A stretch of 53,896 bases of DNA from a bacterium. GTDB lineage: Bacteria; JACRDZ01; JAQUKH01. Where the stretch lies: assembly GCA_028719205.1 (NCBI GenBank), contig JAQUKH010000017.1:1-53896 (forward strand), given 5' to 3'. Under the pieces are notes generated by a model. That model worked only from the letters and a program-made list of their open reading frames with translations. It made no database searches and was not told the origin of the DNA. A program made the position numbers and the translations under genes. The stretch's first letter is position 1. Each line of letters begins with the position of its first letter. Below are positions 1-53,896 of the stretch, piece by piece.

Positions 1-1007
1 ATCACCGGTATGTGGAATGGTTAGGGACTACATGGTCTCATGCGGTTGTCAGTTCCACGCCTGTGCCTGATATTGAACTTCATATAATGGCATGGAGGTC
101 CCATTTCGCGTCAATATTCGGTATGGGAGCGATAAAAAGGGTAAAGGGTTTTTCCCCGCCTGAAATGCATTTACCGATCCATCCTGATGTTTGCTTTGAA
201 TATATAAAGGCATTGAAAAAATGCGGGTATGAATGGCTTATGGTACAGGAGCATACTATTGAAAACCTTGATGGAACGGGGATAAGAAAACCTCATTTTC
301 CTCACCGTCTTGTCGCGAAAAATTCAATGGGCGAGATAGAGGAAATAATTGTTTTAATTAAAACTCAGGGTTCGGATAACAAACTTATCGGGCAGATGCA
401 GCCTTATTATGAGGCAAAATCGGTTCAAGCGCAAGAGTACGCGGGCAGGAAAATTCTGCCATATGTTTACCAGATCGGAGACGGTGAAAACGGCGGTGTA
501 ATGATGAATGAATTCCCGCCGGCGTATAAAAAGGCGTTTTATGAAATCGGAACCGAAGGAGTTGTCTCGATGAACGGTTCTGAATACCTTGAATTCCTGA
601 GACAGGCGGGTCTTGATGAGAAAAAGTTTATTCCGGTACAGCCTGCTTCACAAAATAAAATATGGGAATTTGTCAAAGAATGCAAACATAGCGCCTGCGA
701 TGAGGCTATCAGCAAAATTAAAGAGAAAAATCCGAATTATAACCTTGATAAGGGATCATGGACAAATGATAAGAATTGGGTTAAAGGATATGAACATATT
801 TTAGACCCGATCAACAGGTTAAGCGTTGAGTTCCATAAAAAATTTGATAATAAAAAAATCGATCCGATGGATATAAATTACCGTAAGGCCCTGCTTTATT
901 TATTATTATCACAGACAAGCTGTTTCCGTTATTGGGGTACAGGTATATGGACGGATTACGCGCAAGAAATAACGAGGAGAGGTATGGAGGTGCTGAAAAA
1001 AGTTTAA
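1..1007 (+). CDS. GH57-type glycoside hydrolase, C-terminal part (5' end cut by window)
   Basis: The frame is open through the left edge, reading HRYVEWLGTTWSHAV from base 3, so the GTG at 12 is internal and the gene begins outside the window. About 335 residues are visible. The stretch contains FSPPEMHLP, YEWLMVQEH, IKTQGSDNKL and GDGENGGVMMNEFPPAY, a pattern I recall from proteins annotated as glycosyl hydrolase family 57 in uncultivated bacteria. GH57 enzymes act on alpha-glucans (amylase, branching, 4-alpha-glucanotransferase activities). The substrate cannot be told from this part, and the N-terminal nucleophile region is missing. It stops 185 bases before tRNA-Pro. Family call moderate, activity unknown. 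Confidence 0.6.
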   Translation, partial: HRYVEWLGTTWSHAVVSSTPVPDIELHIMAWRSHFASIFGMGAIKRVKGFSPPEMHLPIHPDVCFEYIKALKKCGYEWLMVQEHTIENLDGTGIRKPHFPHRLVAKNSMGEIEEIIVLIKTQGSDNKLIGQMQPYYEAKSVQAQEYAGRKILPYVYQIGDGENGGVMMNEFPPAYKKAFYEIGTEGVVSMNGSEYLEFLRQAGLDEKKFIPVQPASQNKIWEFVKECKHSACDEAISKIKEKNPNYNLDKGSWTNDKNWVKGYEHILDPINRLSVEFHKKFDNKKIDPMDINYRKALLYLLLSQTSCFRYWGTGIWTDYAQEITRRGMEVLKKV

Positions 1008-1079
1008 TTGTTTTAACGGCCCCCGAAAGAAATAGTTTGACGAACATGTAAATTTTTATTATAATATCTGTTTTATTAC

Positions 1080-1160
1080 GTCGGGGCGTAGCCCGCCAGA
1101 GGCGGATAAACTCCGCTGGCTAGCGCAAGCCGATGGATATCGGATGGGTTCGAAACCAGG
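1080..1160 (+). pseudogene. broken tRNA-Pro copy carrying a palindromic repeat
   Basis: The stretch starts with the same bases as the intact tRNA-Pro just downstream (TCGGGGCGTAGC), then departs into a palindrome of the form CCGCCAGAGGCGG...CCGCTGGC. It returns to tRNA-like sequence (CTAGCGC, then GGGTTCGAAACC resembling a T loop) but lacks a matching acceptor 3' strand, so it cannot fold as a tRNA. It shares the 12-mer GAGGCGGATAAA with the repeat block behind tRNA-Asn (41843-41854). I read it as a partial tRNA duplication invaded by a short dispersed repeat. Confidence 0.5.
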
Positions 1161-1192
1161 AAAATAGAAAATATATAGAAGATTTAATATGT

Positions 1193-1270
1193 CGGGGCGT
1201 AGCGTAGCCCGGCTAGCGCGCCTGCCTTGGGAGCAGGAGACCCTCAGTTCAAATCTGAGCGCCCCGACCA
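1193..1270 (+). tRNA. tRNA-Pro (anticodon TGG)
   Basis: The acceptor strands CGGGGCG and CGCCCCG pair fully. The anticodon stem CCTGC/GCAGG encloses the loop CTTGGGA, giving anticodon TGG. The T loop is GTTCAAATC, the discriminator base is A and the 3' CCA is encoded. A partial copy of its 5' half lies about 110 bases upstream. Confidence 0.95.
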
Positions 1271-1297
1271 GTTTTTTCGTGCATTATTACAATCAAT

Positions 1298-1375
1298 GGT
1301 GGCTGTAGCTCAGTTGGTTAGAGTACAAGATTGTGGATCTTGTTGCCGCGGGTTCGAGTCCCGTCAGCCACCCCA
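1298..1375 (+). tRNA. tRNA-His (anticodon GTG)
   Basis: Acceptor GTGGCTG pairs with CAGCCAC. An extra G at -1 faces the C discriminator, as is usual for tRNA-His, and CCA is encoded. The anticodon stem AAGAT/ATCTT holds a loop with GTG. The T arm CGGGTTCGAGTCCCG is intact. The 3' end is also the far end of the serine recombinase reading frame on the other strand, so it is the probable chromosomal attachment site of the neighbouring mobile region. Confidence 0.96.
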
Positions 1376-2976
1376 TTTGTTATGTCCCGAACTTGTTGTT
1401 CGGGGGAACAACGAGAAAATTCTGAGCGAATTTTATCCCCATTTTTTTCCTCCTTCGCCGAGGCTTCCTCCGCCGTTAAAACTGTGGAGAATAAGTCCCC
1501 GCCCCCGCCGAATAAAAAATCATTTACTCCATCAGAGAATTTTTCATCCCGCTGGACATGCTGAGGATTTACAAAGCTTTTGTTATTGATGGAAACAGGC
1601 TTTATTTTGTTGCAATTTCCGACAGGACAAGCCAACAAAGTCGGTGGTAAACCCTTTGGAGAGGCTGTTAGAGGACGAAGTCCTCTATCGGGGCTTATTT
1701 CAATTGAATTCGCTGAAAAATCCTTGAAATAATTAAGATTTATTTGGATTTGCGAGGGGGAATAAATTATATTTTTAATGAATTTTTTAATGAATAGATT
1801 TTTATCAATTCCCCGTTTTTGAGGAAGGGTTTTTGTGAGGTGAGTGAGGGTTTGGGCGACAATTTCAGGGGAAATTGTCAGGGGGTCGGACGGCAGTTCG
1901 ACTCCCGAATGGGCACCCAATACCCCCGAATTCAGGGTAAAAATCAAACTCTCGAGATATTGCTTATCAATAGCGATTCTTTCTAAATTATCGAAGATAT
2001 ATCTTTCAATCCGGTCGGCACTTACTTCCTTTGTCATACAACTTTGCCAATCTTTTTTGACTATTTTTGTACAGCGGTAATAGTAATATCGTTTAAGTTT
2101 ATTTTCTTTTCTCTTGTTTGTAAAACATGGTGTCATTGTTGAACCGCATTCCTTGCATTTTATCAGCCCTGCCAGAGAATAATTTTTATATACTTTCATT
2201 TTTACTATTTTCTGTTTGTGTAAACTTTGCGCGAAATTGAAAACATCATCGGAAATTATAGGTTTATGAATTCCTTGAGATATTTTGCCTGCGTATCTAA
2301 GTTTCCCTATATAAACTGGATTTCTCAGTATTAGAAATATTTTGTTTTTTGGTAAGTCTGTTTCTTTGGCAATAGTTGTAACAAAGCTTCCGGTTATATA
2401 TTTTTCATAAATTGAACGTACAATTTCAACTTTATCTTTGTCAACAACAAGCTTTTTATTTTCAGCTTTATATCCGAAAGAGGGCTTTGCGCCATTCCAC
2501 ATACCCCTTTGGGCTCGTTCAAGCATTTTGTCTCTGGTTCTTTCGCTGATAAGCTCTCTTTCAAATTGGGCAAAGGTGAGCATTATATTTCTCAATAATC
2601 TGCCGGAGGGAGTGGACGTGTCAAACCGTTCGGTTACGGAAATGAAATCAACGCCATATTTATCAAATAGCTCGATAAGCTGATAAAAATCTCTGGGCGA
2701 CCGGGTTAGCCGGTCTATTTTGTAAGAGATGACAAGGTCTATCTTCTTTTGTTTTACATCTTCCAATATTGCTTGCATAGCCGGGCGGTTGAGATTAGCA
2801 CCAGTGAATCCGGGATCAGAATAGGCCCTGAAAATTTCCATATTTTCTTGGCTATCAATAAATGATCTAATTTTCGCTTCTTGCGCTTCGCACGAATTAA
2901 ATTCAACTTCCGCTTGGCTATCGGTGGAAACCCTCGTATAGATTGCGCATTTTAATTTGAGTGATTTGTCTTGCAT
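1318..2976 (-). CDS. large serine recombinase (site-specific integrase)
   Basis: 552 residues. The N-terminal resolvase domain has the catalytic serine in YTRVSTDSQ (Ser17), then SYKIDRLTRSPRDF and the E-helix stretch FAQFERELISERTRDKM. A recombinase domain with NPVYIGKLRYAGK follows, then a zinc ribbon with Cys274, Cys277, Cys302 and Cys313. Family members integrate and excise phages and mobile islands. From about residue 420 to 510 the tail is low-quality, repeat-like sequence, and the last 15 or so codons are simply tRNA-His read backwards, so the native C-terminus is uncertain. A shorter homologous tail at 6100-6344 lacks about 80 of these residues. Divergent from an Xre regulator, with which it shares a 100-base promoter region. 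Confidence 0.9.
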   Translation of the reverse strand: MQDKSLKLKCAIYTRVSTDSQAEVEFNSCEAQEAKIRSFIDSQENMEIFRAYSDPGFTGANLNRPAMQAILEDVKQKKIDLVISYKIDRLTRSPRDFYQLIELFDKYGVDFISVTERFDTSTPSGRLLRNIMLTFAQFERELISERTRDKMLERAQRGMWNGAKPSFGYKAENKKLVVDKDKVEIVRSIYEKYITGSFVTTIAKETDLPKNKIFLILRNPVYIGKLRYAGKISQGIHKPIISDDVFNFAQSLHKQKIVKMKVYKNYSLAGLIKCKECGSTMTPCFTNKRKENKLKRYYYYRCTKIVKKDWQSCMTKEVSADRIERYIFDNLERIAIDKQYLESLIFTLNSGVLGAHSGVELPSDPLTISPEIVAQTLTHLTKTLPQKRGIDKNLFIKKFIKNIIYSPSQIQINLNYFKDFSANSIEISPDRGLRPLTASPKGLPPTLLACPVGNCNKIKPVSINNKSFVNPQHVQRDEKFSDGVNDFLFGGGGDLFSTVLTAEEASAKEEKNGDKIRSEFSRCSPEQQVRDITNGVADGTRTRGNKIHNLVL

Positions 2977-3014
2977 ATTAACCCCTTTTTATATAAAATA
3001 TCTAAAAATACAGC

Positions 3015-3052
3015 GTATTATAATATAGTATAATGATATTGTATATTAATAC
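3015..3052. promoter_or_regulatory. palindromic operator/promoter between recombinase and Xre regulator
   Basis: A 38-base AT-rich imperfect palindrome begins GTATTATAATAT and ends ATATTAATAC. It contains -10-like TATAAT hexamers on both strands. It sits midway between the divergent recombinase and Xre-regulator starts, the usual place for an autoregulated operator. Binding by the Xre protein is inference. Confidence 0.4.
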
Positions 3053-3076
3053 TACCTGTAAGTCAAGAGGCAAATA

Positions 3077-3268
3077 ATGCATATGAAAAATTTAACTAAA
3101 ATACGCAAAGAAAAAGGCTGGTCTCAAGAGAAGCTAGCTGTTGAATCCGGCATTTCATACAATACCATAATAAAAATCGAGCGGGGCGGAATAAAAAATC
3201 CGAGGATTGATACAGTTATTAAAATAGCGAAAGCGCTAGGTATATCAATTGATGAGTTAGTGAGATAA
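3077..3268 (+). CDS. Xre-family helix-turn-helix regulator (63 aa)
   Basis: A complete single-domain HTH protein: KIRKEKGWSQEKLAVESGIS forms helices 1-3 of the Cro/C1 fold, followed by NTIIKIERG and a last helix IDTVIKIAKALGIS. It ends four bases before the PHP-ATPase start, so the two are almost certainly co-transcribed. An Xre regulator in front of a large ATPase is a common arrangement for controlled defence or toxin genes. An alternative start two codons downstream (3083) is equally plausible. Confidence 0.88.
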   Translation: MHMKNLTKIRKEKGWSQEKLAVESGISYNTIIKIERGGIKNPRIDTVIKIAKALGISIDELVR

Positions 3269-3272
3269 TACT

Positions 3273-6101
3273 ATGACAAATAATTTTTTATCAAAAGGAT
3301 CTGTTTGGCAAAAATGGGATTTACAAATTCATATTCCCGAAACAAAACTTGCCAATCAATATAAAACAGAAGACAGCACTGATGTTTGGGATAAATTTAC
3401 TGATTGTCTTAAAAATTCTGATGTGTCTGTTTTTGGTATCACTGATTATTTTTCCATTGATGGCTATGTAAAACTTTTAGAGAAAATAAAATCAAACAAA
3501 GATTTTAAGGACAGGGCATTCTTTCCAAATATAGAATTTCGTCTTGATATAAGTACCAACACGAATAGCGAGGAAATCAATATTCACATCCTTTTTGATA
3601 ACAAATGCAAAATTGAAGACGTAAAAACATTTTTATCAAAATTGGAAACGACTAATACTAAAAGTAATGGTTCGCATTATCATTGTACATCTGAAGATTT
3701 AACCAGCTTGGGATATGATAAGGCATGTATATCCTTGAGTAACTTGAAAAAAGCCTTAAAGGAAACCTTTGGAAATGACAAACCCTATCTAATCGCTGGT
3801 GCTTCAAATGGAACTGGTGGCATACGGGCAAATACAAAATCCCCAAGGAAAATGGGATTATCTGACGAGGTAGATAAAGAGTGTGATTTTTTCTTTGGGC
3901 GAGAACAAGACCGAGAATATTTTTTGAAAGAGAATCGTTACGAAAATAAAACTATTAAATCCGTTGCTAAGCCAGTAGTGGCAACTTCCGATTGTCATTC
4001 TTTTGATGATATTGAAAATTTTTTAGGTAAACAATATAAGAAAGGCAATGCGCTGGTTAAAGACATCACTTGGATTAAAGCAGATAAAACTTTTGAAGGG
4101 TTAAGACAAATACTCTTTGAGCCGTTTGACAGGGTTGCGTTTGGCTATGAAAAGCCAGAGGCGAAAAAGTCCTATTTTCTCATTGATAAAGTTCGATTTA
4201 TTGATAATACAGGCCAAGATAACTTCTTATCTGATGCTATTGAAGTCAATCACAATCTGGCCACAATAATTGGAGGAAAATCAACGGGGAAATCTTTATT
4301 ATTGTACTACATAGCCAAGACTGTTGATTTACAAGAAATCAAAAATAGGTTTGTCGATCATCCCTCTGCTACGCAGTATAATTTTGATGAATCGCCGGAT
4401 TTTAATTTTGAGGTTGTATGGGCTGATGGTGAAAGCACTTATCTCAAAAGCATTGAGGGTAGTGATAATGGAAGTGAGAGAAAAATTTTATACATACCCC
4501 AAAATTATCTCAACAAACTTTCAGAGAAAAATGTTAAAAGTCGCGAAACATTAAATAAATTTGTCAAAGATGTTTTATTGCAAGATGAAACAGTAAAAGA
4601 TAAATACGAAAGTAACCTTTCCCAAATAAAAACTCTTTCCAAATCAATTCCGGTTAGTGTTACTAATTTATATCAGATAAAACAGGAAATTGTGGAAATA
4701 GAGGAAAATATTAAACAATTAGGAGAAGAAAAAGGTATCCAAAAATATCTTATGCAGATACAGAAAGAGGCGGACGAAATAAAAAATAAATCTGGTCTTT
4801 CAGAACAAGAGATCAAAGACTATGAAAAATTTCTCGATCAAGAAAAAAAAGTTACGACTGGCATTTCAATTTTGTTTGAAGACAAAAAAAGTATTGCTCT
4901 ATTCAAACAAAACATTTTACATCAATTAGAAAGCTTGGAAGAATTGAGGGACGAGCAACCCGATTATATGGGTGATGAAACTATTATAAGCGAATTTATT
5001 AAAGAATTTGGCATTTTGGGGCAGATAAAAACAAATATTTTGGCTTCGGTGGATAAAATAACAGTATCTATTGACGCAAAACTTGAAGCCAACAAAAAGG
5101 AACTGGAAAAAATCAAAAAAGATCTTGCACCATTTATGGCTAAGGTCAAATTACAGGATGAACTAAGGAAAAAGAACGATGCAATTAAAGAAGAACAAAA
5201 AAAGCTGAACAAAATTTCCCTTGAAAAGAAAGGGCTTGCGTCAAAAAGAGGCAATTACGAAAAAGAAAAGAAATTTCTCATTGAAACATATAGAAATATT
5301 TTTATTGTTTATGATGCAACGAGAAACGAATTTAAAAAATACGAGAATAATTTTGAGGATATATCTTTGAATGTCTCTGTTGGGTTCAATGAGCAGAGAT
5401 TTAACGATGAAGTTATACATGGTAGTTTAAATAAACCGGATATAAAGCGATGTATTGATGGCGTTGATTGGAAAGACGAGTATGAATATCAATATGATCC
5501 AAATAATCACATAGCATTTATTTTGGCTGTTTTTAACGCTGTAGTTGACGGAAAAATTAAAACCATCAAAAACAAATCACCAAAAGACACCATTGTGAAA
5601 ATTCTTGAAGATTATTTTGATCTTGATTTCAAAATATCTTATAAAAACGATTCACTAGACAAAATGTCACCGGGTAAAAAAGGACTTGTTCTCTTGCGCC
5701 TATTAATTGATTTAAGTAGTGAGGAGTGGCCGATTCTTCTTGATCAGCCAGAGGACGATTTGGACAATAGATCGGTTTACGATGACTTGGTTTCTTTTGT
5801 GAAAAAAAAGAAGAAGCAGAGACAAATTATTATCGTTACACACAATCCCAACTTAGCTGTTGGAGCTGATGCGGAGGAAGTAATTGTGGCTAATCAAGAT
5901 GGACAGGAAAAAGGAAGAGAAAATAAGAAGTACAAATTTGAGTATGTTTCCGGTGCGCTAGAAAATACTTTTGAATTATCAGAAACAGAACAAAAAGCTA
6001 TATTATTTAGGAAGGGTATACGTCAACATGTTTACGAAGTATTAGAAGGAGGAAAAGAAGCCTTTCAAAAACGAGAAAGAAAATATAGTTTTCATTCTTA
6101 G
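3273..6101 (+). CDS. PHP-domain plus SMC-like ATPase (TrlF-like), putative defence protein
   Basis: 942 residues. The N-terminal 290 look like a PHP metal-dependent phosphoesterase: WDLQIH (Asp16, His20), GITDYF (Asp58), PNIEFR (Glu88), INIHILFD (His105) and TSDCH (Asp240, His242). Then comes an ABC/SMC-type ATPase with Walker A IIGGKSTGKS (334-341), a long Lys/Glu-rich coiled coil over about 450-680, a signature-like region DKMSPGKKGLVLLR, Walker B PILLDQPEDDLDNR and an H-loop IIIVTHNPNLAVGAD. This architecture matches what is called the TrlF family of AAA-like ATPases. A nuclease or phosphatase driven by a DNA-sensing ATPase is inferred. The C-terminus looks complete and stops exactly at the recombinase relic. 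Confidence 0.82.
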   Translation: MTNNFLSKGSVWQKWDLQIHIPETKLANQYKTEDSTDVWDKFTDCLKNSDVSVFGITDYFSIDGYVKLLEKIKSNKDFKDRAFFPNIEFRLDISTNTNSEEINIHILFDNKCKIEDVKTFLSKLETTNTKSNGSHYHCTSEDLTSLGYDKACISLSNLKKALKETFGNDKPYLIAGASNGTGGIRANTKSPRKMGLSDEVDKECDFFFGREQDREYFLKENRYENKTIKSVAKPVVATSDCHSFDDIENFLGKQYKKGNALVKDITWIKADKTFEGLRQILFEPFDRVAFGYEKPEAKKSYFLIDKVRFIDNTGQDNFLSDAIEVNHNLATIIGGKSTGKSLLLYYIAKTVDLQEIKNRFVDHPSATQYNFDESPDFNFEVVWADGESTYLKSIEGSDNGSERKILYIPQNYLNKLSEKNVKSRETLNKFVKDVLLQDETVKDKYESNLSQIKTLSKSIPVSVTNLYQIKQEIVEIEENIKQLGEEKGIQKYLMQIQKEADEIKNKSGLSEQEIKDYEKFLDQEKKVTTGISILFEDKKSIALFKQNILHQLESLEELRDEQPDYMGDETIISEFIKEFGILGQIKTNILASVDKITVSIDAKLEANKKELEKIKKDLAPFMAKVKLQDELRKKNDAIKEEQKKLNKISLEKKGLASKRGNYEKEKKFLIETYRNIFIVYDATRNEFKKYENNFEDISLNVSVGFNEQRFNDEVIHGSLNKPDIKRCIDGVDWKDEYEYQYDPNNHIAFILAVFNAVVDGKIKTIKNKSPKDTIVKILEDYFDLDFKISYKNDSLDKMSPGKKGLVLLRLLIDLSSEEWPILLDQPEDDLDNRSVYDDLVSFVKKKKKQRQIIIVTHNPNLAVGADAEEVIVANQDGQEKGRENKKYKFEYVSGALENTFELSETEQKAILFRKGIRQHVYEVLEGGKEAFQKRERKYSFHS

Positions 6102-6432
6102 TTTCACTCACCTCACAAAATCCCTTCCTCAAAAGCGGGGTGTTGATAAAAATATATTCGTTAAAAAATTTATCAAAGATATAAATTATTCTCCCTCGCA
6201 AATTCAGATAAACCTTTATTATTCTGATATATTTAAAGAAAATGATTATTCATTCTTTGGCGGGGAAAATCAAAAAGATAGGGAGAAAATTCGCTCCGAA
6301 TTTTCTCTTCAAAACACAGAATCAAAAGTTTGTAATATAACAAATGGGGTCGCAAACAATTTTATTCCAAACCGCCAGATTGCGATTATTATACCAAATA
6401 CCATTCATCGTTGTAAGAAAAGGATTTTATAA
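6100..6432 (+). pseudogene. relic of a second serine recombinase C-terminus
   Basis: There is no start codon, but one open frame is clearly related to the tail of the recombinase at 1318-2976. It shares LTHLTKSLPQKRGVDKN, VKKFIKDINYSPSQIQINL, EKIRSEF and ITNGVA, with differences throughout. It is on the opposite strand to the intact gene. The last shared bases (ATAACAAATGGGGT) run into the 389-bp inverted repeat, and the frame continues a further 27 codons inside that repeat. This is the end of a different, decayed element, not a copy made recently from the intact gene. Confidence 0.8.
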
Positions 6433-6733
6433 TATCAGCCGCTCCCGACTGTTATATAAAATAAGCAAAAGCTTATTTCAATTTATAACCCCACCCAACC
6501 ACCCCAAAAGAAGATAAAGGGCTAAAGTCTGACGGCTCAGCCGTATATAAGGAAGCCGACCGTTCCAACAGCAATAGGAACGGTCGGCTACAACCTCGCA
6601 ATTCAGCCCCGAAGATAATATGGGCTGAATTGAATGATTTACCTCACACCGGAAATTCAGTGGCGGGAACTTGCCAAATTACGATTTTGATGGGGAATTT
6701 AATTTTGATTAGATAATATATACAAGGGGGTAT
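6345..6733. repeat. 389-bp inverted repeat, left copy
   Basis: By base-by-base reading I find no mismatch to the reverse complement of 16523-16911. The outer edge is TGGGGTCGC and the inner edge GGGGGTAT; beyond both edges the sequences differ at once. It contains hairpins: AAATAAGC/GCTTATTT (6459-6478), a 13-bp stem AGCCGACCGTTCC with a 10-base loop (6554-6589) and ATTCAGCCC/GGGCTGAAT (6601-6630). It has no convincing gene of its own. The identity of the two copies implies recent duplication, gene conversion or functional constraint. Confidence 0.93.
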
Positions 6734-6754
6734 CCTAAAATTAATTAAATTGAT

Positions 6755-6795
6755 TTTAAAAAAATAAAAAAGGAAGCAGCCTAGACTGCTTCCTT
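6755..6795 (-). terminator. terminator of the JAB/zinc-finger operon
   Basis: On the minus strand a perfect 10-bp stem (AAGGAAGCAG with CTGCTTCCTT, 6-base loop, 6770-6795) is followed by a T-rich run. It lies about 25 bases past the stop of the last gene in the minus-strand operon and just inside the left inverted repeat. Confidence 0.75.
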
Positions 6796-6818
6796 ACGTT
6801 TTTATTTTTTCTGTGCTC

Positions 6819-7211
6819 TCAATCTTTTTGCAGAAGCTTTTTGATGAACGCGTCGGCTTGCTTGAAGGAAATTTCTTTCACCAATTTAACCTTAAATTCT
6901 TTCCTCAGATAATCGGTGGCATCATCGCCAAATATTTTTTTGTTGTTCCTTAACAGCGTATATATAAACTTCGTTTGTTTGGGCGTGATTTTACCTTCCG
7001 GCTTTCCTTCATCGCCATTGTCATTTTCTTCTGCTTTGGAGAGGGGAGTACCTTCTGTTTGTCTTTGGACAGCCTTTTTTGCCAACTCGAATAATTCATC
7101 AATTGTTTCCGGCGCATTTTTAATCTCCATATCGTTTTCCGTTTCAAGGGACACAAAATAGTTTTCGTCATTGTTTTTCAAACCGTAACTTGCCGTAAAT
7201 TTCATATTCAT
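6819..7211 (-). CDS. hypothetical protein with C-terminal helical domain (130 aa)
   Basis: The start was chosen at the ATG whose A overlaps the upstream gene's stop (TGATG), behind AAAGGA. The N-terminal half (about 1-60) is acidic and includes APETIDELFELAKKAVQRQ. A Glu/Gly-rich linker follows. The C-terminal 57 residues (ITPKQTKFIYTLLRNN through FKQADAFIKKLLQKD) resemble a short helical module I recall at the ends of phage and plasmid DNA-metabolism proteins. No catalytic motif is seen and the function is unknown. It is last in an operon of three. Confidence 0.7.
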   Translation of the reverse strand: MNMKFTASYGLKNNDENYFVSLETENDMEIKNAPETIDELFELAKKAVQRQTEGTPLSKAEENDNGDEGKPEGKITPKQTKFIYTLLRNNKKIFGDDATDYLRKEFKVKLVKEISFKQADAFIKKLLQKD

Positions 7212-7453
7212 CACATCCTTTCTGCCGGGAAGCCCAGATACCAAGCTTCTTTTGTAACATCTTCGCCGGGTTGGTGAGAGGTTAGGGGATTAATCTTGCC
7301 GAGACATTTTTTGCACATCAGTCCGTAATCGGTGGAAAAACATTCTTCTTCCGTTATTCCATGTTCATTTACCAGAAATTTATTGCAGTAGTCGCACACC
7401 CTTGGGTCGCCTTCATCGAGCCTAACTTCTATAACAAAAAATGGTTCGCTCAT
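7211..7453 (-). CDS. small zinc-finger protein (80 aa)
   Basis: Two Cys pairs, CDYC and CKKC about 25 residues apart, suggest a single treble-clef or ribbon zinc site; the rest is acidic and featureless. Its start overlaps the JAB gene's stop by four bases and its stop overlaps the next start, so the three genes look translationally coupled. I do not recognise the family. A small DNA- or protein-binding adaptor is possible. Confidence 0.65.
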   Translation of the reverse strand: MSEPFFVIEVRLDEGDPRVCDYCNKFLVNEHGITEEECFSTDYGLMCKKCLGKINPLTSHQPGEDVTKEAWYLGFPAERM

Positions 7454-7980
7454 AACCCAGCCTCCTTTCTTGAATAATAACCGCCTGCCGGAGTGATAAT
7501 CAGATGATCCAGCACGTCTATTTTCAATAACTTGCCGGCTTCATTCAGCATGTCCCATACTCTCAAGTCCTCGTCCGATGGTTTGACTTGACCTCCGGGG
7601 TGATTGTGGATTGTTACAATTGCCGTGGAGCCATTCGCAATCGCCCGTCTGTACACCTCTCTGCAGTGAACCAATGATTTCGCAACAGTTCCCATCGAGA
7701 CCAGTTCTTTTTCAATAATCTTGTTGGCGATATTAAGGTGTAGCACCCACAGGCATTCTCTGTCTATTTTGGCTTCTTCCTTCATCATTTCCGCCACGGC
7801 TGAGGGCGAAATGACGGGTGTCCCGGAAACTTCTTTAACCTGCAAAAATTTGATATTGCAAGCGCGCTTGAGGCCGTTTCTGACAATCTCGTCAATAACC
7901 TTTGTCATTGGCTTGCCTTTTTCTTTACTGAGACGATAAAGTTCCGGAATCAATTCCTCGGAAATTTTTGGACTGTACAT
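7450..7980 (-). CDS. JAB/RadC-like protein with N-terminal ribbon-helix-helix
   Basis: The start at 7980 was chosen because GAGGTGAGAAA precedes that ATG; an upstream in-frame ATG at 8019 would add 13 basic residues. Residues 1-38 (ISEELIPELYRLSKEKGKP, then MTKVIDEIVRNGL) resemble a ribbon-helix-helix DNA-binding fold. The rest is a JAB/MPN domain of the RadC type with IHNHPGG and PSDED, the His-x-His and Asp metal ligands, followed by DHLIITPAGGYYSRKE. RadC-like JAB proteins are frequent on mobile elements; their biochemical role is unsettled. The direct fusion to a DNA-binding domain is less usual. Confidence 0.8.
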   Translation of the reverse strand: MYSPKISEELIPELYRLSKEKGKPMTKVIDEIVRNGLKRACNIKFLQVKEVSGTPVISPSAVAEMMKEEAKIDRECLWVLHLNIANKIIEKELVSMGTVAKSLVHCREVYRRAIANGSTAIVTIHNHPGGQVKPSDEDLRVWDMLNEAGKLLKIDVLDHLIITPAGGYYSRKEAGL

Positions 7981-8019
7981 TTTCTCACCTCTCTTTCTTT
8001 TTGAATTTTTAATGGGCAT

Positions 8020-8452
8020 GAGATTAGTGTAGTAAGAGGGGATAGAAAATATAAGAGAGATAGAATTGATTAGGTAGGCAAATAAAGAGATAAAAATTGT
8101 GAAATAAACTAGTTTTTTAGTGTTATAATAAAAAATAAGTTTATTAGATAATTCTGCTTAGCTTTGTTTTAGTCATTTTCACATCATTATTTTGGGTTAC
8201 ATATTATGTATTCTGAATTAAAAGGATTCGTGAGATGATTACACAAAAACATTCATTATATCCTCAAATAATTTTAGGCATTAATCTTTTCTTGACATAT
8301 TGTAGAAAAACTAGATCTCCACCTACATATTAAGTCTCAAAAAATTTATATTATAATTACATCAATAAAATAAGTTTAACCAAATATAGATTAAAAAACT
8401 TAACTCTAAAAAGGAGAGCGGATAAGAAATATAATAAGAAAGGAGATGGGAC
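8020..8452. other. intergenic, no gene seen
   Basis: About 430 bases of very AT-rich DNA upstream of the JAB operon. I see no convincing open frame, tRNA or strong hairpin. Several TATAAT-like hexamers could be promoters for the minus-strand operon, but none can be picked out with confidence. Confidence 0.4.
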
Positions 8453-8868
8453 ATGAGATCAAGAAAATCTTGGTCTCGTCTCAATCTTTTTCTTAATAGT
8501 ATCCTTATTCTAATTCGTTTAATATTACTTTTTATTGTTTTGAAAAAAGTTAATATTATTACACGAGAGGAGATACTATCATGCTTATTATTATTTTTCG
8601 AATCCCTTGCGTCTTTGTTGATGATTTGCGAAAATGCCTTTTTCAAATCTCAACAAAAGAAACGCTCGTCAAAGAGGAAAAAAAGAAGGAAGTAGAAATT
8701 GTTGCAAATGAATTTCCCTTTATTTCCTTAAGAGATGAGACGAGACCGATAGTAAATCGGGCGCAGGGTCCTGCTATTAAAGAACGTAGAAGCGGAAGGG
8801 AATTGAGGCATTCTTTTCCCTTCCGGCACGAAATTCAAAATACGGGAGGGATTATTCCCTCCCGTCTC
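8442..8868. other. structured region with nested and long-range inverted repeats
   Basis: Local hairpin GAGATCAAGA/TCTTGGTCTC lies at about 8455-8477. The arm GGTCTCGTCTCAATC (8472-8486) is also complementary, with one bulge, to GATGAGACGAGACC (8734-8747), 250 bases away. Downstream are GAAGGGAA/TTTTCCCTTC (about 8796-8823) and a perfect 10-bp stem ACGGGAGGGA/TCCCTCCCGT (8842-8865). Two short frames with ribosome sites cross it. It could be a regulatory RNA, an attenuator or a replication/transfer origin next to the VirD4-like ATPase gene. Confidence 0.5.
8453..8695 (+). CDS. possible small membrane protein (80 aa)
   Basis: AAAGGAGATGGGAC lies in front of the ATG at good spacing. The product would have one or two hydrophobic stretches (LFLNSILILIRLILLFIVL and a second around 44-60) and a strongly basic tail. 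The frame starts inside a hairpin of the structured region and resembles nothing I know. It may be a leader peptide or chance. Confidence 0.3.
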   Translation: MRSRKSWSRLNLFLNSILILIRLILLFIVLKKVNIITREEILSCLLLFFESLASLLMICENAFFKSQQKKRSSKRKKRRK

Positions 8869-8871
8869 TAA
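8581..8871 (+). CDS. possible small ORF across the structured region (96 aa)
   Basis: A GAGGAG sits eight bases before the ATG, but most of the frame runs through hairpins and ends within the last one. The predicted protein has no recognisable motif and a charged, irregular composition. It overlaps the previous small frame. I keep it only because of the ribosome site. Confidence 0.22.
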   Translation: MLIIIFRIPCVFVDDLRKCLFQISTKETLVKEEKKKEVEIVANEFPFISLRDETRPIVNRAQGPAIKERRSGRELRHSFPFRHEIQNTGGIIPSRL

Positions 8872-8930
8872 AAAATAGAAAACTAATATCAATACAAGAT
8901 ATTAATTATATTTGAGCAATTAGCTTCAAT

Positions 8931-10103
8931 TTACTGTACTAATTTTCCGCTAAACCCTCTGCTCGTTACTCCGTCAACCATCAGCCGGATATATATTTCG
9001 TAGTAAGGCAAATAAACGAAATCATTTTTGCCGAATTCCGGGAAGAATTCATTAGCAAGATATTCGGCATCTTCTGCGCTCACCCGGAAAGATATAATAG
9101 TTCCGGCATTGCCGAAAATCGCCCCTCTGGTTTTGTCGTCCAGTTGGTTGAGGTATTGGTTCGCGAGTATAAGGCAGAGCCGGTATTTCCGCACTTGCGA
9201 TAAAATCGAAGAAAAGCTTTCTGTAACGTAGCAGGGGAATTCATCGGCATATAGATAAAAGTCTCTTCTTTGCTCTTCCGGTATATCCGCCCTTGATAAG
9301 GCGGCGAGTTCCAGTTTGGTAGTAAGCATCGCACCCAAAAGAGTGGTGTTATCTTCACCGATTCTTCCTTTGGCTAGATTGACGATGAGTATTTTCCCGC
9401 TGTCCATTATTTCTCTGATATCAAAACTGCTCCTTGGTTTTTCAAAGATTCTTCTGATTTGCGGATTGGATAAAAATTGCCCTACTTTGTTAAGAATGGG
9501 GGAAACCGCTTCTCGGCGAAAAGCGGGGGAATATTTTTCAAATTCCAAATACCAAAATTCCCTCAATTGTTTATCGTATACTTTATTTATTATTTCTTTT
9601 CTGAAATCATCGTCTTGGAGCAACTTCGGAATCCAAAGAATAGTTCCCATTTGCGGAAATTCCAAAATGGTCAGGATTGTGTTTCTCAAAATATGTTCCA
9701 GCCTAGGCCCCCAAAAATCTTTCCAAATTTTTCTTGCGATGCTTATAAATCCCGAAGCGATAAGATATTTGTCTTCGGGTTTTTTGTATTCCAGAATATT
9801 AAAGTTAATTTGATGATTGGTGTCTCCGGGGTTGAAATAGATAACATCGTCTTTTCTTTCTTCGGGAATCATTTCCAAGACTTTTTCCGCCAAGTCTCCG
9901 TGCGGATCAATCAAACAAAAGCCTTCGTTATTGGATATATCCGACCGCATTAATTGAGAAATGAGAGTAGACTTGCCCGTGCCGGTTTTGCCCAAAATAT
10001 ACATATGGCCTCTCCGGTCTTTTTTTCTGATGCCGAATCTTTTATGTTCTCCCCGGAAATTCGTTTCAGCGAAAAACGACATTTTGTTTTCAAAATTATC
10101 CAT
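8931..10103 (-). CDS. VirD4/HerA-like DNA-translocating ATPase
   Basis: 390 residues. Walker A GKTGTGKST (38-46), then CLIDPHGDLAEKVL, and Walker B YLYADEFPCY (Asp287, Glu288), followed by ILANQYLNQL and GNAGTIISFRVSAEDAEYLA. This is the type IV coupling-protein/TraM-recognition ATPase core. There is no transmembrane segment, so it is a soluble version. The opening TNFRGEHKRFGIRKKDRRGH is very like ATPases I recall from Patescibacteria. It could pump DNA during transfer, packaging or segregation. No relaxase or secretion-channel gene accompanies it. Codon 1 has only a weak upstream ribosome site. Confidence 0.87.
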   Translation of the reverse strand: MDNFENKMSFFAETNFRGEHKRFGIRKKDRRGHMYILGKTGTGKSTLISQLMRSDISNNEGFCLIDPHGDLAEKVLEMIPEERKDDVIYFNPGDTNHQINFNILEYKKPEDKYLIASGFISIARKIWKDFWGPRLEHILRNTILTILEFPQMGTILWIPKLLQDDDFRKEIINKVYDKQLREFWYLEFEKYSPAFRREAVSPILNKVGQFLSNPQIRRIFEKPRSSFDIREIMDSGKILIVNLAKGRIGEDNTTLLGAMLTTKLELAALSRADIPEEQRRDFYLYADEFPCYVTESFSSILSQVRKYRLCLILANQYLNQLDDKTRGAIFGNAGTIISFRVSAEDAEYLANEFFPEFGKNDFVYLPYYEIYIRLMVDGVTSRGFSGKLVQ

Positions 10104-10291
10104 AGCTTTATCGTAGAGGCTATATATGAGGAAACAAGGGAGGTGGAATTGACGTAGCAGGAGAAAATCAGGGGTTTATCCACAGTTTTATTTTCTTTCT
10201 TTGACTACATAGTCAAATTTATACCTCTTTCGATAATCAAGGCTCTGGTTAGAATTTAATCAGGGTCGATTTTTATTTGTTTTATTTTTTC

Positions 10292-10621
10292 ATGAACATG
10301 ACAAATGAAAAGGTAGGTAAAAAACATCCATTGAGAAATAATATTTGGGTTTTGCGAAAAAAGATGGGGCTAAGCCAGAAAGAGTTAGCGTACGTTATAT
10401 TTCACAAGACTTCATCAATTGTGAATCGTTGGGAAAAAGGTGTCAGCACGCCGGATTCGGAAAGCTTTGTGAAATTAACGATTGCTCTTTCGGTTCCACT
10501 TGAAGCCATTTGGCCGAAACAATACGAACGTTGGCAAATTCCGATTTTGGAACGCAGGAATGAAACCAAGCGTAAGCAGGGGAATGGAGTTTACGAATCA
10601 AATCAACCCTTAATGAAATAA
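10292..10621 (+). CDS. Xre-family helix-turn-helix regulator (109 aa)
   Basis: The HTH stretch LRKKMGLSQKELAYVIFHKT, then SIVNRWEKGVSTPDSESFVKL, is a clear Cro/C1-type domain with the IWPKQYERW tail seen in small regulators of mobile elements. The ATG at 10292 is preferred over a TTG at 10277, and 10298 is also possible. Divergent from the ATPase gene, with about 190 bases between them that could hold both promoters. Probably controls the element's plus-strand genes. Confidence 0.82.
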   Translation: MNMTNEKVGKKHPLRNNIWVLRKKMGLSQKELAYVIFHKTSSIVNRWEKGVSTPDSESFVKLTIALSVPLEAIWPKQYERWQIPILERRNETKRKQGNGVYESNQPLMK

Positions 10622-10683
10622 GTTATCCACAAAAAAGGTCGAAGAGTTAATTTACTAATCAATTTTTGCCTTCTTTTATCTGT

Positions 10684-10716
10684 ACGTTACGTTATTTATA
10701 TTAACGTTAAACGTTA
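10684..10716. repeat. four ACGTTA repeats (operator or iteron-like)
   Basis: ACGTTA occurs four times in 33 bases (starting at 10684, 10689, 10704 and 10711), with partial dyad symmetry around TTTATATTA. It lies 40 bases before the small gene that leads into the RuvC-like resolvase. This may be a regulator binding site or an iteron-like cluster; four short copies are too few to call an origin. Confidence 0.4.
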
Positions 10717-10758
10717 CGCAATAAAAAATTGTCGGCAAAAATTTTAAAAATCAAAAAT

Positions 10759-10995
10759 ATGCAAAAGAAAAACTTTCAACCGGAAACAAAAGAAGAATTA
10801 TTGGCTTACGACTTGGCTGTTTCTCTAAGAGATATGGATCATATATACGTTTACCTTTCTCTTGTCAGAGAATACACGACCGACAGCCTGCTCAAAATTT
10901 TGGGAGAGGTAAAGGAAATGCCGGAAAGGAAAGTAAGAAAGTCCAAAGGAGCTTTGTTTACATATCTGGCCCGCCACTGTGGGGAAAGGAGATAA
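10759..10995 (+). CDS. small conserved-looking hypothetical protein (78 aa)
   Basis: The ATG at 10759 is preferred; an earlier TTG at 10729 would add ten residues, and neither has a good ribosome site. The sequence FQPETKEELLAYDLAVSLRD and the tail KVRKSKGALFTYLARH resemble small proteins I recall beside RuvC-like nucleases on Patescibacteria elements. Here too a RuvC-like gene follows after 17 bases. No catalytic motif is visible. It may be a partner or recruitment factor for the nuclease. Confidence 0.6.
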   Translation: MQKKNFQPETKEELLAYDLAVSLRDMDHIYVYLSLVREYTTDSLLKILGEVKEMPERKVRKSKGALFTYLARHCGERR

Positions 10996-11012
10996 TTTCG
11001 GAAAATAAAAAT

Positions 11013-11498
11013 ATGAATAAAATTAAAAATATTTTGGCTGTCGATCCGGGCAGTCGTTATCTTGGCGTTGCCGCATTGGAAAACAATCAGCTTGTTTATT
11101 ATGGTGTAAGGAGAATAAAAACAAACCAACTGGCAGGGGAAAGAATTAAGGAAGCGGAAAGAATAATTCAAAAGCTGATTGATTATTATCAGCCTCAAGT
11201 GCTGGCGATTGAAAAACCGTTGTACCATTGGAGTAAACAGTCAAAATTGTTGGATAAAATATGCGTAGTAATCAAAGAAACTGCTAAAGAGAATAAAGTG
11301 AGGGTGAGAGAATTTACACCGGAGCAGATAAGAAAAAGTGTTTGTGGGAATTCAAACGCGACCAGAGAAGAAACGGCAGAGAAGTTATTTTCTAAATTTC
11401 CGGAATCGGGGATGTTTTCGGATAAAAATAAAATCAAGGATAGATATTGGCATCATATATTTGATGCGGTGAGCTTGGCAGAAAGAATATATAAATAA
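11013..11498 (+). CDS. RuvC-like Holliday-junction resolvase
   Basis: 161 residues in an RNase H fold. The catalytic acids are visible in AVDPGSRYLGVA (Asp11), VLAIEKPLY (Glu67) and HHIFDAVSLA (Asp151, preceded by His148-His149). The length matches RuvC and its phage or mobile-element relatives. Chromosomal ruvC normally sits with ruvA and ruvB, which are absent here, so this is an element-borne resolvase, probably for processing replication or recombination intermediates. Resolution of hairpin or inverted-repeat ends would fit the flanking 389-bp repeats, but that is inference. Confidence 0.85.
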   Translation: MNKIKNILAVDPGSRYLGVAALENNQLVYYGVRRIKTNQLAGERIKEAERIIQKLIDYYQPQVLAIEKPLYHWSKQSKLLDKICVVIKETAKENKVRVREFTPEQIRKSVCGNSNATREETAEKLFSKFPESGMFSDKNKIKDRYWHHIFDAVSLAERIYK

Positions 11499-11579
11499 AA
11501 CTTTGCACATGACGTTTTGTATAATCCGTAAATGGCTTTTGGAAAGTGTTTATTAGTATTAATACTTTGATTAAACTAT

Positions 11580-13403
11580 TTATTGCTGAGTGTATTTTAA
11601 TATTTTTATTACATATTTTAGTAAATAAGGAGCAAATGTTAAAGTAACTGACAATAAATAGTTAATCGTACTATTGATATCCATAACAGAGTCAGGTGAT
11701 TGTCTAATGTTATGATATAAGGCAATTTTTTTGTTAATTGTTTCTTCTTTTTCTCCTGCTATAAACATCGAATCTATTTTTATTCTTAGTTCTGCCAATG
11801 ATTGATCCTTTTGTTTTTTTACTATTTGAATAAGCCAATATTGAGGGAAAAAAGTAATTGAAATTGCTGCGCTGATAGATAAACTAAATATAAAACTAGT
11901 AGCATAAACAATCTGCGGAGAAGAAATTTTGTTGATATAATAAAAAAGAGGAAATAAAAGCAATACTAATCCAACAATTGATTTTAACGCACAGCTAGCA
12001 AGTAAAGCACTTAGTTCACTAATAGCCGGGGTGTCAGCGGGAGAATACCAACATAATGATAAGTTAGCCATTGATTTTACTCGGTAAAAATATAATGTCC
12101 CTACCCAAAACAAATAAACCGCGTTCATTCCTAAAAAAGCATTCAAAAAAACTTGGAAATAAGATGCAAATCCAAATTTGACAAACTTAGAAAAAAATGG
12201 AGAAAGATAGTATAGAATAGTTATTCCAACAATACCGGTTATAAAGCTAGAAATAATTTGCTTCTTCAGATTTATATACTTATTTATTAAATCAATTAAC
12301 AACTTTTTATTTGTTTCGGTAGCAAGTAAATTATTAATATGTTCTGTTAATTTGATCAATGATAGCCATGCGGTCTGAGAAAATTTAAGTAAACAATATG
12401 TTAGAGTTGTATAAAACAATACCCAACATAAAGCTGTTCCCGCAGTATGGAAATTAACATAAAAAAACGGTAAATCTAAAAATAAGGGTGAAATAGTTAT
12501 AGTAAATATAGCGTAATCAGCAGATAGTGGGAAGTCTATTAATTTAGAAATATAATAATCAACTTTCCGAGTAATTCTTATTAATAGAACTTTTTGAGTT
12601 GAAGTTGACATCAAGATATCCAATGATGAATTTAGCTTCTTTTTCCCGAGGCCATTACGATAATTATCAAACGTATTAAAATTTGATAATATTTTTTTAA
12701 CATTATTATTTTTAAATGACGATAATGAAGTAAAACTATATCCAGAAACCATCTCGTAAAATACTCCTCCGACAACTCCCCAAGAAAAATCCCACAAGAA
12801 CTCTTCAATATTTAATCCATATATGACTATCCCTGATGGATTACAGTTTTTACACCATAATTCTCCAAGATTCGGAACAAGTTGAAACATGATTTGATAA
12901 ATAATGAAAAATAAAATTGATATAAATAGTCCGGATATTAATGAAGGAACAATGAGGTCTTTTCTGAGACGCCAGATAATAATAGTTAAAAAACAAAATG
13001 CAATTATTGTGACAACAACTGAATTTATTTTGAGGAAGCTGGAAAATAAGGTAAGGGAGCCTAGTACAACCGCAAGGGCGAAGAATATAAACCAAATTCG
13101 GCTTTTATATTGTTTTTTCTCGGAATTAGTTAGATTAAATACTATTTTATAGATGCCATAAGTAATACCACCTAAAGCAAAAGTAAAAATTAAATCTTCT
13201 ATGTTAATAAAAAATTTTGTAATTGTTAATGGAGCCCAATAATCTTTAAAATACCAAATTTCGGATATTGGACCTATTGGGCAGAGAATTATACTTACAA
13301 ACAAAAGTTTTTTTCTTAAATCTTTTCTAAAGAGCCAAATAAGAGACCATATAATAAGAAATATGATGCTGTAGATGAAATAAGGATATCTTAATAAATT
13401 CAT
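11580..13403 (-). CDS. polytopic membrane protein with lycopene-cyclase-like N-terminal half
   Basis: 607 residues with many hydrophobic segments. In the N-terminal 230, GPISEIWYFKDYWAP, NIEDLIFTFALGG and LNIEEFLWDFSWG repeat the pattern of bacterial C-type lycopene cyclases, in which paired acidic residues follow a Trp-Tyr-Phe segment. A short Cys motif (WCKNCNP) lies between them. The C-terminal half (about 290-600) is a separate bundle of some seven membrane spans that I do not recognise, containing WYSPADTPAISELSALL. Carotenoid cyclisation is not implied: no other carotenoid gene is near. Convergent with the RuvC-like gene. Confidence 0.6.
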   Translation of the reverse strand: MNLLRYPYFIYSIIFLIIWSLIWLFRKDLRKKLLFVSIILCPIGPISEIWYFKDYWAPLTITKFFINIEDLIFTFALGGITYGIYKIVFNLTNSEKKQYKSRIWFIFFALAVVLGSLTLFSSFLKINSVVVTIIAFCFLTIIIWRLRKDLIVPSLISGLFISILFFIIYQIMFQLVPNLGELWCKNCNPSGIVIYGLNIEEFLWDFSWGVVGGVFYEMVSGYSFTSLSSFKNNNVKKILSNFNTFDNYRNGLGKKKLNSSLDILMSTSTQKVLLIRITRKVDYYISKLIDFPLSADYAIFTITISPLFLDLPFFYVNFHTAGTALCWVLFYTTLTYCLLKFSQTAWLSLIKLTEHINNLLATETNKKLLIDLINKYINLKKQIISSFITGIVGITILYYLSPFFSKFVKFGFASYFQVFLNAFLGMNAVYLFWVGTLYFYRVKSMANLSLCWYSPADTPAISELSALLASCALKSIVGLVLLLFPLFYYINKISSPQIVYATSFIFSLSISAAISITFFPQYWLIQIVKKQKDQSLAELRIKIDSMFIAGEKEETINKKIALYHNIRQSPDSVMDINSTINYLLSVTLTFAPYLLKYVIKILKYTQQ

Positions 13404-13632
13404 GATAATAATTATATCACCAATTTTGTTGGTGGTATTATGTTAAAATTATTTATTAATAATTTTATATATTTTTACCTTGACACCCACTTCCTTTCGG
13501 TAGTAAAATCGCTTTAACATAGTTCATCTTTGATAAATAAGATGAACCGTGTTCCTCGCTAAGTTTTTCTCAAAAAAATCCAAAAAAGTTATACGCTATC
13601 AGTCTAATTTCAATTTAAAACTATTTTAATCA

Positions 13633-14409
13633 ATGAAGTTTGTCCGCAATGCTATTGGTCTGTATTGTTGCCGAAAATTTAAGAGAAATATTCCAACTTC
13701 TTCATTTATCCGCGTACTATCAACCCTTTTCCAATTCATGTCTTTTCTCTTTCAGTTCATAAAATTTATCAAAGGTGAACCGCCAAAACACAGAAGGAGC
13801 TACTCTCCGGTGATTGACGAAAGCAAATGCTTGACTTTGGCCCAAGTAAGAAAACTGCGCCAACGCTGTAAAGAGGCGGCTCGTAAAACTATTAGATTCT
13901 TTTATATCCGGGACTGGTTCATGATTGAGCTCGGTCTTTTTTGCGGTTTGAGGGTTTCGGAGATGACAAATCTGAAGATAGCCGACTTGAATATACAAGA
14001 CAAACAATCTTCATTGGTTATAAGGCATGGCAAGGGAGATAAGGCGCGGATTGTGTATTTCAGCCCGGAATTCAAGAATATTTGTCGCTTATTTCTCGAA
14101 CAGAAAAAGGAAAGCGGCCAGTCAACCGGCAAAGAAGACTGGCTGTTGAGCAATGATTCTGGGAATCAATTAACGACAAGAGCCTTGCAGAAGGCATTTA
14201 AACGCTGTCTATTGAAAGCTGGACTTGAAACCCGTTATGGCATTCACTCGTTGAGGCACACTTATGGAACTCATCTCTACAAAGTGAGTGCGCACAATCT
14301 CAGACTGGTGCAACAGCAACTGGGCCATAGTTCGATAAACACAACGCAAATTTACGCGAGTCTTTTTAACGAGGACGTGAGAGAGGCGGTACGAAAGCTT
14401 TACAGATAG
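13633..14409 (+). CDS. tyrosine recombinase/integrase
   Basis: 258 residues. The catalytic domain is complete: GLRVSEM (Arg107), RHGKGDKAR (Lys134), HSLRHTYGTHL (His205, Arg208), LGHSSINTTQIYA (His232, Tyr241). The N-terminal core-binding domain is short or absent: the first 60 residues are odd and hydrophobic, and the true start may lie further in. The hydrophobic opening could be a remnant of a longer protein. Possible roles are integration of the element or resolution of its dimers. It lies near the right repeat but not at the boundary. Confidence 0.85.
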   Translation: MKFVRNAIGLYCCRKFKRNIPTSSFIRVLSTLFQFMSFLFQFIKFIKGEPPKHRRSYSPVIDESKCLTLAQVRKLRQRCKEAARKTIRFFYIRDWFMIELGLFCGLRVSEMTNLKIADLNIQDKQSSLVIRHGKGDKARIVYFSPEFKNICRLFLEQKKESGQSTGKEDWLLSNDSGNQLTTRALQKAFKRCLLKAGLETRYGIHSLRHTYGTHLYKVSAHNLRLVQQQLGHSSINTTQIYASLFNEDVREAVRKLYR

Positions 14410-14496
14410 GAGGAAAAACAATGTGATGATTAGGGACAGAAAAAAGATTTAGATAAATGTATTTGATTTGAATAAAAAGATTGGAGGGAAAAGAAA

Positions 14497-15645
14497 GTGA
14501 AAAAAGTTATTTTTTCGGTGTTTTGTTTATTAATCTCTTGCGCTCATTTTTCGTTCGCTGAGGATCCGTTGAATACTTGGCATACACGAGCAATAAGCGG
14601 GCCGATTGTCAATGGATCTTACTCAGATAACTTTAATGCCGCGGTTTATGGAAACAACACTTTTCTTATCAAAGACGATGTCGGCCAAATATATACTTCA
14701 CAGGATGGTATCACTTGGACAATCAGCGTAAGTGTATATCCGGGTAATTCCAGTCCGATGGCTAACGTAAACCATATAATTTATGCTAACGGTATGTTTG
14801 TCGCCCCTTATGGAAGTACCATATTCATTTCTTCCGATGGGACTAATTGGACGGCACATTCAACCATTCACGCCGTAAGAATAACTTATGGCAATAATAT
14901 TTTTGCCGGTATTGATTGGAGCGGGATAGCAACATCTTCCAACGGGACTAATTGGACAGAAAGAATAAACAGACCAACTGGGTTATTTGCAGGAGGTTTT
15001 GCAATAGCCTACGGTAGCAATATGTTTGTTGCCATTATGGACAGCAGCACAGTATCCATTTCATCCAATGGCGCAGATTGGACTCAAAAAACATTACAAA
15101 TTGAAGGAGCCGATTATAAAACGCCCGGCGATCCAAGCAATGGCACAGTTGATTATACGTTCGGAGATATGATTTACGGCAACGGCATATTTTTAGTCAC
15201 AGCGCAGGGTGGCTTGAATAACGGTGTAATATTTTCTTCCCTTGACGGCATTAAATGGACAAAAAGGCTATCGGCAAATTATTTCAATGCAATAACTTTC
15301 GGCAAAAATATATTTACGGCCGTGACCGATTACGGCTCAATATTTACTTCAGCCGATGGCATCAAATGGGTGACAAGAAATTCAGGGACAACCTTTCACC
15401 TCAACGACATAGCCTACGGAAACAATACCTTTGTTGCCGTTGGCAAAGGTCCGGCAATACGTCAATCAGACGCACTGGTGCCCGTTGTCCACGATACACC
15501 AATCGGCAATATCGACATCACTTCTGCGGGTTCCTCTGATCGTATTGACGGGCAAGATTTATATTTATTGTCAAAATCGTTTGGTTCCGCGCTTGGAGGC
15601 CCTAAATGGAACTCGTCGATTGATTTGGATGACAACTTCTTATAA
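14497..15645 (+). CDS. secreted beta-propeller-like protein with truncated dockerin-type tail
   Basis: GTG start behind GGAGGG. A signal peptide (KKVIFSVFCLLISCAHFSFA) is followed by six or so imperfect repeats of the type YGNNTFLI...IYTSQDGITWT, an exported propeller pattern. The end, DITSAGSSDRIDGQDLYLL and then WNSSIDLDDN, matches the first half of a type I dockerin-like pair (RVDGYDL...WNPAADLNGDG), but the second calcium loop is cut off. The frame ends by chance right where a headless SIR2-like gene begins, so a deletion or junction at about 15640 probably removed its true C-terminus. The host uses PEP-CTERM exports, so it may be a chromosomal gene captured by the element. Confidence 0.7.
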   Translation: MKKVIFSVFCLLISCAHFSFAEDPLNTWHTRAISGPIVNGSYSDNFNAAVYGNNTFLIKDDVGQIYTSQDGITWTISVSVYPGNSSPMANVNHIIYANGMFVAPYGSTIFISSDGTNWTAHSTIHAVRITYGNNIFAGIDWSGIATSSNGTNWTERINRPTGLFAGGFAIAYGSNMFVAIMDSSTVSISSNGADWTQKTLQIEGADYKTPGDPSNGTVDYTFGDMIYGNGIFLVTAQGGLNNGVIFSSLDGIKWTKRLSANYFNAITFGKNIFTAVTDYGSIFTSADGIKWVTRNSGTTFHLNDIAYGNNTFVAVGKGPAIRQSDALVPVVHDTPIGNIDITSAGSSDRIDGQDLYLLSKSFGSALGGPKWNSSIDLDDNFL

Positions 15646-16454
15646 AAAAGGAAATTAGTGAGTTTGCAAATAAGTTAGAGCTCAGAGCAGGTTATTCAAT
15701 AGATGCCTTTTTAGAAAAATTTAAGAAGAAATATTTAATGATAGGGAAAATGGCTATTGCATATATCCTGACAAAGTATGAAGATAAGCATAAAGCCATA
15801 AAAACTGAAAATTGGTACAGATTTTTATTAAATAAAATGGTAGAGGATACAGAAATTGACACATTTTCCCAAAACAAAGTTTCTTTTGTAACCTTTAATT
15901 ATGATCGTTCACTGGAACATTTTTTATACACTACTTTATCGCATTATAGTGAAGACATTACTTCCCCAAAAGTTATAGAAATTATAAACCAAATACCAAT
16001 TATACATTTATATGGTCAGTTAGATCCGTTACCTTGGCAAGGTGAAAATGGAAGGGAATATGGTGCTCCCTTAGAGGAAAAGCATTTAAGAGGGTATATA
16101 AAAAATCTAAGTATTATTTTTGAAGACATGAATGCTGAAATCGAGTCTAGATTTAAAAATGCTTATGATCTATTAATTAAGGCAGATACAGTTTATATTC
16201 TTGGTTTTGGTTTTGATAGTGATAATATTGCTCGTTTAAAATTAAAAGAAATATTTCCACAAGAAGCAGGTGGGACAGCATATAAATTTGAGAACCAACA
16301 AAAAATTAAAGAAATAAAAGATAAATTTTTCGAAACCGAAAAAAAGATATACAAAGGATTCCTTTTGACAGATAAGTTTCCTCAACAAAAAGGAATTGAG
16401 CTGATAAATGAAACTGTATATGATTTTTTAATAAATCACGCTAAATTGGATTAA
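15646..16454 (+). pseudogene. SIR2-like protein, N-terminus missing
   Basis: The open frame is continuous from about 15633, with sequence related to SIR2-domain proteins from the first codons (ANKLELRAGYSIDAFLEKF, upstream of any good start). SQNKVSFVTFNYDRSLEHFL, IPIIHLYGQLDPLPWQ and VYILGFGFDSDNIARL follow and it ends normally. The N-terminal GAGAS-type NAD site expected in this family is missing. An internal ATG at 15738 exists. SIR2-like proteins of this type are commonly NADases in phage defence; this copy is probably dead. It abuts the broken dockerin protein, marking a rearrangement point. Confidence 0.6.
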
Positions 16455-16522
16455 TAATCAATAATTATCCCTACAAATACCTATACAAACAGGATATAAA
16501 AACCTATACAATCAATGTATAA

Positions 16523-16911
16523 ATACCCCCTTGTATATATTATCTAATCAAAATTAAATTCCCCATCAAAATCGTAATTTGGCAAGTTCCCGCCACTGAA
16601 TTTCCGGTGTGAGGTAAATCATTCAATTCAGCCCATATTATCTTCGGGGCTGAATTGCGAGGTTGTAGCCGACCGTTCCTATTGCTGTTGGAACGGTCGG
16701 CTTCCTTATATACGGCTGAGCCGTCAGACTTTAGCCCTTTATCTTCTTTTGGGGTGGTTGGGTGGGGTTATAAATTGAAATAAGCTTTTGCTTATTTTAT
16801 ATAACAGTCGGGAGCGGCTGATATTATAAAATCCTTTTCTTACAACGATGAATGGTATTTGGTATAATAATCGCAATCTGGCGGTTTGGAATAAAATTGT
16901 TTGCGACCCCA
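16523..16911. repeat. 389-bp inverted repeat, right copy
   Basis: The reverse complement of 6345-6733, with no difference found by eye. The outer edge is GCGACCCCA at 16911, followed by unrelated ATTCCTTTC. The outer flanks of the two copies (AAA before the left, ATT after the right) give no target-site duplication. It carries the same three hairpins in mirror order. Confidence 0.93.
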
Positions 16912-17001
16912 ATTCCTTTCAATCTATAGTTTTTCCTAGTATTATTAACTTCATTCTTTAAATCTTATATAATCTCATATAGTTAAAATATGAGGTAAAT
17001 T

Positions 17002-17124
17002 GTGACAGAAAATGAAAATAGGCTTGATGTACGATTAAAAAATATTCCAGCCGATATATGGTCAAAAATCGCGCAAATTGATGAATTAAAAGGGCAATGG
17101 GTTGCCGGAGCGAAGCGACTTTAG
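17002..17124 (+). pseudogene. N-terminal fragment of a Fic-like protein
   Basis: A GTG-started frame of 40 codons reads LKNIPADIWSKIAQIDELKG, then QWVAGAK, which resembles the N-terminal region of Fic/DOC-family proteins, and then hits a stop. The AMPylation motif (HPFxxGNGR) and the rest are gone. It lies 90 bases outside the right inverted repeat and may be a casualty of insertion or an old deletion. Confidence 0.5.
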
Positions 17125-17200
17125 GAAAAAGAAAAAGCTTATTGAAATTTTATTCTGTTTATGATATAATATAAATAATAAAAAAATGAGGGATGTAAAT

Positions 17201-17872
17201 ATGAAAAAAATATTTTTTGTAATTTGTATTTTTATTTTAGGAAATTTAAATACTGCGAAGGCAATTTCGATAACTCAAACTACGCATTGGGATTTACTTA
17301 ATGTTGATGTTGCAGTGACATATCCTGATAAAGTTACTTATGGGGATCCGTTTGGTATAAGTTTTTTTATTGATTCCACACCATTATCTCCTTATGATAT
17401 GATGGCTTTTATTCCGAATATCTGGATCAGCAATACAGTAGATATTTCGAATGTTACCTGGAGTGAAAATCTTGTAAGTCCTGGAGACGCTTATTTCAAT
17501 TATGATTCTATCGGCAATTTAGGAGATATATCTTCGCAATATACTGCAATAAATGAAGGTTATAATATCAGGCTTCTTGATCCATATTCACTTTCATGGC
17601 CTGGTTCCAGCGGCTACACATGGTTGGTTCGTTCTTATCAGAGTCAGGTTACCTGGGCACTGAATAATTTTATTATTCAGGGGAACACTAATTTTAATGT
17701 GAGCTTAGACGCGGATATCTGGAGTGGAGAAACACCTGACTACCCATTTACTGTATTTGATCCGCCGCCAAGTATTCCTATTAATAGTGCTGTTCCTGAA
17801 CCCGCGACCCTTTCTCTGCTTTCTTCTTTAGCTTGCGGTATATTTTGTTTAAAGAAGAGAAAATATTTTTAA
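17201..17872 (+). CDS. PEP-CTERM exported protein
   Basis: 223 residues from the ATG at 17201, which has GAGGGA seven bases upstream; an ATG at 17186 is less likely. Signal peptide KKIFFVICIFILGNLNTAKA. The C-terminus has VPEPATLSLLSSLACGIFCL followed by basic residues, the PEP-CTERM sorting signal (Pro-Glu-Pro, hydrophobic helix, basic tail). Such proteins are cut by an exosortase and placed on the cell surface or in the matrix. The middle region is beta-rich and not recognised. No exosortase gene is in the window. Confidence 0.88.
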   Translation: MKKIFFVICIFILGNLNTAKAISITQTTHWDLLNVDVAVTYPDKVTYGDPFGISFFIDSTPLSPYDMMAFIPNIWISNTVDISNVTWSENLVSPGDAYFNYDSIGNLGDISSQYTAINEGYNIRLLDPYSLSWPGSSGYTWLVRSYQSQVTWALNNFIIQGNTNFNVSLDADIWSGETPDYPFTVFDPPPSIPINSAVPEPATLSLLSSLACGIFCLKKRKYF

Positions 17873-18096
17873 TTAAAAAGTAATTTATTGGCTGTTTTAC
17901 TCATTGTTGTCCTCGCAGGGGATAATTCCAGCATTATCAGTAATTCTTTCCACTTAATTACATTAAAAAAAAGTCAATAATCCATCTCTCGCATTTTGCG
18001 GTAAGATAGGAAATTTAAATATATCTGTTTAGTACAATATATTATTGTATTAATATTTTAATATGATATAATTTGAATCAATAAGAAAGGTAAAAA

Positions 18097-19383
18097 ATGA
18101 ATACAACAACACAAGATAGTTTTTATGGACTTGGTATAGCGCCGGGGCTTCTGGACGCGCTGGAAAAGTTAAAATTTACAGTGCCGACACCGATCCAGTA
18201 TAAGGCTATACCGATTGCTATAGAAGGCAAGGATGTTATGGGGATTGCCCAGACCGGTACAGGCAAGACGCTGGCTTTTGGAATTCCAATGGTTCAGAGG
18301 CTTGCACAGATACAGGGAAGGGGGCTGGTAGTTGTTCCCACCCGTGAACTTGCGATCCAGGTTAATGAGTCTATTTCAAAACTTACTCCGATATATAAAA
18401 TGAAAACTACAGTACTGATAGGCGGAGAGTCCATGTATTTACAGACCCAGTCCTTAAGAAATAATCCGCGGATCATAATCGCGACTCCGGGCCGCCTGAA
18501 TGATCATGTTAATCAACGGCATATACGCCTTGATGATGTTTGTATACTTGTACTTGATGAAGCCGACCGTATGTTTGATATGGGTTTTGCTCCGCAGATA
18601 GAACGTATTCTTAAACTTATTCCAAGCGACCGTCAGACTATGCTTTTTTCCGCGACAATGCCGCCCAGTATTTTAAAAATCGCGTCTAATTGCATGCATT
18701 TGCCGGTTCGTACTGAGATCGCGCCTACGGGAACTACGGCAGAATTTGTTACTCAGGAGATATTTATAGTAAACCATGACCTGAAAGGAAAACTTTTAGG
18801 CGAACTGCTTAAACAATATACCGGATCGGTACTTTTGTTCATGCGTACCAAAATAGGGGCGCAGAGAGTCACGCGCCTTTTAAGAACAATGGGATTGGGC
18901 GTTGCTGAGATCCATTCAGACAGGACCCAGGTTCAGCGCAGGGAAGCATTGAACGGTTTCAAGATAGGAAAATATCGCATTCTTGCCGCGACGGATATTG
19001 CGGCGAGAGGTATTGATGTGAAAGGGATCGAATTAGTTATAAATTATGATTTGCCTGATGATGTTGAAAATTATATTCACAGAATAGGCCGTACCGGAAG
19101 AGCCGGGCTGAAGGGCCATGCTATTTCCTTCGCTACTCCGGATCAGGGAAGAGATGTACAAGACATCGAAAAAATGATAAGAACAACTATTCCATTATCT
19201 TCGCATCCCAATATTCCAACGGGACGATTTTCATCCGCGCCAAAACCAGCTGCTCCATCGCGTTATCCAAGCCGCAAAAGATATCAAAGTTCCGGTAATC
19301 GTTCAGGCTCAGGTTCTGGAGATAATGTTTTGGCTAATAGATTTGGAGTTAAGAAAACAGTCAGAAAATCAAAACCCTGGTAG
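18097..19383 (+). CDS. rhlE: DEAD-box RNA helicase (RhlE-like)
   Basis: 428 residues with all helicase motifs: Q motif TPIQYKAIP, Walker A AQTGTGKT, PTRELA, ATPGRL, DEAD in LVLDEADRMFD, SAT in LFSATMP, ATDIAARGID and YIHRIGRTGRAG. The tail (about 370-428) is short, basic and rich in Ser, Gly and Arg, as in RhlE-type proteins, for RNA binding. Role: ATP-dependent unwinding of RNA in ribosome assembly or decay. AAAGG lies upstream of the ATG. The gene symbol is by family resemblance; other DEAD-box names are possible. Confidence 0.93.
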   Translation: MNTTTQDSFYGLGIAPGLLDALEKLKFTVPTPIQYKAIPIAIEGKDVMGIAQTGTGKTLAFGIPMVQRLAQIQGRGLVVVPTRELAIQVNESISKLTPIYKMKTTVLIGGESMYLQTQSLRNNPRIIIATPGRLNDHVNQRHIRLDDVCILVLDEADRMFDMGFAPQIERILKLIPSDRQTMLFSATMPPSILKIASNCMHLPVRTEIAPTGTTAEFVTQEIFIVNHDLKGKLLGELLKQYTGSVLLFMRTKIGAQRVTRLLRTMGLGVAEIHSDRTQVQRREALNGFKIGKYRILAATDIAARGIDVKGIELVINYDLPDDVENYIHRIGRTGRAGLKGHAISFATPDQGRDVQDIEKMIRTTIPLSSHPNIPTGRFSSAPKPAAPSRYPSRKRYQSSGNRSGSGSGDNVLANRFGVKKTVRKSKPW

Positions 19384-19443
19384 AATTAAATATTAAGGTA
19401 AGAGATATCATATTGTGAAATTGAAAATAAATTTAAGGGTAAT

Positions 19444-20031
19444 ATGCTTAAAAATATTTTTTCCGCGTTTATTCCGATATTTGTAGCTGTGGACGCGGTC
19501 GGAGTCCTGCCGATCTTTATCTCATTTACCAGCGGCCTTTCAAAAAAAGAAAAATCAAAGATCATTGTGAATTCAATGTATACGGCTATTGGCCTGGCTT
19601 TAGGATTTATTTTTTTAGGAAAATGGATCTTTGCCTTTTTAGGGATAACTATAGCTGATTTTATGATAGCCGGCGGCATAATACTTTTTTGTATCTCAAT
19701 AATTGATATAATTGCTTCAAAAAAGAAAAAACAGCTCTCGGGTAAAGAACTGGCGGCTGTTCCCTTAGGAGTTCCGCTTATTGTGGGCCCGGCAGTTTTA
19801 ACTACTTCGCTTCTTATTATAGGAGAATATGGATTATACGCGACTTTAATATCCATTTTTATAAATGTGTTATTAGCAGGTTTAATTTTTTCTTTGTCGG
19901 ATAGAGTGTTAAAAATTATTGGCGAGCCGGGCGCGAGGGTACTTTCAAAGGTAACAAGTTTATTATTGGCAGCGATCGCGGTAATGATGGTTAGAAAAGG
20001 AATAATGAGAATTTTAATTGACAAAATTTAG
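19444..20031 (+). CDS. MarC-family integral membrane protein
   Basis: 195 residues, about six transmembrane helices. DAVGVLPIFISFTSG near the N-terminus and PLGVPLIVGPAVLTTSLLI in the middle are the two repeated signature regions of the MarC/UPF0056 family. The substrate is unknown; the old link to antibiotic resistance was not upheld for E. coli MarC. 60 bases after the helicase gene and probably independent of it. Confidence 0.88.
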   Translation: MLKNIFSAFIPIFVAVDAVGVLPIFISFTSGLSKKEKSKIIVNSMYTAIGLALGFIFLGKWIFAFLGITIADFMIAGGIILFCISIIDIIASKKKKQLSGKELAAVPLGVPLIVGPAVLTTSLLIIGEYGLYATLISIFINVLLAGLIFSLSDRVLKIIGEPGARVLSKVTSLLLAAIAVMMVRKGIMRILIDKI

Positions 20032-20086
20032 ATCTGGTATTATAAACATACCTTATTTGAGTTATTTATTTGAGAAAGGAGAGCTA

Positions 20087-20527
20087 ATGTTAAAAAAAGG
20101 ATTAGCCCTGTTTTTAATTATTTTTTTTCAGATAATTTTTGTTTCAAATTTACGGGCGCAGGGCGAAAGTATAAAAACGGATAATAAGGAGACGGCTGCA
20201 GAAGAGAAGAAAAATGGGATCGATAAAGATATCAAACCTGGTGTTGAAGAAAAAGTTAAAAAAGAAATCAGGGGCAAAATAACCGAGATCGCGGAAGATG
20301 AGACATATTTAAAAATCGGGGATATAAAAATTATTACCAGTAAACAATTTCTAAAAGATTCTTTTGTATCAGTTGGAGATAATATAGAGATCATGGCGGA
20401 AGAAACTCCCAAAGGATTGAAAGCGCTTGATTATAAATATATTTATGATGAGCAAAATGATTCCTCAAGCATGGATGATGATTTAAGCGTTCCAGAACAA
20501 TTTGAAATAGATGTTCGCGGAGAATAA
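20087..20527 (+). CDS. exported small protein of unknown function (146 aa)
   Basis: The ATG at 20087 was chosen because AGAAAGGAG precedes it. Signal peptide LKKGLALFLIIFFQIIFVSN followed by LRAQG. After a charged linker, a domain of about 75 residues (IRGKITEIAEDETYLKIGD and then VGDNIEIMAEETPKG) looks like a small beta-barrel of OB type. The acidic tail ends EIDVRGE. Nine bases separate it from the ATP-grasp gene, suggesting co-transcription. No family recognised. Confidence 0.75.
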   Translation: MLKKGLALFLIIFFQIIFVSNLRAQGESIKTDNKETAAEEKKNGIDKDIKPGVEEKVKKEIRGKITEIAEDETYLKIGDIKIITSKQFLKDSFVSVGDNIEIMAEETPKGLKALDYKYIYDEQNDSSSMDDDLSVPEQFEIDVRGE

Positions 20528-20535
20528 ACAGATAT

Positions 20536-21549
20536 ATGTTTAAAGGCAAAAAAATACTTATTATTGTCGGAAAAGAAGAAGTACGAAGGAAAGATGTTCA
20601 GGATGTTCTAAGATGTAAGGCATTTTTAGAAAAGGTTTTATTGAAAAAAGGTTTAATTACAGATTCAGTTTTTATCACAAAGAAAGATTTTAGAAAGATC
20701 GAAAGCCTGAAAAATAGTATTTTAAGTTATAAACCGGATTGTATTTTTAATCTCTTTGAGGGTTTCAGCGATGATTCCCAAAAAGAAGCGGAATTTGTCC
20801 GGGTGCTTGAAAAAATGAATATCCCGTTTACCGGTAATCCTTCATTTTCTATAAATATTTGCCTGGATAAAGAGAAAACAAAAAAAATATTAAGGGAAAA
20901 TCGTATACCCTCACCTAAGGGTATTTTTCTTAAAAATATAAGAGATTTGGATAAATATTCTATTAACATGCCTGTTTTTGTAAAACCCTGCTTTGAGGAT
21001 GCAAGTTTAGGTATAGATAAAGACTCTTTAATAACTGATAAAAATCTGTTGAGTAAAATACTATCAGAAAAACTCGAAGAGTTTCCAAAAGGATTGATAA
21101 TTGAGGAATTTATTTCGGGTAACGAATATAATTTAGGTTTTTTGGGGGAGTATCCTTATGAATTACTTGGCGTGTCTATTTTGGATTATTCCAGATTTGA
21201 AGGATATAGCCCATTTTTAACATATCGCTCAAAATGGAAAACGGATAGTGGTGAATTTAAAAAGCTCTTGCCTTCCCTGAAAGATAATATATCAAAAGAA
21301 CTAAAGAGCAGGCTTGTTAATCTGGCTAAAAAGGCAGGCAGGGTTTTAAAATGCAGAAATTACTTTAGAATAGATATCAGAGAAAAAAACGGGAAGATAT
21401 TTATACTTGATGTAAATCCGAATCCTGATATAAATATGGACAGCGGTTTTATGAAGCAAGGATATAAACAGGGATATAAATATGAAGATATAATTGAAAA
21501 GATCTTATTGCATTCTTTTAACTGTTATTCCGGAAAAAAATATGCATAG
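20536..21549 (+). CDS. ATP-grasp ligase related to D-alanine--D-alanine ligase
   Basis: 337 residues. FNLFEGFSDDSQKEAEF and IPFTGNPSFSINICLDKEKT match the N-terminal half of Ddl-like proteins. The ATP-grasp core has PVFVKPCFEDASLGI, IIEEFISGNEYNLGFLG and the metal-binding end FRIDIREKNGKIFILDVNPN, followed by PDINMDSG. It lacks the typical Ddl serine loop, and the substrate could be another amino acid or peptide. Overlaps the GNAT gene by 8 bases, hinting at joint expression. Confidence 0.82.
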   Translation: MFKGKKILIIVGKEEVRRKDVQDVLRCKAFLEKVLLKKGLITDSVFITKKDFRKIESLKNSILSYKPDCIFNLFEGFSDDSQKEAEFVRVLEKMNIPFTGNPSFSINICLDKEKTKKILRENRIPSPKGIFLKNIRDLDKYSINMPVFVKPCFEDASLGIDKDSLITDKNLLSKILSEKLEEFPKGLIIEEFISGNEYNLGFLGEYPYELLGVSILDYSRFEGYSPFLTYRSKWKTDSGEFKKLLPSLKDNISKELKSRLVNLAKKAGRVLKCRNYFRIDIREKNGKIFILDVNPNPDINMDSGFMKQGYKQGYKYEDIIEKILLHSFNCYSGKKYA

Positions 21550-22009
21550 GTCTTTGAAAGAGTTATATCTAAAAATTGCCGAAGGAACAGCATCCTTTAA
21601 TTCCGCTGAAATAGAGATATTAGATGAGGTTTTGACTGACCATTTTGATAATCCGAAAACAACTTATATTCTTTTTGAAGAGAAGGATAATGATAAACTT
21701 TTAGGTTTCGCGATATTCGGAAGATCGCCAATGACAAAATTCAGCTGGGATATTTACTGGATGGCAGTAGATAAAGGATCCCAGAGAAAAGGGATAGGGC
21801 AAAAACTGCAGGAAAGGATCGAAGGTTATGTCCTTGGGCAGGATAAAAAGGCAAATTTAATCATAGAAACCTCCTCAAAACCGGAGTATGACGCGACACG
21901 GAGTTTCTATTTAAAAAAAGGATTTAAAGAAATGGGACAAATTCCTGATTTTTACAAGGAAGATGATTCCCTTGTGATTTTTTATAAAAGTTTAATTACC
22001 TCAAAATAA
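21542..22009 (+). CDS. GNAT-family N-acetyltransferase
   Basis: 155 residues from the ATG at 21542, which overlaps the ATP-grasp stop; the frame is open upstream but reads through the previous gene. Motif A is WMAVDKGSQRKGIGQKLQER, the acetyl-CoA pyrophosphate loop, and motif B is YDATRSFYLKKGFKEMGQIP. The substrate is unknown. Coupling with an amino-acid-ligase-like gene suggests a small-molecule or peptide acceptor, but that is inference. Confidence 0.88.
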   Translation: MHRSLKELYLKIAEGTASFNSAEIEILDEVLTDHFDNPKTTYILFEEKDNDKLLGFAIFGRSPMTKFSWDIYWMAVDKGSQRKGIGQKLQERIEGYVLGQDKKANLIIETSSKPEYDATRSFYLKKGFKEMGQIPDFYKEDDSLVIFYKSLITSK

Positions 22010-22054
22010 TCGATACTCTTAAAGAAAATCCTCCATTTCTCCGAAAATGTACCT

Positions 22055-24262
22055 ATGCCTATTTCTCACGAAAAGAAAAATGAAATTTTAGGGATAATTA
22101 TCCTTGCTTTTACTATCATCCTTACCGCAAGCCTTTTGTCATATGACCCTAATGACCTGCCTTTTAACACATATCCGCCAAATTCTCATATTAGTAATTA
22201 TGTAGGTGTTATCGGAGCTTATTTGGCTGATACCGCGGCTAAAATATTCGGGTGGGGCGCTTTATTCTTACCGTTTATTTTTATCTATTTCGGCTGGCAC
22301 AGGTTCAGGGGTGATACGCTTGAAAGAAAATATATAAAATTTGCCGGAATAACCGGGTTTCTTTTTACTTTTTGCTGTTTGTTGTGGATCTTTGGAATTG
22401 GAGGAGAAACCTATCGCTCCGGCGGGGAGGCCGGGATAATCGGGGTAGGTATTTTACAGAGATTTTTTGGAATGCTTGGAACCTACATCGTGCTTATTTC
22501 AATGCTTTCTATTTCCATGCTTTTGTTGCTGGAGGATCTATTGCTTTTTCCAATGATCTTAAATATTAAGATGCTTTTTACAGGCCAAAAAGAAGCCAGT
22601 TTAAATAAAGAGGAAGTTATACCGGAAGAGTTCTTAAAGAAAAAACCAAAACCTGTGATTAATCTTATCCGGAATGAAGCGGTTTCTGAAGCAAAATTTG
22701 TTTTGGACAAGGCTGAAAAAGAAAAAAATGAAACTGAAAAAATAAAAAAGGCCCAAATTAAAAAACCAAAAGAAGAAAAATCAGAAAAAGAGGAAAAAAT
22801 TGAAGTAAAAGGCAACAAAAAATATGTTTTGCCTTCTCTGGAACTTTTAGAGGATTATTCAAAAGTAAGCAGCCCTAATGAAACAAAAGAAGAAATAGAG
22901 ATAAAATCAAAACTTTTGGAAGAGGCGTTGAGAAGTTTTGGTGTTGAGGCCACTGTTGTACAGGTGCATCAGGGGCCGGTCATAACAAGATATGAATTAC
23001 AGCCGGCAGTCGGCGTGAAGGTCAGCCAGATCGTGAATTTGTCGGATGATATTTCACTGGTTTTGAAAGCCTCACCGATAAGAATAGTCGCGCCAATTCC
23101 CGGCAAGGCTGCTGTAGGAATTGAGATCCCGAATAAAAAGGCGGTGACAGTGGGGTTGAGGGAACTTTTGGAGAATAAACCCCAAGATGAAGATTCAAAA
23201 TTGAACCTATCTTTGGGAAAGGATATTTCAGGCACACCATTCTATTTTGATCTGGGCAGAATGCCGCATCTTTTAATCGCGGGCGCTACCGGTTCCGGAA
23301 AAAGTATTTGCATGAATTCAATAATTATGAGTATTCTTTATCAGGCTGAGCCCTCCGAGGTAAAACTGATAATTGTGGATCCAAAAAGAGTAGAGATGAA
23401 GGGTTATGAAAATATACCCCATCTTCTGTCGCCGGTTGTTACAGACGTAAAAGACGCGGTAATGGCCCTGAAATGGGCGGTATTTGAGATGGAGGAGCGT
23501 TATAAGATCTTCGCGTCGGTAGGCGCCAGGGATATTGACAGTTATAATAAACTGCCGGTCAATAAAAAAACGGTTAAAGAAGGTGAAGTAGAAACAGTTC
23601 ATCCTGAAAAAGTATTTTATGTTATTGTTATAATTGATGAATTAGCGGATCTTATGATGTCGGCAGGTAATGAAATTGAAGATAATATCACCCGTCTTGC
23701 GCAGATGGCCCGCGCGGTTGGAATACATCTTGTTTTGGCTACGCAGAGGCCGTCCGTGGATGTTATTACAGGTTTAATTAAGGCTAATTTCCCGTCAAGA
23801 ATAGCCTTTCAGGTATCTTCAAAAGTAGATTCGAGGACCATATTGGACCAGAACGGCGCGGAAAAATTATTAGGCGGAGGCGATATGCTTTTTTCGCCGC
23901 CCGGAGCGTCTAAACCTGTCCGTTTGCAGGGCGCATATGTAAGCAGTAAAGAAGTTGAAAGGATCACTGATTTTGTCCGCGGGCAGGCCAGCCCTGAATA
24001 TAAAGAGGATGTTTTTAAGATCGCTCAAAAATCTTTTTCTTTTGAAGACGGGGAAGATGATGTTTTGTTTAAAGACGCGGTCAGGGTTGTTCTTGAAAGC
24101 GGGCAGGCATCAGTTTCTTTGTTGCAGAGACGGTTAAAAATAGGTTATAATCGGGCCGCAAGATTAGTGGAACTAATGGAAGCGGAAGGTATACTCGGGC
24201 CTTATGAAGTTGGCCGCTCCCGGGAAATATTGGTTTCAGAGGATTATTGGGAAGGCCTGTAA
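22055..24262 (+). CDS. ftsK: FtsK/SpoIIIE DNA translocase
   Basis: 735 residues. Four or five membrane helices lie in the first 170, then a charged Lys/Glu linker (about 180-255) shorter than in E. coli FtsK. The motor follows: Walker A GATGSGKS (410-417), VDPKRVEMKGYENIPHL, Walker B VIIDELADLMM, and ATQRPSVDVITGLIKANFPS. The C-terminal gamma domain (about 670-735, QRRLKIGYNRAARLVELME) reads polar sequences. Role: chromosome segregation at the division septum. Its stop shares one base with the next gene's start. Confidence 0.97.
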   Translation: MPISHEKKNEILGIIILAFTIILTASLLSYDPNDLPFNTYPPNSHISNYVGVIGAYLADTAAKIFGWGALFLPFIFIYFGWHRFRGDTLERKYIKFAGITGFLFTFCCLLWIFGIGGETYRSGGEAGIIGVGILQRFFGMLGTYIVLISMLSISMLLLLEDLLLFPMILNIKMLFTGQKEASLNKEEVIPEEFLKKKPKPVINLIRNEAVSEAKFVLDKAEKEKNETEKIKKAQIKKPKEEKSEKEEKIEVKGNKKYVLPSLELLEDYSKVSSPNETKEEIEIKSKLLEEALRSFGVEATVVQVHQGPVITRYELQPAVGVKVSQIVNLSDDISLVLKASPIRIVAPIPGKAAVGIEIPNKKAVTVGLRELLENKPQDEDSKLNLSLGKDISGTPFYFDLGRMPHLLIAGATGSGKSICMNSIIMSILYQAEPSEVKLIIVDPKRVEMKGYENIPHLLSPVVTDVKDAVMALKWAVFEMEERYKIFASVGARDIDSYNKLPVNKKTVKEGEVETVHPEKVFYVIVIIDELADLMMSAGNEIEDNITRLAQMARAVGIHLVLATQRPSVDVITGLIKANFPSRIAFQVSSKVDSRTILDQNGAEKLLGGGDMLFSPPGASKPVRLQGAYVSSKEVERITDFVRGQASPEYKEDVFKIAQKSFSFEDGEDDVLFKDAVRVVLESGQASVSLLQRRLKIGYNRAARLVELMEAEGILGPYEVGRSREILVSEDYWEGL

Positions 24263-24924
24263 TGAAGCAAAAACGATTAATTTTATTTTTTTTTCTTTGT
24301 GTTTTTTACCCTGCAGTGTCTTTTGCGATAAGTGTTGAGGAAATCACAAAACCTTTAAGGGAAAAATATCAGAATTTCAACACGTTTACTATTTTATATA
24401 AACAGAAGATCAAAGTAAGGGGATTGGATAAAACAGATGAATTTAAAGGAAGGATTATTTTTTCTAAACCTGACCGTTTCCGCTGGGAAGGGGTAGATAA
24501 TGAGGGCCGTAAACAAATTATTATCATTGTAAAGCAGAATATGTTAATGTATCTGGCTGAGACAGATACTTTAACGAAAAGAAGGCTTTTTGGTTCTTTT
24601 GAAAAACAATTAAAAAACCGGTATATCCCGTGGCTTGATCTTTCGAATGATATGCGGACTAAATACGTGGATACTGAGGATGAAAAAGGAAAAAAGATCT
24701 ATAAACTGGAAATTTTGCCCGAATCAGGCGATGAATATAAAAATATGTTTTTTTGGGTTGACGCGGATAAGCAAGATGTGGTAAAGATAGAAGTCGTTGA
24801 TACCGCGGAAAATCATATGACGTTGTTTTTTGATTCCACTATATTTACTCAAAAAGTGCCGGAAGAAGAATTTGTTTTTAAACCTGAACCAAAAACAAAG
24901 ATAATGGAAATAAACGAAGAATAG
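24262..24924 (+). CDS. lolA: LolA-like outer-membrane lipoprotein carrier
   Basis: 220 residues. The ATG at 24262 overlaps the ftsK stop (TAATG); an upstream GTG frame adds five residues. Signal peptide MKQKRLILFFFLCVFYPAVS. The mature part shows the LolA pattern: FNTFTILYKQKIKVRG, GRIIFSKPDRFRWEG, LFGSFEKQLKN and the late VVDTAENHMTLFFDS region. LolA carries lipoproteins across the periplasm. ftsK-lolA adjacency is common in Gram-negatives and supports an outer membrane. Confidence 0.88.
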   Translation: MKQKRLILFFFLCVFYPAVSFAISVEEITKPLREKYQNFNTFTILYKQKIKVRGLDKTDEFKGRIIFSKPDRFRWEGVDNEGRKQIIIIVKQNMLMYLAETDTLTKRRLFGSFEKQLKNRYIPWLDLSNDMRTKYVDTEDEKGKKIYKLEILPESGDEYKNMFFWVDADKQDVVKIEVVDTAENHMTLFFDSTIFTQKVPEEEFVFKPEPKTKIMEINEE

Positions 24925-24932
24925 AGGATGAT

Positions 24933-25751
24933 ATGACTGGAGAATTTAATATTTCGGATTATTTAAAACAACTGCGTGAGAAAAAGGGTGTTTCTCTCGA
25001 AGAAGCTGTTAATACTCTTAAGATAAGCTATGATTTTTTAAAAGCTTTTGAGGAAGGTAATTTTGACAGCCTGCCGAAGGATACCTACACAAGGATATTT
25101 TTAAGGGTCTATACTGAATATCTGGACGGAGATGTTAAAGAAGTTATGGCAGGGTTCGCGGCGCTTTCACCGGGAAAAAATGAGGTAAAAACAGATCAAA
25201 ATATGGGAGAGAAATCTAAAGCCGGGCCTGATTCTAAAAATTGGGTTGAAAATGTGCCTTTAAATTCAAATTTAATACTGGGATGGATAATAACTATCCT
25301 GGTTGTAATTGTCTTTTGGGGATTATTTTGCAATAGGAAACAGAAAAATTCTTTAGTGGAAACTTCTTTTGAAGAAAAAGAAGTTTCTAAAGCGGATATA
25401 AAAGAGGCAAAACCGGCAGAGGTAAAAAAAGAAGTTGAACCTCAAAAGCCAAAAAGTGAAAATTTGCCGGCGGCCGCGGTTGACGAAAAAAGCAAATCTA
25501 AAAAAATAGTTCTTAAAGCCAGGGCTTTGGAAGATGTAAATCTTGAAATGATCGTGGATGATAAGATCACAATTAAAGAAGTAATGAAAAAAGACGAATC
25601 CCGTATCTGGACGGCTAATGATAAATTTCTTATAAATACAGACAACGCGGGCGCTTTGGATTTTACGTTTAATGATGAACGGTTCGGAGTTTTAGGCGCA
25701 ATAGGCGAAGCTAAGGCCGGGATAAATTTTCCGCCTGTAAAAAAAGAATAA
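24933..25751 (+). CDS. rodZ: RodZ-like cytoskeletal HTH membrane protein
   Basis: 272 residues. The N-terminal HTH (YLKQLREKKGVSLEEAVNTL, then FLKAFEEGNFDSLP) is followed by TYTRIFLRVYTEYL, the usual RodZ opening. One transmembrane helix lies at about 112-128 (LGWIITILVVIVFWGLF), then a Lys/Glu/Pro periplasmic linker and a C-terminal beta domain of the DUF4115 type (LKARALEDVNLEMIVD). RodZ anchors MreB for cell shape. Eight bases separate it from lolA. Confidence 0.88.
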   Translation: MTGEFNISDYLKQLREKKGVSLEEAVNTLKISYDFLKAFEEGNFDSLPKDTYTRIFLRVYTEYLDGDVKEVMAGFAALSPGKNEVKTDQNMGEKSKAGPDSKNWVENVPLNSNLILGWIITILVVIVFWGLFCNRKQKNSLVETSFEEKEVSKADIKEAKPAEVKKEVEPQKPKSENLPAAAVDEKSKSKKIVLKARALEDVNLEMIVDDKITIKEVMKKDESRIWTANDKFLINTDNAGALDFTFNDERFGVLGAIGEAKAGINFPPVKKE

Positions 25752-25756
25752 TAAAC

Positions 25757-27949
25757 TTGAAACATATTATTAACATTTTTGAAGAAATATCGATTTTATT
25801 TTTATTAATAACTTTGCCTTTTATAGGGATCCAATCGATAGGAAATTTTGTCCTGCCTTATAATCTTATTTTTTTTCTGGGTGTCTTTGTTTTTTATGTT
25901 CTTCGGGTCTTTTATTTTTTATCTCCGGGAAAAAAATCAGAGGTTTCTTTAAACAACGGGCAGATTTTGCTTTTACTTTTTTTATTCAGCAATTTCATTT
26001 CCTTCCTTTTTAGTAAATATCCTTACGGCAATAAAATTGAATTTTCACAGATCACGGCTTATGTTTGTCTGGCATTTGCTTTTGCCGGGAAAGAAAAAGA
26101 TACATCCTTTAATAAGCTATTCTGGCTTTTATTGGGGCTTGGTTTTTTGCAGTCAGCCTACAGCCTTCTTCAGGTATTGGGGATAGATTTTTTAAACTGG
26201 AGCGTGAATTTTGGATCACGGGGATTTGGCACGTTAGTTAATCCCAATCATTTTGCGGGATATCTTGTTTTAATTTTTCCTTTGAGCCTTTATTATTTTT
26301 GCTCCAAGGGATCAAAAATAACCAAATCTGTCTCAGGTATATTTTTGGTTTTTATCGTTTCGGGCATTATTATTTCATCATCTCAGGGAGGGATCCTGGC
26401 GCTTGGGTTGTCTTGCGCCTTTTTTTTATATGTTTCAATAAAAAATAATATTCTTAAAAAAGAAGACAGAATAAATCTTATCATTACCGCCTTTATAATT
26501 ATTATTTTAAATGGGTTTTTATATACAGTTACACGCGATAAGCGGGAAAGTTTATCTACCCGGGTATCGCAAATAATGGAAGAAGAAAATCCATCTATTG
26601 AAGGAAGATTATTAAACTGGTCCGGAACTTTGCTGATGATCAGGGAAAAACCTTTTTTAGGGTGGGGCCCCGGGACATATAAAGATGTCTTTATTAAATA
26701 CAGGCCTTTGGAATTTAATAAATTTGAGCCCGCTGAGCATCCCAGGCTTTATGCTCACAATGATTTTTTGCAGGTGATTTCGGAGCTTGGGCTATCAGGT
26801 TTTTGTTTTTTTGTCTTTCTATTAATAGTTTTATTTAGAAATATAAACAAGAGTTTAAAAAAAGAAAATCCGTTATTTTATTTAACATTAGGAAGTATTG
26901 TGATTGCCGGCCTTGTCGCGGGATTTTTTAATACTGCTTTCACTTTTCATTATTTTATTATGCCTTCCGCAAGTTTATTTTGGATGGTGCTGGGCATGGG
27001 ATTGAAAGAAAGTACTTTTGAAGGGCCGGTTGTCTTTAAAAATAAAATAAAGCCGGCCTATTTTATTCTTTTACCATTTTTATTTTGGGGATTATTTTAT
27101 CAAATCAGATCGTATCGCGGGAAAAGCTGGAATTTAAAAGCTGACAGAAATCTAAGCAGGGGATTGACTGATAACGCGGTTAATAATTTAAGACAGGCAA
27201 CTTATATTGATGGAGAAAATGATATGTATCGATATTCTTTGTCAATGCAATATCTTGGGAGCTTTTTCAGGACAAAGGGCGGGGAATATCTGACACTTGC
27301 CAGGGAGGAAATGCGGGAAGCGATAAAATTAAATCCTTTTTCAGGTATTTACCATTATCAAATGGCGCAAATTTATCTTAATGAAAGCCCTGCCGCTTTG
27401 GAAAAAAGTATTGATGAGGAGCTAAATAAGGCTGTGGAATTGGATCCATCTTATGTCAGGATATATCTTTTAAAGGCTGAATGGGCAACAGAAAAACAGG
27501 ATCTAAATGAGGCCATTAAAATTTATAAACATATTTATGAAATAGAGCAGGGGGATAAAACTAATGGTTATTTCTCCAAAAATCCAAATATTTTAAGTGT
27601 TTATAATTTTATGGGCAGGTTTTATTATGAGAAGAAAAATTTGCAGAAAAGCGTGTATTTTTACGAAAAATTAATAACTCATCTTCCTGAAAAAGGAGCG
27701 CTTTTTAACAACCTGGGAGCTTTGTATCTCGAAATGAAAGATTATAAGATGGCGGAGGAATATTTTAATAAGGCAATTTCTCTCGAACCGGAAAATATTG
27801 AATTCCATAAGAATTTAGCTTATACTTATAAAGTTAACAACGAACCGGATAAGTATGATTTAAAAATGAAAGAAATAAAAGAAATAATAAATAGCAGCAG
27901 GGGGCAGGATGATACAAGAAGCAATAAAAAAGGTAGTAGAAAAAAATAA
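25757..27949 (+). CDS. O-antigen ligase/polymerase-like membrane protein with TPR tail
   Basis: 730 residues. About a dozen membrane helices in the first 430 include the Wzy/WaaL pattern [41 protein letters not shown] and [18 protein letters not shown]. The C-terminal 270 residues are tetratricopeptide repeats ([20 protein letters not shown] and relatives). Likely joins or polymerises surface polysaccharide units. TTG start (25757) with a poor ribosome site; no ATG gives a better N-terminus. Its end overlaps trpD by 41 bases. Confidence 0.85.
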
Positions 27950-28931
27950 TTTATCTGAGCAGGAAATAATAAATGTGATGCGGGAAATAATGACCGGGAG
28001 TGCTACTCCGGCCCAAATAGCCTGTTTTATTACTGTTTTGCGTTTAAAGGGAGAGACTGTTGAGGAAATAACCGGCTGCGCGAAAGTAATGCGCGAGGTG
28101 GCAAAAAAGATAAACGTCAGGTCAAAAGCAATAGTTGATACCTGCGGTACTGGCGGGGATGGAATGCACACCTTTAATATTTCAACTACGGCGGCTTTTG
28201 TTGTCGCGGGGGCGGGCCTGGCGGTTGCCAAGCACGGTAACCGTTCGGTTTCAAGCAAAAGCGGGAGTGCGGATGTCCTTCAGGAATTAGGTATAAATAT
28301 TGAGGCAGATTCTTTGTGCGTGGAGGATTGTGTTAATTCAGTGGGAATTGGTTTTCTTTTCGCGCCGTTATTTCATCCCGCGATGAAATTCGCGATCGGG
28401 CCTCGCAGGGAAATCGGTATACGTACGGTATTCAATATTTTAGGCCCTTTAACTAATCCTGCCGACGCGGGTTTTCAGGTTTTAGGGGTTTATGATGACA
28501 AATTAACTGAAGTTTTAGCCAATGTACTTCAAAAATTGGGAAGCAAGCGGGCATTTGTTGTACATGGGGAAGACGGGCTGGATGAAATAACAACGACCGG
28601 CAAAACTAAAGTATCTGAGTTAAAAGATGGGAAAGTAACGACCTATTTTGTAACGCCTGAAGATTTTGGTTTTAAAAGGGCGGTATTGAGCGATCTGCTT
28701 GGCGGATCGGCAAAAGAGAACGCGGAAATATTGTTGAGTATCTTAAAGGGAGAAAAAGGACCTCGCCGTGATATAGTCCTGTTAAATGCCGCGTTCGCGA
28801 TTAATGCCTGCGGTAAAGTGGATTCGATAAAAGATGGAATAAAAATTGCCGCTGAAAGTATTGATTCCGGCAAGGCATTAGGTAAACTTGAAAGTTTAAA
28901 AGAAAAAAGCCGGAGGCGCGTATGCCCCTAA
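27909..28931 (+). CDS. trpD: anthranilate phosphoribosyltransferase
   Basis: 340 residues, normal length. The phosphoribosyl-pyrophosphate site is [17 protein letters not shown], followed by [38 protein letters not shown] and [10 protein letters not shown]. It transfers phosphoribose to anthranilate, step 2 of tryptophan synthesis. The start overlaps the polymerase gene by 41 bases and the end overlaps the methyltransferase-like gene by 10. No anthranilate synthase gene is nearby. Confidence 0.97.
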
Positions 28932-29674
28932 GAGAAGAATTTGAAGAAACAGGAAAGTGGCTTTTTAAATGGCGAAGTTATTTCCCTTTATTGATAATTT
29001 TACCCCTTTTATTTTTCGTCCTCCCGCAATCCGGGTATTTTAAACGGGCTTTTGGGAATACAGCAGAATACTTTTGGGAGGGGTTTTGTTTAGCAGTATC
29101 TTATTCAGGATTAATTATCCGCTGTATCGCGATCGGATATGTTCCCGCGGGGACAAGCGGCAGGAATACAAAAGGGGGGCAGCTGGCAGATACACTTAAT
29201 TCAACAGGAATATATTCAATATTAAGGCACCCGCTCTATCTGGGTAATTTTTTAATATTTTCAGGAATGGTTTTATTAGTCGAATCAGTATGGCTTTTTA
29301 TTGTTTCTATTTTATTTTTTTGGTTATATTATGAGAGGATTATGTTCGCGGAAGAAGAGTTTTTAAGAAAAAAGTTTGGTGATATATTTCTGCGATGGGC
29401 TGAAAAAACCCCCGCTTTTATACCAAGGTTCGATCACTTTCAAAAACCGGAGATATCATTTTCTTTTAAAAATGTTTTAAAAAGGGAATATACAGCCTTT
29501 TTCCAAATAATCATATCTTTTACTTTAATAAAAGTTTTAAGTAATTTTTTTACGGAAGGTAAACTAAGTGTAGATATGTTCTGGCTTATCCTTCTCCTTA
29601 TAGGTTTTCTGATCTATATAACACTTATGATGCTGAAGAGAAAAACAAAATTATTGCATGTTGAAGGAAGATAA
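28922..29674 (+). CDS. isoprenylcysteine carboxyl methyltransferase-like membrane protein
   Basis: 250 residues, five to seven membrane helices. The family stretch [20 protein letters not shown], then [19 protein letters not shown], is the conserved C-terminal core of ICMT/PEMT-type methyltransferases. The opening [21 protein letters not shown] resembles variants I recall in genomes with lipopolysaccharide modification. The substrate is unknown. It is wedged between trpD and trpC with an overlap at its start, an odd passenger in the trp genes. Confidence 0.78.
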
Positions 29675-29691
29675 AAAAACAGGGATAAAGT

Positions 29692-30459
29692 ATGTTTTTA
29701 GATAAAATATTACGGCAAAAAAAAATTGAATTAGATAAAGAAAAGATCGAACTTCCTCTTGAGATCTTAAAAAAAAATTTGGATTCTTTTCCCCGCCGGA
29801 ATTTTAAAAAAGCGATCAGCCAAAAAGACAAAATAAATATAATCGCGGAGATAAAAAAAGCGTCGCCTTCACGAGGGGTAATAGTCCCTTCGGATTTTTA
29901 CCCGGATGATATCGCGAAGATCTATGAGAAAAATAATGTGTCCGCGATCTCAATATTAACCGAAAGAGAATTTTTTAAGGGTGAAATCGACTTTATTCCA
30001 TTAGTTAAAAAGGTTACGGATATCCCTCTTCTTCGCAAAGATTTTATCATTGATGAATATCAGATTTATCAGTCCAGGGTTTACGGGGCGGATGCTATTT
30101 TACTTATTGTAAGGATCCTGAGCCTGCAAAAATTGCGGGATTATTTAAAACTGGCAAACGATCTATCTTTGGATTGCCTTGTTGAAGTGCATAATGAAAA
30201 AGAGATGGAAACAGCAAATGCCGCCGGGGCTGAAATAATCGGCATAAACAACAGAGATCTGGATACTTTCACAATAGATCTGGCTACCACTTTAAAACTT
30301 GCCCCCCTTGGAGAAGGGAAAATTATTGTGAGTGAAAGCGGGATAAAAACGAAGGACGATATTTTACATTTGAAAAAGGCGGGAGTAAATGCCTTTCTTA
30401 TCGGAGAGGCGTTGATGGAGAGTAATGATATCGGAGCCAAAATTAAAGGGTTGCAGTAA
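29692..30459 (+). CDS. trpC: indole-3-glycerol-phosphate synthase
   Basis: 255 residues in a TIM barrel: IIAEIKKASPSRGVI, ISILTEREFFKGEIDFI, LLRKDFIIDEYQI, CLVEVHNEKEMETA, IIGINNRDLDTFTID and IIVSESGI. It closes the indole ring in tryptophan synthesis. It is a stand-alone TrpC, not fused to TrpF, which is encoded separately 18 kb away. 17 bases follow the methyltransferase-like gene. Confidence 0.97.
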   Translation: MFLDKILRQKKIELDKEKIELPLEILKKNLDSFPRRNFKKAISQKDKINIIAEIKKASPSRGVIVPSDFYPDDIAKIYEKNNVSAISILTEREFFKGEIDFIPLVKKVTDIPLLRKDFIIDEYQIYQSRVYGADAILLIVRILSLQKLRDYLKLANDLSLDCLVEVHNEKEMETANAAGAEIIGINNRDLDTFTIDLATTLKLAPLGEGKIIVSESGIKTKDDILHLKKAGVNAFLIGEALMESNDIGAKIKGLQ

Positions 30460-30476
30460 TATGAGGAGTAAAATTA

Positions 30477-30755
30477 ATGAAATTTGAACAGCCGAAAGGC
30501 CCGTTTTGTCAGAGCTGCGGGATGCCTCTTGAGAAGGTTGATGACTATGGTACCAATACAGATAGCAGTAAGAGCGATGAATATTGCTGCTATTGTTTTA
30601 TAAAAGGCAAATTTATGGAACCGAATATTACCGAGGAACAAATGGTAGAAAAGGTAACCAGGTATATGGTAGCGCAGATGAAAATGATGGAATCGCAGGC
30701 AAGAAAAACAGTAAAGGATTTTATTCCAAAGCTTAAAAGATGGCAGAAGGAATAG
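30477..30755 (+). CDS. small zinc-ribbon protein (92 aa)
   Basis: GPFCQSCGMPLEK, then EYCCYCFIKGKFMEPNITEE, is the putative zinc-ribbon (Zn_ribbon_2) pattern: four Cys from two CxxC pairs. A helical tail with MVEKVTRYMVAQMKMME follows. These small proteins are widespread and of unknown function. AGGAG precedes the ATG, and the gene sits 17 bases after trpC. Confidence 0.85.
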   Translation: MKFEQPKGPFCQSCGMPLEKVDDYGTNTDSSKSDEYCCYCFIKGKFMEPNITEEQMVEKVTRYMVAQMKMMESQARKTVKDFIPKLKRWQKE

Positions 30756-30864
30756 TGAATTAGCTTGCTTTATTATCTAAATTTTGATATAAGATATAAA
30801 CAATACTTAAGCGGCTTGGCCGCTTTTAGTTATTGTTATCCTCTCTGAGGATAAAAATATGCGT

Positions 30865-30957
30865 GGAGAGGTGGCCGAGTGGTCGAAGGCGGCTGCCTGC
30901 TAAGCAGTTGTACCCTCCAAAGGGGTACCCCGGGTTCAAATCCCGGCCTCTCCGCCA
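30865..30957 (+). tRNA. tRNA-Ser (anticodon GCT)
   Basis: Acceptor GGAGAGG pairs with CCTCTCC, G discriminator, encoded CCA. The anticodon loop has GCT, and a long variable arm (TTGTACCCTCCAAAGGGGTA) marks a class II tRNA-Ser. First of a mixed Ser/Arg cluster. Confidence 0.95.
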
Positions 30958-31027
30958 TTTTGCCGTCAGGCAAAACAGCAGAGAATTGAAAGTTAAGAGT
31001 AAAAGTTTGGATATTTATCTAATATTT

Positions 31028-31104
31028 GCGCCTGTGGCTCAGCTGGATAGAGCATCAGATTGCGGATCTGAGGGTCGCACGTTCAAATCGTGCCAGGCGC
31101 ACCA
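31028..31104 (+). tRNA. tRNA-Arg (anticodon GCG)
   Basis: Acceptor GCGCCTG pairs with CAGGCGC, A discriminator, CCA encoded. The anticodon stem TCAGA/TCTGA holds loop TTGCGGA, anticodon GCG. Followed at once by a strong terminator. Confidence 0.95.
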
Positions 31105-31114
31105 CTTTTTCAGA

Positions 31115-31150
31115 CAAGGGGAAAAACGAAAGTTTTTCCCCTTGTTTTTT
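31115..31150 (+). terminator. rho-independent terminator after tRNA-Arg(GCG)
   Basis: A perfect 13-bp stem CAAGGGGAAAAAC/GTTTTTCCCCTTG with a GAAA tetraloop, followed by six T. Confidence 0.9.
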
Positions 31151-31173
31151 AAAGCATATTTTATACATGTATA

Positions 31174-31263
31174 GGAGAGATGTCCGAGCGGTTGAAGGAG
31201 CCAGTCTCGAAAACTGGTAGGCCTGCAAGGGCCTCCTGGGTTCAAATCCCAGTCTCTCCGCCA
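31174..31263 (+). tRNA. tRNA-Ser (anticodon CGA)
   Basis: Acceptor GGAGAGA pairs with TCTCTCC. The anticodon stem CCAGT/ACTGG holds loop CTCGAAA, anticodon CGA. A class II variable arm is present and CCA is encoded. Confidence 0.95.
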
Positions 31264-31365
31264 GCTTTTCTGCCTCCGGCAGAAAAGCAGAGCAATCGAG
31301 AATCGAAAGTCGAGATTTGATTGTGAGAATGCTCGATTGCGGTCAAATTTCGATTCTCGATTTTC
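31264..31365. repeat. palindromic repeats behind tRNA-Ser(CGA)
   Basis: Hairpin GCTTTTCTGCC/GGCAGAAAAGC (31264-31288) is followed by a larger inverted repeat ATCGAGAATCGAAA ... TTTCGATTCTCGAT about 60 bases apart. There is no T run, so it is not a plain terminator. It is one of the short palindromic blocks that recur beside tRNAs in this window. Confidence 0.55.
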
Positions 31366-31432
31366 AAGAAACAATACTTAATATTGAACTTTCCTTAAAT
31401 ATTTAGTATACTAAAAAATTTAAGGAGTTTTT

Positions 31433-32185
31433 GTGCAAAAAATCTGGATATACACTATTCTTAGTGTTTCAATCGTAAGCTTAATATCTCTTATAGGGAT
31501 TTTTTTTATTTCCTTAAACGAAGAGCGGTTGAAATTTATACTTCTTTTTATGGTAAGTTTCTCGGTAGGAGGGTTATTCGGCGACGCGTTTATACATCTT
31601 GTTCCCGAGGCCTTTAAAAATTCCGGGAATGGCCTTTTGGTTTCAATTTTTATCATTTTGGGTATACTGGTTTTTTTCGCGTTAGAGAAGTTTTTTGCCT
31701 GGAGACATTGTCATCTTCCGACATCGGAAAAGCATCCGCATCCTATTGCCCTTATGAATCTTTTTGGGGATGGCCTGCATAATCTGATTGACGGTATGGT
31801 AATCGGCGCGAGTTATCTTGTCAGCCCTTCAATAGGATTTACTACGACATTGGCAGTTATTTTCCATGAAATTCCTCAGGAGATAGGGGATTATAGTATT
31901 TTAATTTATGGCGGATTTTCGAAAAAAAGAGCATTGCTGATGAATTTTTTATCCGCGTTAACGGCTATTGTAGGGGCAATAATTTCTCTTTTGATCGGGC
32001 CAAAAATTGAAAGCTATTCCGCTTTTTTAATACCTTTAACTGCAGGCGGATTTATTTATCTGGCAGGGTCAGATTTGATCCCGGAATTACATAAAGAGAC
32101 TAAGTTAAAACGTTCTATCTGGCAGTTTGTAGGTATAGTTTCCGGTGTCGGGATTATGGTGCTTTTATTGTTTTTTGACTTGTGA
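31433..32185 (+). CDS. ZIP-family metal transporter
   Basis: 250 residues, about eight helices. The metal-binding helices IV and V show LFGDGLHNLIDGMVIGASYL and LAVIFHEIPQEIGDYSIL, the ZIP signature His-Asn...Asp-Gly and His-Glu-Ile-Pro-Gln-Glu. A His-rich loop (RHCHLPTSEKHPHP) lies in the middle. Likely imports zinc or another divalent metal. GTG start behind AAGGAG. Confidence 0.9.
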   Translation: MQKIWIYTILSVSIVSLISLIGIFFISLNEERLKFILLFMVSFSVGGLFGDAFIHLVPEAFKNSGNGLLVSIFIILGILVFFALEKFFAWRHCHLPTSEKHPHPIALMNLFGDGLHNLIDGMVIGASYLVSPSIGFTTTLAVIFHEIPQEIGDYSILIYGGFSKKRALLMNFLSALTAIVGAIISLLIGPKIESYSAFLIPLTAGGFIYLAGSDLIPELHKETKLKRSIWQFVGIVSGVGIMVLLLFFDL

Positions 32186-32196
32186 CATTTTTAATT

Positions 32197-32273
32197 GCGC
32201 CTGTAGCTCAGCTGGATAGAGCAGTAGACTTCGAATCTGAAGGTCGCCCGTTCGAATCGGGCCAGGCGCACCA
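32197..32273 (+). tRNA. tRNA-Arg (anticodon TCG)
   Basis: Acceptor GCGCCTG/CAGGCGC, A discriminator, encoded CCA. The anticodon stem GTAGA/TCTGA (one mismatch) holds loop CTTCGAA, anticodon TCG. Confidence 0.94.
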
Positions 32274-32299
32274 TATACCTTATAAAGGGGATTCAAATT

Positions 32300-34111
32300 A
32301 TGGTAAAAAAAAGTAAAATAGATTTAAATAAATACTGGTCACCCGCGTTTAATACAATGTCGGAATTTGTATATCTTTTGGACAAAGGTTTCAATATAAT
32401 TAAAGTTAATAAAGCTGTTGCTGATTTCACAAAAAAAGATGAAAGTTCATTGATAGGAACAAAATGTTATAAAGCTTTGTATGATGTAAATAAACCTCTT
32501 ACAAAAGATTGTCCCTATAAAAGAATGCTAAAGAGCGAAAAATTCGAAACGCTTGAATTATTTATTCCGCATAGAAAAAAATGGCTTAATATAAGAACTA
32601 ATCCGATTTTTGATGAAAAGAATAATTTAATTGGAGGTGTAACCTTTTCGGAAGATATAACAGATAGAAAAAATACTGAAAAGTTGCTTCTTAAAAGTGA
32701 AGAAGAATTTCGGGTGACATTTGAAAACGCAAAGGATGCCATTTTCTGGGCTGATATTGAAGCGATGTGTATTGTCAAATGCAATAAGGCGGCTGGAAAA
32801 CTGGTTGAGAGAGATGTAAAAGAGATTGTAGGTAAAAGCCATACTATACTTTTTCCGCCGGAAAAAATTGAAATTTATAATAATATGTTCAGGACGCATT
32901 TAAAAAAAGGCGGCGGTTTTGATGAGCCCGCTGAAGTAATTACTAAATCAGGAAAACTTAAACCAATTCTTATTACCTCTTCTCTAACTACAATTGGAGA
33001 ACAAAAGATAATGTGGGGTATCTTCCATGATATCAGTGAACGAAAAAAAACGGAATCCGCTTTAAAGGAATCTGAAGAAAAATTCAGGACATTGGCGGAA
33101 GAATCGCCAAATATGATCTTTATTAATAAAAAAGGGAAAGTAATTTATGCCAATAAAAAATGTGAAGAAGTAATGGGGCATAAGAAAGATGAGTTTTATT
33201 CTGATAGATTTGATTTTATGTCTACGGTTGAACCAAAAGACCATGATAAAGTCAGGAAGGCTTTTATAAAACATATGAGAGGTGAAAATGTACCGCCTTA
33301 TGAATATACACTTGCCCTGAAAAACGGGAACAAAATGGAAATAATCATAACCACAAAATTAATAAACTATGGCGGTGAAAAGGCGATCCTTGGGATAATA
33401 ACAGATATTACCGAACGTAAGCAAATAGAGAAAATGAAGGATAATCTTATATGTGATGTTTCACATAGCTTAAAAACTCCGATCGCTATAACAGCGATGG
33501 CCCTTGAAGTATGTAAAGGCGCAATGCAGGTTAATGATCTGGATCAAATTAGAAGGTCTCACGCTATAGCGCACAGCAATATAAAAAAAGCGCATAAGGA
33601 TGTTAATAATATATTAGAAATATTTACATTGGAAACCGGAAGGGCAAAGCGTCAAAAGAATAAAAAAGAAAAGATCTCTTTAACTTCCGTAATAAATGAG
33701 ATATTGAAAAGTTTAAGTTATCTTATTTTGGATAAGGGGCTTAAAATTAATATAGATATTCAGGAAAACGCAAAAGATGTTATAATAAGCAGGAAAGACG
33801 CTGTGATTTTAATAAATAATCTTTTGGAAAATTCTATTAAATTCACGGAAAAAGGCAGTATTTCGATAAAAAGCAGGTTGAAAGGCAGCGAGGTTGAAAT
33901 ATCAGTACAGGATACCGGCTGTGGAATAGAACCTAAACATATAAACAAAGTTTTTGATAAGTTTTATAAACGTCATCCCGCAGTTGACGGTTCAGGATTA
34001 GGGCTTGCAATCTGCAGGGAAATTGTTAATATTTATAATGGGAAAATAGAGGCCAGGTCAAAAGGTAAAAATCAAGGTACCACAATAATAGTCAGGTTGC
34101 CAAAGGGGTGA
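32300..34111 (+). CDS. soluble PAS sensor histidine kinase
   Basis: 603 residues, no membrane segment. Three PAS domains lie at about 15-125, 134-250 and 260-375, each ending in a PAC-like (F/I)xDITDRK or HDISERK motif. PAS1 has Cys56 and Cys71 (KCYKAL, KDCPYK), which could bind a cofactor. The phospho-acceptor His389 is in DVSHSLKTP. The ATPase has NNLLENSIKFT, DTGCGIEP and GSGLGLAICREI. It senses a cytoplasmic signal. A receiver-only regulator follows 120 bases later and is the likely partner. Confidence 0.93.
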   Translation: MVKKSKIDLNKYWSPAFNTMSEFVYLLDKGFNIIKVNKAVADFTKKDESSLIGTKCYKALYDVNKPLTKDCPYKRMLKSEKFETLELFIPHRKKWLNIRTNPIFDEKNNLIGGVTFSEDITDRKNTEKLLLKSEEEFRVTFENAKDAIFWADIEAMCIVKCNKAAGKLVERDVKEIVGKSHTILFPPEKIEIYNNMFRTHLKKGGGFDEPAEVITKSGKLKPILITSSLTTIGEQKIMWGIFHDISERKKTESALKESEEKFRTLAEESPNMIFINKKGKVIYANKKCEEVMGHKKDEFYSDRFDFMSTVEPKDHDKVRKAFIKHMRGENVPPYEYTLALKNGNKMEIIITTKLINYGGEKAILGIITDITERKQIEKMKDNLICDVSHSLKTPIAITAMALEVCKGAMQVNDLDQIRRSHAIAHSNIKKAHKDVNNILEIFTLETGRAKRQKNKKEKISLTSVINEILKSLSYLILDKGLKINIDIQENAKDVIISRKDAVILINNLLENSIKFTEKGSISIKSRLKGSEVEISVQDTGCGIEPKHINKVFDKFYKRHPAVDGSGLGLAICREIVNIYNGKIEARSKGKNQGTTIIVRLPKG

Positions 34112-34230
34112 CCTTGAGTTAAACGGAAGAATAAAAAAATAATATATAAATATTCAAAATAAGACAAATAGTATTATAATATATACAGGTCGGGAATAAA
34201 CGAGGGAATTTTACTAGAGAGGAGGTTATT

Positions 34231-34623
34231 ATGGCGGGAAATAGTAATAACATAAAAAATATTTTGATAGTCGAAGATGACAAAGACATGAGGGAGATCT
34301 ACGAGATTTTTTTCAGCGACCAAAAAGATAAATATCTTTTTGATTTTGAAAGCAACGCGGAAGAGGCTTTAAAAAAATTGAAGGTAAAAAAGTATGATCT
34401 GGTATTGTTGGATATTATTATGGAGCCTATGTCAGGTGATGCCTTTTTTATGCATGTGAGAAAAGAAATGGGTGACGATCTTAAAAATATTCCAATACTT
34501 GTAGTTAGTGTTTTAAGCCCGAGTATTTTGAGACAGTTAAAGAAGATAAATCACGTGGATTTCGCCCAGAAACCTGTTACAAAAGAGCAACTGCTGGAGA
34601 AGATCAAAGCGATCATAGGATAA
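34231..34623 (+). CDS. stand-alone receiver-domain response regulator
   Basis: 130 residues: the acidic pocket is IVEDDKDM (Glu15, Asp16, Asp17), the phospho-acceptor Asp61 is in LVLLDIIMEP, Ser93 in VVSVLS and Lys114 in FAQKPVT. There is no output domain, so it relays by protein contact or through a phosphorelay. GAGAGGAGG precedes the ATG. It follows the PAS kinase on the same strand. Confidence 0.92.
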   Translation: MAGNSNNIKNILIVEDDKDMREIYEIFFSDQKDKYLFDFESNAEEALKKLKVKKYDLVLLDIIMEPMSGDAFFMHVRKEMGDDLKNIPILVVSVLSPSILRQLKKINHVDFAQKPVTKEQLLEKIKAIIG

Positions 34624-34632
34624 AAAAACAGG

Positions 34633-34723
34633 GGAGAGGTGCGAGAGCGGTTTAATCGGCACGCCTGGAAAGTGTGTGACCTCCTAAAGGGGTCCCAGGG
34701 TTCAAATCCCTGCCTCTCCGCCA
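34633..34723 (+). tRNA. tRNA-Ser (anticodon GGA)
   Basis: Acceptor GGAGAGG pairs with CCTCTCC. The anticodon stem CACGC/GTGTG (one G-T pair) holds loop CTGGAAA, anticodon GGA. Long variable arm; CCA encoded. A damaged copy of its 3' end occurs 180 bases downstream. Confidence 0.94.
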
Positions 34724-34733
34724 TTAGAAATAA

Positions 34734-34929
34734 CAGCAAAGAGCATGGGGGCATGGAGCATAGAGTAAAGATAAATAAAAGCTGGGATTTGAACAGGGAA
34801 AAGAGTTTGAGAAAAACGGGAGTTTTTCTCAAGGGGTGACAGTGACCCCGATGTTTTTATCGGGGGAACGCCAGAGGGGCGGAGCCCCTATGGAGAGCGT
34901 AGCGAGTTCAACTCCCTGCCTCTCCGCCA
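34734..34929. repeat. repeat block ending in a partial tRNA-Ser 3' copy
   Basis: In order: an AGCATGG/AGCATAGAG-type tandem (34734-34770); hairpin TTGAGAAAAAC/GTTTTTCTCAA (34807-34832); the stretch GTTTTTCTCAAGGGGTGACA (with GTGA after it), which recurs behind tRNA-Asn; palindromes ACCCCGATG...ATCGGGG and GAGGGGCGGAGCCCC; and finally 26 bases (34904-34929) repeating the tRNA-Ser(GGA) T loop and acceptor with two changes. It cannot form a tRNA. Confidence 0.65.
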
Positions 34930-34988
34930 TGTTCATTATTTTTACATGATCTGTTTTAAGTTATAAATTTAAAAGAGGAGACCACTCA

Positions 34989-35522
34989 ATGAAGAAAACT
35001 GCCATGCTATTGTTATTTGGAATGTTTTTAGCAACAAATTTAATATCTGCAGAAGAAGGAGGAAAAGTGGAGAGTAAAGATCAGGTAAAAACTAAAGAAG
35101 TCGCGGTAATTCAGACAAAAAAGGGAAAGATAGTTTTTGAATTCTATCAGGATGACGCCCCAAACACCGTTGATAATTTTAAAAAGCTTGCAAATAAGGG
35201 TTTTTATGATGGATTAAAATTTCATAGAGTAGAGCCTGGTTTTGTTATTCAGGGCGGAGATCCTAAAGGGAATGGAACGGGCGGCCCCGGGTATCAAATT
35301 AAAGCTGAGTTTAATAAACAGCCTCACCTTGAGGGTACAGTAGCGATGGCGAGAAGCCAGAACCCTGACAGTGCCGGAAGCCAATTTTATATATGTCTTG
35401 CTCCCGCGCCATTTTTAAATGGCCAATACACGGTATTTGGCCAGGTAATAGAAGGAATTGATGTTGTCCATAAAATCGCGGTGGGTGATGTGATGGATAA
35501 AGTTACAATAGAAAAGAAATAG
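34989..35522 (+). CDS. exported cyclophilin-type peptidyl-prolyl isomerase
   Basis: 177 residues. Signal peptide [20 protein letters not shown], a short charged linker, then a compact bacterial cyclophilin: [60 protein letters not shown] and [10 protein letters not shown]. The catalytic Arg (FHR) and the Gln/Gly positions are present. It helps fold exported proteins in the periplasm. GAGGAG lies upstream of the ATG. Confidence 0.95.
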
Positions 35523-35531
35523 GTTTGAGGT

Positions 35532-35635
35532 TTGGCGGTGTTTGGAAGAGACAATAAAATATTTATGAACCTCGTCAGGTCCGGAAGGAAGCAGCGATAA
35601 ATAGAGGTTTTATGTGTTTTGACCAACATCGCCAA
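35532..35635 (+). ncRNA. ffs: signal recognition particle RNA (small bacterial type)
   Basis: Contains the invariant tip GTCAGGTCCGGAAGGAAGCA, with the flanking stem ATGAACCTC ... GAGGTTTTAT. The outer ends TTGGCGGTGTTTGG and CCAACATCGCCAA pair. Length of about 104 bases fits the short SRP RNA. It lies directly before dnaX, a conserved bacterial arrangement. Ends are approximate. Confidence 0.93.
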
Positions 35636-35765
35636 TTATAAAAAATGTAAAATAAAAAGTAAAAATGCAAATTATATTTAACGCCCCCTTTATCCCTTTC
35701 TTTTCACGAAGTGATCGCTTCGCGATAAAAAGAGGGGGTTGGGGGAGTTGATTGTTTATTAATTT

Positions 35766-37538
35766 ATGTCATATATCGTTTTAGCCCGTCGATACCGCCC
35801 TCAAAATTTTGATGAATTAATTGGCCAGAGCCATGTCGCGCTAACATTAAAAAACGCTTTAGCGTTAAATAGGATCGCGCATGCTTATCTTTTTTCAGGC
35901 CCGCGGGGAGTGGGAAAAACCAGCGCGGCAAGGATTTTAGCTAAATCGCTTAATTGTGAAAAAAGAAAAGATAATTCCCCTTGTAACACTTGTGTAAGCT
36001 GCGAGGAGATTACTAAAGGGATATCGATGGATGTTGTTGAAATTGACGGCGCTTCAAACCGCGGAATAGATGAAATCAGGAATTTACGGGAGAATGTAAA
36101 ATTCGCGCCTGTCAGCGGGAAATACAGGATTTATATAATTGATGAAGTCCATATGTTGACAAAAGAGGCGTTTAATGCTCTATTGAAAACATTAGAGGAG
36201 CCGCCGCCGCATGCTATTTTTATTTTTGCCACGACTGAACCTTATAAAGTTCCGTTAACGATCATTTCCCGGTGCCAGAGATTTGATTTCCGGAGAGTAT
36301 CTGTTAATGAAATGGTTAAACATCTGCAATATATCGCGGGCAAAGAAAATATTGATGTAGAGGAGGATGCATTGTATTTGATCGCGCAGGCATCAGAAGG
36401 AAGCATGCGCGACAGCCAGAGTTTGCTGGATCAGGCAGTATCTTACAGCGGGAAAAAAATCGCGAAAAAAGACGTGCAGGATTTTCTTGGCCTGACGGAA
36501 GAAAAACTTTTAGAAGAATTTTGTGAGATCCTTAATAAGAGAGACCCGTCGGGGGCGTTATTTTTTTTAAACCGGCTTTTGGAAAAAGGTGTTGACCTGA
36601 GCCAATTTATCAAGACAGTGATAGATTATCTCCGGCACATTCTTGTAGTGATCGTTGTTCCCGGTTTTGATGCCGGAGTTCTATCGGACCTATCTCCCGG
36701 TCAAATAAATAATATTACAAAATATCGTGATATTTTCACTAAAGACAGATTGCTGGATGTAATGAAGATATTAAATGAAACTGAATTGGAGATCCGCCGT
36801 TCCAGTTATCCCAGGATCCTGATGGAAATGGCATTGGTGAAGATTACGCAGGATGAGGAAGCAAAGAGCATAGAGCATAGAGCAGAGAGCAAAGGGCAAA
36901 AAGAGGTTACAAGTCACACCTGCCCGCCGAGGCGGGAGTCACCAGTTACCAGTAATGTAGGGGCAGGTTTTAAACCTGCCCAAAATGCAGGGGTGGTTCG
37001 TGAACCGCCCAAAAAGCAGGAGGATGAGCAAAGCGTAAAGGGTAAGTCCCGGTTGATGGATAGTGAATCACAGGTTACAAATCACGAGCAGCGAGACACT
37101 ATTGTTAAGCCGCAATCCGCGGAAAATCGCCCCTTTAAATTTTACTGGGGAGAGATTGTCCGGCGGGTAAAAGAAAAGAAGGTTATGCTGGGTAATTTAC
37201 TTGAGCATTGCGAGATAGTTGAGGAAAAAGATAATGAATTCAGTTTAGGCTTTAGTCCAAATAATAAGTTTTATAAAGAACGGATTGAAGAAAACAGCAA
37301 TCTTAAATTTATATCTGTAGTAGTAAGTGAATTAACAGGAAAAAACGTACAGATCAAATGTATAATAAAAGAAGATATAGTTAAAGAAAAAAAAGAAGTA
37401 AAAAAAGAAATGGATTTTTTAAGCGAGCGGAAGAAGGTTTTATCAGATCCGGTTTTGAAATCGTCATTTGATACTTTTGGCGGTGAGTTCGTTGAGATAA
37501 AAAAGCCAAGAATAAAAAAAGGAGAGATGGATGAATAA
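35766..37538 (+). CDS. dnaX: DNA polymerase III subunits gamma/tau
   Basis: 590 residues. Clamp-loader AAA+ core with Walker A SGPRGVGKTSAA (45-55), zinc site Cys64/73/76/79, IIDEVHMLTKEAFNALLKTL and FIFATTEPYKVP. Domain III ends near residue 360. Residues 366-445 are an unusual insert whose DNA (36861-37100) is a string of palindromic repeats read in frame (TSNVGAGFKPAQNAGVVREP), before a tau-like C-terminal domain. Loads the beta clamp at replication. Followed by ybaB, with overlap, and recR. Confidence 0.96.
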   Translation: MSYIVLARRYRPQNFDELIGQSHVALTLKNALALNRIAHAYLFSGPRGVGKTSAARILAKSLNCEKRKDNSPCNTCVSCEEITKGISMDVVEIDGASNRGIDEIRNLRENVKFAPVSGKYRIYIIDEVHMLTKEAFNALLKTLEEPPPHAIFIFATTEPYKVPLTIISRCQRFDFRRVSVNEMVKHLQYIAGKENIDVEEDALYLIAQASEGSMRDSQSLLDQAVSYSGKKIAKKDVQDFLGLTEEKLLEEFCEILNKRDPSGALFFLNRLLEKGVDLSQFIKTVIDYLRHILVVIVVPGFDAGVLSDLSPGQINNITKYRDIFTKDRLLDVMKILNETELEIRRSSYPRILMEMALVKITQDEEAKSIEHRAESKGQKEVTSHTCPPRRESPVTSNVGAGFKPAQNAGVVREPPKKQEDEQSVKGKSRLMDSESQVTNHEQRDTIVKPQSAENRPFKFYWGEIVRRVKEKKVMLGNLLEHCEIVEEKDNEFSLGFSPNNKFYKERIEENSNLKFISVVVSELTGKNVQIKCIIKEDIVKEKKEVKKEMDFLSERKKVLSDPVLKSSFDTFGGEFVEIKKPRIKKGEMDE

Positions 37539-37851
37539 AATGGCATCGATGATGCAGCAGGTTCAGAAAATGCAGGCAGATATGAAACGGATGCAGAAAG
37601 AACTGGAAAATAAAACTGTAGAAGCCTCAAGCGGAGGCGGCATGGTTAAGGTTATATTTGACGGCAAACAGCAGCTCAGGCAGATAAAAATTGAAAAGCA
37701 GGTTGTGAATCCGGAGGATCTGGAAATGCTTGAAGATCTGGTCCTCGCGGCGGTAAATGAAGGGCTGAAAAAATCTCAGGATATGGTTTCTTCAGAAATG
37801 AGCAAATTAACAGGGGGATTGAATATTCCGGGATTGAACGGATTGATGTAA
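37531..37851 (+). CDS. ybaB: YbaB/EbfC nucleoid-associated protein
   Basis: 106 residues: a Met/Gln-rich helix (MMQQVQKMQADMKRMQKELE), then EASSGGGMVKVIFDGKQQLR and PEDLEMLEDLVLAAVNEGL, the whole YbaB fold. Binds DNA as a tweezer-like dimer. Its start overlaps the dnaX stop by eight bases, and recR follows after 12, the classical dnaX-ybaB-recR operon. Confidence 0.95.
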   Translation: MNKMASMMQQVQKMQADMKRMQKELENKTVEASSGGGMVKVIFDGKQQLRQIKIEKQVVNPEDLEMLEDLVLAAVNEGLKKSQDMVSSEMSKLTGGLNIPGLNGLM

Positions 37852-37863
37852 AAAAAATAAAAT

Positions 37864-38472
37864 ATGAAACTTTATTCAGATTCTTTTGAAAAGTTAATAA
37901 ATGAATTGAGCAGGCTTCCCGGTATAGGCCCGAAAACTGCCCAGCGCCTGGCATTTTTTATTTTGAAAATGCAAAAGGAAGAGGCTGAATCTTTGGCTTT
38001 CGCCATTCAGGAAGTAAAAAATAAAATACATTATTGTAAAGTGTGTAATAATCTTACTGAATCGGATATTTGTAATATTTGCAGCGACCAGAACAGGAAT
38101 AAAGAAATTATTTGCGTGGTAGAAGAACCTAATGACCTGATCGCGATCGAAAAGACAAGGGGATTTCGCGGGGTTTATCATATTTTACTGGGAAGAATTT
38201 CTCCAATGGATGGGCTTGGGCCGGAAGATATCAAGATAGACAGCCTGGTGGGAAAAGTTAAAAAAGGCGGGATCAGGGAGGTAATTCTTGCTATTAATCC
38301 TAATGTTGAAGGTGAGGCAACAGCTTTATATATTGCAAAACAGTTAAAACCTTTTAGTGTTAAAATTACGCGGTTGGCCCATGGGCTTCCAATGGGAGCT
38401 GATCTGGAATACGCGGATGAGGTTACTTTAACAAGGGCTATGGAAGGGCGCAGTGAAATGTTCTCCACTTAA
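37864..38472 (+). CDS. recR: recombination mediator RecR
   Basis: 202 residues. Helix-hairpin-helix LSRLPGIGPKTAQRLAFFIL, zinc finger CKVCNNLTESDICNIC, Toprim domain CVVEEPNDLIAIEKT, and the Walker-B-like end VTRLAHGLPMGADLEYADEV. Works with RecF/RecO to load RecA at gaps. Last gene of the dnaX operon. Confidence 0.97.
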   Translation: MKLYSDSFEKLINELSRLPGIGPKTAQRLAFFILKMQKEEAESLAFAIQEVKNKIHYCKVCNNLTESDICNICSDQNRNKEIICVVEEPNDLIAIEKTRGFRGVYHILLGRISPMDGLGPEDIKIDSLVGKVKKGGIREVILAINPNVEGEATALYIAKQLKPFSVKITRLAHGLPMGADLEYADEVTLTRAMEGRSEMFST

Positions 38473-38544
38473 TCCATTTTTCCTTGACATATTATAGAAA
38501 AATATAATATAATTAACATTCTATAAAAATTTTAGGAGAAATTA

Positions 38545-39108
38545 ATGTTAGAAATTCGTTGGCATGGAAGGGGCGGGCAGGGGGTAGTTACAGCGGCTAA
38601 GCTTTTAGCTGAGTCGGCAGTTACCGGCGGCAAGTATGTTCAGGCAAATCCGGAATATGGCGCCGAGCGTATGGGCGCGCCTATCAGGGCATTTACCCGT
38701 ATTGACACTGTGCCTATTAATATCCATAGCAATATAGAAACTCCGCAGGTAGTAGTAGTTTTGGATCCTTCTTTGATCGGTTCTATTGATGTGGTGGAGG
38801 GTTTGAAAGAGGATGGGATAATAATTATTAATACTCCGCTTTCCCCAAAAGATATGCGTGAAAAATTAAAATTGCAGGGAAGAAAAATTTATACTGTTGA
38901 CGCTACAAAAATATCAATTGACAGTATAAAAAAACCAATACCTAATACACCTATGGTTGGAGCGCTTATCAGGGCAACAGGGGCTTTAAATATTGAAGTT
39001 GTTGTTAAGGATTTTAAGGAAAAGTATTCAAAGAAATTTCGTCCTGAGATATTGGAAGGGAATATTTTATCCATAAGAAGAGCATATCAGGAGGTTAAAG
39101 GTGAGTAA
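38545..39108 (+). CDS. porC: 2-oxoacid:ferredoxin oxidoreductase, gamma subunit
   Basis: 187 residues. EIRWHGRGGQGVVTAAKLLA is the gamma-subunit signature, followed by NPEYGAERMGAPIRAF. The product of a four-subunit set in the order gamma-delta-alpha-beta, as in pyruvate:ferredoxin oxidoreductases; a 2-oxoisovalerate or other 2-oxoacid enzyme cannot be ruled out. A TTGACA-TATAAT-like promoter (38484-38515) lies just upstream. Its end overlaps porD by eight bases. Confidence 0.92.
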   Translation: MLEIRWHGRGGQGVVTAAKLLAESAVTGGKYVQANPEYGAERMGAPIRAFTRIDTVPINIHSNIETPQVVVVLDPSLIGSIDVVEGLKEDGIIIINTPLSPKDMREKLKLQGRKIYTVDATKISIDSIKKPIPNTPMVGALIRATGALNIEVVVKDFKEKYSKKFRPEILEGNILSIRRAYQEVKGE

Positions 39109-39385
39109 TAAGACTTGGAAAGAGATACCTATCGGCGGCCTGATCATAGAGCCGGGTAATTCTGTTAATTATAAAACCGGCGGATGGCGGGTTTTTAAAC
39201 CGATCCATGATCCGACAAAATGCACTAATTGTCTTATCTGCTGGATATATTGTCCTGATTCGTCAATTATTGTAAAAAACGGAAAAATTGAAAAATTTGA
39301 TTATGATCATTGTAAGGGATGCGGTATTTGCGCTAAGGAATGCCCGACTAAAATAAAAGCGATCACGATGGTTAAGGAGGAGTAA
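39101..39385 (+). CDS. porD: 2-oxoacid:ferredoxin oxidoreductase, delta (ferredoxin) subunit
   Basis: 94 residues with two [4Fe-4S] cluster motifs, CTNCLICWIYCPD and CKGCGICAKECPT. It passes electrons from the thiamine-diphosphate site to ferredoxin. Overlaps porC, and porA begins four bases after the stop, so the subunits are translationally linked. Confidence 0.93.
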   Translation: MSNKTWKEIPIGGLIIEPGNSVNYKTGGWRVFKPIHDPTKCTNCLICWIYCPDSSIIVKNGKIEKFDYDHCKGCGICAKECPTKIKAITMVKEE

Positions 39386-39389
39386 CGAG

Positions 39390-40565
39390 ATGCGAGTAGC
39401 AATGACTGGGAATGAGGCCGTAGCGTATGCGATGAAACAGATAAATCCTGAAGTAGTGGCTGCTTATCCTATTACACCTCAAACGGGTATAATGCAGAAA
39501 TACGCGGAATATGTAGCCAATGGCCAGGTGGATACTGAATTTCTTACAATGGACAGCGAACATAGCGCTATGAGCGCCACGATCGGAGCGTCCGCGAGCG
39601 GCATAAGGGCGATGACAGCCACATCATCGAATGGTTTGGCTTATATGTGGGAGGTTGTTTATATTGCGGCGTCTTACCGTTTGCCTATTGTTATGCCTGT
39701 TGTTAACAGAGCGTTGTCAGGCCCGATAAATATTCATTGCGATCACAGTGATACAATGGGTTGCCGTGATTCGGGTTGGATACAACTTTTCAGCGAGAAT
39801 ACACAGGAAGCGTATGATAACGCGATACAGGCGTTGAGGATTGCCGAGCATCCTGATGTTTTGCTTCCCGCTATGATAACTTATGATGGTTTTATTATAA
39901 GCCACGCGCTGGAAACGCTTAATACTTATGAAGATGATAAGGTTAAAAAATTTATTGGAAGTTATAATCCAAAATATCCGTTGATAAATCCTGATAAACC
40001 TGTAACTTACGGGCCGCTTGATTTTTTTGATTATTATTTTGAACATAAAAGGCAGCAGGCCGAGGGGATGATTAACGCTAAAAAGGTTATTTTGGAAGTT
40101 GGTAAGGCCTTTGAAAAAGAGTTTGGGCGTTCATATGGTTTGTTCGAAGAATATCGTATGGCGGATGCCGAATTGGCTATAATAGTTCTAGGTTCAACCG
40201 CGGGAACCGCTAAGGTAGTGGTTGACATGGTCAGGGAAAAAGGCTATAAAGTGGGATTGATAAAGATAAGAAGCTTCCGCCCGTTTCCTGAAGAGGAATT
40301 GGCTGAGGCTTTGAAAAGAATAAAAGTTTTGGCGGTAATGGACAGGTCTTTAGGTTTTAATGGAGTAGGCGGGCCTTTGTTTAATGATGTAAGGGCCGCG
40401 CTTTTTGGTAGAAATCCTGATATAAAAGTTGTAAATTATGTGTACGGCCTTGGCGGCAGGGAAATAACCCCGAATGATATTTGGAATATATGCAATAATA
40501 TCAGGGATATAAATTTGACCGGTAAGATAGAAAAAACAGTTAGTTATGTAGGTGTAAGAGAATAA
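39390..40565 (+). CDS. porA: 2-oxoacid:ferredoxin oxidoreductase, alpha subunit
   Basis: 391 residues. TGNEAVAYAMKQINPEVVAA and YPITPQTGI open the pyrimidine-binding domain, then TMDSEHSAMSATIGASASG, and NIHCDHSDTMGCRDSGWIQL, the stretch typical of pyruvate/2-oxoisovalerate enzymes. The C-terminal domain has LGSTAGTAKVVVDMVREKG. Oxidatively decarboxylates a 2-oxoacid to its acyl-CoA. GGAGGAG precedes the ATG. Confidence 0.94.
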   Translation: MRVAMTGNEAVAYAMKQINPEVVAAYPITPQTGIMQKYAEYVANGQVDTEFLTMDSEHSAMSATIGASASGIRAMTATSSNGLAYMWEVVYIAASYRLPIVMPVVNRALSGPINIHCDHSDTMGCRDSGWIQLFSENTQEAYDNAIQALRIAEHPDVLLPAMITYDGFIISHALETLNTYEDDKVKKFIGSYNPKYPLINPDKPVTYGPLDFFDYYFEHKRQQAEGMINAKKVILEVGKAFEKEFGRSYGLFEEYRMADAELAIIVLGSTAGTAKVVVDMVREKGYKVGLIKIRSFRPFPEEELAEALKRIKVLAVMDRSLGFNGVGGPLFNDVRAALFGRNPDIKVVNYVYGLGGREITPNDIWNICNNIRDINLTGKIEKTVSYVGVRE

Positions 40566-40670
40566 AAATAAATATGAATTTACCCTGATGTAATATCGGG
40601 GTTCAATTCGTACTATCATTTCTGTGCGCACTTCGTGCTTCATAAACGATGTGCTCATTGAAGGAGATTC

Positions 40671-41606
40671 ATGGCTTCATTAAAAGAATTATCGACTCGA
40701 GAAGAAATTATAGCACCGGGTCACAGGTTATGTCCGGGATGCGGTGCGGCGATTGTTGCGCGTATGGTTACCAAAGCGGCAAAAAACCCTCTGGTGGTGG
40801 CTTGCGCGACTGGATGTTTAGAGGTTTCAACGACTATTTATCCTTTCACATCATGGAAATCCTCTTTCCTTCATGTGGCGTTCGAGAATTCAGCGGCTTC
40901 TTTAAGCGGCGCTGAGGCGGCATACCGTGCGCTGAAGAAAAAAGGAAAGATAAAAGAAGATATAAGATTTATCGCGTTTGGCGGTGACGGCGGGACTTAC
41001 GATATTGGTTTCCAGAGCCTTTCAGGCGCGTTAGAACGCGGGCATCGCATGCTGATAATTTGTTATGATAACGGGGCTTATATGAACACTGGTATTCAGC
41101 GTTCAAGCGCAACGCCGCGTGGCGCGGATACTACCACGACTCCGGTGGGTAAAGTAAGTACCGGGAAAAAAGAGTATCCGAAAGATCTGACTGCGTGTGT
41201 TGTCGCGCATAATATACCTTATGTTGCTCAGGCCTCTCCAAGCCATTACGCTGATCTTATGCGAAAGGTTGAAAAGGCATTAGATGTTGACGGGCCGAGT
41301 TTTATTAATATTCTTTCCCCATGCCCGCTTGGATGGAGATGTCCGGGAGAAGATAGTATTGGAATGGCAAAGCTCGCGGTAGAAACAGGTTTTTGGCAGC
41401 TTTACGAGGTTGAAAACGGGGAATATAAAATGAATTATAGTCCCAAGGAAAGAAAACCGCTCAGAGAATGGCTGGAGAAACAAGGCCGGTTCCGCCATCT
41501 TTTTACCCCGGCAAATGAACATATTTTAAAGGAACTCCAGGAACACGTGGATATGAAATGGGAGAAGCTGCTCCAGAAGTCGTGTGTTAATACTGAAAAT
41601 AAATAA
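40671..41606 (+). CDS. porB: 2-oxoacid:ferredoxin oxidoreductase, beta subunit
   Basis: 311 residues. Cluster ligands begin in LCPGCGAAIVARMV and include later Cys residues in ACATGCLEV. The thiamine-diphosphate/Mg site is FGGDGGTYDIGFQSLSGALE, with NGAYMNTGIQRSSATPRGA after it. Separated from porA by 105 bases with a fresh ribosome site (AAGGAG), so perhaps also a separate promoter. Confidence 0.94.
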   Translation: MASLKELSTREEIIAPGHRLCPGCGAAIVARMVTKAAKNPLVVACATGCLEVSTTIYPFTSWKSSFLHVAFENSAASLSGAEAAYRALKKKGKIKEDIRFIAFGGDGGTYDIGFQSLSGALERGHRMLIICYDNGAYMNTGIQRSSATPRGADTTTTPVGKVSTGKKEYPKDLTACVVAHNIPYVAQASPSHYADLMRKVEKALDVDGPSFINILSPCPLGWRCPGEDSIGMAKLAVETGFWQLYEVENGEYKMNYSPKERKPLREWLEKQGRFRHLFTPANEHILKELQEHVDMKWEKLLQKSCVNTENK

Positions 41607-41621
41607 TAATAATTTTTATAT

Positions 41622-41638
41622 ATGTTCCCCGGTACCTG
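41622..41638 (+). pseudogene. short copy of the tRNA-Asn 5' end
   Basis: TATGTTCCCCGGTAcCTG repeats the bases leading into the intact tRNA-Asn (TATGTTCCCCGGTAGCTC) 59 bases further on, then diverges. It mirrors the partial 5' copy in front of tRNA-Pro at 1080. Confidence 0.4.
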
Positions 41639-41682
41639 TAAAGGACGGGAAATGTGAAAGTTTTATAAAAAAAAAGATATGT

Positions 41683-41758
41683 TCCCCGGTAGCTCAATCG
41701 GTAGAGTGGGTGACTGTTAATCACTAGGTCGCTGGTTCGAGCCCAGCCCGGGGAGCCA
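41683..41758 (+). tRNA. tRNA-Asn (anticodon GTT)
   Basis: Acceptor TCCCCGG pairs with CCGGGGA, G discriminator, encoded CCA. The anticodon stem is GTGAC (27-31) with CTGTTAA loop and anticodon GTT. The 3' end and following terminator recur at 46033, marking it as the attachment site of the island that follows. Confidence 0.95.
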
Positions 41759-41767
41759 AAATAAAGA

Positions 41768-41801
41768 AACCCTTTAGTAGAAATACTAAGGGGTTTTTTA
41801 T
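41768..41801 (+). terminator. terminator after tRNA-Asn
   Basis: Perfect 12-bp stem AACCCTTTAGTA/TACTAAGGGGTT (one G-T pair) with a GAAA loop and a T run. A sister terminator with the same core lies at 46049-46085. Confidence 0.9.
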
Positions 41802-41809
41802 TTGTGGAA

Positions 41810-42040
41810 ATAATTGGGCTCGAACCAGGGGGAAACCCTCCTGAGGCGGATAAAGAGGTTTTTCAAGAGGTGACAGTGAGGAACAGCCAGCCTGTTCGCA
41901 TATGGCGGAAGGGGCGCGGAAACCTGCCTGCGGGCAGGCTGGTTCAAGGCCGAAGGCCGGAGCCCAGCCCGGGGAGCCAGTGAACCCTACTGGGTTCACT
42001 GCCATGCACTTGTGCATGGCAAATCTTGTTTTTTTAATCT
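41810..42040. repeat. repeat block with partial tRNA-Asn 3' copy
   Basis: Contains GGCTCGAACC; GAGGCGGATAAA (shared with 1099-1110); GTTTTTCAAGAGGTGACAGT followed by GA, matching 34822-34845; palindromes CCTGCCTGCGGGCAGG and GGCCGAAGGCC; then a 20-base exact copy of the tRNA-Asn 3' end (41960-41979) and two hairpins GTGAACCC/GGGTTCAC and TGCCATGCAC/GTGCATGGCA. No gene is seen in this 350-base gap. Confidence 0.7.
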
Positions 42041-42108
42041 TGATGTTTGCATAAAAGCCTTGATTTCTGAGTAAGTAGTGATAAAATATCATGAAGGATT
42101 AATATAAA

Positions 42109-42363
42109 ATGCCAACAATTTTACAAATATTAGGCTGGAGATTATTTTTCTATGCTAATGAAGGAAACGAACCAATTCATGTTCATTGCCAAAAGGGTGA
42201 AAAAGAATGTAAATATTGGATTCTTACTAGCGAGTTTGACTTAGAAGAAGTTTTTGCATATAATATGAATGTAAAAGATAAAAGGGAAATAAAAAAAATT
42301 ATTTTCGAGCACTTTGAATATATTGAGCTGAAATGGAAAGAATTCCAAAAAAGGAAAAATTAA
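42109..42363 (+). CDS. DUF4160 family protein
   Basis: 84 residues: PTILQILGWRLFFYANEGNE, then PIHVHCQKGEKECKYWI, and the end EHFEYIELKWKEFQ. This matches DUF4160, small proteins commonly paired with DUF2442 and thought, from context, to be toxin-antitoxin-like. Here the DUF2442-like gene follows with no gap. Function not established. Confidence 0.88.
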   Translation: MPTILQILGWRLFFYANEGNEPIHVHCQKGEKECKYWILTSEFDLEEVFAYNMNVKDKREIKKIIFEHFEYIELKWKEFQKRKN

Positions 42364-42651
42364 ATGAAGAAGGTTCATAAAATTAAAAATATCAAAATAA
42401 TTGATGATAAATTACTAATAAATATTGATGATAAGGAAAAGACATTTCGACTTAAAGAGATTTCGAGTAAATTGCTCAAAGCGACTAATATTGAAAAAAA
42501 CAAATTTGAAGTTTCTCTTTCCAGATATGGTATTCATTGCTCATTAATCGATGAAGATATTTCAATCGACGGCCTTCTTGGTTTAGTCCACTCGCCAAAA
42601 AATAAAATAAAACTTCATCACCAGTCGCTTTTAAAAGATGCTGTTTGTTAA
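42364..42651 (+). CDS. DUF2442-like protein
   Basis: 95 residues. DDKEKTFRLKEISSKLLKAT and SRYGIHCSLIDEDISIDGLLG resemble the DUF2442 core. It begins at the next base after the DUF4160 stop, a pairing typical of two-gene accessory cassettes. The end overlaps the start of the phospholipase-D-like gene by 14 bases. Confidence 0.72.
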   Translation: MKKVHKIKNIKIIDDKLLINIDDKEKTFRLKEISSKLLKATNIEKNKFEVSLSRYGIHCSLIDEDISIDGLLGLVHSPKNKIKLHHQSLLKDAVC

Positions 42652-44432
42652 AAACAAGTCCCCAAGCCAAATCTATTTAATCTTAATCATTCTAATTTTT
42701 TTAATTCCATATAATGTAGTAAAAGCCCAAAATATTGATTCCCTACGGGGGCCGGATGTTGTTGATATCAGCGGGAGGAAATATTATTCAGCTGTTAAGG
42801 TGGCCTTGGATAATGCTAAGGAATCCATATCTATGGTTATGTTGAGGCTCTGTGACACAATAAAATTGTCATTTGGCTGGAAGTATTTTGAGACGAATCG
42901 AAGCTAAATTTTTTAAGCATACCCTCTGCGGTATGTAAGAAAAATTTGGCAAAGATGCAGGCCAAAAGTCACCAGCCCGAAGGGGGAACCGATTTTGCGG
43001 CAACTTCTTCGTTGCTCGTCGTTTAAGTGCCAGATGGCACACTGCACTCCTCGTGCCTCGAATTCATCGCAAACTCGGTTCTCCAAATGTCAATTGTATT
43101 GTGTCACAGAGCCTTGTCCTAGAAATGGATGAGAAAAATACGAATTCACAGGTTTATAAATTATGCTCAAGTTTGGTTGATGCGAAAAAACGAGGGGTTC
43201 GGGTTAAGGTTATCTTAGATCAGAATATTGATTATATGAGAGAAAGAAAAGAAGACGAGTGGCAGGTTGAGGATAAGAATCAAAATGCGTTCAGTTTTTT
43301 TAAGAAAAACGGAATAGAGGTATTTTACGATACGAAAAATATATATACGCATAGCAAAGCAATAGTTATTGACGAAAATATTGTTATATCGGGCAGTACC
43401 AACTGGTCGAATTCTGCCCTCAATAAAAATAATGAGGCCTCGGTATTAATAAGATCAAGTGAATTAGCAAAATCATTTTTGAAAGATTTTTCTGATATTG
43501 CCATTGATAATGACGCGGGCAGGGATGTAAACGAGAAAGAACCTAAGCTTGCCATATATAGATATTTTTTAGAAAATGAAGATCTCGCGGGTAGAATGAT
43601 AACCAATTCGGATGAAAGGGCGTTCGATGTTTATCTTTTGTTATTGAGGGAGTATAAAGACAATGCCTTTATAGATTTTGATTATGACAGTGTGGCGGGG
43701 TCTCTTGATATGGATAAGGAGATGAATAAGGAAGAATACCGGAGACAACTTATCAAGACGCTGAAAAAAATAGAAGAGATATACGGGCTTATAAAATTTG
43801 AACCGGAATTCGGCAAGAACGCAAAGGTGACCTTACTTGATCAGAAAGATAAAGAAAAGCCGTATGCATACCCCGAGGGCAACTTTTTTTTAATCCCCGG
43901 AGAATATTTCAGTTACAAGTGGGACACCACTCTTTCTTTTAAAGCAAAATTTTGCTATCTGATTAACCTGTATAAGGCCAGCCAGAACCTTGATAATCCC
44001 AAATGGGCCGACGCCCGTGAAATTCTCAGCAAACAGTTTCATTTAAATATTGATACGATAAGCCAAGGCATGATAGAGTTAAGAAGATTAAATATTATAG
44101 ATGTGGAGTATTCCAGCATCGAAGACGGCTATGAATCAAGAGAGCCTTCAAAATATAAAGTATTGGATTTGTATGATCCCCTGAAACAGGCGGAAGAATG
44201 GGAAAGGCTGAAGAGGTTATACGGGGCGGACAGGTTCGCCAAGGCAAAAGGATTCGCGGAAGTGGTATTTGAAGAAAATGATCCCGCCGTTGTTGAAGAT
44301 ATAATTTTTTTGATAGATGAATACGGTATAGAAAAATATCAAGCCGCCATAAATATAGTTGCGCAAAAAGCGGCGGATAATCCCAAGCGGACGCAGAGTT
44401 ATGTGGTGGGGATATTACGCTCAAAGATATAA
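42638..44432 (+). pseudogene. phospholipase-D-like gene split by a MITE
   Basis: 5' part (42638-42844): a signal-type N-terminus (QIYLILIILIFLIPYNVVKA) and the PLD opening YYSAVKVALDNAKESISMVM. A 270-bp MITE intervenes. 3' part: LVLEMDEKNTNSQVYKL, KKRGVRVKVILD and one HKD-type motif, THSKAIVIDENIVISGSTNW. From about 43560 a second region of some 290 residues, helical and winged-helix-like (FYLINLYKASQ-type segments), continues to the end. The reading frame is broken, so the full protein cannot be made unless the MITE is lost. An ORF starting inside the MITE (43053) could make a fragment lacking the signal peptide. Nuclease or lipid hydrolysis is possible for the intact form. Confidence 0.7.
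42845..43114. mobile_element. 270-bp MITE with about 32-bp terminal inverted repeats
   Basis: Left end AGGCTCTGTGACACAATA, continuing to CATTTGG; the right end is its near-perfect complement (two differences in 32). The interior is non-coding and has a hairpin GCATACC/GGTATGT. It splits an open frame whose two halves are parts of one protein family. No transposase gene is in the window. A target duplication is not obvious. Confidence 0.85.
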
Positions 44433-44788
44433 AAGAAAAATTAGTAATTTTAATAAACACATTTTATGAAATTAAAGAAAAATCAAATAATAATAAAATC
44501 AATAATATCGAAAATTGTCCTATAGATGTTTTAGAATGTATATTAAAAAATACAAAAGATAAGTACATATATAACTTTAAATCATCCAAGAAAAGTTCAA
44601 GTGATTCCCCACAATATTGTTCCAAAATTGTTGCTAATCGTCCCTACTTTTATAGGCTGGAAACAATATTACATAAACATATTGAAAAACTTTTTAGACC
44701 GAATGATAAAATTCCATCTATAAAAGAAACGTTGAATAATATTAAAAAAGATTTAATTATTGAAATATTTAGAAATCCAAGTTTATAG
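44433..44788 (+). pseudogene. gene fragment of unknown family
   Basis: In one frame, open from inside the preceding gene, about 120 codons read KEKLVILINTFYEIKEKSNN, then ENCPIDVLECILKNTKDKY and PYFYRLETILHKHIEKLF, ending at 44788. The amino-acid mix looks like real protein but there is no start codon. Probably the tail of a gene lost in a rearrangement. Confidence 0.4.
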
Positions 44789-45200
44789 AATTTATAAAAG
44801 TAATTTTAAAAAAGAGTTAGGTAACAGTTTAGTTGTTTTTTAACAGATAAAATAATCAGGAAGAATTAAATATTCCTTTTTGATTTAATAAAAATCTGAT
44901 TTTTTGCCCAATTTAGAATGGAATATAAATATCCTCGTATGGGATAATATTTTTGGGGCAAAGCAGTAAGAAGCGCGGAAGATCGGAAGTAAAGAGGCAT
45001 GGCGCATAGGGCATAGAGTTCAGAAAAGTTATAAGTGCGGAAGCAAGAATGGGTGATGGCTCAAGAGGCTAAGGTCTGGGGCGGGAAAGATAAAAGCTGT
45101 TTGAACTGTTTGAGCGCGGAAGCCGGAATGTAAAATTTTTTGGGCAAAATAGATTTAAAGATTTCGGAAACAGGAAGTAATTTTACAACTTTGTTAATTT
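44789..45200. other. gap with GCATAGAGC-type repeats, no gene seen
   Basis: AT-rich DNA followed (44995-45020) by GAGGCATGGCGCATAGGGCA and TAGAG, one of a family of near-tandem repeats also found at 34734 and inside dnaX at 36861. A 70-codon minus-strand frame (45061-45273) overlaps the hepT gene and looks spurious. Confidence 0.45.
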
Positions 45201-45545
45201 CTAAATATTCTCCTTCAACATACGGTTGAAGTTGTCTTTTAGCTGGGGGATATCTTCTTTTATGGTTTTCCAAAGTACTTTGGTATCGATTCCGAAATAA
45301 TCATGGATTAGAACGTCCCTCATTCCGGCCATCTCCTTCCATGGTAAATCGGGAAATGTTTCTCTGATATTTTTTGGAATGTGTTTTACTGCCTCGCCGA
45401 TTATCTCTATACTTCTGACACAGGCATAAACTGTTTTTTCGTCCTTTTCAAAACTTTCATAATTAAATCCTTTTACAAATTTATTGAGTTTTTTTATTTC
45501 ATTAACGATGTCCGAGACGTAATCTTTTATCTCTCTTTTACTCAT
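45201..45545 (-). CDS. hepT: HepT-like HEPN ribonuclease toxin
   Basis: 114 residues, all-helical HEPN domain. The catalytic motif is [12 protein letters not shown]: Arg76, His81 and Tyr83, the R-x4-H plus Tyr pattern of HepT. It cuts RNA and is silenced when its partner AMPylates the tyrosine, as known for HepT/MntA. Its start overlaps the mntA stop by four bases. Confidence 0.9.
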
Positions 45546-45841
45546 ATGAATACCGTTTCTTCCAATATGTGTTTTCCGATAGCTGGTTTTAATGCAGTTT
45601 TCATTACCAAATCCACTTTGACGCCAAATAGATCGCTTAAATGGTTTTTTAATCGGACAAACTCAAACAATCCCGGTGTTTTTTTAAAGTCCACGAGTAT
45701 ATCCAAATCACTTCTTTTTTTCTGTTTTCCTGTAACGTAAGAGCCAAAAATACCTATCTCTTTGATGCCATACTTTTCTTGTATTAGCCCTTTTTGTTCA
45801 GCTAAAACAGTTTTTATTTTTTTCAGGTTTGTTGTTCTCAT
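45542..45841 (-). CDS. mntA: MntA-like nucleotidyltransferase antitoxin
   Basis: 99 residues. The minimal nucleotidyltransferase motif [20 protein letters not shown] (Gly33-Ser34, Asp45, Asp47) and a third carboxylate in VDLVMK. First gene of the pair. Typical short length. Confidence 0.9.
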
Positions 45842-46032
45842 ATTTGCCTTTTTTCTACAAATTAATTGTTTTAAGTATAGTCGAAAATAGAATGATATTC
45901 AAGAAAATTGTTTTAATGGATAAACAGATGCGCAGATGTTGGATTTATTTTTATTCCCTTAAATTATTCTTCCAGCAAGAATGAATTAAATTCGGCAAAA
46001 AAATCGGAACAAAATTTGAATTTAAATCAAAT

Positions 46033-46085
46033 GGGGAGCCAAAATAAGAAAGACCCTTTAGTTATTTAACTAAAGGGTCTTTTTA
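46033..46085 (+). repeat. right attachment repeat of the tRNA-Asn island, with terminator
   Basis: GGGGAGCCAAAATAA (46033-46047) is identical to the end of tRNA-Asn (41750-41764), and the following terminator repeats CCCTTTAGT. The terminator here is a perfect 16-bp stem (46049-46082) with a two-base loop and T run. The tRNA itself is not restored, so this is the duplicated fragment left at the far side of an insertion. Confidence 0.75.
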
Positions 46086-46125
46086 TTTTACCTTATCGAA
46101 ATCAAATCCGATATAATGTAGCATT

Positions 46126-47970
46126 ATGAAAATTACTAAGTTATCTGATCTCAAAATTGATAAGTCTTTTTATATCCTTCTGATCATCCTTGCAGGCGCA
46201 TTTGCTTTCCGTTTATTTTATCTTGCGGAGTATATTAAAAGCAGTATTTATCCGGTAATGGCGCAGTCGGACAGCTATTGTTATTATACGTGGGCGAAAG
46301 ATATACTTTCCGGAGATATTTTAGGCAGTAAGGCTTTTATGAAATGGCCGTTATATGCCTATTTTCTGGCGTTTTTGTTCAAGGTTTTTGGGGAGAATAT
46401 AGGGACTGTTTATTTGATACAGTTTGTTTTGGGGGTTTTGAATTGCTGGTTGATCTATTTGATCGCTAAGAAAATATTTAATGAAAAAACGGCAATTATT
46501 TCCGCTATTTTCTATTTATTCACAAGCCAGTTCATTATATACGAAGGCCTGTTGATGTATACGGCCTTGTCAATATTTTTAAACCTGTTATTTGTACTTT
46601 TACTGTTGAAGGTTGATATCAACTCGAGTAGAAAAAAAATATTTTTACTTGGTATGTTTTTAGGGGTTGCGGTTTTAACCCAGGCTAATATACTTATTTT
46701 CGGGATATTTTCGTTTGTATGGATTATAGTAAAAACAAAACCGGTATTTAAAAATTTTATTTTTAATATTTTAACTTTTTTATTCGGCCTATCGCTCATA
46801 ATGGGTTTGGCGACATTAAGGAATTATAAAGTCGAAAAAGATTTTGACCTGATCGCGGGTAATTTAGGGATCAACTTTTATATGGGAAATAATCCAAAAG
46901 CCACAGGAGGATTTTATTGCCCGGATAATATCAGTTTTAACCAGGAGGATATACTGCGTGATTTCAGGATCGTAGCTGAATACGAAACAGGGAAAATATT
47001 AAAAACATCGCAAATATCTAAGTTCTGGTTCAAAAAAGGATCGGCTTTTATTTTTAACGAACCAGTAAATTATATGAAACTACTATTTAAAAAGCTGAGT
47101 TATGTCCTAACGGGTAATTTTTCCGGGCCGGATATTGAAAATAATTTTATCCGGGAGGAGATCGGTTTATTTAAATATACGGGCTGGGAAATAAAGTTTA
47201 TAGTGATGTTCAGTTTATTAGGAATATTATTCGCAAAAAATGAGGGAAATAAGACGGCAATCCTTTATCTGGCTGTCGCGTGTTTATCGGCAAGTGTTAT
47301 ATTATTTTTTATAACTCTGCGCTATATGATGACGGTTATGCCTTTTATGATAATTTTCGCGGGTTTTGGTTTTTATACTTTAATAAAGATATTTTTAGAT
47401 AAAAATTATATTAAATTTTTTTTAATAATAATTTTTATGATACTGTTCTTAATAATAATTTTCATGATAAAATTAAAAGCTAAAGATAAGCCTGGTATTG
47501 ATAATTATTTATCCCGGGCGATGAGATATGAAATTAGAAAGGATTATCAAAAGTCCCTGGAACAGTTAGATCTTGCTCAAACGGTAGAGCCTGATAATCA
47601 GCGTGTTTTGTTCCGGCAGGGAGTAATTTATTTTTATCTTAACGATTTAATACAAGCTGAAAACAGGTTTAAAAAAATTCTTGAAATTAATCCGTTGAGG
47701 GTGGACGCGTATTACAATCTGGGATTATTATATAATAAAAAAGTGCAGTATGAGCAGGCAAAACAGGTATTACAAAAAGGATTATCTTTGGATATGGAAG
47801 GTTTAAATATCCATTATGCCCTGGCGATGGCTTATAAAAATAGCGGAGAAAATATCCAGGCGGAAAAAGAACTCAGGTATATCAAAGAAAATCTTAAGCC
47901 CTGGCGGGACAAAGAAATAGATATGGTTAAAGAACAGCTTACAGAACTTGGTATCAAAAAAGCGGACTGA
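46126..47970 (+). CDS. GT39-type membrane glycosyltransferase with TPR tail
   Basis: 614 residues. About eleven helices; the first periplasmic loop has MAQSDSYCYYTWAKDILSGD with acidic residues, then KWPLYAYFLAFLFKVFG, the pattern of ArnT/PMT-type transferases that use polyprenyl-phosphate sugars. After the last helix (about 430-448) come TPR units (RVLFRQGVIYFYLNDLIQAE, VDAYYNLGLLYNKKVQYEQA). Its sugar and acceptor are unknown. Perhaps works with the TPR-tailed O-antigen polymerase. Confidence 0.82.
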   Translation: MKITKLSDLKIDKSFYILLIILAGAFAFRLFYLAEYIKSSIYPVMAQSDSYCYYTWAKDILSGDILGSKAFMKWPLYAYFLAFLFKVFGENIGTVYLIQFVLGVLNCWLIYLIAKKIFNEKTAIISAIFYLFTSQFIIYEGLLMYTALSIFLNLLFVLLLLKVDINSSRKKIFLLGMFLGVAVLTQANILIFGIFSFVWIIVKTKPVFKNFIFNILTFLFGLSLIMGLATLRNYKVEKDFDLIAGNLGINFYMGNNPKATGGFYCPDNISFNQEDILRDFRIVAEYETGKILKTSQISKFWFKKGSAFIFNEPVNYMKLLFKKLSYVLTGNFSGPDIENNFIREEIGLFKYTGWEIKFIVMFSLLGILFAKNEGNKTAILYLAVACLSASVILFFITLRYMMTVMPFMIIFAGFGFYTLIKIFLDKNYIKFFLIIIFMILFLIIIFMIKLKAKDKPGIDNYLSRAMRYEIRKDYQKSLEQLDLAQTVEPDNQRVLFRQGVIYFYLNDLIQAENRFKKILEINPLRVDAYYNLGLLYNKKVQYEQAKQVLQKGLSLDMEGLNIHYALAMAYKNSGENIQAEKELRYIKENLKPWRDKEIDMVKEQLTELGIKKAD

Positions 47971-48047
47971 TAAGGTTTTTCTTGACGAAAACGGGTTAAA
48001 TTAGGTATAATAACTAATTTAAATCACTATTACCATGGGGAAGATTA

Positions 48048-48665
48048 TTGACAAAAATAAAAATATGCGGGATTACAAAGTTAGAAGACGCGCTGGCCTG
48101 TATTGATTACGGTGCGGACGCGATCGGCTTTGTTTTCGCGGAAAGTCCAAGAAGAATAGATAGGTCTCGATGCAAGGAGATCGTAGACCGGCTGCCGCCT
48201 TTTATTACTACAGTAGGGCTGTTTGCAAACCAGCCGCAAAAAGAAGTTGATGAAACAGTAAAATATCTTCATTTGGATATCCTCCAGTTTCATGGAGATG
48301 AATCGCCGGAATTTTGTTCGAATTTTAATAAAAGGATCATTAAGGCGTTCAGGATCTCTGATAAGAATGACCTGAAAAAATTAGATAATTATAAAGTTTC
48401 AGCGTATTTGCTGGATAGTTATGACAGTAAGAAATTGGGCGGGACAGGTAAAACGTTTGATTGGGGATTGATTAAAGGCATTAAGAATAAAAGGATCATT
48501 TTGGCGGGCGGATTAACCCCGGATAATGTAGGTGAGGCGATCAGGGAATGTTTACCTTACGGAGTTGATGTTTCGAGCGGGGTGGAAAAATCTCCGGGGA
48601 TCAAAGATCATAAAAAAATTAAGAAATTTATTGAGGCGGTGAAACGAAATGACATTACCGGATAA
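48048..48665 (+). CDS. trpF: phosphoribosylanthranilate isomerase
   Basis: 205 residues. [20 protein letters not shown] (catalytic Cys), [42 protein letters not shown] and [14 protein letters not shown], ending [15 protein letters not shown]. Third step after anthranilate. TTG start at 48048 is the only sensible start. Its stop overlaps trpB by 17 bases. Confidence 0.96.
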
Positions 48666-49848
48666 CAAAGGGCATTTTGGAGAGTTTGGCGGCAAATTCA
48701 TGCCTGAGACATTGATGACCGCTATAGAAGAATTACAGAAGGCTTATGATAAGATAAAGAAAGATAAAACTTTTCTTAGCGAGTTTGATTATTATTTAAA
48801 ACAATATGCCGGCCGGCCGACACCGCTTTATTTCGCGAAAAGATTAACAGAAAAATTGGGCGGCGCGCAGATCTATCTGAAAAGAGAAGATTTGCTCCAT
48901 ACCGGGGCGCATAAAATAAATAACACGCTCGGACAGATCCTTCTCGCAAAACGTATGAAAAAACCAAGGATCATTGCTGAGACCGGCGCGGGCCAGCACG
49001 GTGTCGCCACGGCGACTGTGTGCGCGATGTTCGGGCTGGAATGCGTGGTTTATATGGGGGAAGAGGATGTTCGCAGGCAGTCGCTGAATGTTTTTAAGAT
49101 GAAACTTTTAGGCGCGAAGATTTGTGAGGTGAGATCCGGTACGAAGACATTAAAAGATGCGATGAATGAGGCGATCCGTGATTGGGTGACAAACGTAAAA
49201 AATACTTATTATTTGATCGGTTCCGCCGCGGGGCCTCATCCTTATCCTATGATGGTCCGTGATTTTCAATCCGTTATCGGCAAGGAAGTAAAAAAACAAA
49301 GTTTACAGGAAAAGGGGAAGCTTCCTGATTATTTGATAGCGTGTGTCGGCGGCGGAAGCAACGCGATAGGGTTGTTTTATCCTTTTTATAAGACAAAAAC
49401 AAAATTTATCGGCGTGGAAGCCGGCGGCGAGGGTTTAAATTCAGGAAAACACGCGGCCTCGATCTGCGCCGGTTCTGTCGGGATATTGCACGGCAGTAAA
49501 AGTTTTATACTGCAGGATAAAGACGGGCAGATCTTGCCGACACATTCAATTTCAGCCGGACTGGATTATCCGGGAGTAGGGCCGGAGCACAGTTTTTATA
49601 AAGATACCAGGCGCGCGGAGTATGTTTCTGTGACGGATCAGGAGGCGTTTGACGCGTTTAAACTTTTGTGTGAAATTGAAGGGATCATCCCGGCGATGGA
49701 AAGCAGCCATGCTGTGGCATACGCGGTTAAACTCGCTCCAAAATTAAAAAAGAAAGAAGTGATCGTTGTGAATCTTTCCGGACGCGGGGACAAGGATATC
49801 GGAATAGTGCAGGATTATATGAAAATGATTACACCGATTAAAAAATAG
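48649..49848 (+). CDS. trpB: tryptophan synthase beta chain
   Basis: 399 residues. PLP lysine Lys89 in [15 protein letters not shown], phosphate loop [26 protein letters not shown], and [12 protein letters not shown]. Joins indole and serine. Overlaps trpF and is followed by trpA after 33 bases. Confidence 0.98.
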
Positions 49849-49881
49849 ATTACACAGATGTGATGTGAAGGGTAAAAAATA

Positions 49882-50682
49882 ATGGGTAGAATTGAGGATA
49901 AATTTCAGAATCTGAAAACAAACGGCCGGAAGGCCTTTATAGCTTATATCATGGCCGGCGATCCGGATTTTGGTACTACAGAGAAACTTGTTTTAGAATT
50001 GGAAAAGCAGGGCGTGGATTTGATCGAACTGGGTGTTCCTTTTTCAGACCCTCTGGCTGACGGCCCGACCATTCAGGCCGCGGGGCAAAGGGCCCTGGCA
50101 AGCGGAACGACTTTATCAGGTATATTGGATCTGGTTTACAAGGTCAGAAATAAGGTTCAAATCCCGATTATACTAATGAGTTATTTTAATCCGATCTACC
50201 ATTATGGGGTCTCAGATTTTTTACATGACGCGAAATTGAAGGGTGTGGATGGTTTGATCATTCCGGACCTGGCATTGGAGGAAAGTAAGGAAACAGTTGA
50301 TCTTGCGGAAAAAAATGGGATCGATCTTATATTTTTGATCGCTCCTACAAGTTCCCTGGAAAGAATAAAAAAAATCTCCGACATAAGTTCGGGATTTATT
50401 TATTACGTATCCCTTACAGGGGTTACAGGGGTAAGAGAAAGTTTGGTCAAAGAGGTCGGCCAATTTGTTAATAAGATAAAAAAATTCACGAAAAAGCCGG
50501 TTTGTGTCGGTTTTGGCGTTTCGACGAAAGAACAAGTAAAAGAACTTTTGAAATATAGTGATGGTGTGATCGTCGGAAGCGCGATCGTGAAAAAAGTTGA
50601 AGAGGGCCGGGACGAAAAAGATATTGTTAAAAAAACGTCGGAATTTGTTAAGGCACTGGTTAGCTCAGCAAGGGAGAAATAA
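49882..50682 (+). CDS. trpA: tryptophan synthase alpha chain
   Basis: 266 residues. Catalytic Glu49 and Asp60 in LIELGVPFSDPLADGPTIQ, then GLIIPDLALEE, the mobile loop GVTGVRESL, and FGVSTKEQVKEL. Cleaves indole-glycerol phosphate to indole, which is channelled to TrpB. Ends one base into the next gene (TAATG). Confidence 0.98.
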   Translation: MGRIEDKFQNLKTNGRKAFIAYIMAGDPDFGTTEKLVLELEKQGVDLIELGVPFSDPLADGPTIQAAGQRALASGTTLSGILDLVYKVRNKVQIPIILMSYFNPIYHYGVSDFLHDAKLKGVDGLIIPDLALEESKETVDLAEKNGIDLIFLIAPTSSLERIKKISDISSGFIYYVSLTGVTGVRESLVKEVGQFVNKIKKFTKKPVCVGFGVSTKEQVKELLKYSDGVIVGSAIVKKVEEGRDEKDIVKKTSEFVKALVSSAREK

Positions 50683-51521
50683 TGCGTTTGAAATTCTGGG
50701 GAGTCCGCGGTTCATTGCCTATACCCGGTAAAGAGACTTTAAATTATGGAGGTAATACGTCTTGCGTAGAGATAGATACCGGCAGAAAAAATGAAACTAT
50801 TATTATAGACGCGGGCAGCGGGATAAAAGGATTGGGACAGGATTTGATGGATAGGGGATTTTGTAATGAAAATGGGATCGGATATCTGTTCCTGAGCCAT
50901 TATCATTTAGATCATATTTTAGGCTTTCCTTTTTTCGCGCCGTTTTTTGCGAAAGGGGAAAATAAAAACAGTTTTACTATTTATGGGCCAAAAACTAAAA
51001 ATGATTCTTTGAAAGAGATCATTAACCATTTAATTTCGGCCCCGTTTTTTCCGCTATCTTTAAATAGATTAAGCGCGGTCCTGGATTTTAAAGAAATTAA
51101 TCCGGGTGAAGTTATTGAATTGCCTGATATGAATATTTCCACCGAAAGGTTAAATCATCCGGGCGGCGGGTTAGCTTATAGGTTTGATTCAAATAATATT
51201 TCAGTTGCGTATGTAACTGATACAGAACCTTTAAATGAAAATAAAGCGGATAGCATGATCGCCGGTTTAGTAAAGAACGCTGATGTATTGATTTATGACG
51301 CTACTTATACACCGGAAGAATATGTTAATAAAAAGGGATGGGGGCACAGTACCTGGAGGCATGGAATTACATTAGCGAATGAGGCATCTGTGAAAAAACT
51401 GGTTTTATTTCATCATGATCTGGATTATTCGGATGAAAGGTTAGCTCAAATTGAGAAAATTGCCAAAAAAGAATTCAAAGACGTAGAAATGGCAAAAGAA
51501 GGAATGGAAATTAAATTATAA
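50682..51521 (+). CDS. metallo-beta-lactamase-fold hydrolase
   Basis: 279 residues. RLKFWGVRGSLPIPGKETLN opens a family often annotated as MBL-fold metal-dependent hydrolase. Metal ligands: LSHYHLDHILGFP (His73, His75, Asp77, His78), LNHPGG, and ATYTPEEY/GWGHSTW. Related to phosphodiesterase or RNase Z-type folds; its substrate is unknown. Translationally coupled to trpA, though with no obvious link to tryptophan. Confidence 0.88.
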   Translation: MRLKFWGVRGSLPIPGKETLNYGGNTSCVEIDTGRKNETIIIDAGSGIKGLGQDLMDRGFCNENGIGYLFLSHYHLDHILGFPFFAPFFAKGENKNSFTIYGPKTKNDSLKEIINHLISAPFFPLSLNRLSAVLDFKEINPGEVIELPDMNISTERLNHPGGGLAYRFDSNNISVAYVTDTEPLNENKADSMIAGLVKNADVLIYDATYTPEEYVNKKGWGHSTWRHGITLANEASVKKLVLFHHDLDYSDERLAQIEKIAKKEFKDVEMAKEGMEIKL

Positions 51522-51642
51522 GAAAGTCACAAGTTGCAAGGTCAAAAGTCACAAGCGAGAGAAAAAAAAGAGGCTACAAGGCAAGAAGCAAAATAAGTTT
51601 CTAACTGGTGACTTGGTGACTGGTGCACTGGTGACCTAAGGA
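51522..51642. repeat. AAGTCACAAG / CTGGTGACT near-tandem repeats
   Basis: Reads AAGTCACAAG...AAAAGTCACAAGCG, then GGCTACAAGGCAAGAAGC, then ACTGGTGACTTGGTGACTGG and TGCACTGGTGACC. CTGGTGAC-like units occur four times in 40 bases. A related stretch (AAGTCACACC, GTCACCAGTTACCAGT) sits inside dnaX. Confidence 0.6.
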
Positions 51643-51654
51643 GTGGAGCGATAT

Positions 51655-52500
51655 ATGGCCTGGTTTAAGAAGAAAACGGACGAGAAACCAAAAGAGAAGA
51701 AAAAGGGTATTCCCAAAGGGCTTTGGGTAAAATGCAACGGATGTGAGGAGATTATTTACGGCAAAGAGCTTGAGCTTAATAATCGTGTTTGTCCTTTATG
51801 CCAGTACCATTTTAAGCTGAATGTGCTTGAACGGATAAATTTGATCATTGATGAAAATACATTTATTGAATATGATAAAAATGTTAAGTCAGATGATCCG
51901 CTGAGTTTCAAAGATTTGAAAAGATATGAAGATCGTTTAAAAAGCGCCAAGGAGGAAACCGGATTAGAGGAAGCTCTTGTATCAGGTGAGGGCAAGATAA
52001 ACGGGCATGATGCGGTTATTTGTGTTTTAACATTTGATTTTATGGGCGGCAGTATGGCTTCTGTAGTGGGAGAAAAAATATTTCGCGCTGTGGATCGGGC
52101 TATTAAAAAAAGGTTTCCGGTAATTATTGTATCTGCTTCCGGAGGCGCAAGAATGCAGGAAGGTATTTTATCTTTAATGCAAATGGCAAAGACGACCGCG
52201 GTACTTGCTAAATTGGGAAAAGAGAAACTGCCCTATATATCAATCCTTACCGATCCAACCACGGGGGGAGTTACGGCCAGTTTTGCCTCAATCGGTGATG
52301 TTATTATTTCTGAACCTAAAGCGCTTATAGGCTTTACCGGCGCCAGGGTAATTGAACAGACTATTGGGCAGAAACTTCCCGAAGGCTTTCAGCGCGCTGA
52401 ATTTCTTCTTGAACATGGAATGATCGATATGGTGGTTGAAAGAAAGGATATGAAGAAAACTGTAGCGCAAATATTGGATTTTTTCAAAAATCGACAGTAA
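51655..52500 (+). CDS. accD: acetyl-CoA carboxylase, carboxyltransferase beta subunit
   Basis: 281 residues from the ATG at 51655 (TGGAG six bases upstream); an upstream GTG at 51643 adds four residues. Zinc finger Cys27, Cys30, Cys46, Cys49, then crotonase-fold core GGSMASVVGEKIFRA, SASGGARMQEGI and DPTTGGVTASFASIGD, with GARVIEQTIGQKLPEGFQ. First step of fatty-acid synthesis. Follows trpFBA, a conserved neighbourhood. Confidence 0.97.
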   Translation: MAWFKKKTDEKPKEKKKGIPKGLWVKCNGCEEIIYGKELELNNRVCPLCQYHFKLNVLERINLIIDENTFIEYDKNVKSDDPLSFKDLKRYEDRLKSAKEETGLEEALVSGEGKINGHDAVICVLTFDFMGGSMASVVGEKIFRAVDRAIKKRFPVIIVSASGGARMQEGILSLMQMAKTTAVLAKLGKEKLPYISILTDPTTGGVTASFASIGDVIISEPKALIGFTGARVIEQTIGQKLPEGFQRAEFLLEHGMIDMVVERKDMKKTVAQILDFFKNRQ

Positions 52501-52529
52501 AAATAACGAAAATTTAAATTTATAAGTGT

Positions 52530-52607
52530 CGGGGTGTAGCGCAGCCTGGCTAGCGCACTTGCTTGGGGTGCAAGGGGCCGTGGGTTCAAATCCCGCCACC
52601 CCGACCA
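52530..52607 (+). tRNA. tRNA-Pro (anticodon GGG)
   Basis: Acceptor CGGGGTG pairs with CACCCCG, A discriminator, CCA encoded. The anticodon stem CTTGC/GCAAG holds loop TTGGGGT, anticodon GGG. Second tRNA-Pro of the window. Confidence 0.95.
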
Positions 52608-52637
52608 TATTTTATAATTAAAGGAACGGAATCAATT

Positions 52638-53720
52638 TTGTTAAGCAAAAAATTAGTTTTTAAATATATATGTATATTCGTTTTTCAATTTCTTTTCTTG
52701 TGGCCTTCTTTTTTGTGCGCCGAGGAGACAAAAGAATGTTACGATTGTCATCAGAAGGAAAAGGAAACCTTTTCAAAAGGAACATTCCATCCTCCTGTTG
52801 CTCACGGTGACTGTAAGGTCTGCCATAAAGACCATGGGGATAAGAATAATTTAATATTGCAGTTTGAAGTTGAGAAAGAACTTTGTTTCACATGCCATGA
52901 TAAAAAAGGCGAAAAGAATAGTGTTCATCGTCCGATCAGGGATGGAAAATGCACCGGTTGCCATAATCCTCATAATTCTGTAAATGAATATTTTTTAAAA
53001 AATAAAGTTTCTGAACTTTGTTTAAGCTGTCATAAAAAAAATGCCGAAGAAAATTATCTGCATACTCCTTATAAGGAAGGTAAATGTTTAGACTGTCATG
53101 ACCCTCATGAATCAAATAACAGCAAATTAATGAGTTTAGATTCAGGAAAAACTGTAGCTGTTATATCTGATCTTTGTATTAAGTGCCATCAAAAAATTAT
53201 TCAGGGAAAAAATATCCATTTAATAGTTATGGCAGGTGAATGTTTGAGCTGCCATCGTGCCCATTCATCTAAATATCAGTTTCAGTTAGTAGAACCTTTG
53301 GAAAAGATTTGTTACCTTAATTGTCACAAAAATTTCGGGAAAGATAAAGATTTGCATAAACCGGTAAAAGAGGGAAAATGCGTTTCCTGTCATGATCCTC
53401 ATAATTCACCAAACAGTAAACTTCTTTTGCCGAAAGAATTTACGGGTGCCTTTAAGGAGGATAAACTTTGTTATCTATGCCATCCTAATATGAGGCAAAA
53501 ATATTCGTCAAAAATCCATAAACCCATAACTGATGGAGATTGCGATGGTTGTCATGTCCCGCATGGATCTGAAAATAAAAAATTACTTAAATTTAGTGAA
53601 GATAAAGATATGTGCCTTAGCTGCCACAGGCTTGGACCAGAAGATTTGAAGAATAAAAAGCATACCCTGGACCAAGCTCATACTAAATGTTTGGGATGTC
53701 ATAATCCACATGGAAATTAA
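52638..53720 (+). CDS. exported multihaem cytochrome c (doubled CXXCH type)
   Basis: 360 residues from a TTG (52638) behind AAAGGAACGG; the longer frame upstream only reads tRNA-Pro. Signal peptide FKYICIFVFQFLFLWPSFLC. Thirteen CXXCH haem motifs (for example CYDCH, CKVCH, CFTCH, CTGCH), arranged in pairs, with repeats like HxPxxxGKCxxCHxPH; one further site reads CYLNCH, a CX3CH variant. Likely a periplasmic or surface electron-transfer protein. With 14 haem sites in 340 residues it is nearly all haem-binding repeat. Confidence 0.93.
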   Translation: MLSKKLVFKYICIFVFQFLFLWPSFLCAEETKECYDCHQKEKETFSKGTFHPPVAHGDCKVCHKDHGDKNNLILQFEVEKELCFTCHDKKGEKNSVHRPIRDGKCTGCHNPHNSVNEYFLKNKVSELCLSCHKKNAEENYLHTPYKEGKCLDCHDPHESNNSKLMSLDSGKTVAVISDLCIKCHQKIIQGKNIHLIVMAGECLSCHRAHSSKYQFQLVEPLEKICYLNCHKNFGKDKDLHKPVKEGKCVSCHDPHNSPNSKLLLPKEFTGAFKEDKLCYLCHPNMRQKYSSKIHKPITDGDCDGCHVPHGSENKKLLKFSEDKDMCLSCHRLGPEDLKNKKHTLDQAHTKCLGCHNPHGN

Positions 53721-53896
53721 AGCCGAAGGTTTATGTTTTTACCGGAAATATCTATCAATTAATATATTTTTATGGTATATTAACTTTTTTTAAAATATAT
53801 ATTTTACTTTTTTTGTAAGTTATGATATAATCTCAACGTATATTAAAAGAAGGATGTAGCCATTATATTTGCAAGGCTTAAGTTATGTCTAATAAA
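53721..53896. other. right-edge intergenic, no gene seen
   Basis: AT-rich; a TATAAT-like hexamer (53826 region) and AGAAGGA near 53850 hint at a promoter and ribosome site for a gene starting at or beyond the window edge. Nothing further can be supported. Confidence 0.35.

What the first reader, a model, noticed from the sequence alone, without database searches (positions are those of the whole stretch)
6345..16911. A 9.8-kb cargo segment enclosed by two identical 389-bp inverted repeats
Left copy 6345-6733, right copy 16523-16911; I read no mismatch, and both edges are sharp. The repeats carry three hairpins each. Inside are recombination and DNA-translocation genes (RuvC-like, VirD4/HerA-like ATPase, tyrosine recombinase, JAB/RadC-like with a DNA-binding head), two regulators and cargo, but no transposase. 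No target-site duplication is visible. This fits a linear element with long terminal repeats that has integrated, an invertible segment, or a novel transposon-like unit. It matches no element class I can name.
Basis: partly seen in the sequence, partly recalled or inferred. Interest (0 to 1): 0.88.

Follow-up and report, generated by a model that had tools for sequence, protein, structure and literature searches.

The report
tRNA island with inverted attachment arms
The two perfect inverted repeats are not the ends of a transposon or a linear element: they are two copies of the attachment arm of a larger mobile island that a serine integrase inserted into a tRNA-His gene, and related islands in other genomes carry the same odd inverted second copy, several of them with defence genes as cargo.

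Summary
In detail: 6345-6733 and 16523-16911 are perfect 389-bp inverted repeats, found nowhere else in this genome. The unit is misread. The element is a 15.5-kb island, 1376-16911, next to tRNA-His (1299-1375). Its large serine integrase (1318-2976) reads into the tRNA. The right repeat's outer tip is the island's attR. The left repeat's tip continues in frame from a duplicated integrase 3' end (6097-6344), so it is an intact, inverted attP. The repeat ("arm") encodes the integrase's native C-terminal tail (PNTIHxCKK). Arm tips match the target tRNA's 3' end where that tRNA is seen. Six further islands carry the inverted integrase-3'-end duplicate; four of these show an arm. Between the arms lie 9.8 kb here, 165-530 bp, or restriction-modification genes. 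Three distant integrases lack the duplicate. So the excised circle would carry two inverted attP modules, with int on one side and a cargo slot on the other. I think the arms recombine, flipping or exchanging cargo and staying identical; that function is inferred, the architecture is shown. It is not an assembly artefact or a transposon. New variant of a known kind.

The parts
1299..1375 (+). tRNA-His, integration target; its 3' end ...CCACCCCA is the B half of attL
   Evidence: ARAGORN; junction sequence
1367..1384 (+). attL: CCACCCCA|TTTGTTAT
   Evidence: Same CCCCA|TTTGTTAT junction as at 6353-6336 on the minus strand
1318..2976 (-). Large serine integrase, 552 aa; last 15 residues encoded by tRNA-His in the integrated state
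   Evidence: Resolvase + Recombinase + Zn-ribbon Pfam domains; 562-aa native form when the attP is rejoined in silico
3273..6101 (+). TrlF-family AAA-like ATPase, probable defence gene, on the integrase side of the island
   Evidence: NCBIfam NF045780 540.6 bits, above cut-off
6097..6344 (+). Inverted duplicate of the integrase 3' end (P' side of the second attP)
   Evidence: 88% nt to 1728-1847, 76% to 1367-1448; 68% aa to the integrase C-terminus; in frame into the left arm
6345..6733 (+). Left arm (389-bp repeat): P arm of the inverted attP; first ~85 bp encode the integrase native tail
6819..7244 (-). 141-aa protein, C-terminus resembles a small protein of the G098 element
   Evidence: No family hit; similarity by eye
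7450..8019 (-). RadC JAB-domain protein; phrog_3887 regulator hit at its N-terminus
   Evidence: Pfam RadC 4.4e-35; phrogs
8931..10103 (-). VirD4/HerA-type ATPase, 390 aa
   Evidence: TrwB_AAD_bind 1.2e-14; 80% identical copy in G003
10277..10621 (+). Xre-type HTH regulator
   Evidence: Pfam HTH_3
10729..10995 (+). 88-aa remnant matching the C-terminus of a 252-aa HTH_36 protein of IMG/VR element G098
   Evidence: tblastn 34%, 2e-10; Pfam of the full protein
11013..11498 (+). RuvC-like resolvase
   Evidence: Pfam RuvC 3.6e-14; same order in G098
11580..13403 (-). 607-aa membrane protein, cargo
   Evidence: Pfam Lycopene_cyc 3.9e-7
13633..14409 (+). XerCD-like tyrosine recombinase, about 50 residues shorter than XerC at the N-terminus
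   Evidence: Pfam Phage_integrase 1.8e-33; TIGR02224 aligned from position 50
15738..16454 (+). SIR2-like fragment
   Evidence: Pfam SIR2_2 2.4e-4
16523..16911 (-). Right arm (389-bp repeat): P arm at the island's right end
16903..16920 (+). attR: GCGACCCCA|ATTCCTTTC, same orientation as the tRNA-His 3' end
   Evidence: Junction sequence
45950..46041 (-). Solo arm of the same family, attR of a separate island at tRNA-Asn (41683-41758)
   Evidence: CM match E 7.8e-25; tRNA 3'-end/terminator direct repeat 41750-41803 vs 46033-46088, 80%

Best explanation
The repeats are two copies of the P arm of one integrative element, a 15.5-kb serine-integrase island (1376-16911) inserted at the 3' end of tRNA-His. 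In the excised circle the integrase gene would end inside attP and take its last 25 residues from the P arm; on integration that tail is replaced by one encoded in the tRNA (shown by sequence, not by experiment). The island carries a second, inverted copy of the module [integrase 3' end - attP crossover - P arm], with the integrase part truncated and the arm intact. Two inverted modules divide the predicted circle into an integrase side (int + TrlF) and a cargo slot (the 9.8 kb between the arms). This two-module design recurs in a family of islands at several tRNA genes, several with defence cargo. Inferred, not shown: recombination between the modules keeps the arms identical, flips the slot or the integrase side, and lets cargo be swapped; flipping the integrase side would let the integrase switch between its tRNA-encoded and native tails while integrated.
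For: Integrase overlaps tRNA-His, and same-genus G001 has this tRNA locus without the island. Junctions at 1375 and 6344(-) share ACCCCA|TTTGTTAT; 16911 ends GCGACCCCA in tRNA orientation. Rejoining attL and attR in silico gives one open frame, 562 aa, ending in the same tail as the duplicate + left arm. Tail differences among six arms by codon position 1/2/3 are 87/45/147, a coding signature. Tips of other arms are GGAGCCA, the tRNA-Asn end, and G359 is integrated at tRNA-Asn. Recurrence: G001:C1 inverted arms with about 530-bp spacer beside the duplicate; IMG/VR L152 188-bp arms at 96% around a type III R-M system; L156 one arm then a methyltransferase and probable endonuclease; G359 arms 165 bp apart; G399 and G411 inverted integrase-3'-end duplicates of 88.5% and 100%, contigs ending before any arm. 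Three distant integrases (38-40% identity) show no inverted duplicate within 14-20 kb.
Against: No excision, inversion or exchange was observed. The core shared by attL and attR is only 6 bp (ACCCCA), and the chromosomal B' side cannot be checked because G001 differs downstream of the tRNA. In the window the integrase-3'-end copies are only 76-88% identical while the arms are 100%, so the arms may have been homogenised alone. Both islands with a visible tRNA and arms (G000, G359) show the same isomer, so flipping is not seen. Several relatives are cut by contig borders inside or near the module.
Confidence: 0.72

Rival explanations
1. Accretion relic: two related islands inserted one after the other at the same tRNA and a later inversion turned the P-P' joint between them round. 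The inverted arms are a scar with no function, kept identical by gene conversion.
For: Stepwise insertion at tRNA genes is visible in this window: tRNA-Asn has att copies at 41758, 41979 and 46041. The window's integrase-3'-end copies differ by 12-24%. L152 holds stray integrase fragments inside its slot.
Against: The same inversion would have to happen independently in several lineages with the duplicate on the same side and orientation each time, unless inherited once and maintained.
Confidence: 0.2
2. Transposon or linear element 6345-16911 with long terminal inverted repeats.
For: Perfect 389-bp inverted repeats with sharp outer edges; XerCD-like recombinase and plasmid-like genes inside.
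Against: The left repeat continues an integrase reading frame; tips follow the tRNA target; no transposase, no target duplication; outer flanks are an integrase end and a tRNA-type attR.
Confidence: 0.03
3. Assembly artefact: reads from the excised circle and the integrated copy were joined to give a false inverted repeat.
For: Short-read assemblies handle long perfect repeats badly, and three related contigs begin inside the integrase-end repeat.
Against: Inverted arms or duplicates, several of them diverged (77%, 82%, 88.5%, 96%), occur in different genomes and metagenome contigs; diverged copies cannot be one sequence assembled twice.
Confidence: 0.03

Closest known systems
Large serine recombinase islands and IMEs integrated at tRNA or other conserved genes (e.g. 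Streptococcus ICE/IME, PMC4701971; LSR survey PMC10083194)
   Same: Domain architecture of the recombinase, attL/attR at the borders, integrase next to attL, accessory cargo
   Different: A second inverted attP module with a truncated integrase end inside the island, and a cargo slot between two identical P arms; not found described in the papers searched
Mycobacteriophage BPs integration-dependent immunity (PMC4557955)
   Same: attP lies inside a coding sequence, so integration changes the C-terminus of the protein
   Different: There the repressor is shortened; here the integrase itself would get a tRNA-encoded tail; no effect on activity is known
Yeast 2-micron plasmid and other circles with two inverted repeats carrying the recombinase site (PMC3147054)
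   Same: Circle split by two inverted repeats that hold the recombination site, on an element that encodes the recombinase
   Different: Flp is a tyrosine recombinase acting on two identical FRT sites; serine integrases normally need attP x attB; the island integrates and no replication is shown
Recombinase-mediated cassette exchange with two inverted attP sites (engineered; from general knowledge)
   Same: Cargo flanked by two inverted attP-type sites
   Different: Engineered tool; natural exchange is only suggested here by unrelated cargo in the slot

Membership tests
Large serine recombinase genomic island at a tRNA | Intact large serine recombinase (Resolvase, Recombinase, Zn-ribbon) | tested here: met
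   Pfam 1.5e-39, 1e-7, 3.3e-12; 552 aa open frame
Large serine recombinase genomic island at a tRNA | attL at a tRNA 3' end and attR in the same orientation at the far end | tested here: met
   CCACCCCA|TTTGTTAT at 1375 and GCGACCCCA|ATTCC at 16911; short 6-bp core
Large serine recombinase genomic island at a tRNA | Empty site in a relative | tested here: inconclusive
   G001 has tRNA-Pro/tRNA-His followed by ordinary genes and the same helicase, no island, but differs downstream of the tRNA
Large serine recombinase genomic island at a tRNA | Excision and circularisation | not testable with these tools
   No reads available
Integrative and conjugative/mobilizable element | Relaxase, oriT or a T4SS | tested here: inconclusive
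   Pfam/NCBIfam on the ten main proteins give a VirD4-like ATPase but no relaxase or other T4SS protein above cut-off; oriT was not searched for
TIR transposon | Transposase and target-site duplication | tested here: not met
   No transposase; flanks of 6345 and 16911 differ
TIR transposon | Terminal sequence independent of the target | tested here: not met
   Tips equal the target tRNA 3' end: His here, Asn in G359 and at 46041
Linear plasmid with terminal inverted repeats | Terminal protein, protelomerase or telomere-associated genes | tested here: not met
   None among family hits above cut-off
2-micron-type inverted-repeat circle | Tyrosine recombinase inverting the circle between two repeat-borne sites | tested here: not met
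   The adjoining recombinase is a serine integrase; likeness is topological only

The most novel reading that the evidence does not exclude
These islands are natural two-attP machines. Recombination between two inverted attP modules switches the integrase between a tRNA-encoded and a native tail (controlling excision versus integration) and works as a cassette-exchange slot through which unrelated defence systems are swapped, with both sites kept identical and retargeted together from one tRNA to another.
Probability: 0.22. Interest if true: 0.82.

Novelty: new variant of a known kind. Interest (0 to 1): 0.62.

Why it matters
It corrects the boundaries of the element and exposes a recurring island design, with two inverted attachment modules and a cargo slot, that I did not find described. 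If the modules recombine, it would give a simple natural route for exchanging defence genes at tRNA sites and an integrase whose C-terminus depends on whether and how it is integrated. It also warns that assemblies tend to break inside such islands, because each carries an inverted copy of its own integrase end.

Tried and rejected
Searched the repeat in plasmids (no match). Took the VirD4-like ATPase as the element marker: it is common in Patescibacteria genomes and its contexts there show neither this gene set nor a comparable long inverted repeat around it, so it marks the cargo, not the element. RadC and RuvC scans of viral contigs found nothing. Rfam found nothing in the repeat at gathering thresholds. 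XerCD-like recombinase as the agent of the repeats: no dif-like site recognised in the arm by eye, and the arm encodes the serine integrase tail instead. Literature searches for two-attP islands, truncated-integrase duplicates and natural cassette exchange gave no description of this design; the library lacks most subscription papers.

Full report
What was checked. The two repeats are real and exact: 389 of 389 bases, 6345-6733 against the reverse complement of 16523-16911, with unrelated sequence on both sides. They occur only here in the 2.59-Mb genome and in none of 97 other genomes. The window is contig 17 of its genome; a genome of the same phylum (G003) has a contig of the same length (13,871 bp) and the same ATPase match as a record titled Candidatus Desantisbacteria, so the host is probably of that phylum.

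What lies outside the left repeat. At 1299-1375 there is a tRNA-His, and a 552-aa large serine recombinase (1318-2976, minus strand) runs into it. In same-genus genome G001 the same tRNA-Pro/tRNA-His pair is followed by ordinary genes and then the same helicase, without an island. A TrlF-family ATPase follows (3273-6101). Between its stop codon and the left repeat (6097-6344) is an inverted copy of the integrase's 3' end: 88% identity over 120 bp and 76% over 82 bp, 68% in protein.

The repeat tips are attachment sites. On the plus strand tRNA-His ends CCACCCCA|TTTGTTAT. On the minus strand the left repeat ends GCGACCCCA|TTTGTTAT. On the plus strand the right repeat ends GCGACCCCA|ATTCC. This is what attL, an intact attP and attR should look like, with the repeat as the P arm. 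Joining the attL and attR halves in silico gives one open frame: the integrase becomes 562 aa and ends in ...NGVANNFIPNRQIAIIIPNTIHRCKKRIL, the same tail read through the duplicate into the left repeat. In the integrated state this tail is replaced by DGTRTRGNKIHNLVL, encoded by the tRNA.

The arm is a family. G001 contig 1 has a duplicate of the integrase end whose tail reads ...IILPNTIHACRKKNL, with two inverted arms starting at the crossover, about 77% identical over the aligned part and about 530 bp apart. A sequence model of the arm finds exactly five copies in the four genomes held for this phylum, all at E below 1e-18, with the next match at 0.02. The fifth is in this window at 45950-46041: the right end of another island at tRNA-Asn, with the tRNA's 3' end and terminator repeated at both sides. 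Its tip is GGAGCCA, the tRNA-Asn end. So the tips follow the target tRNA, which a transposon end would not do. Differences among the tails of six arms fall on codon positions 1, 2 and 3 as 87, 45 and 147, so the arm is coding sequence of the integrase.

The architecture recurs. IMG/VR contig IMGVR_UViG_3300045144_000341 (L152) has a 70%-identical integrase, a DUF6680 gene, the inverted duplicate of the integrase end (97% over 59 bp) and 188-bp inverted arms at 96% enclosing a type III restriction-modification system. IMGVR_UViG_3300032118_002834 (L156) has a 56%-identical integrase, small genes, a short duplicate, one arm, then a DNA methyltransferase-like gene and a probable endonuclease (both judged by eye); the contig ends before a second arm. 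G359 contig 71 carries a whole small island at tRNA-Asn: an internally deleted integrase, an HTH gene and a 208-aa gene that looks like a NYN nuclease (by eye), the inverted duplicate (93%) and two arms (82%) only 165 bp apart. G399 contig 46 (integrase reading into tRNA-Ser) and G411 contig 206 show the inverted integrase-end duplicate at 88.5% and 100%; their contigs end before any arm, and no arm was detected there. G411 contig 180 has a close integrase without a visible duplicate; its contig ends about 1 kb beyond the integrase start, so it is uninformative. Three more distant integrases, one near a tRNA-His, have no inverted duplicate in 14-20 kb. The last viral scan with the integrase alignment returned only L152 and L156, both with the duplicate.

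Interpretation. The element is a serine-integrase island whose excised circle would carry two inverted copies of [integrase 3' end, attP, P arm]. One side holds the integrase and one or a few genes; the other is a slot that is empty, or holds R-M genes, or here 9.8 kb. The slot's cargo here includes a plasmid-like set (ATPase, HTH, replication-protein remnant, RuvC) in the gene order of IMG/VR element G098, plus a XerCD-like recombinase and a SIR2 fragment, several of them truncated, so the cargo looks partly decayed. The arms of one island (100%, 96%, 82%, 77%) are in most cases more alike than arms of different islands, which suggests recombination or conversion between them. Tail switching of the integrase by flipping the integrase side, and cargo exchange through the slot, follow from the anatomy but were not observed. 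A relic of two stacked islands with a later inversion is the main rival.

Known comparisons. tRNA-targeted serine-recombinase islands are well known (PMC4701971, PMC10083194). A protein C-terminus changed by integration is known for the BPs repressor (PMC4557955). Circles with two inverted repeats carrying a recombinase site are known from the 2-micron plasmid (PMC3147054). I found no description of the present combination, in a library that lacks most subscription papers.

Limits. No reads were available, so orientation of the segments, excision and isomers are untested. The att core is short. Most relatives are incomplete at contig ends. Functions of the accessory genes rest on family matches only.

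Noticed in passing
window 41683-46041: Insertion hotspot at tRNA-Asn: copies of the tRNA 3' end at 41758, 41979 and 46041, with DUF4160, DUF2442, a PLD nuclease (DrmC-like) and a HepT/nucleotidyltransferase pair between them and a solo arm as right end.
   Followed up: partly
window 8931-10103; L024 1361-2539; L037-L107: The VirD4/HerA-like ATPase is present in many Patescibacteria genomes, 52-57% identical, but 80% identical in another family of the same phylum (G003), where it stands alone between unrelated genes: a sign of horizontal transfer.
   Followed up: partly
L109 8700-14600 (G098): A 58.7-kb IMG/VR element carries ATPase, HTH, HTH_36 replication-like protein, two RuvC-like genes, DUF932 and a PD-(D/E)XK nuclease in one block; the cargo of the window looks like a decayed version.
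   Followed up: partly
window 17895-17926: A ~32-bp sequence (starting TTTTACTCATTGTTGTCCTCGCAGGGGATAAT) recurs at about a dozen other places in this genome at 90-97% identity.
   Followed up: no
window 1-150: The first 150 bases of the window are 99% identical to the end of contig 25 of the same genome: assembly overlap or a repeated gene end.
   Followed up: no
window 17002-17124: Short open frame just right of attR ending ...WSKIAQIDELKGQWVAGAKRL; it looks like a truncated Fic-type protein (by eye, from memory), suggesting an older insertion at the same place.
   Followed up: no
L152 10220-11671: LexA-type repressor/peptidase fused to an N6/N4 DNA methylase domain in one 483-aa frame.
   Followed up: no
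window 1318-1850: The integrase C-terminus holds a stretch of about 70 residues that the duplicates lack.
   Followed up: no
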